A stretch of DNA of 64,000 nucleotides from Tetraselmis striata (taxonomy: Eukaryota; Chlorophyta; Chlorodendrophyceae; Chlorodendrales; Chlorodendraceae): positions 124,001 through 188,000 of the forward strand of contig VCJN01001948.1 in the NCBI GenBank assembly GCA_006384855.1, read 5' to 3'. Made by a program: the position numbers and the translations under genes. Below the pieces are notes generated by a model that saw nothing but the letters and a program-made list of their open reading frames with translations, ran no database searches and was not told the DNA's origin. This document shows, in pieces, positions 1 through 64,000 of this stretch. Each line of letters opens with the position of its first letter. Within the stretch, counting starts at the first letter, position 1.

Positions 1-688
1 AGGGGCCGGAAAGCCATAGAGGCCGACCCGCGAAGATTTTGAGAGAACGGAGGGCAAGAGGGAGTGGCTGTCGCGGCGCGAACCCAAGGTGGCTGCGCCG
101 CGACAAAGGAAGATGGGGAAAGACAAGCCCCCCTGGTGCTTTTAGGCACACGACAAACTAAGGAGCATGCGGGAGCGGCGCTTCACGGGATGACTGCGTC
201 GGGCAACCGCGCGCCGGGTGGTGCCGGGTGGGCGTACGACAACTTCTTGGACGATGAAAACGCCTACTTCTTTTCATGCAGCTCCTCGGGCGGTACGGGC
301 ATACCACGTAGACATACTAGCACCGTACTTGTGTCGTATCGCGCATGCTAATAAGTAGACAAGGGAAGAGCAAACCCCAACATGGCCCATCTACGAGTAG
401 TAAACATTTCAAGGGAGGGAGGGGGCGCAAGCACATTGCCTGAGAATCGTGGGTTCCGGCCGCAAGGCGGCGGTTAGGCGGGAGATAGAGCAGCGACCGC
501 CCTTGAGAAAAATGGCTGGCTATCGTCGCACGGCGGGGCTCGCGAATGGCGGGGGGGGGGGGGGGGGGGGGGGGAGATGGACGAGGAAGTCCGTAGCCGC
601 CACTATCTCCCTGGCTGCAAGTTACGACGGGCAGGGCTGCGGCAGGGGGCAGCCCAACGAGCCAAGCGTGCATCGACGGCCCTCCAAA
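1..688. other. No recognisable gene; G24 homopolymer
   Basis: GC-rich sequence with short overlapping open frames on both strands, none of which resembles a family I know. A run of 24 G lies at 551-574. The frame at 64-351 (95 codons) is open but gives no domain signal, so I do not call it a gene. Confidence 0.5.
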
Positions 689-985
689 GCCGACCAGCTG
701 CGTGCCCATGCCGCAAGACCGATCGGGAACACAGTAGTGCAGTGGCGGCCCGATGGTGCCGACCAGCTGCGTGCCCGGGCTAGGAAGCATTTGGGGCACA
801 AGCAACGTGCGGCTGCGGCTCGTTGGTATCAACCGGTTGCGTGCCCCGGCCGCGGAAGTGACCGGGACATGCGGTACAGTGGTGGTCCGTTGGCGCTGAC
901 GAGCTGCGTGCCCGGAGCTGCGAAGTAGCCGGGGCACAACGTGCCGAGGTGGCTAGGCGGTGCCGACCTGCTGCGTGCGGTGGCG
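689..985. repeat. Minisatellite, about 5 units of 66-70 bp
   Basis: The core gccgaccagctgcgtgccc recurs near 689, 758, 828, 895 and 961 with substitutions, giving a 66-70 bp period. The units between cores are clearly related but diverged. Frames through it are low in information and probably not coding. Confidence 0.75.
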
Positions 986-1945
986 ACCTAATGTCGCCGC
1001 TGCCAATGCGTGTCCGGCGGCCGTCCCCGCCGGCCCGCAGCTACGCCAACCTGCGGCTAGCGGCGGCGGGCGAGCTGGGGGGCGCGGCTCCGGCGAGGGA
1101 GCGAGGTGGCGGGCGCGTCGGCGGCGGAGGTGGTGGCCGAGGCCGCGCTGGAGGGAGGGGAAAATCGCACCCGCGTAAAGAGCGGCCAAAAACGACCGTC
1201 AGAATCTCCCGGGTAACCCACGCCTGGATCAACGTACAATTAAAGTAAGGAGGTGCCAGGGACCAACATGAGGTGGTGGAGAAAGCCATAGCCACATACC
1301 ATGACTTGCTGGAGTCAGGGAGGTGAGGCAGGTGCCGATTACATATGGCGTAGGGGATGTTGACCGCCACAAGGGCCGAGACGTGTCGTGGATGGCCGGT
1401 TCTGGACCGCACCTGCCCGGATCGCCGCCGGCCAAGCTCCATCTGCCTCACGCAGCAGCTCCCCGACTGCTGGCTAGCGCCCCGGGGTGCTGGTGAGGCC
1501 CGTCCGGGCCTCGCGGACCCCTCCGGATACCGGGCAGTAGCAGCTGGAGGCACTAACGGAACATTCTCGAGGGGAAGCAGAGAAATGATTGGATCCGGGG
1601 CTAGGACTGGCATGAAATCGCTTGAATGCGTAATCAATTCCATGGTTTGTATTGACCGTCCGGAAGGCGGGTGTGGCCCTGGTATTTATTTTGCGGCGCC
1701 ATGATTTAAGTCCAATTACTCTTGCCGAGTAGCACTCGCGAGGAATCGCCTATATGTAATCCGATTCCCCGTGAACCAAATGATGAGCACCGCTACACTT
1801 TATACAAGGCGGAACCGGGTGTACGGCAGCATAGCGACTAGTTCTACAATAGAGTAGCCCATGCGAGTATCGGGTAATCTTGTGAGTAGTCGTAAGCAAT
1901 GTGCGATCATACGAGTGTTGTACTTTATGCTACTGGTATTTTTCG
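986..1945. other. No gene recognised
   Basis: GC-rich to about 1.6 kb, then AT-richer. Open frames on both strands are low-complexity (Arg/Gly/Pro/Ala) and overlap each other. I see no domain, splice pattern or repeat I can support. Confidence 0.4.
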
Positions 1946-2332
1946 CCGGGACGGGACTGGCACCAGTGAAACCCTTGCAACGTCTCTGCGACGGCCGTTT
2001 AGCGGCCGTCGCTAGGCACCGATCTAGCTACGGAAAGCCATGGGTAGGCGACGCTCCATCACAGTCAACAAGCAAATTGCCGAAGCATTCTGCAAGACGA
2101 ATTGAAGGCCAGTAATGGAATTTCCAACACTGTTGGATTTTTTTTCGCCCCCGGGACAAGACTGGCAGTGAAACCCTTGCAGCGTCGCTACGGCGGCCAT
2201 TTAGGAAGCAATCCAGTTACGGAAAGCCCTGGGGGTAGGCGACGCTCCGTTATAGTCATCACGCAAATTGCCGAAGCATTCTGCAAGACTAATTGGATGC
2301 CAGTGACGGAATTCTTAACACTGTTGGATCAC
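1946..2332. repeat. Two tandem ~195-bp units containing a dispersed repeat
   Basis: Unit 1 (about 1946-2136) and unit 2 (about 2137-2332) share a head with cgcc..gggac..gactggca and gtgaaacccttgca, a middle gtaggcgacgctcc, and a tail gccgaagcattctgcaagac followed by aacactgttggat. The head also occurs, inverted, near 14105-14170 and 62965-63025, so the unit carries part of an interspersed element, probably a degraded DNA transposon or MITE. Confidence 0.7.
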
Positions 2333-2384
2333 AGTCAAAAACACTGCCATGGAAATACCCGGCACTGACCACAAAAGGGCCGCC

Positions 2385-2795
2385 CTACCCGTTTGGGCGT
2401 CGGCCCATACGAGTAATGCGAGTTGGGGCAAGCCCCAACCCGCGGAGCAAAGCATTTCGGGAGTGCGATACATTATGTGCAACAAAGCACGCAATGATGT
2501 GAAGGAGGGCCCGACGCCTTAGCTGGAAAAGCTTCCCATTCCCAGTAAAATCCAGGGCGCCGTGAAGGGAGGGGGGGACCCCGCCCAAAATAAAGGCACT
2601 TAAGTCCTCGGGTGTTGACGCAGTCACCTGGCTACTAATAAAATCCATGAACTCCGGAACTAAAAACCCAAAATTATAACGGTGATACCCCCACCGCGGG
2701 CACTCCACCAACATATGTTCGATAGTCTCAGATTCACCTCCGCCACATACAGGGCAGTGTTCCAAGAACCGCTCAGGCATGGCATGAATCCGGGC
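2385..2795 (-). pseudogene. LINE reverse transcriptase C-terminal fragment (zf-RVT type)
   Basis: About 131 residues on the minus strand open with a zinc knuckle, CPVCGGGESE..H.LVECPRW (CX2C-X10-H-X4-C), the signature found after the RT domain of many non-LTR retrotransposons. The following ~90 residues are moderately hydrophobic and end in RxTRMGRRPNG. No RT motifs lie upstream: an in-frame stop sits a few codons before the first Met, so this is a 3' remnant of a dead copy. A second minus-strand LINE-like piece lies just upstream at 3.2-3.8 kb; whether both come from one insertion is unclear. Confidence 0.6.
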
Positions 2796-3169
2796 TTATC
2801 GGCGGACAGAGGGAAATACTCGGGTGCATAATTGTATCATAATGTGCAGCCCGGCCACAACACCTTGCGGGGACACCCACACCGTACTGTGGCAACGGGT
2901 TCGACGCATAAGACGCATGGACATATATACCCTAGGTTTTATTACGTTTATGTATCTTTTACATCAGGCAGGGCTTAAACATATGCGCACTACAAACAGA
3001 ACTAACATCAACTATGAAAGGTTGCTTGCAAAAGAGAGACATAAGCATGAAACCAAGGTCGAGCAGGAGGCTAGGAAGCCAAGAACAAGGGAGAGCCAAG
3101 GGAACCACGAAGTCGCCAAGCTGCCAAGAACCAAAGGGACCACCGCCCTAGGGTAGACCATCAGCCGTG

Positions 3170-3765
3170 GCGAGGACGCTTGCAACCAATGACCCAGGTC
3201 ATAGCAACACAAGCCGACGAGCGACGCGACGCTGGCGCAGGAGAACCATCACGTCCCGCGCGCGCGGCCGCGACCCCGCCAAGAACGTTGTCTGTATGTG
3301 CCATGTTGACGAGCAAGGAGAAACGGCGGCGCCACGCAGACAAGAGCTGGCCGATTTTTTGGCCAGTGTGTGTGGCTAGCTTTCGCGAGCTCCACCAAGA
3401 AGGCCTCAGCGTGCAGGGCCAGCAAGCCGAACTCGGAAACGGCGAAAGGAACAAAGCGAAGCATGCCGGCGGCGTTTCGGACACCCTCGTCATACTTCTG
3501 GATTTTGTGGCGCTATGCAGCCCGCAATGCATTCGTTGGATCCGAGCTTGACACGCCAAGGATAGGGGCAATGGTGGTATCGACAGCAACCGTGTTCCCG
3601 CGGATACCACCATACCCAAAAAGCCCAACATCGGCCGGCCAGTCGTCGCTGCCCTTCGGAAGAGAAACAAGCACCGACGGGTCCGTGAGGATCTGGACAC
3701 CCACGCCCAGGGCGGACTTCACGTCGGAAAGGCCATGTGCCGCCCACTCGTGTTTATGCTATCAC
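3170..3765 (-). pseudogene. LINE C-terminal nuclease-like domain fragment
   Basis: The minus-strand frame contains, in order, H.HEWAAHGLSDVKSALG, a PADVGLF stretch, VAVDTTIAPILG, then HKIQKYDEGV and RFVPFAVSEFG. This D...DxT...K..KY layout, followed by F.P.....G, is the tail I recognise from reverse-transcriptase proteins of green algae; the spaced D, D and K resemble a PD-(D/E)XK nuclease core. One in-frame TAG falls between the DxT and K segments (codon at 3515-3513), and there is no start codon or RT domain, so this is a remnant. The LINE family is not determined. Confidence 0.5.
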
Positions 3766-3794
3766 TAAAAGGATTGCCTGGATTTATACCAGTA

Positions 3795-3940
3795 CTGGTA
3801 GGCTACCTATGTGATCGCTGTAGGTCATAGGTAGCCTATCTGTCATAGGTACCTATCCTTTGGTAGGATGCTATGGGTGGATGCTACAGGTCATAAGTAG
3901 CCTACCCTGTGGTACGCTACCTATGTGATCGCGATTAGTC
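3795..3940. repeat. Cluster of short palindromic and direct repeats
   Basis: ggtaggctacctatgtgatcg near 3800 recurs as ggtacgctacctatgtgatcg near 3912. Between them lie inverted forms (cataggtagcctat, cataggtacctat). The block can fold into nested hairpins. No protein frame crosses it. Confidence 0.6.
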
Positions 3941-4274
3941 CTCTGCGTTATTCATGTACGATTAAGCGCGGGTAATTACACGATAGCCGAGTAGTAGATA
4001 TTAAAGGCAATATCATCTACTTTATATATGTAATTAATTTTCGAGACACTTGCGGATGATTGTTTTCATTGTGATTGCCGCGGAGCTGCCGGGCTGGATC
4101 GCTGGCCTCTGAGCGTGAGACTAACAAAGGGGCTTAAGCATTAATCCTTAGCGGGTTTAATCGCAGTAATCCTGGCTGGCAGACTGTGACACCCGCATGC
4201 TGGTCAATTTCATCAAGGCTGTGCAGTTGGGGCAAATATGTACGAAAGTACGAGAGATTATTTACAAGTATAAT

Positions 4275-4460
4275 GATCTAAACTAGTTTATGGGGTTTCC
4301 CTCCTTGCCCTAACCGCTTTTTAGCTACAAGTGCTGCTCAGTGGTACGGGAACTAGGCATCTGTTGTTGCGCCCTTTTTGGATGCAGCACGAGTAGACAT
4401 TAAAGCAGCCAGAACAACTGAGCCTGCCATCTTCCAGTTTTCGCTGCGTTCCACGCAGCG
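4275..4460 (+). repeat. Split direct repeat A1
   Basis: This 186-bp repeat starts gatctaaactagtttatggg and recurs as A2 at 7171-7356. It ends in a perfect hairpin: cgctgcgt, loop tcc, acgcagcg (4442-4460). Confidence 0.9.
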
Positions 4461-4540
4461 ATGTAAAAACTGTCTCGTAACCAGTTGCGAGCAAGGTCAC
4501 CCCAGGTTGTTCAAGACCACACCCGGCTCGCCATCCGAGT

Positions 4541-5428
4541 GTGATATTCTCGTCCGTACGTCCGTGCGTTACTATGTCAGATGGAGAAGAACCCGTCGCT
4601 GAGCCGACGCTCAAGTCGTTGCAAGCAGATGTGCGTGCATTGGCTACGGCTGTAGCTCAATTGACGGCTCTTGAGCGTGTTGTTGATGGAGAAGGGGCAC
4701 ATGGCTCTCGCTCCGGGCAGCGCATCGCGGGACAGCCGACAGGCAGCGGGGGAGCCGCAGAGCGCCCCGACTTGCTAGAGCTAGCCCAGAGCGGCCGTGT
4801 CGGAGCAAAATCCGTGAGTGCCGAGGATGACTACCTCGCGGTGCCAGAATTACTGCAGAGAGCAGAGTCTGGTTATGAGGCCGTTCGACCGGTCAGCCGA
4901 GTTCCTGGACTCTTTCCCTTGAGCACCGACCTAACGAACGAGTACCTCAAGCAGGATGACCGGCGCCTGCCGCCCCAGGAGGAGTATCTATGGATGTCGT
5001 GTTTCGGCGCCCACATGGCCGCACTTTTCGTGGCTCCCGACGAGCTGCTGCCCTACGTCCCTGCCACCAACCAGGACTTCACCCCCTACCTCGCGAGAGC
5101 TCGGAACCACGCCGAGGCCATCGACAAGGCGTTTCGGTTTCGTTTGGCCTTCCTGCGGAGGCTAAATGAGATCAAGCGTGTGCACGGTGACCAAGGTGTT
5201 TTGGATGTGCTGCGAGCCCAGCATTTTCAGCCTGCTTCGGAGCATCTGGGTTCCGCGATCTTTGGGGACCTCATGCGGGACTACGAGCGCCGTGTCTTCG
5301 AGGCGACCGTTGCCAGCAGCGCGACAGCAACCGCTACTGCTCGAGTGGTGGCTGCAGCTGCCGGTCGCGGGCGTGGGCGAGGACGTGGCGGTGGTCGTGG
5401 GCGTGGCCGCGAAGGTGAGCACGATTGA
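4541..5428 (+). CDS. ORF1 (gag-like) of the YR element
   Basis: Up to 295 codons; an internal Met shortly after the first (…VTMSDGEEP) is an equally likely start. The N-terminal ~60 residues look like a short coiled coil. A central segment includes HMAALFVAPDELLPYVPATN and a charged helical stretch. The C-terminus is a strong Arg/Gly box (repeated RGRG) typical of nucleic-acid binding. The central segment is shared with a diverged minus-strand copy near 35.7-36.0 kb. I infer a nucleic-acid-binding structural protein; no zinc knuckle or protease is visible. It ends just before the recombinase region. Confidence 0.7.
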   Translation: MIFSSVRPCVTMSDGEEPVAEPTLKSLQADVRALATAVAQLTALERVVDGEGAHGSRSGQRIAGQPTGSGGAAERPDLLELAQSGRVGAKSVSAEDDYLAVPELLQRAESGYEAVRPVSRVPGLFPLSTDLTNEYLKQDDRRLPPQEEYLWMSCFGAHMAALFVAPDELLPYVPATNQDFTPYLARARNHAEAIDKAFRFRLAFLRRLNEIKRVHGDQGVLDVLRAQHFQPASEHLGSAIFGDLMRDYERRVFEATVASSATATATARVVAAAAGRGRGRGRGGGRGRGREGEHD

Positions 5429-5464
5429 CGGTGTGGGGCGCCTTTCGTCGGAGCTGCTGGAGCT

Positions 5465-7087
5465 TTGCGAGGCCACCTTTCGGTGACCGCCGCAAGACGC
5501 ACCCTTGCAGCTCAACGGCGAGATGAGCGCCCCGTGTTAGGGCCTGACCCCCCCACTTTACAGACTTCCTTTAGACCTTCCTCGGTGTGGCGCTTCTCAC
5601 AGTTGCAGCCGAGTGCGGCTCAACCATCCGCACACATGCACATGGCGGCTCAACTAACCGCCTCCCGTACCATTCCACCACAGCGTCCGTCGGTTGTTAC
5701 ACTACGTGTTACAACTGGTTCGCAACGACCAAGTTTCGCGCGGGTACGTTACGCGCGAAAAAGGCGCTACGAGCGCGAAGGGCGCGCAGGGCGGCCCTCT
5801 TACCTGAACCTAGCCCCGCAAACCCGTACCGATGCTACTGCAAACCCGTCCAGCAGCTACCGGCCAACCGCCGGGAACCTAACTGCTGCTGCCGAGTACT
5901 TTGCGAACAGTAGTCGTACCGGTGGAACTCTGTCAGTAAAACGACGCACTTACGTAATTGACGAGCCCGAAGCTGTCGCTCCCTGGGCTGCTTCATTGCG
6001 AGCTCGGCTGCAGGACGCGTTCGGCTCAGACGAGCTGGGCCAGCGGACGCTCGACCTACTCTCCAGGTCCCTCAGCGCTCAGACACTCAAGAGCTATGCC
6101 GGCCGGCTGTCTCAGTTCGCGGAGTTCTGCCACGACTCCGAGAACATCAGCCCGCTGGAGGCGACTACTGCGACTGTCGTTCGGTACGTTGCCTGGATCG
6201 GCGAGCGGGGGCACATCGCCGCTAAGTCACTGCAACCTTACCTGTCTGCGATCAACACGTTCTTCGAGCTGCACAGCCTCGACCCAATCGCCAAGGACAG
6301 CCTGCACTTAACTTCAGCAAGGCGTGGGCTGATGCTGCGTCAGCGCCGACTGGACGCTGCCCCTTTGCGCGTCCCTCTGCCTGCGGATGTGGCTTACCGC
6401 TTCGTCACAAAGGCCGAGCTGATTGTGTCTGCTCCCTACCCAGAGTACCACCACAACTTCCGGGCCCTCCTGGCCTAGGTTGTCAACTTTATGTTCTTTG
6501 CCAGGGGCCTTACTGGCGTGTCCTGTCGAGTGCGAGACGTGCATGTCGACGACTACAACATCACCCTGCAAGTGTACCGCGAGAAGGGTCGCGCTGGCCG
6601 ACGGGGACCCGACGACCTGCACGTACTTCTCCTTCCGGTGTCCGAGCACCCTCGAGTGGCACGTCTCTTGCACCACTTCATCGACAACGTCCAATCTGTC
6701 CCCCTGGTTACTGTTGGCTTGGCTACATCAAACTTCTGGGCTGTCACTGCGGCCGAGCAGTCAAAACCTTGGACTGCGGCTACAATGTCAGACTGGATGT
6801 CTGCAGCCATCAGACTAGTCAACGCTGCCCCCCCTGCTGGCACTTCCTGGACTTCACAAAGTCTTCGCAAGGGCGCAGGTTCTGCAGCAAACGCCATCGG
6901 AGTGCCATTGTCCCACATTCGCTACCAAGGCGGTTGGGCCACTAACTCTGACGTCGTTCTGGACTACATCGACCCCAACGTTCTTCCTTCACCTGGCGCA
7001 TGGTTCTTCTTTGGACACATCGCCCCCCTCCGCCACTTCCAAGTCCAACAGGACTCCGCAGTGGTGGCCTTCCCAGTGCCTCCTTCA
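5465..7087 (+). pseudogene. Tyrosine recombinase of the YR element
   Basis: The region encodes an N-terminal SAM-like segment (QTLKSYAGRLSQFAEFC) and a catalytic domain. Recognisable catalytic-domain motifs are SLRKGAGSAA (the HxLR box with Ser for His), GGWATNSDVV (Trp in place of the second His) and the likely nucleophile Tyr in LDYIDP. This spacing matches phage-integrase-fold recombinases of DIRS-order elements, which insert circular DNA intermediates without target duplication. About one break is present. The nearest match in the window is the C-terminal part at 57.3-57.55 kb in the shorter sibling element. Confidence 0.75.
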
Positions 7088-7143
7088 TGACTTGGCGCTA
7101 CCTCTTCTCCGTCAATCCACCGCTCTCTCCGTTCGCTCAAGAC

Positions 7144-7170
7144 TGGCAAAACCAGACTCAACTTTGAAAT
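7144..7170 (+). repeat. Split direct repeat B1
   Basis: 27 bp starting tggcaaaaccagactcaa and ending aaat, directly abutting A2. B2 repeats it with one or two differences. Confidence 0.85.
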
Positions 7171-7356
7171 GATCTAAACTAGTTTATGGGGTTTCCCTCC
7201 TTGCCCTAACCGCTTTTTAGCTACAAGTGCTGCTCAGTGGTACGGGAACTAGGCATCTGTTGTTGCGCCCTTTTTGGGTGCAGCACGAGTAGAGATAAAA
7301 GCAGCCAGAACAGCTGAGCCTGCCATCTTCCAGTTTTCGCTGCGTTCCACGCAGCG
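7171..7356 (+). repeat. Split direct repeat A2
   Basis: 186 bp, about 97% identical to A1 by eye, including the terminal hairpin at 7338-7356. Confidence 0.9.
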
Positions 7357-7448
7357 CCCCCCGTGACTCCGTTTTCCCTCCACGCTTTCGCTAAACCATC
7401 CTGCCAATTTCGGCTCTTGACCGTGTAAAATAGCCTGCGCGACCTTTT

Positions 7449-7475
7449 TGGCAAAACCAGACTCAAGTTTGAAAT
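7449..7475 (+). repeat. Split direct repeat B2, right end of the YR element
   Basis: 27 bp starting tggcaaaaccagactcaa. It closes the split-repeat structure and marks the right boundary. Confidence 0.85.
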
Positions 7476-7477
7476 CA

Positions 7478-8114
7478 TCGATCTATTTCTACTGGTACAT
7501 CAGAAATAATTTCCTGCTGCCACAGCACGCAGGAGTCGTCCGCATAGCAGCAATAGCCGATATAGCAGGAGTCGCTATTGTACGATCCCCACGGCACTGT
7601 AGCGTGATCCCCATGGCGCGGCGGCACGAAAACTGTGGCGGTGTTCCATGCATGTGTTAATCCCACGGCCATTGGTGCCCGCTGCGCTACCCCCAATGTA
7701 GTAAGCAGTGTCGCCACATTTCATTTTTAATGTATCGGCGTCTTTTAGCGGGGGCATAATGTACACTTCAGCTCCGCTTCGACACACCATGCTATTTTGC
7801 GGCATTCTAGCGCAAACAGTTCTTGGTGGTGGGTGGCCAGGGGGAGGGGGGGGGGGGGCTGCTGAAATCAGATGAGACGCCAGATACCGCGATTATTTAT
7901 TGGAACAGTATATGGGTCGCCTTCTTCCACAATATGCTATATGTATCCGCGCGCCACTGAAGTGCCGCAGTACATACCGGTAATCGTCCATTGTTTCATT
8001 TTAATGTCAACCAGCATAGTCACTATGTACATATTGTGTAAAGAGCAATCTATGTCAGTGTCTATTGAACATGCACTGACCACCGCAAACAAGGCTACCG
8101 CGTCGCTCCCTGCT
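7478..8114. other. Intergenic, downstream of the RAP gene
   Basis: Holds a G tract near 7850-7858 and no convincing frame. It is probably the 3' UTR and flank of the minus-strand RAP gene. I found no TGTAA poly(A) motif in minus orientation here. Confidence 0.4.
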
Positions 8115-11100
8115 TCATGGCGCCGGGGGGAGGATGGACTCCAGGAAGGCGATGCGTTGCGGGCCTGTCACCAGGCCGCGCCACGTCGCCCAGCTCACCG
8201 GCACCACTGCGCCGTACGCGCCGGATGACGCCACCAGCGCACGGCGCGCCGCGGCATGGCCCGTGGGGCGGTGTGGCGCGTTGGCGGCCGCGTCCGTGGG
8301 GCCCTCCAGCAGCAGCGCCACCGCGGGGGCGCCGTCCTCCTGGCTGCCGCCCACCACAAAGTCGACGAGCGCGCCGCAGGGGAGCGTCACCTGCACACCA
8401 GCGGCACGACGATATTGTGAGGCAACCCTCGATTTCTCAGACTATTCTGTCTAATGGCTTGAGGGGTGTGCTCGTACAATGACGCGGAATAAAAAAATTG
8501 TTTAATAAAAGACGGGGATATAAGTGATAAATCATATATAATAACTTACATAAGCGTACCATCTGCTGTATTTGATTGGGTTAGCGGGTTGTCAGAAATA
8601 AATGAATTGTTTGGCAGCAGCGAGTCAGTAATCCCCGCGGTATTTGTGGCATATTCTTGTATACTCCCAGATAGTTTTCTCTGCTTGCAGGGGGTCAATA
8701 AATAAAATGCTAATACGCCGCGATCCCAGAGTGTTGCTAAAGGATGGGAGGCTATATCAAATAAATGACGCACACAGAACGCTCTCACCAGCTCATACGC
8801 AATAGTTCAAGATGTATAGAAGGCATAGTCACAATCTAAAACTCACGAACGTTGAAAACCCCCCAATGCCTGCCTTCATCGACCCCCCCCCCCCCCCCCC
8901 CCGGAACCATCACCATCACCACCATACTCCCCTCTCCCCCTCGAACATGATAAGCACATTCGCATTTAAGACTGCGCACAGCCCCGCTGGCCAACAAAAG
9001 TACGTTACGCCGCTGTATCAAGCGCGCACACCGTCATAGCCTGATCACGTTATGCACACCACTCCATGGACAACACGTGCTCCACAATGGAACACAGCGT
9101 GTTGCCGGCCCACATGACACAAGTGAAGATACACATGAGCTCGCGCGACCCCCCACCACCCCCCATCCCCCCCGGCCCCCGGCCTCCCTATCTTGGGCAT
9201 GCACGCAAACGAGGGCGCACCTGCTGCTGCGTAGCGGGCCGTCCCGCAGCTGTGAGCGCGGCGCGCATGTCGATGGGGGCGTGCGCAGGCATGCCCCGTG
9301 AGCCCCGGGACAGCACTTGCCGGTGGTATGCCGCGGACACCCCCGCCGCCCCCGCCTCCCCCAGCAGCACCGGCAGCGGCTCCACCCCGCATAGCACCAC
9401 GGCTTCGTGCAGGTCAGCCAGCGCGGCGGGCGGCAGCGCGCCCGGCGCCATGGCGCCGCAGGCTACCAGGCTATCGGCTCCGGCGGCCAGCTGGGCGCGC
9501 GACAGTTCGCCGCTGCCGGCCAACGCCCACAGCGTGCCGCATAGCGCGGCTGCAGCGGCGTTAGATGGCTGCTGCGGCTGCCGCGGTAGCATACCCGTGA
9601 GCGCCACCAGGAGCTCTTTCGCCCGAGCAGCAACGGGCGGCGCCGCAGCCACCGGCGGGTCTAAGCCCGCCGCCATGTGCAGCAGCCGGGCGGCCGCCAC
9701 CACCGCCGTCTCCTCATCGCTCACTTCCGCCCACCAGGCGTGCAGCAGCAGTGCGGCCAGCAGGCGGCGCCCCGGGTGGTGCCGGAATAGCGCCAGCAGC
9801 TGCAGCAGCTCCGCGCTCTGTGCGCTGGTGAGGCTCCTGGCGCTGCCGCCGTCGCCAGACTCGGGCGGGCGTAGCAGGTATGGCCCTGCCGCGTCTAGCA
9901 GCCGCTCACCTGCAACGTGAGCGGGTAGATGTCATTAACAGCTGTGTGTGTGTGTGTGTGTGGAGACATATGTAGGTGCCACGGGAGCACCATAGTAGAC
10001 GTCATCAGGGATGTAACACATCATCATATATTGGCGCGCACCTAGCAGACCCCTAATCAGAAGCCCCAAATTGGGCTCGCATGCAATCAATAAGAACACT
10101 CGCTGTAGTTCCGTCGTTTGTAGATTTGACATCTGACAGGCAGGGCAGGTTCTTATTCGCGGTGTTATTAATACCGCGCCGGCATCCGTAGCTAAGTAAC
10201 CGAGATAGTCACACAATATCGTGGAGCATAACGCCATACATTAGCGGGGAGCCACCCTGCTGCACACTGTGCTGCGGGGCGCACCTGGGTAGTGGCCGTG
10301 CGTGTGGTAGGCACGCAGCAGGCGGCACAGCAGCGGGGCACTCAGCTGCCTCCGCGCGCCCCGCCCGTCGTACGCTTCCGCTATCCCCTCGAGCAGCTGA
10401 GGCAGCGCCACCCGGGAGTCAGCATCAAGCCCTGCTGCTGCACGCTCAATGTGTTCTCATCGGCGTCAGCGGCTGCCCGGTGCCCTCTGTACCCCCACCC
10501 ACCTTGCCCCTGACCTCGCGCAGCAGCTCGATGACCGCGATGCTGCGGTGCCCGCTGCGCGCCAGCAGGTCCAGCACGGTGCTCAGCTGCTCGCCCTGCT
10601 CCACAAGCACGATGGCATCCGCCCTTATGGCACGCTTCAGCCAGCCTGTCGTCACGTCGTACGTCGAGCCGTGGCGGCCTGCGGTGGGCGGGGAGGGGGG
10701 CTGAGCTACTTGATGTTCCTCTTGCTGTTCATATCAGAATACTCATTGTTTGAATGTTTCTCACGATGATCGAGCGTTCGCCTGCTTAATGCCGTCAAGA
10801 TAAAATTCTCAACCAACCATCACCGCCAGGATGTAATGCAATGTATGCGATGCATTCCCGTTTTAATGCAAGCGCAAGGTTGGGCTGGTCTTATATCGGA
10901 ACATCGGCTATGGTAGGGTTTTTGGTCTGTGGCTGACCCCCCGCCTGTAGGTCAGGTTCGCATTCGCGGTGTTATCCTTTGTTTGTGTGTGAGTGGGTGT
11001 TTACACCCATGTCCACATATATGTCCACAAACGGGAGGGGGAAGGGCACGAGGGGCGGGAGGAAGGGGGAGGGGGGGGAGACACCTCCCCGATCGGCGAT

Positions 11101-11947
11101 GAGCGCGCCCAGGATTGTGCTCACCGCCCGCACGTCCGCCGGCAGCACTGCCATGTTGGCGTACGCCTTGTTGGCGAATCGCCGGCGAAGCTCCTTTGAC
11201 ACGTCCTGCAGCGGGCCGCCGTGGACGCTTCGGGGGCTCAGTGTGACGGAGGTTCATGGTCTCCGCTGGAACATCTGCCTAACAGTATGTGGCAGTGCTG
11301 TGGGGAACTAAGATACGTAGTCATATTTAATGTGTGTGTATGTATGTATGATTGTACATGTATGTAAAGGTAGCAACAAAGTAAAGATACTTAGTCATCT
11401 TTAACTTGTGTGTATGTATGTATGAATGTACATGTATGTAAAGATAGCAACAAAGTAAAGAAGCATCCACAATATGTGAATGAATAGCCTTTTATGTTCC
11501 TTCAGGAATTAAATTCTCCACGAAACTGATCGCACCAAGATGACATCCGTGCATTACTTGCGGCAGCAGGAGGTGGGCGCTCTGCGCTACCTGCAAGGTG
11601 ACGACCGAGGATGGGGGTGGCCAGCTGCTGGCGGCAGCTATCCCGCTGGACAAGTCGGGGGGCAACGGCGTAACAAAGGTGGCGAGGTACGGCAGCGGCG
11701 CGGTCTGCAGCTCCGCCACGAAGGCGTCCCGATTGCTGCTGCTGTTCCCCGACGACGTTGCTGCAATACCGCGGGGCTGCTGAGCCCGGCGACGTCGGTG
11801 GACGTGCTCGCCGGTCTGTCGCACGGCGCCATCTATCACGACCGGCAGCACGCGACCAGCGAGGAACTGTAGGCGGAGGTAGGCGCGCGCGGTATGTGGC
11901 GCTCCTACTCGAGCGGCCGCACCGGCGGCGGAAACCGGACGCGGCAT
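8115..11947 (-). CDS. RAP-domain organelle RNA-binding protein (spliced)
   Basis: Six exons on the minus strand: 11947-11591 (provisional), 11205-11085, 10678-10499, about 10437-10285, 9909-9221 and 8390-8115 (TGA). The phases join, giving 591 residues. The last exon encodes a RAP domain: LLLEGPTD in place of the usual EVDGPxHF, then PTGHAAARRALV, VVPVSWATW and RIAFLESIL. RAP proteins of algae and the FASTK/OPR group bind organelle RNA and act in processing, stability or translation. Upstream are Ala/Leu-rich helical repeats, for example FANKAYANMAVLPADVRAV and LTSAQSAELLQLLALF. The N-terminus is Arg/Ala-rich and poor in acidic residues, as expected for an organelle transit peptide. The first exon and the 10.44-10.50 kb acceptor/donor are the weakest parts. 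No canonical OPR repeats were recognised. Confidence 0.75.
9941..9962. repeat. (GT)n microsatellite
   Basis: About ten GT units within an intron of the RAP gene. Confidence 0.9.
11306..11465. repeat. Tandem repeat, 2 copies of ~77 bp
   Basis: Each copy contains acttagtcat.tttaa, gtgtgtatgtatgtatga, tgtacatgtatgtaaag and tagcaacaaagtaaag, with a few differences. It lies inside the first modelled intron of the RAP gene. Confidence 0.85.
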
Positions 11948-12289
11948 GTTGGACTCCAGCAGGCGCCCGCGCTGACTCGAAGCCACCGGGTGGCTAGTCG
12001 CCGCCTGCGCGCGCCCCGCTGTCCCTTTTTGCCCTGTTGACGCCGGCGATGGCTGCTGGGAAGTTCTTCTTCCGCTGGAACTTCGTGGTAGTCGGTTGGT
12101 GATGCTGCTGCGCTTTCCCGCCGCCGCTTTTAAACAGCAGTCATCATACCAGGGTAGTTGGCACTCGCAGGGATCGTCTCCGATGATGCTGCGCTGTACC
12201 GGAGTACCCACTGGTTCGGGGGTGGGGTCAGGCAGCCCTACGCTATCTCATACCCTACCTGTAGCACCACCACCATTGTAGTCGGGACG

Positions 12290-12440
12290 GATATTTGCCA
12301 AATCAAGTACTGGTACCAAGTACTGGTTACCCCTGCTGGTACCAATAACACCGGTTTGGATTACCGGTACTGTACAGGTACTTTTTGTAATTCGAACCAG
12401 TACAGGTACCAGTACTGGTGTGAATTACAAAAAGGGCAGT
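12290..12440. repeat. Palindrome-rich block with a long inverted repeat
   Basis: Nested palindromes built on gtactggtacc run from 12305 on. At about 12379-12433, ctttttgtaattc and gaattacaaaaag form matching arms around an inner accagtac...gtactggt palindrome, so one strand can fold into a long hairpin. This suits a MITE terminus or a cruciform-prone site. Confidence 0.75.
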
Positions 12441-12460
12441 TCCCCAAAATAAGAAAATCA

Positions 12461-12500
12461 ACACAGCAAGCCGCCTAAAAGCGGCCCGCATCCCGCATCC
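12461..12500. repeat. Dispersed hairpin repeat, copy 1
   Basis: aacacagcaagccgcctaaa followed by agcggcccgca. The core gccgcctaaaagcggc (12470-12485) is a stem-loop. Copies recur near 15565-15606 and 22418-22459; related gccgcctaaaggcggc cores lie near 15790 and 22643. Confidence 0.75.
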
Positions 12501-12529
12501 CGAAACAGTACTGGTAGCAGTAAGTTTCA

Positions 12530-13560
12530 GGCAGTCCGATGATGGCCGTCCGAGAATGGGACACAGGAATATAATAGTGTCCACGTACCCTCGTACGTAC
12601 AGTGAGCGACTGATGGGGGCGGATGGGCGATGGGGCACTGCCTCCGCCGATACAGGGTAGTCGCCGGGCTGTATATTATGTAGTATAGGCATGCGCTGGG
12701 CAGGAGGGTTTTTGGAGCCCTCCAGAACCCTTGGGGGAAACAGGGGGTTCTCGAGGACGGGGGAGCGCGGGAGGGGGGGGGGGGGGGGGAGGCGCGGGCG
12801 GGCGAGAGTGAGTATATTATGTAGGAACGTCCACGAGAGGACCCGCGCCGGGGCGGGCGCTGCTCATATTGCATTCTAAGCTGTATATATACGTAATTTC
12901 TATGTATATCCAATAATAATATGTAATTAATCCTTAAGAATGATATAATTTCTTTGGCGCCCAATAACGAACTCCGCTCGCGGGCCCCCGGCCCCCCAGA
13001 ACCCCACCTCCCGGCGCCCCGTCACGCCCAGCCCGGGCCCAGGCAGCCATTGAAGGGCGTAATGAAACCGATACACACCCGAAGCCTTTTGGCCCCCTTG
13101 AACACCCCTCTGAACACTAATTTGAACCCCCTGGATCTGTAAACTGGACTGCGCTTGGGGCCTACAGACCGAGCCTGCCGCCTGCAGACCCCTCCGTGCA
13201 GTCCAGTTGCATTGTCCAAGAGTAGGTCGAGTACTTTCTGCTTTACTGCCCAGCGTCCCACCCCCCGGGCGCAGTCCAACTGCAGGTGGAGCAGGGCGCG
13301 CTAGCATATGATGTTGAACAGCGCCAGCTGGGCGGGGGGGGGGGGAGCAGCGCGATAAGCCGCGTACCGGGTACCACCGTAGCAGCAGTCGTGTCGCAGC
13401 CCAGGCCCCGCCAGGCCCAGCAGGTGTCGCAGCTCGCCCACACGGCGATCTCTACGGGGCTACGAACAATAGATACTATCATAACACGTTGGCGCAACCC
13501 CCCCCCCCCCCCCCCCGCCCCCCCCTCTAGCATGCGAGTTGTCTAGACCGTCGCCACTCG
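12530..13560. other. No gene recognised; homopolymer-rich
   Basis: Contains a G tract near 12774-12789, a second G run near 13327 and a C tract near 13500-13516. Minus-strand frames here read as Arg/Pro/Gly-rich low-complexity sequence. The motif ta.ataatatac/gtatattatgta recurs near 12672, 12812 and 14029. Confidence 0.4.
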
Positions 13561-13575
13561 ATCGGCGCAGAGCGC

Positions 13576-13844
13576 ATGCCGGGCGATGGGGGCGGTCGCC
13601 CTGGGCGACTGGAGGATATTCGCCACGATCCAGACACGAATCGGTGGCGTTGCCCCCACTGCCCTCACGAGTTTCTCGCAGGGACAAGGTCATGGATCAT
13701 CTCAAGCTCAACAAGAATGGTAAGTTCAAGTGCAAGGAGAAAGCGCGCAAGGCCGAGGTGGCCAAGCGAAGTTTCGTGGCGAGCATGGAGGGGGACGAGA
13801 TTCGTCGCGCGTATTTGGCTGAAAACCCGAACTTAATGCCTTAA
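13576..13844 (+). pseudogene. Zinc-finger (BED-like) fragment, frameshifted
   Basis: One frame reads DTNRWRCPHCPHEFLAG. The overlapping frame then reads RRDKVMDHLKLNKNGKFKCK and continues to a stop at 13844. Together they suggest a CX2C...H...C finger broken by a one-base frameshift around 13675-13685, followed by a basic helix. Such fingers head hAT-like transposases and some host factors. Only this short piece is present, so I treat it as a relic. Confidence 0.35.
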
Positions 13845-14094
13845 TCTGCATTTTGGGAGCCAGAATGGCGAATAAACCTAAAGCGAAAATGCTTGTTTGA
13901 GACCGCACTTTCGATTTTTTTTCTGGGGGGGGGGGGGGGGGGCGCCCCCCCCCCCCCACCCAGACCCCTCCCCCCCCCAACCCCCGCCCCAGGCGGGGGT
14001 TTTCGCCCCCGCCGCAGGCGGGGGTTCCTACATAATATACAACCCGGGGTAGTCGCTACTGTAAAGGCATCTTTCGCGGATGTGGCGAACGAAC

Positions 14095-14172
14095 GTGATA
14101 GTTCACTGACGCTGCAAGACGCTGCAAGGGTTTCACTGGTGCCAGTCCTGTCCCGGGGGCGAAAAAAAAAAA
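14095..14172 (-). repeat. Dispersed repeat copy (same family as 1946-2332)
   Basis: On the plus strand it reads gctgcaagggtttcactggt, then gccagtcctgtcccgggggcg, which is the inverse complement of the head of the 1.95/2.14-kb units. It is followed by an A tract. The sequence tagtcgctactgta occurs on both sides (near 14050 and 14206). Confidence 0.75.
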
Positions 14173-14257
14173 AGTTCACTATAATATACATCGTTCGGAC
14201 ATTGTGTAGTCGCTACTGTATACATGTGCATATATATGGGGCGGGTCACTCGGTGGT

Positions 14258-14700
14258 TTGTGCGGTTCATATGGATGTGTTTGTGCGACAGAAAGGAGAC
14301 AAACGTTGCACATTGTGCGTATGGTTGGACGACTTGCCCGACATAGTTGGTAGATAGGGGGGAGGGGAGGGCTCAAACCTCCCCACCACTACGTCTGCAT
14401 GTAATGTTGCCCGAAGCGGTTGCGCTGCATGACATATCATCACACAAAGTGTTGGCCCTTTTGTATTGTCACATTGTCGAAGCATGTTGATTGGCGAGTT
14501 TATGTGAGGCCCTGATGTTGTGAAGCCACGAAAGGTATGGCGCACGACCTTATGTGTACAAGCGTCGCCCCAAATTCGTTTGTACGGTTCATATGGAGGG
14601 GGGCGCGGAAATGGAGATGCATTGGCAACACTTTGCATATGGTGCGTATGGTTGGACGGCTAGCTACGACACAGTAGGTCGCGGCGGGGAACGCATAATT
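14258..14700. repeat. Imperfect direct repeat, period ~320-340 bp
   Basis: gtttgtgcggttcatatgga near 14258 and gtttgtacggttcatatgga near 14579 are followed at similar spacing by gtgcgtatggttggacg. The copies are partial. The second lies inside duplication unit 1. Confidence 0.5.
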
Positions 14701-15749
14701 AGATAGCTAGGGCACTACTGCTGCATGTACAGTATTGGTGTTCAAAGCATTACATTAAACATATGTGTGCGTGAAATCTGGGTGTGTTAGTTGCCCATGG
14801 GCGTCGCCGAGAGGCACGACACATCCCCATACCATATTATACCTTGTTGTGCACTCTTGACCCTCGTTAACTCCTAGTTATGATGCACCAGTACGGGTGG
14901 AGCCTTGGTATGTATATACCACCTTGCACATAGCGGGATGTGATGTGTTGGGTTGGGTGGATGGCGGACGCGACCTGCGACCTCGATGCATGACACCATA
15001 CATCCAGCATGCGACTATGCGTGTCCGCATTGGATTTCCCTCGCTCAGTGGTGTGGCGGCGATTTTTATCTGTCATGCAACACTGGTTGGCTGGATGAAG
15101 CTACATGCTTCTCGTGCTGCATGCCCGCCACTCACACATACGGATGCTTGCGTGTGTATATACAACGCTCCAACATCGACTCATACGTACCGACAAAAGC
15201 ACATACTACCATACCACCGCCGTAGTCGTGTCGCCAAGGCCTCGCCCCCGCCACACGTGACTGCCGTAACACCTGCGTCATCGCCGCGCGACGCGTATCA
15301 TGCTGAATCATCCCTCCAAGCGCCCGGCCGCCGAACTACCCCTGGAGTAGCACACCCACCCACAGGAGAACTACCCCCGGAGTAACATGATCCCAAAATA
15401 TATTCGCTAGTGCTTAAAAAAAAGTCGCTAGTAGATAAAGCTAGTACTCAACGTTTTTATGCAGGAACTCCTTACATCAACATCTGCAGCGCGCTAAGAA
15501 CTAAACTCGTGTGAATAATGAAAAGGCTAGTAACAAATCAACCGCTAAAGGCAGTACTAACTATCAACACAGCAAGCCGCCTAAAAGCGGCCCACAACCC
15601 GCACGAGGCTGGATGGATGAGTGATGCGCGCACGGTTCAGAGTCCGGGCCACGCGTGCACGTGTGTGCGAGGGTGATCTAGAAATGCCGTCATCTCCTTT
15701 TGCGAGCCCGACGTGGCCTCCGCCTCATGTTTTAGGGTTACGTGCTCCA
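14382..15749. other. Unit 1 flank, no gene recognised
   Basis: An open plus frame at 14897-15385 (162 codons) and minus frames give no domain signal. The dispersed hairpin repeat lies at about 15565-15606, and the sequence ggagtagcaca...ggagtaacatg occurs as an imperfect duplication near 15343-15390. The whole stretch recurs at 21236-22602. Confidence 0.45.
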
Positions 15750-17179
15750 TCACGCGGGCATCCGCATCGCTGAGGTGGCCAGCAATAGCAGCCGCCTAAA
15801 GGCGGCCCCACGCCTCGCGCACTGCCGCGACATAGCTGCCCGACCCACGAGCATCGTTGAGGAAGTGATCATATCGGTTGGCGAAAGAAGTTGCGTTGAA
15901 GCTGCCTCGACCAAGTACGGACTCACGCTGTACGTAAAGAAACGAGGGCTGGGGGTGTTGGTGTCGGAGTTCCTAATAGTGAGGAACCTCGGGAGGATGT
16001 CGTTTATGCAGCCGGTGAAGGCGGCATCATGAACGGTAGCCATGCGCGTGGGGTGGCGAAGCCTGATGCGCGCCCTGGCCACTGCATTCTCGCTTAAAGT
16101 AGCCGCCTCCGTTAGTTGCTGTGGGGTTTGTGTCGTGCAAAAGCTCCGCCAATAAATCGGCGACCACCGGATTGGCGTCGGTGCCGTACGTGGAGGGATC
16201 AAAATAGACCCCTAGTTTCCGCGCTTGACCGTCGTGAGGACGGTGGCTTCCACCTCGGACGGTAGGCAATTGCGGAGCCAATCCCCCGCCACGTGTTGCA
16301 AGCAATGCTTGAGCCGCATTGCCCATGCATGGCGGGATGCAGGGCGTGGGTGTACCGACGGGCGACGGCTGGGCTTCGCAGATAGGAGCTTGCTCATGCT
16401 GACGTCCACATCCTCTCGTAGCTCCTCCGCCTTGCCGCGCATGTAGTAGGCATGCACATACCTTGACGATCCAAGCGGCAGCACGTAGTTGAGAACCGGG
16501 ATGCCGTAGTGGCCATCCGGCTCGGGCCACTTGATGTCAGCCGGGGCTTCACGCCGCGCGGCCTCCATTTCCGCGTTACTGTACGCGTGCATCTTGTCGA
16601 AGCGCACCTCAAGCCCCACGGACGCCTTAATGGACGTGCGGAATAAAGAGTGAAGGGCCGGCGAAGCGTACTCTGGCAGGCCCACCATCTATCCTTCGTC
16701 GGCGTTGAAGCACGCCGCCCTGCCTGTGGTCTCCAGCGTGTAGCCGCACTCCTCCATCTCGGGGTAAATCGCGACGCATCAAGATGTCGTGGCCAACGGC
16801 GGGCCCTGTTGCACGCCGTCCTTCGACCGTAGAGTGGCGGACCGGTCGTCCACGAGCACAAACGAATTCGTGGAGAGAAAGGCCAGGGACGCAACGATGA
16901 CGGGGTGGAGAGGAGAGCAATCGATGAGGCGTTGATAGTGCGGCGCCAAGCCTCGTTGTATGGGTTGCGAAGGTCAGTGTGGGCGATGACGGTACGGCGC
17001 CCGGGCCAAGCTATCGGCGATTAGTCGGACACTGTGGATTAGCACGGAGTCCCATGCGGAGATGCCGACGAAGAGTTGAGACGGCGCAAGCACCTATATA
17101 TACGCCTCCTTCATGTTGTCCACCACTGAGTGCCCGCTCCGTTGCGGCATGCCGAACGTCCGGGGCCCCGCCCTCGCCT
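15750..17179 (-). pseudogene. LINE reverse transcriptase relic, unit 1
   Basis: Read from 17179 downward, the minus strand encodes non-LTR RT segments: MPQRSGHSVVDNMKEAY, GISAWDSVLIHSVRLIADSL, DLRNPYNEAWRRTI, KDGVQQGPP, then MVGLPEYASPALHSLFRTSI, GLEVRFDKMHAYSN, and further down RIRLRHPTRM and FTGCINDILPRFLTI. This order matches RT and thumb regions of LINE proteins of green algae. An in-frame TAG follows KEAYI, and several frameshifts separate the segments, so the copy is dead. The copia LTR at 17180 abuts the RT frame, showing that copia inserted into this LINE. An almost identical relic lies in unit 2. Confidence 0.75.
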
Positions 17180-17523
17180 TGTTGGAGAACGTGCTCTGGC
17201 TATGGCACAGGTTGCCCCAATGCTTATCTGCTAATGCGAGGATGGACATGGCGCGCGCGATGCATGCAAGACCGATGCGAAGACTTAGTACATTAGTGTC
17301 TTTGTATTACAGTCAGCAATAGTATGAGCACGCGCGCAGCAGCTAGTTGCGCCATGCCGCCCCCGCGCGCACTTGCGTGCCTAGTGCGGCTTGCCTGCTG
17401 CTCGCCCCTTCGGGGTTGTGTAGCCGCTTCTTTTGTCTCACCAGCTTGCCGCCTTGCTGCATCTCACTGCACCTCGCTCCGGGCGAGCTCTGCACAGCCA
17501 TGCCTTCGGGGCTGCGCTGATTA
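17180..17523 (+). repeat. Copia 5' LTR, unit 1
   Basis: 344 bp, starting tgttggag and ending ctgcgctgatta. It appears identical to the LTR at 24033-24376. Confidence 0.85.
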
Positions 17524-20500
17524 GGTTTCGGGCCCTCACACGTCTGAACGTGTGCAGACTTAGGTAGTCGACCTCGCTCCGGGCGCGTATCCTCGACCTC
17601 CAGAGGCCGAGCGAGGCTTCAGGAGTCCCGCACAATCATCGGCGTCCGGGGCCAAACGGAGCTTTTGGAGCCCCGAACAGTCACCTATCGATAGAATAGC
17701 ATTATGTTTTTTAGATTTTCAGTATTTTGGTGCAAAACATCTTTCGAAGATGACCGAGCGTTGAAGCGTTATCACTGGCGTTGGGAGACATACCGCCGCC
17801 CATCACACACGACAGTTGGAGACCAAGCCACCGAGTTCACCTTGGGTTACCGCCAGCCTTGGGACAGCCTCTCGCAACTGCGGGGGCTTCGCGCAGAGAG
17901 GAGCGGGAGCGCGTGCGCGACGCAGCGGTAGAGTGCATTTACATGGACCGGAGCCGGAGACGGAGGCGTGCATACGCGGCGCGGCGGAAGCGTGCACTCA
18001 CATGTACCGGAGCCGGAGGCAGGGGCGGACCGACAGCGGGAAATTCAGCCCAACGCCAGCGACGGCGTTACCTTGTGGACCCTGGACCCGGACTCTCAAC
18101 CATGCATGGTGGACTCTGGATCCGGAACCGATGATAAGGGGCCTCCTCCTGGATTCGGCACTCCGAGAGGTTCCGAGCACGAGATGCGGACGCAGCTTAC
18201 ACAACTGGAGCAACGCCAAGAGCATCAGTACTCCGAGCTTCACGAGTTGGCGATGTATCTAAATCAGCAGCAACAGGACATGCAACAAATGTTGGCATCA
18301 GTCCTCAAGCAACCACCGCCACCCCCCACGGCCGTGGCGCCGCCCGAACGACGGTCCGACATAGGCAATTATCTCGGCGGGCCGCAGGCGGAAGCGTACC
18401 GCTCTCCGGCAGCTCGTCGTCAAACGATCAGTGCGGCTAGCCTAGCGGATGGGAAGTCTTGGCAGAGAGGCATGACCCGCGGACTGGACCAGATATCTCG
18501 TACTGTAAAACTTGACCCCCCGAATCAATTGTAATTGGACGATTGTAATTGGACGATTACCGGTGCGGGGGTTACCTGTACAACCTATTGGTGCAAATGA
18601 CGCTGGGACACACCGAGGCATGGTCATAGCTACGACTGCGGAAAGACTCAACCGCGACCAACCGTGGCGCTGTGGCATGGGCCAACCTCTGTCATCGTCT
18701 CGACAGGCAGGACATGCACTACACGATGAACCTCTTGAACGAGGTGATGCGACCTCTTGACGGATCCAAGGAGACACTCATCAAGTGGCTCGACACCAAG
18801 TGGGCGGCGGTGACCGCGTACGACACGGCCATGATGGCTGCTTACGACCGACTCCGCGATTCGATGATCATCCAAGCTGTGCTAAAGAACATACCATCTC
18901 CGGGCCGGTACAACACCATCAAGACCATTGTGGCCTCCGCTCTCGATCTACGCCGGTGCGGCGCCGCAGCGGTGCTCGCTGAGCTACGACACCACGCGTG
19001 TCTTGACGGCGGCACGGAGAGTCCTGCCCCATGTATCGCACCACCGGCGATGCACGGCGCTGGGGCATTCTTCACGGGTCCTACCGGCGGCAAGGAGAAG
19101 TATCGTGGCAAGTTCCGCAAGTCCCTGTTCTTTGGCAGCTGCGCCGCGTGCGGCGAGAAACACATGACCAGCCAGTGCACCGCAAGCGACTCCGCGATGG
19201 TGGCGTTTCAACGCACCAAAATCAAGACACTGAAATTCAAGTACCCCGGCGACGCGAAAGCCGAGAGAAAACCGGCAGTCGGAGCAGCTATGGCAACACT
19301 GCCGGAAGAACCCATCGACGATGATGCTGAATCGTCTAGCGGCGACCTGACCCCCGAGGAGGAGGAGAAAGTTCTCTGCGGGGCAGAGCCACCCACACTC
19401 CGAACTGCCTTCATATGTCGGCGTGCATAGCGGCGCAGGGTGTGGGGTACGCATGGGTGATGGATTCAGCGTGTGCGCCCGAGAACGTTAAGGCCTAGCA
19501 GTCCGATTTTGAAACGTTTCGTCACGAGACAAATCGTGGCAAACTCGGAGGAGTGAGCACTCTCATCGAAGGCAGCGGCATGGCTCGCTTCCGGGTACCT
19601 TTACTGGCCGGAGGCACATGCATGTTATGCGTGCCAGCGGTTTACTGCCCCTCGCTTATTGACACCAATGCAATGGGAGTGGGAAGACTGTTGAGCCAAT
19701 CTTGGTTACAACAACATGAACCATGTGCCATCACTTACCCCAACCAAGCTGACTATGGCACTATCACCCTTGCGGCAGGAGTGGTGCGCCTAGGAGGCTG
19801 CTCCGGACTCTACATGTTGGACCCGGTCTCGGCGGACGGAGCTACCCCGCATCATGTGGAGCGGACATCCCATGTCGTCATGATGACGCAAGCTGTTAAG
19901 GATGATGCCATTCTGTGGCACAAACGACTAGGCCATCCGGGCATGGGCACGGTACAGGCGCAACATGATAATGGCGTGCCAGCCGTACCTGCGTTTCTGG
20001 CGGCTGTAAGGAACATCCATTATTGTCACTCATGCCTCCAGAACAAAGCAACATCCGCAGCAGCGAGTCGTCAAGCAGTGGACTTACCGGACAAATGCTG
20101 CAGCCACCTGTCCGTTGATGTCCTTGGCCCCATTCACATCACATCCCCTGGTGGGTTCAGATGGACCATTAGCGTTATTTGCCATCTCTCTCGCTTTCAA
20201 TGGCATAGACATCTGCGCACAAAAGAGGCTGATGAGGTTCTACCCGCTATGCGATCACTGCTCAATGAGGTCAGACATTATTACCTGAAATATTGGGCGG
20301 AGGCAGATAGCCCGTTTGCTCCGGTCATCAGGTTTGACAAAGACTCCATCTTCGAGACCGCCGCCATGGATGACCTGGTCGGCGGCATGGGGGCAGAAAT
20401 GAGTGGACCGCACCATATCATCATCACCAGCATGGCAAGATTGAACGGCCATGGCGCACCATCAGAGACGGCGCCACCAGCATGATGGCTGACATGTCGG

Positions 20501-21233
20501 TGCCCAGAAAGTACTGGACGACCGCCATCAGCACGAGTCTTTGGCTCAAAAACAGACGATATGTTCTAGCTGCGGGCAACACGGATCGGCGAGAAGCACC
20601 GTTAACAGTCCTGACCAAAGGCAACATTGATCCTCACATTGAAAAAACCAGGGTCTGTGGATGCAAGGTATTTGTCAAAGTGCCCGATGGCACTCGGAAG
20701 AAGCTGGACTGCAAGGCATGGAGCGGAGTCTTTATGGGGTACCCCGGCAACTCACCTGGCTGGTTGGTACTCAATCCCGTCACAGGAAGGATCACAGTCA
20801 GTGTCCACGTACGATTCATCGAGACTGAGAGCGGCTTTGATCGCAACCCAACACGCGAGGACTGCTCCATTATCCTTGAAGCACCTGAGGGACAGTACGC
20901 AGCCGAGGTTGAGTATGAGTCAGACATCGCACCTCAGGACATGGATGAGGGTGGGCACATCATGACACCGGATGCACCGAACATGCCGCACTCCGAGTTC
21001 GCCCCATATCGACCGCCCACCAGAATTAGACGGCAGCCTGTCTGAGCGCTTCAGTGCGCGGATGGCCAACGACATCGGCTTGGACACCACACCCACGGAT
21101 TATAGGCCGGTGGACTATGCCAGCTACCCCCCGCCTGACCCATGGATGGACCAGCCGATGGCCCTACTGACGGCATCAGGGATTCCCACCCCTCGCAACT
21201 ACAAGGAAGCGATGAACCCACCTTTCTGCGACC
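17180..21233 (+). mobile_element. Ty1/copia element, upstream copy, cut by the duplication junction
   Basis: Begins with a 344-bp 5' LTR (17180-17523), then a gag-like region (about 17.97-19.43 kb) and integrase-side regions (about 19.55-21.04 kb). It stops where the duplicated flank restarts, so RT, RNase H and the 3' LTR are missing. The element is broken, with several breaks besides the truncation. It is nearly identical to the element in unit 2, from which it differs mainly in two patches. Confidence 0.8.
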
Positions 21234-22602
21234 TCCCCACCACTACGTCTGCATGTAATGTTGCCCGAAGCGGTTGCGCTGATGACATATCATCACACAA
21301 AGTGTTGGCCCTTTTGTATTGTCACATTGTCGAAGCATGTTGATTGGCGAGTTTATGTGAGGCCCTGATGTTGTGAAGCCACGAAAGGTATGGCGCACGA
21401 CCTTATGTGTACAAGCGTCGCCCCAAATTCGTTTGTACGGTTCATATGGAGGGGGGCGCGGAAATGGAGATGCATTGGCAACACTTTGCATATGGTGCGT
21501 ATGGTTGGACGGCTAGCTACGACACAGTAGGTCGCGGCGGGGAACGCATAATTAGATAGCTAGGGCACTACTGCTGCATGTACAGTATTGGTGTTCAAAG
21601 CATTACATTAAACATATGTGTGCGTGAAATCTGGGTGTGTTAGTTGCCCATGGGCGTCGCCGAGAGGCACGACACATCCCCATACCATATTATACCTTGT
21701 TGTGCACTCTTGACCCTCGTTAACTCCTAGTTATGATGCACCAGTACGGGTGGAGCCTTGGTATGTATATACCACCTTGCACATAGCGGGATGTGATGTG
21801 TTGGGTTGGGTGGATGGCGGACGCGACCTGCGACCTCGATGCATGACACCATACATCCAGCATGCGACTATGCGTGTCCGCATTGGATTTCCCTCGCTCA
21901 GTGGTGTGGCGGCGATTTTTATCTGTCATGCAACACTGGTTGGCTGGATGAAGCTACATGCTTCTCGTGCTGCATGCCCGCCACTCACACATACGGATGC
22001 TTGCGTGTGTATATACAACGCTCCAACATCGACTCATACGTACCGACAAAAGCACATACTACCATACCACCGCCGTAGTCGTGTCGCCAAGGCCTCGCCC
22101 CCGCCACACGTGACTGCCGTAACACCTGCGTCATCGCCGCGCGACGCGTATCATGCTGAATCATCCCTCCAAGCGCCCGGCCGCCGAACTACCCCTGGAG
22201 TAGCACACCCACCCACAGGAGAACTACCCCCGGAGTAACATGATCCCAAAATATATTCGCTAGTGCTTAAAAAAAAGTCGCTAGTAGATAAAGCTAGTAC
22301 TCAACGTTTTTATGCAGGAACTCCTTACATCAACATCTGCAGCGCGCTAAGAACTAAACTCGTGTGAATAATGAAAAGGCTAGTAACAAATCAACCGCTA
22401 AAGGCAGTACTAACTATCAACACAGCAAGCCGCCTAAAAGCGGCCCACAACCCGCACGAGGCTGGATGGATGAGTGATGCGCGCACGGTTCAGAGTCCGG
22501 GCCACGCGTGCACGTGTGTGCGAGGGTGATCTAGAAATGCCGTCATCTCCTTTTGCGAGCCCGACGTGGCCTCCGCCTCATGTTTTAGGGTTACGTGCTC
22601 CA

Positions 22603-24032
22603 TCACGCGGGCATCCGCATCGCTGAGGTGGCCAGCAATAGCAGCCGCCTAAAGGCGGCCCCACGCCTCGCGCACTGCCGCGACATAGCTGCCCGACCCA
22701 CGAGCATCGTTGAGGAAGTGATCATATCGGTTGGCGAAAGAAGTTGCGTTGAAGCTGCCTCGACCAAGTACGGACTCACGCTGTACGTAAAGAAACGAGG
22801 GCTGGGGGTGTTGGTGTCGGAGTTCCTAATAGTGAGGAACCTCGGGAGGATGTCGTTTATGCAGCCGGTGAAGGCGGCATCATGAACGGTAGCCATGCGC
22901 GTGGGGTGGCGAAGCCTGATGCGCGCCCTGGCCACTGCATTCTCGCTTAAAGTAGCCGCCTCCGTTAGTTGCTGTGGGGTTTGTGTCGTGCAAAAGCTCC
23001 GCCAATAAATCGGCGACCACCGGATTGGCGTCGGTGCCGTACGTGGAGGGATCAAAATAGACCCCTAGTTTCCGCGCTTGACCGTCGTGAGGACGGTGGC
23101 TTCCACCTCGGACGGTAGGCAATTGCGGAGCCAATCCCCCGCCACGTGTTGCAAGCAATGCTTGAGCCGCATTGCCCATGCATGGCGGGATGCAGGGCGT
23201 GGGTGTACCGACGGGCGACGGCTGGGCTTCGCAGATAGGAGCTTGCTCATGCTGACGTCCACATCCTCTCGTAGCTCCTCCGCCTTGCCGCGCATGTAGT
23301 AGGCATGCACATACCTTGACGATCCAAGCGGCAGCACGTAGTTGAGAACCGGGATGCCGTAGTGGCCATCCGGCTCGGGCCACTTGATGTCAGCCGGGGC
23401 TTCACGCCGCGCGGCCTCCATTTCCGCGTTACTGTACGCGTGCATCTTGTCGAAGCGCACCTCAAGCCCCACGGACGCCTTAATGGACGTGCGGAATAAA
23501 GAGTGAAGGGCCGGCGAAGCGTACTCTGGCAGGCCCACCATCTATCCTTCGTCGGCGTTGAAGCACGCCGCCCTGCCTGTGGTCTCCAGCGTGTAGCCGC
23601 ACTCCTCCATCTCGGGGTAAATCGCGACGCATCAAGATGTCGTGGCCAACGGCGGGCCCTGTTGCACGCCGTCCTTCGACCGTAGAGTGGCGGACCGGTC
23701 GTCCACGAGCACAAACGAATTCGTGGAGAGAAAGGCCAGGGACGCAACGATGACGGGGTGGAGAGGAGAGCAATCGATGAGGCGTTGATAGTGCGGCGCC
23801 AAACCTCGTTGTATGGGTTGCGAAGGTCAGTGTGGGCGATGACGGTACGGCGCCCGGGCCAAGCTATCGGCGATTAGTCGGACACTGTGGATTAGCACGG
23901 AGTCCCATGCGGAGATGCCGACGAAGAGTTGAGACGGCGCAAGCACCTATATATACGCCTCCTTCATGTTGTCCACCACTGAGTGCCCGCTCCGTTGCGG
24001 CATGCCGAACGTCCGGGGCCCCGCCCTCGCCT
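22603..24032 (-). pseudogene. LINE reverse transcriptase relic, unit 2
   Basis: Copy of the 15750-17179 relic with the same motifs and the same disabling changes; one base difference was noticed, near 23807. It is bounded at 24033 by the copia LTR. Confidence 0.75.
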
Positions 24033-24376
24033 TGTTGGAGAACGTGCTCTGGCTATGGCACAGGTTGCCCCAATGCTTATCTGCTAATGCGAGGATGGAC
24101 ATGGCGCGCGCGATGCATGCAAGACCGATGCGAAGACTTAGTACATTAGTGTCTTTGTATTACAGTCAGCAATAGTATGAGCACGCGCGCAGCAGCTAGT
24201 TGCGCCATGCCGCCCCCGCGCGCACTTGCGTGCCTAGTGCGGCTTGCCTGCTGCTCGCCCCTTCGGGGTTGTGTAGCCGCTTCTTTTGTCTCACCAGCTT
24301 GCCGCCTTGCTGCATCTCACTGCACCTCGCTCCGGGCGAGCTCTGCACAGCCATGCCTTCGGGGCTGCGCTGATTA
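24033..24376 (+). repeat. Copia 5' LTR, unit 2
   Basis: 344 bp with termini tgttggag...ctgatta. Confidence 0.88.
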
Positions 24377-24820
24377 GGTTTCGGGCCCTCACACGTCTGA
24401 ACGTGTGCAGACTTAGGTAGTCGACCTCGCTCCGGGCGCGTATCCTCGACCTCCAGAGGCCGAGCGAGGCTTCAGGAGTCCCGCACAATCATCGGCGTCC
24501 GGGGCCAAACGGAGCTTTTGGAGCCCCGAACAGTCACCTATCGATAGAATAGCATTATGTTTTTTAGATTTTCAGTATTTTGGTGCAAAACATCTTTCGA
24601 AGATGACCGAGCGTTGAAGCGTTATCACTGGCGTTGGGAGACATACCGCCGCCCATCACACACGACAGTTGGAGACCAAGCCACCGAGTTCACCTTGGGT
24701 TACCGCCAGCCTTGGGACAGCCTCTCGCAACTGCGGGGGCTTCGCGCAGAGAGGAGCGGGAGCGCGTGCGCGACGCAGCGGTAGAGTGCATTTACATGGA
24801 CCGGAGCCGGAGACGGAGGC

Positions 24821-26368
24821 GTGCATACGCGGCGCGGCGGAAGCGTGCACTCACATGTACCGGAGCCGGAGGCAGGGGCGGACCGACAGCGGGAAATTCA
24901 GCCCAACGCCAGCGACGGCGTTACCTTGTGGACCCTGGACCCGGACTCTCAACCATGCATGGTGGACTCTGGATCCGGAACCGATGATAAGGGGCCTCCT
25001 CCTGGATTCGGCACTCCGAGAGGTTCCGAGCACGAGATGCGGACGCAGCTCACACAGCTGGAGCAACGCCAAGAGCATCAGTACTCCGAGCTGCACGAGT
25101 TGGCGATGTATCTCAGTCAGCAGCAACAGGACATGCAACAGATGTTGGCATCAGTACTCAAGCAACCACCGACACCCCCCACGACCGTGGCGCCGCCCGA
25201 ACGACGGTCCGACAGAGGCAGTTATCTCGGCGGGCCGCAGGCGGAAGCGTACCGCCCTCCAACAGCTCGTCGTCACACGATCAGTGCGGCTAGCCTAGCG
25301 GATGGGAAGTCTTGGCAGAAAGGCATGACCCGCGGACTGGACCAGATATCTCGTACTGTAAAACTTGATCCCCCGAAACTGACTCTACCCATGGGATTCG
25401 CCGAGTGGGAAGAGGCATTCGTGTCAGTCGCCACTCTCATGATTCCCGAGGTACTGGCTCAAATGGTCATGGGGGCTGATGATCCCGAGATCAACCCAGC
25501 ACTCCAGGGGTACTTGTACAACCTATTGGTGCAAATGACGCTAGGACACACCGAGGCACGGTCAGAGCTCCGACTGTTGAAAGACTCCACCGCGACCAAC
25601 CGTGGCGCTGTGGCATGGGCCAACCTCTGTCATCGTCTCGACAGGCAGGACATGCACTACACGATGAACCTCTTGAACGAGGTGATGCGACCTCTTGACG
25701 GATCCAAGGAGACACTCATCAAGTGGCTCGACACCAAGTGGGCGGCGGTGACCGCGTACGACACGGCCATGATGGCTGCTTACGACCGACTCCGCGATTC
25801 GATGATCATCCAAGCTGTGCTAAAGAACATACCATCTCCGGGCCGGTACAACACCATCAAGACCATTGTGGCCTCCGCTCTCGATCTACGCCGGTGCGGC
25901 GCCGCAGCGGTGCTCGCTGAGCTACGACACCACGCGTGTCTTGACGGCGGCACGGAGAGTCCTGCCCCATGTATCGCACCACCGGCGATGCACGGCGCTG
26001 GGGCATTCTTCACGGGTCCTACCGGCGGCAAGGAGAAGTATCGTGGCAAGTTCCGCAAGTCCCTGTTCTTTGGCAGCTGCGCCGCGTGCGGCGAGAAACA
26101 CATGACCAGCCAGTGCACCGCAAGCGACTCCGCGATGGTGGCGTTTCAACGCACCAAAATCAAGACACTGAAATTCAAGTACCCCGGCGACGCGAAAGCC
26201 GAGAGAAAACCGGCAGTCGGAGCAGCTATGGCAACACTGCCGGAAGAACCCATCGACGATGATGCTGAATCGTCTAGCGGCGACCTGACCCCCGAGGAGG
26301 AGGAGAAAGTTCTCTGCGGGGCAGAGCCACCCACACTCCGAACTGCCTTCATATGTCGGCGTGCATAG
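24821..26368 (+). pseudogene. Copia gag region
   Basis: Encodes a gag-like polyprotein segment: a Gln-rich coiled-coil N-part, a UBN2-like central helical region (FAEWEEAFVSV, WANLCHRLDRQDMHYTMN, LIKWLDTKWAAVTAYDTAM) and a CX2CX3HX4C zinc knuckle near the C-end. It belongs to the broken copia element. Confidence 0.75.
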
Positions 26369-29300
26369 CGGCGCAGGGTGTGGGGTACGCATGGGTGATG
26401 GATTCAGCGTGTGCGCCCGAGAACGTTAAGGCCTAGCAGTCCGATTTTGAAACGTTTCGTCACGAGACAAATCGTGGCAAACTCGGAGGAGTGAGCACTC
26501 TCATCGAAGGCAGCGGCATGGCTCGCTTCCGGGTACCTTTACTGGCCGGAGGCACATGCATGTTATGCGTGCCAGCGGTTTACTGCCCCTCGCTTATTGA
26601 CACCAATGCAATGGGAGTGGGAAGACTGTTGAGCCAATCTTGGTTACAACAACATGAACCATGTGCCATCACTTACCCCAACCAAGCTGACTATGGCACT
26701 ATCACCCTTGCGGCAGGAGTGGTGCGCCTAGGAGGCTGCTCCGGACTCTACATGTTGGACCCGGTCTCGGCGGACGGAGCTACCCCGCATCATGTGGAGC
26801 GGACATCCCATGTCGTCATGATGACGCAAGCTGTTAAGGATGATGCCATTCTGTGGCACAAACGACTAGGCCATCCGGGCATGGGCACGGTACAGGCGCA
26901 ACATGATAATGGCGTGCCAGCCGTACCTGCGTTTCTGGCGGCTGTAAGGAACATCCATTATTGTCACTCATGCCTCCAGAACAAAGCAACATCCGCAGCA
27001 GCGAGTCGTCAAGCAGTGGACTTACCGGACAAATGCTGCAGCCACCTGTCCGTTGATGTCCTTGGCCCCATTCACATCACATCCCCTGGTGGGTTCAGAT
27101 GGACCATTAGCGTTATTTGCCATCTCTCTCGCTTTCAATGGCATAGACATCTGCGCACAAAAGAGGCTGATGAGGTTCTACCCGCTATGCGATCACTGCT
27201 CAATGAGGTCAGACATTATTACCTGAAATATTGGGCGGAGGCAGATAGCCCGTTTGCTCCGGTCATCAGGTTTGACAAAGACTCCATCTTCGAGACCGCC
27301 GCCATGGATGACCTGGTCGGCGGCATGGGGGCAGAAATGAGTGGACCGCACCATATCATCATCACCAGCATGGCAAGATTGAACGGCCATGGCGCACCAT
27401 CAGAGACGGCGCCACCAGCATGATGGCTGACATGTCGGTGCCCAGAAAGTACTGGACAACCGCCATCCTCACGAGTCTCAGGCTGAAAAACAGACGATAT
27501 GTTCTGGCTGCGGGCAACACGGATCGGCGAGAAGCACCGTTAACAGTCCTGACCAAAGGCAACATTGATCCTCACATTGAGAAAACCAGGGTCTATGGAT
27601 GCAAGGTATTTGTCAAAGTGCCCGATGGCACTCGCAAGAAGCTGGACTGCAAGGCATGGAGCGGAGTCTTTATGGGGTACCCCGGCAACTCACCTGGCTG
27701 GTTGGTACTCAATCCCGTCACAGGAAGGATCACAGTCAGTGTCCACGTACGATTCATCGAGACTGAGAGCGGCTTTGATCGCAACCCAACACGCGAGGAC
27801 TGCTCCATTATCCTTGAAGCACCTGAGGGACAGTACGCAGCCGAGGTTGAGTATGAGTCAGACATCGCACCTCAGGACATGGATGAGGGTGGGCACATCA
27901 TGACACCGGATGCACCGAACATGCCGCACTCCGAGTTCGCCCCATATCGACCGCCCACCAGAATTAGACGGCAGCCTGTCTGAGCGCTTCAGTGCGCGGA
28001 TGGCCAACGACATCGGCTTGGACACCACACCCACGGATTATAGGCCGGTGGACTATGCCAGCTACCCCCGCCTGACCCATGGATGGACCAGCCGATGGCC
28101 CTACTGACGGCATCAGGGATTCCCACCCCTCGCAACTACAAGGAAGCGATGAACCCACCTTTCTGCGACCTCAGGGCACCATCTATTTAGGTGGAGTGGG
28201 AGGGATTGGTGGGCAATCACACCTGGGATCTGATTCCGCGCCCGCCACCCGGTGAAGGCACAGTCCTACCCAACAAGTGGGTATTCACAGCGAAGGCACA
28301 TGTCGATGGATCACTGGACAAAGCCAAATCCCGGGCAGTGGTCTGTGACGATTTCCAGAAGGATGGCCTGCGGACAGACATTCGGACCTGTGATTCCATG
28401 GATGTGGGACAGACATTCGGACCTGTGATTCGCATCTCTAGCCTCCGAGTGTTTTACACTATCGTGGCGGCCATGCAACTCTACCTCCGCCATCTTGATG
28501 TGGTCGCAGCCTATCTCACCGCGGAGATCCCTGCAGGGGAAAACGTATTCATGGAACAATTGGAAGGATTAAATGATGGATCTGGCAGAGTCTGCCAGTT
28601 ACGCAAGTGCCTCTATGGACTACGGCAATCATGCAGATACTGGTACCGGATGCTCATCAAGTGGCTCAAAAGCATGGACTGGGTGCAGTGCGAGGCGGTA
28701 CTCTGGCACCACAACGTGAGTCAAAGGCTCAAGCACTATGGCAGCACCACAGCCAGTAATGATTGGCTAGATACGTTCCAGCGGGTCCTCTATGCTGAGT
28801 TCAAAGTCAAGGCGGGACAGCCATGGGTTGTCGGCATGTCGATCGATTATGACAGACCACGTCGCCAGGTTACCCTCACGCAGACAACCTACATTCAGGA
28901 TATCCTGGGCCGGTTTGGCATGCTGGACTGCAAGGCATGCAACGTTCCCATGGTACCGGACTTCTGTAAGCAGAAGCCCGCGATTGTGACAGCCTCACCT
29001 CTACTGGATGCTTTGGAGCGCTCCCAATATGTACAACTGATGAGATGCCTGCTGTATGTTAGTACCTGCACCATGCCGGACATCACCACCCCACTCGGCA
29101 TCTTGGGCAGTGTGCAGAAGGAGCCCCGTGTGATACACATGACAGCCCTAAAGAAGGTACTGCGGTATCTGAAGGGTACCATACATCGTGGCATTTGGGC
29201 GCTGACTCACCTGACAAACGGCAACTCGTTGGCTATGCGGACTCCAACTTCGCTGCCGACATGTTCCAACGCCGGTCTCGCGGCGGCTACATCTTCCACC

Positions 29301-29787
29301 TCGGCGACCATGGCGCCTGCAGTTACAAGTCTACATTAATTAATGCCCACCGCCAACAAGGAACCAGGTGGCGGCATTGCACAATCGACAGTCGAAGCTG
29401 AAACGGTAGCTCTGGCGAACGCCATCAAGGACGGCATCCACCTTAAGACCCTCGTCTCCGAAATTCTCGGCCGTGCCGTGCCACTATTAATATGGGAAGA
29501 CAACCATGGCGCGATCATCTATGCTCACAATGCCGTAATCAGCGAACGCACGAAGCATATCGACGTGAAGTGGCATTTGGTCAAAGACCATACTGAAGCC
29601 GGCACCGTCAGGGTGGAATTTATTCCGACTGACCTCACCACGGCAGACATGCTCACCAAGCCCTTAGCTCGACCACTGCTCGAGAAGCACGCGCGTACCG
29701 CGATGGGCTGGTAGTAAGCAGATCACACTCCCGACATTTGCGATGCCAACCGGGTTCCTATCCCATGGAGCCCCGGTGTACCATCCG

Positions 29788-29806
29788 AGGGGGGGGGGGG
29801 GGGGGG
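29788..29806 (+). other. Polypurine tract of copia
   Basis: A run of G immediately upstream of the 3' LTR, in the place where the plus-strand primer tract of LTR elements sits. Confidence 0.7.
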
Positions 29807-29807
29807 C

Positions 29808-30151
29808 TGTTGGAGAATGTGCTCTGGCTATGGCACAGGTTGCCCCAATGCTTATCTGCTAATGCGAGGATGGACATGGCGCGCGCGATGCATGCAAGAC
29901 CGATGCGAAGACTTAGTACATTAGTGTCTTTGTATTGCAGTCAGCAATAGTATGAGCACGCGCGCAGCAGCTAGTTGCGCCATGCCGCCCCCGCGCGCAC
30001 TTGCGTGCCTAGTTCGGTTTGCCTGCTGCTCGCCCCTTCGGGGTTGTGTAACCACTTCCTTTGTCTCACCAGCTTGCCGCCTTGCGGCACCTCACTGCAC
30101 CTCGCTCCGGGCGAGCTCTGCACAACCATGCCTTCGGGGCTGCGCTGATTA
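29808..30151 (+). repeat. Copia 3' LTR
   Basis: 344 bp, same termini as the 5' LTR. Confidence 0.88.
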
Positions 30152-31911
30152 CGGCTAGCTTCTTGACATGGGTCACGGGCCGGGCAGAGGCAAAGGGCTG
30201 GTTGAATTACCCGGGCACGGGCACGGCATACGACCTTAGAGGTACATTGAGGCGACCTCCGACTTGGCGCGGACCGCCGCATGCCCAGACGCCGGGGCGT
30301 TATCGCCCACCAAGCAGCGGAGATACTCGTTGCGCATGCCAAACCGCCACGTGCTGCTTTAGCCTTGGAAACCCTTGAAAACGACCCGCTACGTACTATA
30401 CATATACCCAAACTACAAGCACCGCATGCATACCGCTTTGAAAAATCTGTGGGCTTCCGTGGCGGTTGAAGCGGGGCGGTGCTTCACCGGGACCGCTCGG
30501 GAGTCGGCGACTTGACCCTTGAGACGAGTGGGCCGCGCCCCGCGGACCGCTCGCGGCCGTTAGATATGACGTTGTCGGGGTGGGGGGGAGGGGGGGGGGG
30601 CGGCGCGTGATTACATGATCGATTTCGCGTGCGTGGCCTCCACGACCCCCACTTGGAGCAACGACCCCCGCTGGTGCACTCTAGGCATTGCGGCAACCGA
30701 GACGAAACACAACAAGCTGGCGGTGGACCGGGCGTCTTCCGCCCCTGTGCATGGTGTTCACCGGTACAACTAGTTTGTGGTTGAGGACCGCGGCCACCTC
30801 GGAAAATCCGCTTTGACGATTGTCTATAGTTTTGCGGCATTGCTTCTTGTGCGCAACTTCCATCGCGGTCCTTCCGTTCCGATCTCATGCTTCCTTCATG
30901 GTCAGCCCGTCCAGGCTCTTCGCGGAACTTTGTCGCCATCCAGCTGGTAGGGTGAGTTCCGCCATCACATGCGGCGCACGCGGCGGGGGTGTTGCAGCGA
31001 GTCTATGCTTGCGTGCATGGTGTACCTTGGGCGGCATTCTCTTTGCCGGAGTGCAGACGGCCAAGTCTGATGCGTCTGTTCGCGCTCATTCCGCACCCTC
31101 TTATGCGGCTTCCACCTCGCAGTTGTTGTAGTGGACTTTCCTATTGCCTTTTCGGGTGATTTCCTTATCGCCTTTTGCAGCTAACTCATGTAATTATATC
31201 ATACTACGCCATCACCTAAAGCGATTACGCGAACCCTCGCCCGCGCGCTTTAATTCTCGATCGGTCGATCCCACGGGCCGGTCACATCGTCGCACCGCCC
31301 GCCTATTCTGGCATTCTGCAATTATCCAAGTAGAGCGGCAATGTTGGGAACGCCCTGTTTTGCAATTTGTCGCTTCCCCGTTTTGCTAAATCCGGGGTTG
31401 ACCCGATTAAATTAAGTCAGAACTGTAGTACCCTGTTCTGCAATTTTTCCTTGATTAGTGCTAAAATATTTTGTGCGGTGTTGCCATACCCGCGACCTGC
31501 GATGCGTCGTCTGCAGAATCATTTACATGAGCTAGCAGCAGAAGGCGATCTACAGAATGGACGAGCTAAACTAAACTGTCTCTTGCTCCGGGACACCCAC
31601 GGGCCATGCAAGGAGCGGCAAACATCACATGTCTATACTCCCTCACTGCTACCACAACCTTTGATCCCGCAAATACGGCCGTGACGTTGGTCGTATACAC
31701 TCGAAAAGTCTGCCACGTCGCTCTGTGACCGGCGCGAGGCTTCGGTAGCGACTCGGTACAACAGGACGCGGAGCATCGAGAGAAGCGCAGCGCACCGTGC
31801 CCACGAGTCCGTCGACGGGCCACCTACCGGCTCTCTGTGCCGTCAGCAAGTAAACCGCGCCGAGCGCCATCCAACGGCACAGCTCTCCGCGTCGAGCGTT
31901 CGGCGGCAAGG
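30152..31911. other. Intergenic; no gene recognised
   Basis: Contains a G-rich run near 30580-30600 and scattered open frames with no domain signal. A 27-bp sequence at 31523-31549 (ttacatgagctagcagcag plus aaggcgat) recurs at 34853-34879. The last ~200 bp are probably promoter and 5' UTR of the next gene. The flank just right of the 3' LTR does not continue the LINE frame that flanks the 5' LTR. Confidence 0.4.
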
Positions 31912-33847
31912 ATGGGAACGGATTTCTCGGACGTGAAGGAGGTGTTGCGTAAGGTCGCCAAGGTGGTGGGCGGAGATGAGTTCCGCCAAAAGTCGGCCGC
32001 TTTCTTGGCCGAGCATTGCGACGTCTTCAGCTTTGACGACGAGAACAAGCTGGAATACTCGCAGATACACGACAGGTGGGTCGGAAAATCCGCAGCTTTC
32101 TGCCACATGCAATGCACGACGGCATGCGGCAGGTTTTGGCGGTGCCAAACTGGCGGCAGCTTGCCGTGCTCAGGTACCAGGAGGAGATAGAGGTGGCGCT
32201 GCTGGATGCGCTGCCGCCTGAGGAGATCGAAAATTTGCTGGAGCAGCTGCCAGCGTACATGGACCAGGTTTCAGCCGCCGACATGGATGCCGACGTTGGC
32301 GAGGCGCTGGAGCTGCTTACCAACCTAGGGGACTTCCAGGCATTCAAAGATATCATGCTGGTTGCAAAGCGGGACAAGGCAGCCAAGGCAGCTCCAGAGG
32401 CAGGCACAATGGCAGAGGTGGCCAACACCGACCTCGGCGTCGCGGGCATCGAAACGCTGTTTGCTGAGATGGCTTCCGCGACCGGTCAGGGCGGCTGGGA
32501 GACCAAGAGCGACAAGGGCTGGTTCAAGGCGGAGATGAAAAAGGTGGGTGCGGTTGTCGCCGCTGCTCCTGCTGGTCAGCTGCGGCGAAGTTGTTGGGCT
32601 GTCACTAACACCTGCATGGGCATGCTGATATTGCCCGCAGCGGGACGATGGCCGAGAGTACTGCCGCACGACGCTGCTCACCGATCTCACACCGCAGCAG
32701 TGCTTTGCGCTGTTCATGGACTACGAGCACCCGCGGCGCAGCGAGTGGCTGAGCCACGTCAAGAGCCTCAAGCTCATCAAGGTACACCTCATATCTCATG
32801 CGAGAGAAACGGTGTTGCCCTGGCGTTGCCGGCATGTGATAGATACACCCCGCCCGCTGCCAGCCCTCACACCCGGCGATGACTGTTCTGATGTGCGTCC
32901 TGGTCGGAATCTCACAGGATAATGGCCCGGACGACAAGGTGTTCCGCAATGAGATACAGCTCTCCGGCCTGATGAAGTACGTTCGTGTAGCAGAATGACC
33001 GCAACTGCAATTGCCCTGCTGCCTGTGCAACTTGTGCTGAACCGTGCTGAGGCGTTTCTATTGTCGTAGCGCTTTGCTAACATTCCCATGCCTTGGTGGC
33101 CCCCACCCTTCAGAGTGGCACTGGCCGGCATGCCAAAGTACTTTGACATGCGCAGCATTACAAGGCATGACTTTCCAGAGAAGGTGGGCCGCTGCTGCTG
33201 TCACCAAGGGCGTAAATACCGCCTACTCCTTTCTGACCTGCTTAACATGATCATCATCTTTCATCTGGCGGCTGCACAGGGCGAAAAGACGGTGGTGATC
33301 GTGCCTTGGAAGGTGGACACTGACGAGTACGACAAGGCAGCTCCGTTCACCAAGGTGCGGCTGCCATGGTGCCCCCGCCTGCTTGCGCATTGCCATGAGC
33401 CGCATGCGCTGCCAACGGGGTACTGAGCTGTGTGACTGCTTGCCGCGCTGCAATCATCAGTTGCAAACCATATGCTTCAAGCCCGTGAAGGACTCCCCCA
33501 ACGAGTGCCTGCTCGTCGTCATGGAGGAGACCAACCTCAAGTGGATGCCTCAGTGGATGCAGCTCATGCTGATCAACACGTACAACCCCCCCCCCCCCCC
33601 CCCCCCCCCCATCACCCAGCGCGCACCAACCACGCCTACCTGTTCTGATATTTGCTATATCAGTGCATGCGTGCATGAGTGGCTGAGACTTTAGGAATAG
33701 TCATGAGGCGGCTGGGGGGCACAACAGCAGTCAAGGCTGACTTCTTCTGTTGTGGCCCCATGTGTGTGACTGCATGCATGGTGTAGTGTTTCTCCGAAGA
33801 TGATGAATAGCATGATAACCAAGTACAAGAAGGTCATGCAGCTGTGA
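31912..33847 (+). CDS. BART-domain + START-domain fusion protein (spliced)
   Basis: Eight exons: 31912-32079, 32160-32543, 32641-32781, 32918-32976, 33114-33183, 33280-33354, 33461-33579 and 33787-33847 (TGA). All phases join to 358 residues; the first donor is the least certain. Residues about 5-115 look like a BART domain of the ARL2BP/CFAP36 type: FLAEHCDVFSFDDENKLEYS, a conserved IHDRW, then LGDFQAFKDIMLVAKR. BART domains bind GTP-loaded ARL2/ARL3, which in cilia release lipidated cargo. Residues about 185-355 look like a START-type lipid-binding fold: FALFMDYEHPRRSEWLSHVK, AGMPKYFDMRSITRHDF, then a C-terminal helix in KWMPQWMQLMLIN...KYKKVMQL. I infer a cytosolic or ciliary adaptor coupling an ARL GTPase to a lipid ligand. 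The gene structure is well supported; the exact family assignment is by motif only. Confidence 0.82.
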
Positions 33848-35080
33848 GGACATCTCTGAGCAAGAGAGTCTTCACGTGCGTTGCCACCTCAATAGAGTTG
33901 TATTCAGTGCATGCAAAATCACTTGCATGGAATCTCCAAATCCCCCCCCCCCCCCCCCCCCCCCCCCGGACATGCTTCATATGCTCAGTCTGGCGTGCAG
34001 CCTGGCAGGAAAAATGGCTGCACATTCACGTGAACAAGAAGCTCTATCTTCAGTTACGAAGCTCTATTTTCAGTGATGTAGACCTGTTAGATATAGTGGC
34101 CCCGTCTATAATACCAACATGCAGGGAGCGGCACACTTTGAAGCATCCGCAGCCTTGCAAACTCTGTGCCTCGTCCCTTGGCACGCGCACCAGGCATCAT
34201 CGCTCGCGGGGTGGCCCTTGCCTGATGCTGACGTATAGTCTGACTGGCCAGTGCATCAGTGGCCAGTGCATCGGGGTGCACAACACTGTCCATGCCACCT
34301 GTAAGTTCGAAACACACTAGTCAAAGATTCTCCCACCGCTAGGTTCACAGGCAGCAGACGGCTGAGGTCGGCGCATTTAGAGAACGCTGAGAGCCGTAGA
34401 TGCTGAGATATACCGGAACAAGTAACACGCGAATGGATTATGTACAGCCAACTACTCAAACATATGTTGCTATGGCCCGCAAGGTCAACGTGGCTATTGG
34501 TATGCAATTATATATTCAAGCGGTTCTGATGTGCCACCACGATGACAGCGGTTGTGCCTTCCTCGACCTAAGGCCATTCCATTATTGCTCTTTCCGGACA
34601 TGTAATCGAATCAGTCGGCAGGCTTTGACATGTTCTCTTTGCTAATGGCACATGCAGCCCTGGGCCCATGTTGAGAGGCGGTGGGTCAATGCCATCCAAG
34701 TAGTTTATGCGCACAATGTAGTGTCCTTTTCTTATTAGCAGATAAAGTACTTTTGAAGAATAGCCACTACGCGTCTGAAATCCCGGCATACAAGCAGCGG
34801 CATATATTGCAGCAGACTAGCCCTGACATTGAAACTGGTTACAACATTTTTATTACATGAGCTAGCAGCAGAAGGCGATATCGGAAATCACCAAAATAAA
34901 AGGCAATCAGAAAGGTCCTCTACATCGACATGGTTACAACATGCTAGTCTGCTGCTCTCCTCCGATCGGACTGAGTTGTTCTTACTGAGGGCCTGGTATC
35001 TCCAATCTTACTTATGTTATTACAGATTCTCCATGTAGTCCGTCAGTTATCTCTAATCTCCGTGGAAAACAATCAGTGTA
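33848..35080. other. 3' flank, no gene recognised
   Basis: Holds a C tract (about 33944-33967), the second copy of the 27-bp dispersed sequence (34853-34879) and a 12-bp inverted pair, gcagcagactag (about 34809) / ctagtctgctgc (about 34945), enclosing about 125 bp. No convincing protein frame. Confidence 0.4.
34300..34304 (+). terminator. Possible TGTAA poly(A) signal of the BART-START gene
   Basis: First TGTAA noticed downstream of the stop, about 450 nt away. TGTAA is the usual volvocalean poly(A) element; the distance is long but possible. Confidence 0.35.
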
Positions 35081-35083
35081 ATT

Positions 35084-35372
35084 ATTGCAGCTCAAGGTAT
35101 ATAAATATACGGGCCGGCCGATTTCGTTTCCAAGCCCAGCATCCTTCCATTACATTATCAGAAGCTTTGCATTTTTTGGATAACTCCCTGGAGCGCAAGT
35201 ACGAGCGGTCACCTGGCTCGGCCGGGCGACGACATGCTCTCCATGGACCTACAGGACGGCTTCTACGCCGTCGGCAGCTCATTATTGCAGCTCAAGGTAT
35301 ATGGCCGGCCTATTTCGTTTCCAAGCCCAGCCTCCTTCCATTACATTACAAGAAGTTTTGCATTTTTACGAG
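35084..35372 (+). mobile_element. DIRS-type RT fragment between ~90-bp direct repeats
   Basis: attattgcagctcaaggtat with gatttcgtttccaagcccag and ccttccattacatta occurs at about 35086-35180 and again at about 35281-35372. Between them, about 35190-35284 encodes a short RT piece: DDMLSMDLQDGFYAVG, matching the first catalytic Asp region (D-L-Q-D-G-[FY]) of DIRS or Ty3-like reverse transcriptases. It is a fossil fragment, far from a full element. Confidence 0.5.
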
Positions 35373-35639
35373 CGACCACCGGTCCACCGCTAATTGGCAG
35401 TAAGGGGATTCACTAATGCCGTTGCCGTCGCATCTTCGCATTCTCTCATGGGGCGCCGCAACCATCTCAAGGGGCGGCCCACTGAACGAATACCTAAGAA
35501 AATACTGCAGGCGTCAAAAAAATGACGAATAACGGGTTTTTGACAACTTCAAATCGGTGCCCTGCTACGCGGTACAACGAGCCGTTCGGTACCGGTATAA
35601 TCTTTACATAACAAAACAAACCGTCATTGTCCTTTCAGG

Positions 35640-36737
35640 CTGCGGCCTGAGCGTTTCAGCGGCGCTCTCCGTAAGCGCGCACGCTTGTGCGCAAGTTCGA
35701 TTCTCGCAATGGGCAGATTTCCTCGTATTTGTCGCCAAACAGAACAGAGCCTAAATGTTCCGCTGCGGCTGAAAATGATGAGCCCGTAGCACGTCCAACA
35801 CCCCATACTGGTAACCGTACACACGCTTGATCTCGTCGAGTCTCCGCATGGAGGCTGGATGAAAACGATACGACTTGTCGATTGGTTAAGTCTTGATTAG
35901 CAACTGGAACGAAGGGTAGTAGCAGATGGTCGGGAGCCACGAAGAGAGCGGCCATGTGACATAGCCCCAATAAACCACGTCATCCAAATGTACTCCTCAT
36001 GATGGGCCGGCAGGTGCCGGTCATTCTGCTTGAGGTAGTAGTTCGATAGGTCGGTTGGCAAAGGGAAAATTCCATGCACTCGGCTGACCGGCCGAACGCA
36101 TTCATACGTCCTCGTAACAAGGCTCTGCTTTTTGTTGTAGCTCTGGCACCGCGAGGTAGTCGTCCTCGGCACTCGCGGATTTTGCTCCGACACGGCTGCT
36201 CTGGGTTGCCTCTAGCAAGTCGGGGTGCGCTGCGGCTCCTCCGCTGCTTGTCGTCTAACCTGCGACGTGCTGCCCGGATCCGGAGCCATGTGCTCCGTCT
36301 CCATCGACACCACGCCCACAAGCCGCAAGTTGGGCCAAGGACGATGTGCGCTCTAGCAGCAACGTAGACTGCATGGGCATTCATGTCTGCTTCTTGAAGA
36401 GATTCCATTGTCGGCTCGGTGACGGGATCTTCCCCATTTGGCATTGTGAGATACGGACGTAAGGATGAGAATTACACACACGGAATGTGAGCCGAGTGAT
36501 GTGGTCTTGAATCAACATGTAACCTTGTCCGCAACATGTTACGGGACAGTTCAGCGCTGCGTGTAACAGATGGAATATGGCGGGCTCGACTGTTGCGGCT
36601 ACGTACTGCTTTATGTACTTGTGCTGCACACAAACGGGCACAACGGCGGGTGAACTAGCAACTCGTACGACTTAGCATCACATGTAGCCGGACGAAAAGT
36701 GGTTAGAAAAGGAGGAAACCCCATACAAACTAGTTTA
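35640..36737 (-). mobile_element. Truncated relative of the split-repeat YR element
   Basis: Read on the minus strand from about 36737: an A1-like repeat (aaactagtttgtatggggtt, then a gcccgtt/gcagcacaagta region and gagcccgccatattcc), followed by an ORF1-like region with HMAALFVAPD, LLPFVPVANQD and AAEHLGSVLFGD. All are diverged versions of the 4275-7477 element. No recombinase or right-hand repeats remain. It is broken, with many breaks, and clearly older than the 4.3-kb copy. Confidence 0.7.
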
Positions 36738-36928
36738 TCGTTGTTAAGTATTAACTAAGGTTAGAAAACGACAACCGAGTGATGCCCCAATCCTATAGCG
36801 GTGCCAGCCCTAGTCGGCCGTGTGCAATTGGCGCCACGATGCTCCGGAAATTTCCGGAATCTTCCTGCGCAGATTCGTACATCGGCCGCCGGCATTCCCG
36901 GCACCGGAGGGTTGGTGGCAGCAGCTCT
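36738..36928. repeat. Direct repeat R, left copy
   Basis: About 190 bp starting tgttaagtattaact and ending ggtggcagcagctc. It recurs at about 37891-38081 with roughly seven differences. Confidence 0.85.
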
Positions 36929-37890
36929 AGACCCTTCGACAGCACTGGCTATTTAGGCGGGACACGGACTCGGCACAGTCCATCCCTTTTGCTGTTGCTT
37001 GCGCAACAAACAATCGCACGGTGCACTTCGCCGTGAGGGACCGTGTGCTCGGCATCATCGGTGCACGTTAAACCTCCGCAGCGATGGCGTTCCGCTGCTA
37101 GGTTGTTCATGGGCCGCCCAATCGCGCACAGCGGGCGTGCCAGCCGCGCCGGCCCGTATATATGGCGTGGCACGCCGGCGCTTTTCCCATCGCGCGCCGG
37201 CCCCGCGCTGCTCGCCCGCCAGCGTGACGTCCGACGCCCCTGTGGTATCAGCCGTCCATGGTGCTTGCAGCCCGGATCCTCCGACCTCTGCTTGCCTTCG
37301 GCGTGGCAGGAGTCCGTCACCCTTGCGCGAGACGACACCCGAGTTGTTACCCTGCTGACATCCCGGCGCGTCGTGCGCTGATCTGCCGGTTTTTTTCTAC
37401 GGCTTCCGACGTGTGGCGCCGCCGGAGCTTTCTTCTGAAATTACTGGCCACCTTATCGCGCGCGACGTGTCACTGGAGCGCTACGCGAGCGCCTCGTGGT
37501 GGAGACGTTGGAGAGGGGCCCGAATCGCATCTTCTTGCGCGTGTCGTCGCGACACTAACTGCGGTCCCTGCGTTAGCCTGGCGTTCCGCTTTCGCCTGCA
37601 CGATCGGCTCCGCGGCGCTTCCGATGCGTCGCGCGAGCCGTGCTCGTTGTTCGGCAAGTGGAGCGTCCCCAGCTTGCGCACAAGCGATGGACGGGGAGCG
37701 TGGAGACAGCCGCCGCTCGTGTGGCCGGCCCGCGCAGCCGTCGGTGTGTTGTTTTGTTCTCAAACACCGGGCTAGCGGGGACGTGTAAGCGCGCGCCGCC
37801 CGGCCGCTGTGGCCTTCGGCTTCCATGGCAAAACTGGCTGTGCCTCCCTCTGCCCAGTGCCTACCTGTTTGCTCATGGAAGTAGTTTAAT

Positions 37891-38081
37891 CGTTGTTAAG
37901 TATTAACTGAGGTTAGAAAACGACAACCGAGTGATGCCTCAATCCTCTAGCGGTGCCAGCCCTAGTCGGCCGTGTGCAATCGGCGCCACGATGCTCCGGA
38001 AATTTCCGGAATCTTCCTGCGTAGATTCGTACATCGGCCGCCGGCATCCCCGGCACCGGAGGGTTGGTGGCAGCAGCTCAA
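37891..38081. repeat. Direct repeat R, right copy
   Basis: Second copy of the ~190-bp repeat. Confidence 0.85.
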
Positions 38082-38230
38082 AATGGTGCGATGCTACTGA
38101 TGATTCGGTGCTTCACGCGCGTCACATGCATGAACATGTGATATACCGATCTATATTATGGTGATATACCGATACCGGTACCCTGTAGCGCTATATCGAT
38201 GTATGTATTGCCGATGATATTCCGATACAT

Positions 38231-38500
38231 TCCTTCTTCGCTCGGTTGAGCGGTCGTCGTCTCTTATCCGAGAAGTCCCGGTTTCGATTCCTGGTCGCTG
38301 TGTTTCGGCAACATCGGCCCCGCGTGTCCCTGGTATACCCGTATACCCGACGATTGATGCATTTAGTTAGTACGGGTAGTCCTTCGGGGGTCGAATAATG
38401 GTAGTATGATAATAGAGCTATGCCAGACCGACGACTGCAGTCGGCGCACGAGGTCAAGTGCTGGGGCGGCTGCCGCCGAGATCCGGGGCGAACTTTTACC
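38231..38500 (+). repeat. tRNA-derived SINE, copy 1
   Basis: The head carries pol III boxes: an A-box-like gctcggttgagcggtcg and a B-box-like ggtttcgattcctgg. The body has tttcggcaacatcgg, gatgcatt, cttcgggggtcgaat and ctatgccagac, and the tail gactgcagtcggcgcacgag and ggggcgaacttttac. The layout matches the copies at 40.7, 51.4, 52.4 and 54.7 kb. Confidence 0.75.
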
Positions 38501-38655
38501 GATATATTTTTATCATTCGTCATCTACGGGCGCTGTAATCATTTTGGGCCTCCCGCGCACGCCCTCCTCCTGCCGGTCCACTTGGCTGGCACGAGCTCCC
38601 GGTAGCACATATGTACAATAACGCACGAAGCAGACACCTCGCATAGGCCAACATC

Positions 38656-41600
38656 ATGTCCGAGACAATTGGTGACCGTGGTGCTTCCCCCGGCCACAGG
38701 GCCAGGTGTGTACCTGCGCGGACCTCCTATGCCCGGTCGCCCGGGGCGTCATAGCAGCACAGCATCCATGTGGCGGTTTGCGTGCTACGTGCCGCATCAC
38801 TGCTGCGCGTCTGGGGCACGCCCGTTCGACACCCCGGTCCGTTTCGAGGCTGTAAAATCACATGTAGTGGACGTCGCCCTGGCCCGTTGACACCTGATTG
38901 GCGGGCGTTGCGGTACCCGAGTCGTCAAACCGGCGCTTCGGGCCATAAGGCCGCCTGGGGGTCAACGCCACTCATGAAAGGGCAAAAACAAGTGGGGGTG
39001 TTTAATTGGTGCGAAAAGGGACTCGGAATAATCATGTTTGTGCTCTTCGATCTCCCCAGTCCACAGGCCGCTATGGTCCAGTGTGCTCAACGTACCCCCC
39101 CCCCCCCCCCCCCCCCCCCGGGCGGTTTAGGGTTAAAGCCGCAGCGCGGGATGCTGCTTGCATCGAACCCTCAACGATGTTGCCTGTGTGATCAGATACT
39201 ACGAGGAGCACCTGTCCGAGGGGTTTCTCAGCCAACTGCCAAAGGTCCTGCCCATCTCCGCCACCGACACCTTCGTGCCGCAAGGGGCATTTGCCAGCAG
39301 CACCGGACCAGTCTTTCATGGTAGCCCCCCCCCCCCCCCCACCTCCATCCTGCACGGCCTCCCCGCGGGAGATATAAACCAACGCCGGTCACGTATGCCG
39401 AGCAGGAGACAGCGCACCACCGCGTGCGGAGGATGTGGGGGCGGCCAGCGGGGCTGGGTTCCTCAACCCCAGCGTTGACGGCGTGCGCCAGCGGGCACCC
39501 ACCACAGGCTTTGGGCCCCGTCCCAAGGTGAGCCCCGCATCTCTCGTACCAGCAACGCCCGCATTCTGGCACCCGCTGCGTGTCACCACCCAGCACAGCT
39601 ATCTGGAAGAACGGCGACCTGTTTCTGTTTAATACACAGCAAATGAAGTATGAAGTGGCGCCCGCTTGTGCATCTGTGCTTCCATGCATCCTAAGAGAAC
39701 TTGATAACTGTTAACAAAATCCTGTCACAGTAGAGGGTGGCAAGTGGAGGTCCCATCCCCCGTGGGTTCAATGATATGGAAAGTGGCAGAAAGCACAACG
39801 AGAAACAGCCAGCGGTGAGCTCAGCATCATCCCTCCCCCCCCCCACCAGGTCCAGCCACCGAAGCGCGACGAGCGGCAGCTGCTGCAACCAAGCGACGAG
39901 TTGACGCGGCGGGGCGGCGGCGGCGTGCGATTTGGGCCGCCGCCGGGCGCCACGGGAGGGGTCCCCGAGCGCGAGCGCCCCGGCACGGCGGAGGCGCCGC
40001 GGCAGGCGCTGCTGCTGCTGGACTACCATGCGGTGGAGCGCGCGCCGCCTGGGTTCAAGTTTGGTCCGGCGGGCAGCAGGGCGGCTCAGGGGGAGGGTGA
40101 CAAGAGGGAACGAGGTGCGGCAGCGGCCCACTGCGCTTGCAGGGCGCTATCCAGGCAAGCTTAGGCACGGCGTTTGCCATCTGCCAATGCCCGACTCGTG
40201 GGCTTGTGTAGACGGCGGTTACACCACATTGGCGTGATCCGAAAACGGGGCCCGCCCATCGGCCGGCCCGCCTCTCCCGCGGCAGAGTGGCTATGGCTTT
40301 CGGCGCTGTCCTGCATGCTGGACGCAGTTGGCATTGCGGGCGTGGCTGACATCGCCCTGCTTGCTCCGCGGCAGATGATGCGGAGGCAGAGGCGCGCGCA
40401 GAGATGGAGAAGCAGCTGGACGTGGCAGCGGCGAAGAGCCGACTGCTGCCGCGCGCGGCGACGGCGTTCTTTTCGCAGTCAGAGCGATTTGCGGACGCGT
40501 GGAACGGCCCGGCGGGCAGGGAGGGGCGCCACAAGCTGCGAGGTGCGTGCGTGGGGGGCGTGGGCACTCTGCGGTGGCTGCGGCTAAGGGTCCCCATAAC
40601 TCCAAACAGCCGCAGTATGCATCCCTCTTTGCTGGAGATAGCGGCACAAATGCTTGGATGCTTGAGCAGCGCCATACACACTCCCTACACCTGCCCATCG
40701 ATTGCTACTCCGGCAGACACGTGACATACCACATCATGTACTAAAGTAAAGCAAATTCCACCCCGGGTGCCCGGCCGAAGCCGCCCCAGCGCTCGACGTC
40801 TTGCGCCAACTGCAGTCGCAGGTCCGGCATAGCCATTAGACCATTGCCCCATGCGAACCCTGAATGGGTAATGCGCCAACCATGCAAACCCAGGTCACAC
40901 CCGGTCGATATTGCCCTCAGCTGGGAGAACCAGGAATCGAACTGGAGCCCTCTCGTACAAGAGACCTCCGCTCTGTTGAGCAAACACACAGTGAGGCCTG
41001 CTGTTCCGCATCATTTGGTACTATTCGCGTTCGCGGGTTGAAAACAGCGATTGTTTTGACTCGGACTGTCCGTGTCTTATGCTGCGTCAGTGGTGTATTC
41101 TGATATGTTTGTGTTTTCAAGATAAATGGTGTTTTCACTTTTCACAGGAGAGCACACACAATATTCTATCGTGAACTCAAAGCGTACTTACTGCAATTCA
41201 CTTGGTGATAGCATTCATGAACCTACCACACTCGTGGCTTGCACCAAGCCGCATGGCCGCGCCAGGCCAGCCACTCAATTTACCTATGTAGATCGCATAG
41301 GTAAATTGGAACGGGATATAGACTGTATCGATGAAACAGTTAGTTCTGGCAGCCCTATACCAAATTAGGGTAGGTGTGGCCTGAACAGGGCGCAACGAGC
41401 GACTTCTCTTGTGCGGAATGCGAAACGTGCCATTTCGCCAGTCGCATTTAGTCTGTTGCGGCAGATGTGGGCAAACTGGTTAGTCCTGGTGAGTGTGCTC
41501 TTTGATTTACATGTCGCAGATTCAGCGGCACTGCAGGATCTTCTGCGGAAGCCGCTACCAGAGGAGGTGGCGGACAAGTACGTGCGCAAGCGGGCTCCCG

Positions 41601-43232
41601 GCGTGGTGATGGGTGCGTTCCTAATCCACTTACTGCACTGCCTACCAATTGGGGGTTTCAGCGCCCAAAATCCCGGCTACCATCTGGCGCCACTTGTTCA
41701 TCTTCGTAGAGTGGTTGGTTGTCGAAGTGATTAATCCTTAATGAACACCCTGCGGCGCTGATCCCACTCGGCGCGTCAGGCCCACCGCCAAGTAAGCCCC
41801 CCGCCGCCACCGAGAAGGCTGTGGAGGGGAAGACAGAGTCATCCACCGAACCCGCTCCGCTGAATCCCAATTTCGCGACCGTGCACCGCCGAGTGGCTGG
41901 CCCCACGATGCGCCGACCTGTCACGCCGCCGCGGCGGCGTCCGCGGGCGGAGCAGCCCGCGCCCGGCCCCGGGCACTACGAACCCGCGCCTTCGGAGGCG
42001 CCAGGCGCAAAGGCATCTGCGTGGTCGCGGGCTGCAGCCCGAGCTGTGGCGGCGCCGGCGGGGGCGAGCGGCTCCGCAGCCAAGCCCGCCGGGGCGACGG
42101 CATACGACGTGGAGCGGGGGCTGGCGCTGGTGCGGCCCGCGGCGCCAGCAATCGGCTTCGGACCACGCTCCACTCAGCGGCCCTCTCGTGGTGCGTCCTT
42201 ACCGACCTGCGCGCCTCTTCCCATCCAAGCTTCGTCGGCCCGTCCCATTCAAAACTGGGCATTTTGTTTTCACGAGTTTGTATTCATAATGATAAGGCGT
42301 GCGCTTTTCACGCGCAGCAGAGCACACATAGTCATGCGGCCCAGTTACGTCTCTTATGTCTCAGGTAATACGCCTATTATAACGCGGCAATGAACGAACG
42401 TAGCTTCGACGCCTTGGCAAATGATTCAAGATGCTGCCCGTGGTGCGCATATATGGAGAACATCGACGACATCCGAAGCGGTGTGCACACGTGAATTGCA
42501 AAGTACGCGATTGCCTTCGCAACAAGCTATTAACGCGGCTGCTGCTTCTACTCAAGGGCCGGCAAAGGCCCGGGAGTCCTTGGAGGCCATTGAGGACATG
42601 GATGGCTCGAGGCGGCCACCGGCCTCGTCGCGCGTGCGGTACGACCTGGTGGAGCGCCGGCCGGTGGCCCATTCGTGGGGCCGGCCTCCGGCACGCCGAG
42701 ACGGGACGACGGTTGCAACGGAGCAGGGAGCGGACGGTGAGGCGCGGGACACTGAGCTCGATATCTTATCGGCCGAAGCAGCTGTTCGACCGCGTCCGCC
42801 GGCTTTCTCCTTCCCCGCGTCAGCGCGGCCCGACGAGCGAGAGGGCGATCCCCGCGCCGCGCTGCGCCTGGAGCTGAACCCGAATTACAACTTCGGACGG
42901 CCAAGCACCATCGGTGCGGCCGCCTGAAGTCGACCGTGCGCTTCGAGTTGTAGCCGACATGGTCGGCCGGTTTCAAATTTCGTCACTGACCTGCCTCATT
43001 GACCCTGGCGATGCAGTGTTCGATTTCAGCGTGCTGTCTGGTCGAGAGCTGCCACGCCGTCGCCGCACCGGGGAGCCGCGGGCCTGGGCGCACGAGCCAG
43101 CCCGCTACACCGCTGCTCAGGCGTGGGAGTTCCTGCAGCGGCATGTCCCCGGCCCCGTGTTCCGCATGGCGGCCGACCGTTGGGAGAGCGGCGTGTTGGG
43201 CGCCATCATGGAGGGTGGTGAGCGACCCCCCC

Positions 43233-43263
<31 letters not shown>

Positions 43264-46200
43264 ACACCCTCGCGCTGAATGCAGCGCGACTGCGAGCCAG
43301 GCGATGGTGCTCTCGGCCTGCTAGCTTCAAACGCATCGACCGCTTATGCTGTGGACTCAGGCCAGGAGGTCGTGCTGGAGCTCGCTGCAGCGATGCGTCA
43401 TGTTCGGCCCGCGCCGCCAGCCTTCACCTTCCGCCCGGTGCCGAGCCACCGCCGGCGTCTGCCGCTCCACGAAGGGGTGCAGTCGGAGCTGGACGTGGAT
43501 ATCACGTTGGCTCACCCCCGTATACCAGGTCCCCCCCCCCCCCCCCCCCTTCCTCCCGCTCCCGCTGTGACCCATCTGCTCTGGCAATGGCCTTAATTGC
43601 TATCAGGCGGGGTCAGCTGGACATCAGTCACCATCTGATTCCAAAGCAGGACAGTACCTTTGAGGCTTGATAACTTGCGCATCAGTGCCCTGCATCCTGA
43701 TATACTCTGGGCTATATGTTTTCCATGGCTGCCAGCGCACTGATAACATCCCCTACGATAGGCCTCCTATCGGGCTGGCATGCAAGCTATAAGAAGATTC
43801 GCTATCGTCCTTCTATATTTTTGGCTACATTTGACCTCTGGCAGGCATGGCGGGTCATTCCTACTCGCAGTGCTCGGTACCTCCGCGTTGGCATCTGTAG
43901 ATGTTACAGCTGGCCTGCAAGGTTGGTAACCCTCCTCTTCCCCCCCCCCCCCCCCCCCCCCCCCCTTTTCCGGCCCTTTTTTCCAAATAATGCGTGCAGG
44001 TCTACACCAGTTTGTCCGCATGCAAGGTCGGAGGCGGTTACGTACAGGGCCACAGGAGTGGGAGGAGCTGCCAGACGAGGAGCCACCGAATGCGGCCGCC
44101 GTGGGCGCCTACTCACCGCAGCACCGGCTGGTGGAGGCAGCGCCACCTGGCGCGCTGGCCTTTGAGCGCCACACGGGTCGGGCGCTGGAGACTGTGGACG
44201 TCACCGGCAAACCGCTGGAAGGTGCCCCTGTAGACGCCACTGCAATGGTAGTACAGGTGCTAATGAGGGTACACGAACACTGCGAATGACAACCTGCCCT
44301 GCCTGTCAGAGGTGAAATATAGCCGAAACTGTAGCTGAACTATGTGGAATGTTGTTTCAGCTTGCATTCAAGCCCAATTTGAGGCTTATAATATAATAAG
44401 GGTTCTTATAGGTGCGTCGGCACCCATAGTGTCTGTCGAATTCGAATGTCTGCTTTTTTGAATAAGTTTAAATGTTGTATGAATGTCTGTATCATCAACC
44501 GCTAAGGCTGTTAGTATTCGTATCTTAGATTCAACTTACATAAACCCGCTGTAATTACTGCAGCCGCCAGGACGATTTCCGCTGTTTGCCATTGAGGTGG
44601 CGTTCTCTTATTGTTGACAAGCTATTTATATTTTTAATTATATTCAAGCAGCGGTGGGTAGTCAGGGTGTATGATGTCCTCTGCTGTCTGGAAGCATGTG
44701 TCGCACCCAGTGGGAACCGAGGCGATCAGGGTGTGTCTGAGGTTGTGTGAGAGACTCCCCCGCCTGACAAAGAGAAGGGACGTCCCGCTATTATTGAGAA
44801 GCTAGGTTGTAATTGAGCAATTCACCGAGGCTCCAACGAGCCTGCCATTGGAGGCACTGACCCAGGGTTGTGGGTCGTGGTGTATGCCAGGCGACGTGCT
44901 GGAGCTGGATATCGCGGCCGGTGACGCGGCACTGCGCCGTCAGCCGGCGGGGCACGTTGAGATGGCTCGCACAGTGGGGCGGCCCACTGCGGCAGCAGGC
45001 AAAGAGGGCGCTGGCCTGACAGCCAGCATCCCGCTGCCTTCGCCGGGCATCGATGGGGCGGTGCGCCCAGGGGTGGTGTCGGTGCTGGACCAGCAGAGGG
45101 TGCAGGGCCACAGGGTGCGCCATCCCTCCTGGTGAAACAAAATGGTTATTTTTATGCAGTGACCAGCCAGTTGAATGAACCCTCTCAAACTTAGCCACTA
45201 GTCATTGTCTGTGTCGTTGGCAATTAAATCAGAACTCTGGGACGTGGCGCTGAATAAAAATATCATACCACAATTATGAAGTCGCGCGTATCGCGCACGA
45301 CGGCATCATCTGCCATAAAGCAAACGTCGCCATGACACCAGCCACCGACGTTTTCATGCTGACCACCACTATATATCCCTGCTGGACAGGGCGGCCACGA
45401 GCAACCGGACTCGTGGTTCGACAAGCAGCGGCCGCTTCTCGGGCCCGGCACCCACGAGACGGCGCCCCCGCCGCTCGGCGAGGCGGCGCGAAAGGCGGAC
45501 TTTGCGTCGGCGCCGGGCCGAGGGCTTGGCGCGGCTGCGGAGCAGACCATGGCTGCAGGTGAAGTCAGACTCGAAAGAAGGGTCATCGCTCTATATCAAC
45601 ACGACAGTATTAACCGCCGATGCCATGATTAGCTGACCCTGCTCTGTTCGTCAGCCTGCAAGGCAATAGCTGTCTGCAGCTCGCATCGCGCCGAATCTTG
45701 GGCGGCATACCGCAGTGCCGACTCTTTATCCCCATTCGTGGACCGGTGTTCTTTTCTGACCAGACCTGTTTGCCGCCCTCCGTTCGCAGGCGACCGCCTC
45801 GAGCTGGATGTGCCGTCGGCTCTGGACGCCACACGTCCGCGTCCCCCGGAGGCGCTCATCCCGCCGGAACCGTCCTCTGGGCGAAACGAGCCCGCGTCCC
45901 CACCTCCCGACCCCGTGTATGACGTGCGGATTGATGCGGTGCGCCCGCGCCGAGCGGGCGCGCCTGTATTCGACCTGATGACGGCCCGAGAAGCGCCCTC
46001 GAGCCGACCCGTCCATCTCGAGGCAGAGTATAAGTGACCCCCCCCCCCCCCCCCCCCCCCCCCCCAACTGCATTTGCACTGATAATAGGCGCTTGGTAGT
46101 CAAAATATGCGCGACATGACAGGAAAAAGTGTCCCTATTTCCGCTTTGAATCTATATAATTGTTTTGAATGCCGTTGTGTGTCCTGTACTGCAATGGAAC

Positions 46201-48424
46201 TAAACAATCTGTTCATATTTGCATACGACATTCTCAGATGCAATCCCGGTGCAAATCAATCTGAGGCAATTCTCAAATGCGATCGTGGGAGTCGAGGCTA
46301 AGCCGCTACTATGCGATGAATTCATGAATCAAGTCACGCAGACACTCCAGCCACGCATGATTTGTGACTTGCACATCCAGGATAGACAGTAGCACTGTCT
46401 GTGAGGGTGAAATGAGTTCGATTAAACCATCACTGCGGCGACGCCGCCTTGCCTATTTGCATTAAATACTACTCACATTGCCATAGCCAATATACAATCC
46501 CTTGCCACAGCTCGCTGCTGAGAGCCAGGGTCGTCACTGAGACTCTACGCGCCTGCTCATGGGGACCGCCACAGCCCACAGGATGTGCCCGCCGGCGCGC
46601 TGGCGCAGTATCCGCCAGCTCCTGCCGGCAGCCGCGGCGGCGGCGTGCCTTTTGCGCTGCAGTACGGCCGAGAGGAAGCCGCTGACTCTGCGGGACGACG
46701 CGCCGACGACAACGGCGCTCGGGGCACCTTGTACGACCTGGACGTGGATTCGGGGCTGGAAGCCACGCGCTGGCGGGGCGCTCGCGCGCCGGTTGACATG
46801 GAGAAGCAGAAGGTACATCGCCGATCGGCGATGCCATACATCGTGTGTATTATTTTCTTGTCGCCGTTCCCGACTAACGTGCGATCCTTTGCCTCGACAT
46901 TTCGCGTATGTCAGGGCCACGCCGCCAGTGCGGCGCTCCGCGCGGACGACGGCGAGCTTGCGCATAACGTATATTACGAGCCGCGCGAGGAGCTGGTGCG
47001 GCCGCGTGTGCAAGGAGCCGCCCCTATCCGGCAGCAGCTCGGGCGGCAGGAACATACGCTGTTGCACAACGAGGGCACCGGCGACCTGGACGCCGGTACG
47101 CACCCTTCGCTCACCCTTCACATCATGCTGAGCGAACACGGGGCTGATGCGCCCATTTATGAAATGTTAACAATAAGATATCAAGTCTTGGAGGAGCCGA
47201 CCGCTGAGATTGCTGCCCGCGCTCAGGTTGTTACGAGCCAAGCCATCGATTGCAGCGCAAGACCGCCGCCGCCGCGGACTTCTCTCGTGCATCGGAGCGG
47301 CGAACGGAGATGCTGGCCGTTGATGAGGTAATTGTTGCCACCCGCCGGCCATGTAGAAACGCTTTGCCGACTTTCTTGATAGCCCCGTTCCTGAAAGCAG
47401 CGCCGTGCAGCGTAAAGATCTAAGTTCTGAAGAATTGACGGGCGCCTTTCTGTCGACGTCGCGAGGCACAGGACGAGGGCAACGTGCTGATGCTGCACCC
47501 ACGCCCGGTGGAGGGCTGGCGACCGCGGCAGGGAGACCGACAGTCCGAGCAGCCGTTTGGGCGAGGCGCCAGCAGGTGAACATACGAATACTCGTAAAAA
47601 CGTGTGCAAGCCACGAATATAACTTCGGCAGCCAGTTTTACAATCGTCGAGGCCGCGGTGAGTCGTCCCTTTCTGTGATACGACGGGGCGAATTGACCGT
47701 CGATCGGCCCTGTCGCAGAATGTGGTCGGACCGCTGGGCGCACCAGGCGGGTGACGCGGGACAGCCCGCCGGTGCGGGCCACCCCGACGAGGGCGACAAC
47801 CTCGCGATGCCGGGGCACGCTGCCCGCCCCGCGGGTGGGCGCCCATCGGCGGCCTTTGCGTCTGGACAATCCGGCCACCCCTCCTCCGCGGAGCAGCTGT
47901 GGCGAGGCGGCGCCGCGGCGCGGCTCGCTAGGCGACAGGGCGCGGCGGCCGGGACTGGCAAGGTGAGGGGCCGCAAATTCTGTGATATACAAGAATACAC
48001 ACAGCTTAGCTGATGCGTCAAGGAACAGGGGGGGAAGTCAGCGCCTAGCCACCAACGTATCAAAATATATGTACATATTAGACAGGAGAGATATACATAT
48101 ATTGTTTAATACATAAATACACATACACATACCAAGGATGCATGAGTGTATACAAATAATGGGGGGGGGGAGCGATGTGTTGCTGTACATGTTCCATTAA
48201 CAATGATTTCGACCCTCCATCCCGCGCCTCTGCACTAAGATCCTATGGCGCCCCCTACCCCGCCTACGGCGCAGGTGCCGCCGGCGCTGCGCTGCAACGA
48301 CGCCATCCAGCCGCAGCCCGGCGTCTCCCGCGAAGGAGCCGGAGGAGACGCAGCGCGGCGACCTGCTGCTTCAGGGAGCCGCATGGTGGACCGCCTGGCA
48401 CGCGCCCGCGCAGCGCGCCGCTGA
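38656..48424 (+). CDS. Pro/Gly-rich SHIPPO-like repeat protein, candidate ciliary (20 exons)
   Basis: Exons: 38656-38705, 39196-39320, 39406-39527, 39850-40114, 40375-40542, 41520-41612, 41780-42190, 42557-42913, 43017-43217, 43301-43528, 44000-44221, 44891-45114, 45390-45558, 45790-46033, 46575-46812, 46915-47095, 47227-47327, 47472-47575, 47719-47962 and 48275-48424 (TGA). They total 3897 nt, exactly 1299 codons, with every junction in phase. The product is rich in Pro, Ala, Gly and Arg and repeats short modules such as LELDV..AL...RPRPPA and GFGPR, with PGPGHYEP and LGPGTHET motifs like the sperm-tail PG-rich (SHIPPO) repeats of proteins that bind doublet microtubules. No enzyme domain is visible. 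Most junctions between the fourth and twelfth exons are phase 1, so the repeated modules are exon-sized and symmetrical. The gene model is strong; the ciliary role is inference from the repeats. Confidence 0.78.
40743..40986 (-). repeat. tRNA-derived SINE, copy 2
   Basis: Full-length minus-strand copy inside an intron of the PG-rich gene. Its B-box complement reads ccaggaatcgaac; tail landmarks are gccgaagccgccccag and cgccaactgcagtcg. Confidence 0.8.
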
Positions 48425-48472
48425 GTCCACATAAACTACACTACACTACGTGGCACGTGGGTTCTTTAACTC

Positions 48473-48477
48473 TGTAA
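48473..48477 (+). terminator. TGTAA poly(A) signal of the PG-rich gene
   Basis: TGTAA 49 nt after the stop codon, the position and motif expected for volvocalean 3' ends. Confidence 0.65.
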
Positions 48478-49229
48478 CTACCAGTATCCCTCGACATGGA
48501 CACTGTTTGACCGCATCCGCACGCATTATCTTGCAGATTGCGTATTGACAGCATGTGGGGAGGGGGGGAGGGGGGGCAATTATTGACATGGATCGAAAGC
48601 GGTTCCCGTGAGACAGGCAAACAGCAGCAAGTGCTTCAAAACTCTGCTGGTTCGCTCCACAGCAGCAGCAGCAGCAGCGCAATCTGCTGCGGCTGCTACA
48701 TAGCGATGAATTGTTCTGGAGATCAGTGCAAGCCCAACCGCCGCGCTGGCGCCAGCCGCGGACGGTTGTGGCGACCGTCGGCTGCGGCAGTCGCCACTGC
48801 ACGGCCGTCGTCGCCGCGCTGAGCCGCGCAGGCGCCCCCAGCGCACCCAGCGGCAGGCACGGCCGTCAGACACCGGAGGACTGGCAGCCGCGCGTTCCCT
48901 GCTCTCGCCGCTCTGCGACGAGGGGCTGCGCGCAGTCGCACCAGTACACGTGCGACCCGGCCGGCACGCCCGATACGCTACCCGGGGGCTGCGCCGGATG
49001 AGGCTGCAATCACTTCGGGGACGGCGCGCGCGATGTCGGAGCGGGCGGACGATGGCCTCATCGGACGAGTGAGCGGCGGTGGCGGAGCAGCTGCGCGGTG
49101 CCGATGGCGGCCCCTGGTGCGGCGGGCTCCGGGGCGAGTGCCGGGCGTCGCACGTCGGCGTGGATGAGCGGGCCGACGTACGGGCAGCGGAGGCGGCAAC
49201 CGACAAAGGCGGGAGAGGCAGCGGCGGGC
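48478..49229. other. No gene recognised
   Basis: GC-rich with a CAG-repeat run near 48658-48680. The long minus frame that spans this and the next kilobase is Pro/Arg/Ala-rich and looks like an antisense shadow. A possible plus exon ending at a GTGAGC donor near 49314 leads into the ankyrin-like stretch. Confidence 0.4.
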
Positions 49230-49839
49230 GACAGCCGGATGGGCCCGGAGGTGTTCGCGGCCAGGGTGGAGCTGCTGCAGTGGGCGGCGGAGCGGGGGCG
49301 CGCGCTGGTGGACGGTGAGCGGGCGGTGTAGGGCGGGCGGCTGGCTGTGCTGCGGTGAGGGGTGGCGTTCCGTGGCCGGTCGCTGCCCTTTCGCACTCGT
49401 TAGTCGCAACTAGATGTTCCGCGGTGGGCGAGGGAGAAAGGCTGCCCCTGGGATGTCGCCACATGCTGGGCGGCAGCCGGGCGAGGGTACCTGGAGGTGC
49501 TGCCGGGGGCGCAGGAGCGAAGATGTCCCTGGGACGAAGGCACTTGCGTCGCAGCAGCCGGCGGAGGGCACTTGGCGCTGCTGCAGAGGGCGCAGGCTGC
49601 CCCTGGGGGGTGTGGGCGTGCTCCACAGCGGCGCGGGGAGGGCACCTCTCGATGCTGCAGTGGACGCGCGGCGACAGGGATGCCCCTGGGCGGATGAAGT
49701 CATTTGCTTCCAAGCAGCCGGCGGAGGGCACCTGGCGATCCTGCGCTCGGCGAGGGCGCATGGCTGCCCCCAGGACGCAGCGTTGTGCATGCGCTTGGCA
49801 GAGCCCCACCCGACAGTTGCCGCATGGGTGGAGCGGTAA
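49230..49839 (+). pseudogene. Ankyrin-type repeat relic
   Basis: Reads as repeats of the algal ankyrin-like pattern [W/L]ar..GCPWDE.TC.AAAgGGHL.lLq: ELLQWAAERGRALVDG, then GCPWDVATCWAAAGRGYLEV, CPWDEGTCVAAAGGGHLALL, and in shifted frames GCPWGVWACSTAARGGHLSM and CPWADEVICFQAAGGGHLAI. Two single-base frameshifts (about 49590 and 49680) separate the last repeats, and the frame ends at TAA 49839. Unit length is about 27 residues. It is a decayed gene, or indel errors in GC-rich sequence. Confidence 0.6.
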
Positions 49840-51400
49840 CGTGTGGCAACGGCGGGTTCTATGCAAGGAAGCGGTCACAAACCTTGGAGCGTGTGCAAGG
49901 CGCAGTGGTGCAAACGGCTTTCTTTGAGGGGTAAAGGTGCAAAGAGTGCCGGATGTTGGGACCGGGCGCTGGCTGGCTTGCATGGAAATCGGTTGCAACG
50001 AGGACATCGCAATTAGTCTGTTACTCATGATCAGCAGGCGCCGGTACATGCGAGCTTGCGTCGCATTACGGAAAGTTTTGGCGGCACAGTGACGCGCGGG
50101 GACGGGGACTCGTAATGTGATATGTTCCGGGTGCAAGTAGCAGCAGTCGTAGTTGTAGTCGGCTAGTTGCAGTGACAATTACGGGTGTAGCCCCCAGCAA
50201 TGTCACTGCGGCGGCCATTTGGGGCCGCAGCAATCCTGATACAGACCACGCTTTGTGGGCGACACCCTGGTGGCCCCTCTGATGTGGTCATCCAGCACAA
50301 GTCTAAGGCACTCCACAAGACCACTGGGAGGCCATTGCTGGTCCGAGAGGATTTCCGACGTCGTGAGCCCGCATAGGGTCAGCTAGCCCCGTCGCATGTC
50401 AGCCTACGAAGGTCAGGTCGCTAATCCCCTGAAGAAGTGTCCCATCTTGTCCTCTCCCCCCCCCACCGCGCGCTATTCTTGTCGCCCGGCCCTCCGGGAG
50501 CCAGTGCCAGGGGAGAGTCTTATTGTTGGTGGGTGTGGCTGTGTGGTGGGTCGTCATGGTACATTGCATTTTTGGATAGCACGGTCAGCATTTGCGCCCG
50601 GCAGTGGACTGGACAAGTAGCCAGCTTTAAGGCATGCAGCTTTGGGAGGCTAGTGGCTGATGCCTTCTGCGTTTCCCTTGTTAAGCACCATGGGCAGTAG
50701 TGACCGTGCATATGAAATGGGCATTACTGCCGGGAATTTAATTGTCTCGCACGTACATGCCATCCCTGCTGTGAGATTGGGAATGGACCCACTGCCTGGA
50801 AGGCATGCGTGCTTCTTTGTGCCCAAGCACCGACGAACGCCGCCGCCTGTGCCGGTGTCAGAACAGGCCATGCGCCAACGAGGCCGTGTTGTGCTTCACA
50901 TTCCCGGCAGCCTGGATGGCTGAGAACTGCTGCAGGTGTCAAGGCATCACGACGTGCCTGAAGAATGCGCGCGAATGGACCCCCTACCCCATCCCCTGGA
51001 GTGAATCATGCGGCCGGTGATAGCTTGGGAGGCGCCCTCTATGAACGGCTCGAGCGACTCGGGCCTTGGAGCTCTTCGACCACCGGGATTGTGCCAGACT
51101 GCGCCAGGTGCTGTATTTACGAAGTGGGGATGCCGACGCCGGTGCACACTCCGATTGACATCAAGCACGCGTTTTTACCTGCGGGAGCCGCATGCTGGGA
51201 GCTTGGTGTGTGTGTTGGGGGGGGGGGGGGGGGGGCACCGTGTTGTGCTACGAGGAATCGCTTCAGAGAGACGCACGGTGGAGCGGCTTGGTCGCGCAGC
51301 GCGCAGACCAAGGGTCAATGTCGCCAGGTTAAATGTGTAATGAAACGATGATATTGATATTGGTGCACTTGAATTTGAAACGTGTGCTGTCACATCGTGG
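49840..51400. other. No gene recognised; weak Cys-rich frame
   Basis: A plus frame near 50805-51020 has paired cysteines (CRCQNRPC, then CCRCQG) but no family match. A frame at 50965-51180 reads SLGGALYERLERLGPW and similar, also unassigned. A G17 run lies near 51220-51236. Confidence 0.35.
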
Positions 51401-51407
51401 TAAACGT

Positions 51408-51490
51408 AAAAGTAAAGTTCGCCCCGGGACATCGGCCGACGCCGCCGCAGCACTTGACCTCGTGCGCCAACTGCAGTCGTAGGTCTGGTG
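51408..51490 (-). repeat. tRNA-derived SINE, 3' fragment
   Basis: Only the tail remains: gttcgccccgggacatcggc, gccgcagcacttgacctcgt and cgccaactgcagtcgtaggt. Confidence 0.8.
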
Positions 51491-52372
51491 TTCAATGTGT
51501 CTCTCGCACGCGCTTTGCACCCACTTAGTCGTCTTCCGCATTCGCCGTCAGGATGTCCACCATTTAATTCTCCACCTTGTACCGGTCGATGAGCGGCCGA
51601 TCAACCATCCGACGAGTTGGCTGCGACATTGACAAGCGCATGCCTTTGCCTTTGGTCTATACACACATGCCGAGATACTTTGGTGCTTCGATTACAAATT
51701 TACATACACACCCTCGGCATGCATAGCATGAGCAGGGTTGCAGGGACAGTGCGAACAATAATGCTGGCACCGCGCTTCCCGCCAGCAATCGATGAAAAAT
51801 CATTTCGTAGTATACTGGCCCTTGTTGCCGCTGTCGCGCAGGTCCAGCACTGCCTGATGCACGCCCGGGGTTTGGGGCTTGATACCCACCCCACCTCCCC
51901 CCCTTTGCAGAACAGACTCGTAAAGTCGACATCCAGGTAGGAAACACTTCATTGGTGTGCACTCACCCGGTTGCACACCCTATCTGCACACAGGAGGCAA
52001 AACCGGCGATCCAACAAGTGTTCCTGGCTGTGATAACCCTCGCGGCCGCTGCACCCTGGAGCGACCTAGGACGGGCGCCATCTTTTCAGCGATGGGCGAC
52101 GGGCTTTAGCAGGATACCTGACCCAGCGTCCAGTGATGCCCTCAAGCCACCCCTGGTGTTGACGAACACTGGTGAAAGCAGCTGATCAAAAACACTCCGC
52201 TGAGGTGTAAGTAAGCCCATCTGGCTTATGGCAAACAAGCCCGATGATAATATTCGTATATGAAAAATAATAGTGCAGTATAAATTTTGATACTGCTGCA
52301 GAAATGATGGAATGTACTGGTACGGGTACTATCAAGTGACATATACTGCGCACATGCAGAGCAGCAACAGGT
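51491..52372. other. No gene recognised
   Basis: Short frames only, with no repeat or domain that I can support. Confidence 0.4.
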
Positions 52373-52593
52373 GTGAGGTACGGGAGAGGTACCGGGTTCG
52401 ATTCCTGGCCGATGCAGTTTCGGCAATATCGTCCCGTCGTGTCCTGGGTTTCCCCGGTTGATGCATTAGCCCTTCGGGGTTCGAATGAGGCAACGGTCTA
52501 CGGGCTATGCCAGACCTACGACTGCAGTTGGCGCACGAGGTCAAGTGCGGGGGCGGCTTCGGCCGATGTCCCGGGGCGAACTTTACTTTTACA
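52373..52593 (+). repeat. tRNA-derived SINE, copy 4 (5' end damaged)
   Basis: B-box ggttcgattcctgg is followed by tttcggcaatatcgtcccg, gatgcattagcccttcgggg, ctatgccagacctacgactg and ggggcgaacttta. The A-box half of the tRNA-like head is missing or replaced. Confidence 0.8.
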
Positions 52594-53492
52594 GGTGTGA
52601 GGCATGTGAAGACATGCCTCATATGACACTTGACCAAACATACCCCAGATTTCTGACAGGGGTCCCACTGAACCTGAATAGCCTTTTAGCTATCGGAACC
52701 AGATCAAGAAGCATGAGAAATGAACAGGTGAGCAGATGGAGCATGCCCCTAGCAGTGGCATCCTGCAGATGAGAATATAATGGGACATTTCTTATCATTT
52801 GTAATTACAATATCCTGATCCCACAGCCTCTGCCCCAACAGCAAGCTAGGAATCCTCCAAACATCTAGACCTGGCCGGCAGTGTACCCAAGTCATACCCT
52901 AGCATCGCTCATCGATGTCCCGGGTCAGGCTCACGCTGCCGCAGGAGACGGCGCTCCCTCGACGCGTACCCCGCGCTCACCTAGCTCAGCTCGGGAGGCG
53001 GCTGTCGCGTCGCCTGAGCAGCCAGCTGCGGGCCGGGTCCCGGGCATGGCGGCACCTGGGCGCAATGATGCCCCGCCCTACCCATTGCGGCGCGTGCAGA
53101 CGAAGCCCTCGCCACGCCTCCCCGCGGGAGCTGCTGCTCGCCGCCGCCGCTGCTGGGGGACCCCTCAACACGGCAATGGCGGCAAACGGTCATCACGCCT
53201 GCATAAACCATAGAGGCACCAGCACCGGCGGCAGCAGTGGCGTCGGCATCGGCGGCACACGGCATGGCGGATGGTTTTCGGGGCGGTTCATAAATTCGAA
53301 GCACTGCGGCTACTCGCAGCTCCCGCCATCGTCTCGGGCGGCCGGGAGTTCGTGTAGTCGGTATTTAATAAAGTGCGGCATAACGCGCGTAGTGGTGCTG
53401 CAGCTGCTGCTGGTTTAAAGGAACTCGGCGGGGCGTAGGCGCCAGGCAGGTGGCAGCTCTGACCCCCTCCCCCCCCCCCCCCTGCGGCGGTT
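52594..53492. other. 3' flank of the SERF-like gene; no other gene recognised
   Basis: A plus frame at 52881-53213 is Pro/Ala/Arg-rich and unassigned. A C tract near 53467-53482 lies just past the stop of the minus-strand SERF-like gene. Confidence 0.4.
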
Positions 53493-54382
53493 CTACTTCT
53501 TGTGCACCCGGCTCTTGTCGCTGTATTTCCGGTCCTCCGCCTTTTGCTTGGCCGCGGCTTTGCGCTTGGCCTCCGCCTCCTGTTGCTCCGCGGAAATGGC
53601 GCCCGCGGCCTTGGCCTGCTCCTTGGCCGCCTTCTTCGCCGCCATCTGCTGGGCGTCCCGCTCGTTCCTGCTCGCACCGGCGCCATGGGGGGCGGGGGGG
53701 GGGGTGAGAGGAAGGGCTGCAAGGGGGGCGGGGGCGCTGGTGGCGATGGGGGTGCCGGTGCCGGTGCCGGTGGCGATGAGTCCCGGGGAACCGAGCCCTC
53801 GCGGACAACTGCTGGAGTAGGATGAGAGCTACCCCTGTCGTATATAATCCGAGGCAGAAGTGAGCCGGCAAACACCCTAGAAACTACCCCCTCCACCGCC
53901 AGTCCCCCCTGCCCCCGGCCAGCCGATCCGCCAGTGGGGTAAGAATGCTCAAAGAGGCCGTCACAAGCTAGCGGCTACACGCGTACTGCAAAGTCCAATC
54001 ACTCCCGGCAGGCTGAAGCGGCTAGGGGGGCGCGCCAGGCCTGCAGCCCACGCGTCCAACTCTGGTATCGGCGGGGGCCTAAGTACTCTAGCATATCGCC
54101 CGGGTGGCTGGAACCGGTTATTACTCGTGTGAATACACAGCAACATGGTGTTTAGGTGGGTGGGTGGAGGGGGAGGAGGGGGTCCTGGCTTGACTCCCAT
54201 CCTAGGACAACTTCGGAAGGGTCAAGGGTGTTGGGTGCGAGTCGGTAGCGGTGGAGATGCGCGGCCGCGCGTAGGTACCTCTGTGCCGGCGTGAGGCCGT
54301 CGTCCTTCCCCTTCCCGCCGGCCGACGCAGCCTTCTTCTGGGCCTTTTCCCTGGATTGATCCCGGCTCAGACCACGCGCCAT
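53493..54382 (-). CDS. SERF/4F5-like small protein (two exons)
   Basis: Exon 1 is 54382-54279 and exon 2 is 53667-53493 (TAG); the intron is 611 nt, the phase joins, and the product is 92 residues. It begins MARGLSRDQSREKAQKK, passes through GGKGKDDGLTPAQR and NERDAQQMAAKKAAK, and ends in a Lys/Ala/Glu-rich helix with DRKYSDKSRVHKK. This matches the small EDRK-rich factor (4F5/SERF-like) family of eukaryotes: short, highly charged, largely disordered. Animal SERF proteins modulate amyloid formation and RNA-rich condensates; the role in algae is not established. The C-terminal extension is longer than in the minimal family. The start is set by the conserved MARG N-terminus. Confidence 0.8.
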
Positions 54383-54431
54383 GGCTGCCCCAAAACGCTC
54401 GTGTGAAGAGGTGGTAATGCAGCGGGAGGAG

Positions 54432-54435
54432 TGCT

Positions 54436-54469
<34 letters not shown>

Positions 54470-54470
54470 G
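54432..54470. repeat. Long G homopolymer
   Basis: About 30 G upstream of the SERF-like start, with one C-free run, probably within its promoter or 5' UTR. Confidence 0.8.
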
Positions 54471-54597
54471 AAGGCGCGAGGCTGTGCACTTTTCAACCGA
54501 GCAGTTGGCAATTGGCAGTCGAGCGGGCGGCGCGCGAAGCCCTGCTGGCGGCGGGGCGCGAGGAGTTGCTGGCGAGGTACTGTTCGCTAACTACTAC

Positions 54598-54645
54598 ACG
54601 CGTCGATATTTAAATATTGAATATTTTAATATTTAAAAATACTAC
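54598..54645. repeat. AT-rich palindrome
   Basis: atatttaaatattgaatatt followed by ttaatatttaaaaat, a self-complementary AT block in GC-rich surroundings. Confidence 0.6.
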
Positions 54646-54689
54646 TGTACTCGCTTTGTTCGTCGCGGCGCATACCGGCAGGTGGAAAG

Positions 54690-54928
54690 AGTAAAAGGTT
54701 CGCCCCGGGACATCGGCCGAAGCCGCCCCAGCACTTGACCTCGTGCGCCAACTGCAGTCGTAGGTCTGGCATAGCCCATAGACCATTGCCTCATTCGAAC
54801 CCCGAAGGGCTAATGCATCAACCGGGTAAACCCGGGACACGCCGGGCCGATATTGCCGAAATACATCAGCCAGGAATCGAACCCGGGTCTCTCGCATACG
54901 AGACGACCGCTCTACCGAGCGGACAAGG
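54690..54928 (-). repeat. tRNA-derived SINE, copy 5 (most complete)
   Basis: Read on the minus strand, the head gtccgctcggtagagcgg...cccgggttcgattcctgg is a clear tRNA-like A-box plus B-box. It is followed by the family body and a tail ending ggggcgaaccttttac. It is about 240 bp and serves as the best reference copy. Confidence 0.85.
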
Positions 54929-54929
54929 G

Positions 54930-55800
54930 ATGTACCGGGAGGTGGTACGAGTACATGTGGTGATGTGTCGCATCACTGGCGGGGACGGGGTGCCCCAAAA
55001 GCATCATGCGGAGCCGCTCAGTCAAGACAAGCTGCGCCTGGCGGAACGCTATTGCACGATGGTGTTTTTGCAAACCAACGGTGGTGTTTGAACACCGCTA
55101 TGCATCCCATGACCAGCCACGAGCGGCGGTGTTACTTCATTGATACAGCTGGTGTATCCGCATGAAAGGCATCTTGCGTGATTATTGACTTATCATATGG
55201 GGCATCCTTGGCGACTGAGGAAGATAGGGGGGATGCGCGCGCGGACGTGGGACAGCGGGAGGAGGGGGAGGGGCGGGTGGGGGGGGGGGGGGGGGGGGGG
55301 CGAGAGCCGAGAGGGGGGGGGGGGGGGGGGTATGCCGGAGGGCGGAGGGGGCGCAATGTGGCAGGCGGAGGTCACTTCGGTGGTGACTAGTGTATACCCA
55401 TGTGCGGCCACATGTCCACACTAGTTGGGTCGGCAAGCTTTGCAGCATCCAGCGTGGCTGTCTTCGGGCACCATCGTCTGGACGGCTTGCAAGTCACCGG
55501 CAGCATGCTGAGGACAACCCGAGGTCACGCCACTACGCACACGGCCGCTGCATGGGATGATTGCCACCTGCAGCGTGTACAACGTGGGGAACTGCAGGAC
55601 TTGCACATAGAGCGCAGTATGGATTTGGTATTCGCATGCTGACACGCCGGCAACTCCTCGGGGAGGAATATATTAAAGCTAGGATGAGCGTTACGCCTTA
55701 ATCCCAGGGGTAACGAGACTGCATCACGTGTGTAATAAGTTATGTGCCCCCGAGCGCCCCCCCCCCCCCCCCCCCTCGCCCCCCGCGCTGGACGGAAACG
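54930..55800. other. No gene recognised; G and C tracts
   Basis: Long G runs at about 55279-55300 and 55313-55330 and a C run at about 55758-55775. The intervening frames are unassigned. Confidence 0.4.
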
Positions 55801-55809
55801 GTGCTGCGG

Positions 55810-56047
55810 ATAGCCCATCAGGATGTTGGAGGATGGAATGATTCCTACATACTTGATTGCACATTCATGACAGTAGAATGACAAGTCGAAGCGCCTAGGG
55901 CGCCGAACAAGCCGCCCAGTAGTTGCCAATTTAGGCTCGCCCACAATGACTCAGCCCAAGACATCTGTCTCATCCAAAACGAGGATAGTGTTTCCTTGTA
56001 GGGAACGCGGCCAGATTGTGCTTGGCCCTTGGTCAAGTGCCAATCCA
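55810..56047 (-). pseudogene. Coding-like fragment of unknown family
   Basis: The minus strand reads NTILVLDETDVLG, an in-frame TGA, then VIVGEPKLATTGRLVRRPRR and FDLSFYCHECAIKYVGIIPS. Codon-like composition across the stop suggests a once-coding segment with a CX2C pair. I do not recognise the family; it may be an exon or a transposon piece. Confidence 0.3.
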
Positions 56048-56234
56048 AGGTGACCTCATATAGACAGCCTCCACCTCACCTGGCCTCGCTCCAGGCACAC
56101 TTCTCTTCTTCATCATTCATCCTCATCATCAGACATTCAGACATATCCATGAGGGGCACATCGTCATCATCCACGTGAGTGTGGGGAATAGAGAGGGAGG
56201 CAAGGCGACATGTTGCTTGCACAGCGTCGACCCA

Positions 56235-56308
56235 CCCGCAATATATATAAATGTATGTATATATTTATCCAATATGTATATGTATATGTATATGTACATG
56301 TATATGTG

Positions 56309-56360
<52 letters not shown>
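56235..56360. repeat. (TATATG)n-type microsatellite
   Basis: Imperfect tatatg/tgtatg repeats of about 125 bp, directly abutting the left end of the YR element at 56361. Confidence 0.9.
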
Positions 56361-56534
56361 GTCAGATGTAGTCATCTAGAGGTTTACAGTACTAAGCAAT
56401 GTTGTACTGCGCACGATCCCCGCGGTCGGCGCACGGACTGGGGCCTGCCGGCCCGCACCAGCACCGCAACCTGAGGGATCCGCCCTCGGGCACCGGCACT
56501 CTCTGCTTTGCGCTCGCCTCAACCGGCTCGCGCA
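56361..56534 (+). repeat. Split direct repeat A1 of the short YR element
   Basis: 174 bp, starting gtcagatgtagtcatctaga and ending aaccggctcgcgca. Confidence 0.9.
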
Positions 56535-57552
56535 AGCAGTCTCGACTCTAGCAGTCGAGCAGAGTGTCAGCTTACTCTATGCCGACTCGGACCCGAGCCT
56601 CAGCCTCCCGAGACGCTACACCTTCCCCACCCCGCGACAGCAGGATGCCCCCTCGCCATGTACCGGAAGACGCCCTAGTCGACGACGCCCCGGGCGGCGC
56701 CACTGCGGCATCCATCGCGGAATTGGAGAAACGCCTGACGGCCCAAGCGAAGCCCTGGAGAAGCGGCTGGCCGAGCAGTTCGAGGCGGCTACGGCCGCCT
56801 TACTCGCTCGACTGGCCCCTCCCGTGCAATCGCCTCCTCCCAAAGGCACCCAGCCAGCCATTCCCGCGGGCGCGCCTGCGCCCGAGGGTGGTGAGCAAGG
56901 AGCGCAAGAGCCCCTTCCTGCTGAGCTGGACGCACTCGACACCGGGCTCGAGTACGTCGACTTCGCCTACTTCGGTCAAGTCCCCCCTTCCGGTCTGGAG
57001 CCACCCCGCCACGCGACGGCGACGAGCCTCGCTTGTGGATTCTGACCGACGACACCGCCGCCCGCGGCCTCGCGGAGCAGCGGGGTCTGACAGCGTACGA
57101 CAAGTACCTGTATCTTCGCTGTTATGCTAAGGCATGCGGCCAATCCCTGGCGGTACGGCCGTCACTGCAGTACAGTGTACAGTACCTGGGCCGCCCGTCC
57201 CGCGCACGGCGCCCGCGCCCGGGCTCTGGAGCGCCCTGGACGGTGTCGATGGCGGCCGAGCCCCACCTTCTTGCCGCCCTCTCTCCGGCGCCGGCCTGCC
57301 GACCAAGTTTTGGAGCGTCTCTCCGCTGGAGCCTTCCGCCGCTTGGTCCTTTTCAGCCACTATCACTGACTGGCTGTGGGACGCCTGCCTGGCGGCGGGC
57401 GCCCAGCTGCCCCCCAGTGTCACGTGGGCATCGCACAGGTTGCGCAAAGGCGCGGCCTCGGCAGCGAGCTGCTATGCTGCGGTTCTGCTGCTAGCTCGTC
57501 CCCGTCCGGCCGCTACACTTCGCTACCTGTGCAAGCCTTTGGCTTTCTTCTC

Positions 57553-57579
57553 TGGCAAATCGTGCCTCCTTGGGTAAAT
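57553..57579 (+). repeat. Split direct repeat B1 of the short YR element
   Basis: 27 bp, starting tggcaaatcgtgcctcct and abutting A2. Confidence 0.85.
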
Positions 57580-57580
57580 G

Positions 57581-57754
57581 GTCAGATGTAGTCATCTAGA
57601 GGTTTACAGTACTTAGCAATGTTGTACTGCGCACGATCCCCGCGGTCGGCGCACGGACTGGGGCCTGCCGGCCCGCACCAGCACCACGACCTGAGGGATC
57701 CGCCCTCGGGCACCGGCACTCTCTGCTTTGCGCTCGCCTCAACCGGCTCGCGCA
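57581..57754 (+). repeat. Split direct repeat A2 of the short YR element
   Basis: 174 bp matching A1. Confidence 0.9.
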
Positions 57755-57850
57755 CCCACCCACCCTCAGCCATCTTTCTGCGCTAGGAGACACCCAGGCC
57801 AAGCCTGTGGTTCTCGTCTTAGCCTCCCATGTAAGGGAGCTGACATTCTT

Positions 57851-57877
57851 TGGCAAATCGTGCCTCCTTGGGTAAAT
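57851..57877 (+). repeat. Split direct repeat B2 of the short YR element
   Basis: 27 bp matching B1; marks the right end. Confidence 0.85.
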
Positions 57878-59990
57878 ATACATGCATGATTATAAAATGT
57901 ACACGGACACGCAGGTGCCAGTACCCCTGTAGTAAAAACAGCTGCGTCAAACTGTATATTGTATATTTGAGCGATGCCCCGATATGTTGTTGTCACGCGC
58001 AGAACGCGCGATAGATCGCAGGAGCGCGCTCGCACCGGCAGAGCGCTGCAGCGCCGCCGGCGGAGCCGCCGAGCCCTTATCGTCAGCGGCTGGGTGCTTC
58101 AGGACGTGGGAGCAAATGTCCAGCCTTGCAGAGTCTAACCCTTGAACAGCATGCCCACTTACCGAAAGCCAAGTAGACCCGGATCCTCGTTAGCGAAGCA
58201 CCCCGCATTAGTTTTGGTCCGTGTGCCAAGCGTTAACGACACCGCGACCTCCCTCCACTGATTCTAGGTCGCGTATGTACCCCGAACTCGGCCGGCCAAA
58301 AAAAAAAATCGGCCTGCCGACGCTACCGACGGCGGCGCCGACGCATCCGCCCGGTGTCCACAGGTCCCTGGACTGTACAAGGGCCTGTGAGCGCACCCTT
58401 TGCAGACGAGGAGCAGTACACAGCAAAAGGTGATCCTGCTCTACCCAGTCCGCCCTCTTACCTATCAGTAGCAGCGTCGGCTCGCACAGCGGGCCGGGTC
58501 TGGCCCAACCGCGGCCGCCGCCGCCGCCGCCGCCTCGCCGCCGAATCCCGAATGATGAGATCACTGGAAATCCAACGCTTAGCTCAAAGCTGCTGACACT
58601 TCCAAACGAGCTTTTTATCTCTGACGGTTTCACGGGCACGGCTCGCTGCGTCGCTACCGCGAGCATGTGGTTGCGTATTGTTGTGTTGAGGTTCGACTCT
58701 GATCGCGGGGGTGTTGTCGCGGCGACGTCGCTCTGTCTCGACCAGCGGAGGCTGTGAAGATATCTTTATCCTATGCTCCATGAGGATAACTGTAACCTCC
58801 TACTCATACTGAGCCTCGCGTCCGAGTTCCCATGTCTTCCTGTCCATATGTGTCGCCGTGTCGTGTGCCGGGGTACCCCCAGCGAGAGGCAGGTGATGAT
58901 GTCAAAGTCTAATGGGTAATTTGCGTCAGCCGACTGGTTGAGACTTTGCCTTGCTGATGCCTCTTTGCTGATGGTAGAGCTATACAGGGCTATTCAATCA
59001 ATGGCAAGGTGACTGAGTTGTCTCGTGCTGTGCCCCGACAGGCTGCGCCCTGCTTCCCCCTGACGTCGCCAGCGATCAAGCACCCTCCTGAGGGATAGTT
59101 TGAGGCACGCACCTGCTCTGCTGGACCGAGGCAGCTTGCGATAGCACTGCGAGTCTGCAATTGCAGTCAATAGTGTCGTTTAAAAGATTGTTTACAAGTT
59201 CTGTGCATACTGTAAAGCAGCACTGCCGCATCTGTTTATTGCCCCCCCTTAGTCTCAAAGTACTTGCCGCCTGCCCCTGTTTCTACAGTTGACATGTCCT
59301 AATGATGCGCGGTCACCGCTAATGGAGCTTCGCTCGTTCCACCACTTGTCGAGTCCGATTGCTTGCCCGTAGACATCACTGAGCTCAGTTGTTTCAACAG
59401 GGAAAAGAAATTCACTCAGGGGTGTCAATTGCGATACATACTAAGGAACAACATGCAGAGTCGAAATTGACGTCAAGACTCAATTGAGCAAGCATTCTGC
59501 TGTGCATAGGGTGCAGTAGGAAGTCCTCGTATGTAGTCTCGAAATTTAACACTCAACTGCCCTGACAACGTAACACCGCTGTGTGTGTGTGTGTGTGTGT
59601 GTGTTACAAAACCAAAATTGTGTGTGTGGGGGGGTGAAGTGCACCGCATGTCAAACCTAATTGAATACCCCCGTTAGTGACAGCAAGGAGATCACAATGA
59701 TGATAGCTGCTGGGACAGTTTCAAATGCCGACGTGACAACCGGAAAGCTGGGGATAGGACCCGACCCAGCCTGTCAAGCGGTCCTACATAGACATCCATG
59801 GCGGAGGTACAGCACATGCTCCGAAACGTAGCATGCAACCAAACATTGAGGTGAACCTCACGAGGCGCTGTGGTGGCATCTGCAGTCACTACAAAAGCTA
59901 CTAGAAAAGAACATGACCTCACCGAAAGTGATTTGGTTTGCGACACCCACACCTCCCCTGTTCACCGTTCTACAATGCATTTGTCCTTTG
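57878..59990. other. No gene recognised
   Basis: A possible phase-1 mini-exon on the plus strand at about 58364-58430 (VQGPVSAPFADEEQYTAK between cag and gtgatc) is suggestive but isolated. A (GT)n microsatellite lies at about 59578-59604. Nothing else can be supported. Confidence 0.4.
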
Positions 59991-59995
59991 TTACA
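59991..59995 (-). terminator. TGTAA poly(A) signal of the DUF1995 gene
   Basis: TGTAA on the minus strand, about 150 nt past the stop codon. Confidence 0.6.
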
Positions 59996-60142
59996 GCTGC
60001 TTCGCTGCTCCCTAGACAGCTGCGTCTAGTTGGAGAGAGACCGCATGAACCTCTGCATCGACGCCATGGTTCCCGCCACCTGTGGTGCACAGCACAGCAC
60101 AGCACAGCCGATCAGAAGAACAGAGCAGAACCAATCAGTCGA

Positions 60143-62497
60143 TCAGCGGAGCCTCCCCTCCGACCCAGTAGCAGCCACAAGCGCTACATGCACATCAAGG
60201 CCACCGCCGCCGCTGCGTGCCTGCTTCATGATGCCCGGGGACTCCTTCTCCCCGTTTTCACCCTCTGGCATCACCGCATCCAGGATGATGTTGTCCAGCA
60301 CCTCGCCGGCAGGGCGCGACGGCCGCTCCGCGATCAGCTTGTACCTGCGCAACCGACACGGATTGGCCAGGCACACACATATGCCGGACTGTTCCTGTCA
60401 TTCATCATAAATGTGCAGTAGGACGTGCTACTATAAACTACGACTGATATTAAAAGAACAAAGCTGGAGCAACATGACCGGCAGCCAGGAACCAGCTTCA
60501 GTTTCAACTGTCAACTGGGACGAAGACTTTGGTTTTGAAACATTCACTGCATGTGTGTGATATACATGTATAATGTTCAACAGCTGTCACACAGCGGCAC
60601 CCCAAGTCATCGTGTTCCGCATGTCATTAACTCAATATGGATGCGGGTGTGAGTGATACGGATGCTCATGCAACATCCCTGTACTGTTGAGCTTCAAGGC
60701 AAACTCGTACCTGGGACAGTATTTGAGCAATGCCCACATTCTGCTACCTCATCGCGCGTAGCCTGCACATCCCGACCTACGAGTACGACTTCCTACGAGT
60801 GTTTATCTATCCCTTTTATCAGCAGGACATTATTCTCAATAACAGTATTTCAACAACCAACCTCGTCTAATCGCCGGAGGATCATCCTGCGCAGGCGCCC
60901 GCGCCCTGGCAGCGCACCTCCCAGCGACCGACTCGTCCTGGATGAACACCTTCCACAGGCCAGGGTAGCAGCGGAATACAGTGCCGATGTCCTGGATCGG
61001 GCGCAGGCTGTAGGTTGTCTGGAACGTCCTGCGCGGGGCACAGGAACAGAAAGGGTTGGCATGAGGCTTCCATCACCTCTATGGCAGCCCTACATGGCAA
61101 TACCACATCGGCCAGGGTTGGGTCGGGGGCCGGAGGGGCGGGATGGAGCGGCACTGACTTGAGGAACTTGTTCTGCAGCCGGCGCACGTTGAGGCCGATG
61201 CCGACGTCTCCGCTGACCAGGCGGGGATTGAACATCACGATCGGCGGGCCCGTCTCTCCAAGCATGTTGACGATGCGGTAGCAATCCTGGTGGCAGTGCA
61301 GTGAGGTCGGTGGAAGCGGGCGCTGCAGGCACCCATCCGCATGCCCCCCCCCCCCCCCCCCCCACGCACATACATACCCATCCCGATGTGACGCACGTGT
61401 CACACTGTGGCTGTGAGGCTGGTGGGCGCACATCGAGGCCCTGGGGGTCTGGCGTGGCCAGCACGATGAGGTCATCCTCCGCCTCAACTGGCCGCCTATC
61501 ATTGAGGCTGGACATCTTAAAGTTGATGTCAGGCCACTGATTCTGCAGCATGGCCACGACGCCCATGTCGGGGTAGATTGCGCGGACCTGTCCGGCCAGG
61601 CCACAACCACACCAGCATGCCTCAGGCCCCCACTCAATGCACGCACTACAACACACGTCAGGCGCCGGTGGCGCAGTGAAGCCCCCCCTCCCTCCTCCTC
61701 CTCCTCTTCCTCCCCCCCATCCCCCCCATACCTGCTTGAAGTCCGACTGCCCGGCAAGCTCCTCCACAAAGCGGCGGCTCAGCTTCCACCAACGCAGCTG
61801 GTCCCCCTCGTCCGTGAAGAACTGCCAGATGCGCGACCCCACCCCCAGCCCAGGTCCGGTAGCAGGTCAGAGCACACACACACGATCACAGGTTCAAGCG
61901 CAGCCAGTCTCTCGCCTCGGCATGCAAAATGGTTGCACGAGTCACAGCGAGAGAGGGGTCGCACGGGTCCGCTGATGGGGTCCCAAAACTCCGGCAGTAG
62001 CACCTCCACTACGCAGCGCTGGTTGCCGCGCTCGATTGCCGCGGCCGTGGACTTGCTGGCAGCCACAAGGGCGTCACCGAGGCTGTCTGGCAGGACGTCG
62101 TCGTCGCGAGGGGCCTCTGGCTGTGCCTCCCCCTCCTATTCACCCCACCCAATCACAGCCACGCTCAGGTTGTTCGCGATGGCAGTTGGCAACCTCTCCC
62201 GGCTGCTAGTTAGTAACGCGATGGGAGCCAGCATGGCTCCAGGGTCCGAAAACGGGAGCTCACCTGCTGCTGCCCCCCCTCGCTCGGCTCTCCCTTCCCG
62301 GAGAGCGCCTTGTCGATCTCGTCGCTCGCCGCCCGGCACAGCGCCGCACGCCGAGGCGCGCCCGGGCGGCGGCCGGCGGCAGGAAGCCGGCCGGCAGTCG
62401 CAGCGATGGACGGCAGCCTAGCCCGAGCGGGATGGCGGCTACGATTCGGTTGCCAGTGGGCACCGAACTGCGCGAGGTTGTGTGTGAGGGTCGACAT
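60143..62497 (-). CDS. DUF1995 chloroplast protein (seven exons)
   Basis: Exons on the minus strand: 62497-62264, 62120-61965, 61821-61732, 61587-61432, 61286-61159, 61028-60918 and 60344-60143 (TGA). All phases agree, giving 358 residues. Residues 1 to about 60 are Arg/Ala/Ser/Pro-rich without acidic residues, a plausible chloroplast transit peptide. The DUF1995 domain follows: AAIERGNQRCVVEVLLPEFW, WWKLSRRFVEEL, VRAIYPDMGVVAML, then IVMFNPRLVSGDVGIGLNVR, TTYSLRPI and FRCYPGLWKVFI. Plant members include LPA3, which helps photosystem II assembly; others have no known role. The C-terminal ~35 residues are Gly-rich and not conserved. The start is the first Met that opens the transit-like segment. 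Confidence 0.85.
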
Positions 62498-62950
62498 CGC
62501 CGGTGTCAGGGCCGCTTCCCTTTGTTTTCTTCTTTTTCCGGCGCCGCTTCTGCCTGACCACACGGGCGCAGTTAGCGCGGAGGTGTACCGCTGGCCAGAG
62601 AGGTGGATCAGAAAGCGACTTGTTGACTCACCCTGCTGGTTGCCCGTCTCTCAAGATCCCAGGCGGAAGCGCTACGCTGACGGGCCCTCAAAGCGGGGAA
62701 CGGAGCGGCGGTTTTGATGAGGACGAAACAGCAGAATCCATCAGTTCCCGATCAGCAGCACTTTCAGCAGCAGCTCCTCTTGTAGATGTAGCGCTAGATG
62801 GACTCTATTAATTAAATCCTTAGCCGCGCTACAATGCTGTACCTGTGAAATCCCGCCGCGCCCCTCGGGATATAGCCACTACGGACAATACGGGCCACGG
62901 GGTAATGGCCGTATGATGAGCAGGACTACAGAATTTCCGCAACTGGATTG
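62498..62950. other. Upstream region of the DUF1995 gene; plus frame unassigned
   Basis: Probable promoter and 5' UTR of the minus-strand gene. A plus frame at 62503-62811 is open but without domain signal. Confidence 0.4.
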
Positions 62951-62954
62951 CTGC

Positions 62955-63030
62955 GCGCTAAACGGCCGTCGTAGAGACGCTGCAAGGGTTTCACTGGTGC
63001 CCGTCCTGTCCCGGGGGCGAAAACAAAAAA
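62955..63030 (-). repeat. Dispersed repeat copy (same family as 1946-2332)
   Basis: The plus strand reads gacgctgcaagggtttcact, then cccgtcctgtcccgggggcg and an A tract; the inverse complement matches the 1.95-kb unit, including the acggccgttta part. Confidence 0.8.
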
Positions 63031-63230
63031 GGACAGAATTTGCTGGCTGGCGCGCCGCATCACGCCCGTGCCGCTGCCTGGTCGGGTTGGTCATCATTGG
63101 GCGGATTAATTGCCTAATGTCATCGCAGAATAGTCGCCTGCCGGACGCTCTTCACACGCGTCCGACAACCCCATCCAGACATTTATATGGATATTTATTG
63201 CTTACTGCTGATGGGGACGAAATGTAATAG

Positions 63231-63560
63231 CGACTAAATGATGACAATATACGGCTGTACGGTACCGGTGTACCCGTACTACCGTACTCGCAATGCTAAA
63301 TATACACACTTCACGATTAATAATGTTTTAATATGTGAATATATATAAATATAAGCATGTATATACAGAATATAGTAATATATGCAGAATATGCATGTTG
63401 TATATTACTATATTATAAATATATGCGCACATATTATTAGCGCCTGCTCATATCACAGTTTTATTTTATGTGAATATGTAGGCGCTATATATGTTCTTAA
63501 TTGACACACCGGTTCCGATATCTTGCTGCATGCTCATAATATTTGAAATAATATAATAAG
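63231..63560. other. AT-rich block
   Basis: Rich in ATAT-type runs with many tatatg/catata elements and no frame. Strong composition break from the surroundings. Confidence 0.7.
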
Positions 63561-63621
63561 CATACTTAGTTGCTACAATATGGATGGATGAATCTGAGCG
63601 ACTTGCACTCCGAGCTTTTGT

Positions 63622-64000
63622 ATTCGGAGGATACCTGTTATTCTATTGTGGTGCGCAATCAGCGCCTCAATATATCAATATACTGCTGGGCAAGTGCAGG
63701 GCGCAAATGCCCCTTTTGCCTCCAAACTGCCTGGCTCCACAACGGGTTGCTAGTCTGCATTCGGCGGCGAACTTGCAGAATCGTCGCACTCCGCAGCCCC
63801 CTTGTCTATTGGTCAGAGCGCATGCTTCATTCGGAGGATACCTGTTCATGCCATTTTGGCTCGCGTTCGGCACCTCAATAGATCGATACACGCGGCTGTT
63901 GGGCAAGTGCGGGCGCAAATGCCCCTTTTGCCTCCAAACTGCCTGGCTCCACAGTGGGTGGCTAGTCTGCATTCAGCGGCGTACTCGCGGAATCGCCGCA
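63622..64000. repeat. Tandem repeat, period ~207 bp, runs off the window
   Basis: attcggaggatacctgtt at 63622 and 63829 opens two units. Both contain ggcgcaaatgccccttttgc, ctccaaactgcctggctcca and ctagtctgcattc. The units differ at perhaps a fifth of sites. The second unit reaches the window edge, so the array may be longer. Confidence 0.85.

Follow-up and report, generated by a model that had tools for sequence, protein, structure and literature searches.

A putatively semi-autonomous PAT-like element family of Tetraselmis striata with a gag-like gene, a tyrosine recombinase and no reverse transcriptase in the copies examined

A 3.2-kb element in the genome of Tetraselmis striata, present in a 64-kb stretch of contig VCJN01001948.1 (hereafter the window), belongs to a family of split-repeat elements that carry a gag-like ORF1 and a tyrosine recombinase and, in the copies examined, no reverse transcriptase (RT). 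We consider it probable that this family is a semi-autonomous, RT-less PAT-like lineage of the DIRS order that uses RT in trans and makes its ORF1-recombinase product by stop-codon readthrough. New with respect to a preliminary description of the same DNA are an in-frame UGA-CGG junction followed by a predicted stem-loop, a signature of selection in the coding frames, and the recognition that a relative at 56 kb in the window has the A-start of an RT-bearing family.

Element layout and coding content

Self-comparison of the window returned two pairs of direct repeats, 4272-4460 with 7168-7356 (98% identical) and 7144-7174 with 7449-7479 (94% identical), which confirmed the A1...B1-A2...B2 geometry proposed in the preliminary description, with an A of 186 bp and a B of 27 bp. 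The parts run in the order A1, ORF1, recombinase, B1, A2, a 92-bp tail and B2 (Table 1). The palindrome TAAACTAGTTTA at the start of A1 (4279-4290) is a possible recombinase site, and the TGTAA of the tail is what we take to be a possible poly(A) signal.

Table 1 Features of the element and of related sequences in the window.
Feature	Position	Strand	Remark
A1 repeat	4275-4460	+	begins GATC, then palindrome TAAACTAGTTTA
ORF1, 284 aa, Arg/Gly-rich C-terminus	4574-5425	+	gag-like by position only
UGA stop of ORF1, then CGG	5426-5431	+	recombinase continues in the same frame
Extended RNA stem-loop, predicted	5437-5531	+	
Tyrosine recombinase frame, 553 aa in intact copies	5429-7087	+	TAG at 6476-6478 in the window copy
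B1 repeat	7144-7170	+	from repeat comparison
A2 repeat	7171-7356	+	98% identical to A1
Tail separating A2 and B2	7357-7448	+	TGTAA at 7424-7428
B2 repeat	7449-7475	+	final base T or C
Truncated, broken relative: A1 and part of ORF1	35731-36737	-	70% nucleotide identity
Second split-repeat family, internally deleted	56354-57879	+	A repeats 56354-56534 and 57574-57754

The recombinase frame matched the Pfam family Phage_int_SAM_1 (E 1e-8) and, weakly, Phage_integrase (E 0.1), and no RT family matched in any of the three frames of the window element that were scanned. Open reading frames and Pfam together uphold the earlier statement that an Arg/Gly-tailed ORF1 and a tyrosine recombinase, without RT, fit between the repeats. 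Residues R359, H477, R480 and Y513 are invariant among seven aligned recombinases, two RT-bearing families included, and correspond to the R, HxxR and Y of tyrosine recombinases; the window copy itself is broken in this gene, both by the in-frame TAG and by replacement of the His of HxxR by Gln. ORF1 gave no Pfam match above the cut-off, and its BLAST similarity to the gag frame of an RT-bearing relative (L070) was weak, at 27% over 225 columns with an E value of 0.004 from a one-sequence database without composition correction. AlphaFold returned a mean pLDDT of 39.0 for ORF1 and 39.4 for the recombinase, too low for either model to be of use.

The preliminary description had counted three relatives in the 64 kb. 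We find two (Table 1), of which the one on the forward strand belongs to a different split-repeat family, with the A-start of L070, whose family includes RT-bearing members. Repeats of 200 bp at 36728-36927 and 37879-38079 flank something else.

Family size and absence of RT

That the element forms a family is evident from exact matching, since a 20-mer from the start of A occurs 1,927 times in the 224-Mb assembly (0 times for the reversed control) and a 17-mer across the ORF1/recombinase junction 907 times. By arithmetic, ~900-960 copies of 3.2 kb amount to ~1.3-1.4% of the assembly, which is an upper value because partial copies exist.

A genome search with the element, which lists the best-scored matches and thus favours young copies, gave 39 long matches, which measure 2.8-3.2 kb at 93-100% identity; in these the genomic length equals the query length within tens of bases, and they therefore hold no RT-sized insert. 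Among 30 loci found by the A repeat, 28 contain the same parts in the same order as far as their sequence reaches, and the other two are shortened at the 5' side (L011 from window-equivalent 7074, L016 from ~6223), with no RT match upstream of either in the flanking sequence examined. The RT proteins of two RT-bearing relatives, L069 and L070, matched the element interior in none of eight full copies. Same-strand spacings between A-starts, of which 42 were obtained from the first 100 listed of the 1,927 occurrences, measured 2.8-3.1 kb in 28 cases, 2.0-2.75 kb in three and at least 8.8 kb in eleven, with none of the 42 falling from 3.1 to 8.8 kb. The A-start of L070 (426 exact copies, 100 places listed) served as positive control: of its 44 listed spacings, 20 measured 4.5-4.7 kb and 11 measured 1.5-1.6 kb. 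A listed RT match lay at most 3 kb downstream for 0 of 100 listed RT-less junctions (out of 907) vs 17 of 100 listed RT-type junctions (out of 145), a comparison that used 123 of 125 listed RT matches (the other two being fragments of places that the list already contained), themselves the best of 2,976 first-look candidates; taken alone this linkage test is weak, because only five of the 100 listed RT-less junctions are on contigs with a listed RT match.

The family is thus RT-less as far as examined. A majority of RT-bearing members, which the preliminary description had named as the observation that would make the window copy a simple deletion product, was not found among the copies examined, nor was any RT-bearing member with the same A and B repeats found among the three terminus types of RT-bearing families sampled.

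A search of the genome with the Phage_integrase profile gave 146 matches, and of the 30 loci fetched, 25 belong to the RT-less family and five do not (L039-L042 and L066). Four of these five, L040-L042 and L066, appear bacterial when their frames are inspected; L039, outside the RT-less family, is the best Phage_integrase match. With the RVT_1 profile, the best 150 matches listed in the genome score 134-140 bits and probably represent one LTR type. Relatives were also sought in IMG/VR contigs, where there was no pattern match, and in GTDB contigs, where none of 77 pattern matches was confirmed.

RT-bearing PAT-like relatives in the same genome

Using the RT of L069 as query, 125 matches were listed in the genome at 55-100% identity. 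L069 itself has 28-bp B repeats 365 bp apart, an RVT_1 match (E 5.7e-8) and a recombinase; Pfam detected no RNase H in it, and one is presumed. The L070/L072 family, to which L073 belongs by its termini, combines RT and recombinase with A1, B1, A2 and B2 over 4,854 bp, and in L071/L074/L126 the B repeats are 31-34 bp long and 307-308 bp apart. An RT of L070 type also sits in the downstream flank of one locus, L004. The A and B sequences of the RT-bearing families differ from those of the RT-less element, and a common plan is apparent by inspection: B starts GGCAA or GCAAAC and ends AAAT or TAAT, and A starts with G(G/A)TC, a short palindrome and G(A/G)GGTTT. In the six tails compared (window element included) and in L126, UGUAA starts 17-25 nt before B2. 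Recombinase identity is 37-39% between the RT-less family and L069 or L070, and 40% between L069 and L070.

Age and selection

In diverged relatives at 68-79% nucleotide identity (L075, L127 and L071), ORF1 is likewise followed by the recombinase with no RT in between where the junction is covered by the alignment; the alignment extends over element positions 14-2596 in L075 and 3-1244 in L127 (~90 nt past the stop), and in L071 it lacks the end of ORF1. Both genes are under purifying selection. Pooled over 60 loci (after removal of aligned segments with less than 78% identity and of three duplicates, L009, L010 and L035), pN/pS was 0.18 for ORF1 and 0.25 and 0.24 for two recombinase stretches, with 1.2-1.9 in the other frames, in pairs that ignore relatedness and include dead copies. 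Both frames are open in four of the eight full copies fetched.

Repeat homogenization, termini and insertion

A1 and A2 of the same copy show a mean of 1.94 differences, compared to ~8.0 between copies (35 copies, 0 of 10,000 permutations). These 35 copies comprise 8 from genome-search loci, 24 from the list of that search (partial copies left out) and 3 others, a set in which young copies are favoured and in which B2 is not readable in one copy, C744. At 22 columns with a minor count of at least 4, the agreement between A1 and A2 was without a discordant copy in 12 and with one or two in six, and concordance at columns 68, 99, 156 and 172 was at or little above chance. Such concerted A1 and A2 repeats are as predicted by RNA-templated (template-dependent) renewal of A, and gene conversion could be an alternative source of their homogeneity.

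A T precedes A1 in all 35 copies, and B2 ends in T or C in all 34 readable copies (19 T, 15 C). Paralogous empty sites were recovered for two of eight copies tried: L002, with counterparts at 34852-34909 of the window and in L070, and L003, with a counterpart at 2507-2795 of the window (89% over 297 columns). Both insertions are precise and without target duplication. At L003, the terminal C of B2 matches the empty site, unlike the T that precedes A1, and therefore the crossover may, judging from this one site, lie just left of the matching base; the final base of B2 is perhaps contributed by the target.

The UGA-CGG junction and candidate readthrough

The ORF1 stop reads TGACGG in 39 of 43 distinct loci (41 of 45 rows, L009 and L010 duplicating L001 and L002), and the diverged L127 has UGA-CGC instead of UGA-CGG. 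The 141-nt junction stretch is predicted to fold with a minimum free energy (MFE) of -66.4 kcal/mol (z -4.23, reached by 0 of 200 shuffles), the stem starting 8 nt past the UGA in the consensus and 6 nt past it when the single sequence is folded. Stem cells are paired in 98.2% of cases with no double changes (33 of 40 consensus pairs counted, the outer ones left out), and pairing and covariation were not above column shuffles (137 and 90 of 500 shuffles). At the same place in RT-bearing families, the fold scored z -2.70 in L070 and z -1.27 in L074, the latter not significant (25 of 200).

Downstream of the UGA, the sequence shows coding constraint. Up to the first in-frame AUG, pN/pS is 0.40 (bootstrap 0.29-0.54) in frame 0 vs 1.29 and 0.92 in the other frames, and stops number six in 2,707 codons vs 59 and 93; non-AUG initiation could be an alternative cause of this constraint. 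Past the stem lies a poly-C run of variable length, which throws many copies out of frame, as seen in an alignment of 43 loci (L071 being too short and L009 and L010 duplicates). Two RT-bearing families, L070 and L074, also have the sequence UGACGGUGUG at their gag stop, and in them by inspection the RT follows in the +1 frame. Taken together, the junction suggests that an ORF1-recombinase fusion may be made by type II-like readthrough.

Proposed transposition mechanism and alternatives

In the explanation that we regard as probable, a transcript would run from within A1 to the UGUAA immediately upstream of B2, and RT from RT-bearing PAT-like relatives would copy this RNA. The internal B1-A2 junction would then be the template for restoring those outer ends of A1 and B2 that the transcript lacks and for closing a circle, whose B/A junction would be recombined with a chromosomal site by the element's own recombinase, acting as the ORF1-recombinase readthrough fusion. 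The preliminary description had offered both a borrowed RT and circular DNA moved by recombinase alone; the evidence favours RT in trans and speaks less for recombinase alone, because A1 and A2 evolve in concert, UGUAA precedes B2 and RT-bearing PAT-like relatives are present.

The joining of ORF1 to recombinase could in principle be due to splicing, as AAG/GTGAGC just before the UGA resembles a 5' splice site and GGTGAGC is found in 39 of the 43 aligned loci (counted by eye). We hold this to be very unlikely, considering that frame 0 is under coding constraint after the UGA, that L127 keeps UGAC but has no GT, that the RT-bearing families have UGACGGUGUG without that donor, and that an intron would be lost from a spliced RNA template. 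Also unlikely, if less so, is that the element simply arose by deletion from a single RT-bearing family that has the same ends. Such deletion derivatives occur, as illustrated by the L070-type spacings of 4.6 kb and 1.56 kb, and the shared UGACGGUGUG and A/B plan suggest common descent, yet the recombinase is about as distant from those of L069 and L070 as these are from one another, the relatives at 68-79% identity likewise have no RT where the alignment spans the junction, and ORF1 and recombinase are both selected.

A lineage free of RT, in which circular DNA is moved by the recombinase alone and copies are gained through host replication, would account for the lack of RT in every copy examined, for a recombinase that is conserved and selected, for insertions that resemble recombinase integration of a B/A circle, and for the fact that no RT partner with the same ends was found among those sampled. 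We nevertheless find it improbable, as homogenized A1 and A2 are unexpected if both repeats are copied as DNA, and as the two like B/A sites of a DNA circle would be expected to resolve it into circles of 2.9 kb and 0.3 kb, whereas B1-A2...B2 is kept; the UGUAA immediately ahead of B2 and the strong constraint on ORF1 also argue against it. A bolder version, in which RT was abandoned, about a thousand copies arose through circles made by the recombinase and packaged by ORF1, gag-recombinase readthrough took the place of gag-pol readthrough, and A1 and A2 are kept alike through B/A recombination in the circle, appears to us more doubtful still.

Discussion

The preliminary assignment to PAT/TOC-type split-repeat elements is borne out by the repeats, the recombinase and the integration without target duplication. 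Passages in PMC4157794 and PMC3266345 describe PAT-like, TOC and Kangaroo elements as having split direct repeats, a tyrosine recombinase, a gag-like first ORF and no target duplication. The RT-less family has in common with them the A1...B1-A2...B2 arrangement, the tyrosine recombinase and insertion without target duplication; unlike PAT-like elements, its copies examined are without RT, and ORF1 and recombinase are adjacent in frame across UGA-CGG. RT-RNase H between the repeats, which is part of the definition of PAT-like elements, was found in none of the copies examined, and the family is not a full PAT-like member as defined because RT was tested for and is absent, while its repeats and integration work alike.

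RT-less, non-autonomous users of split repeats are known, among them TOC1 and TOC2 of Chlamydomonas. SIRE, which derives from VIPER, is portrayed in parts of PMC6681497 as a short RT-less, non-autonomous split-repeat element built from terminal parts. Unlike SIRE, the present family retains two selected genes, its own recombinase among them. The TR-GAG elements of plants are LTR retrotransposons with gag only, for which RT is supplied in trans. They resemble the RT-less family in having a gag-like gene and in a dependence on RT in trans, which here would follow from the proposed mechanism, but the RT-less family also keeps its integrating enzyme and is of the DIRS rather than the LTR order. 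Crypton-type DNA elements have only the recombinase domain, according to the relevant text of PMC4157794. A recombinase without RT and a presumed circular intermediate are features alike in both; the present element adds split repeats and a gag-like ORF, and so does not fall among Cryptons, which to our knowledge have no split repeats. The junction has its closest counterpart in the type II readthrough signals of RNA viruses, given in a portion of PMC3542737 as UGA-CGG (or CUA) with an extended stem-loop ~8 nt downstream. The UGA-CGG is alike and the predicted stem-loop is similarly placed, and here the junction occurs in a cellular retroelement and leads into a recombinase, not into a polymerase or coat extension. 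In the accessible text of the open-access literature, we found neither an RT-less lineage with gag and recombinase nor readthrough in a DIRS-order element described.

Retrotransposon derivatives without RT usually decay or turn non-coding. In this family the gag-like and recombinase genes are still selected though RT is gone, and its junction outnumbers one RT-bearing junction type in the same genome by 907 to 145 exact matches. The element thereby offers a test of which DIRS-order functions are needed in cis, of whether RT may act in trans between PAT-like families, and of the use of stop-codon readthrough.

Sequence variation and repeats around the RT-less family

The run of cytosines that follows the predicted stem-loop 3' of the ORF1 stop differs in length, from ~5 to 20 bases, among copies of the RT-less family at the 43 loci compared, and these length changes often put recombinase entry out of frame. 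Two copies are shortened at the 5' end, with 97 bp remaining upstream of A2 in L011 and L016 beginning mid-recombinase.

Repeat features in the window
Feature	Positions	Description
Poly-C run	5545-5558	Just 3' of the stem-loop; equivalent place compared in 43 loci
Large repeat	14377-21235 / 21231-28172	~6.8 kb, >99% identical
200-bp direct repeats	36728-36927 / 37879-38079	96% identical; ~950 bp enclosed

The 200-bp pair adjoins the broken element copy, and the repeat-flanked unit (36728-38079) could be a short terminal-repeat element. Next to the 6.8-kb repeat, a frame at 28191-29339 is a putative Copia-like RT.

By inspection, the contigs of four Phage_integrase matches outside the RT-less family (L040-L042, L066) carry frames of bacterial appearance inside this eukaryotic assembly, perhaps owing to a non-axenic culture. 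For the RT-bearing, PAT-like L070 type, whole-genome spacings between A-repeat starts include a 1.56-kb class (11 of the 44 listed), which suggests a separate short subfamily alongside the 4.6-kb copies.
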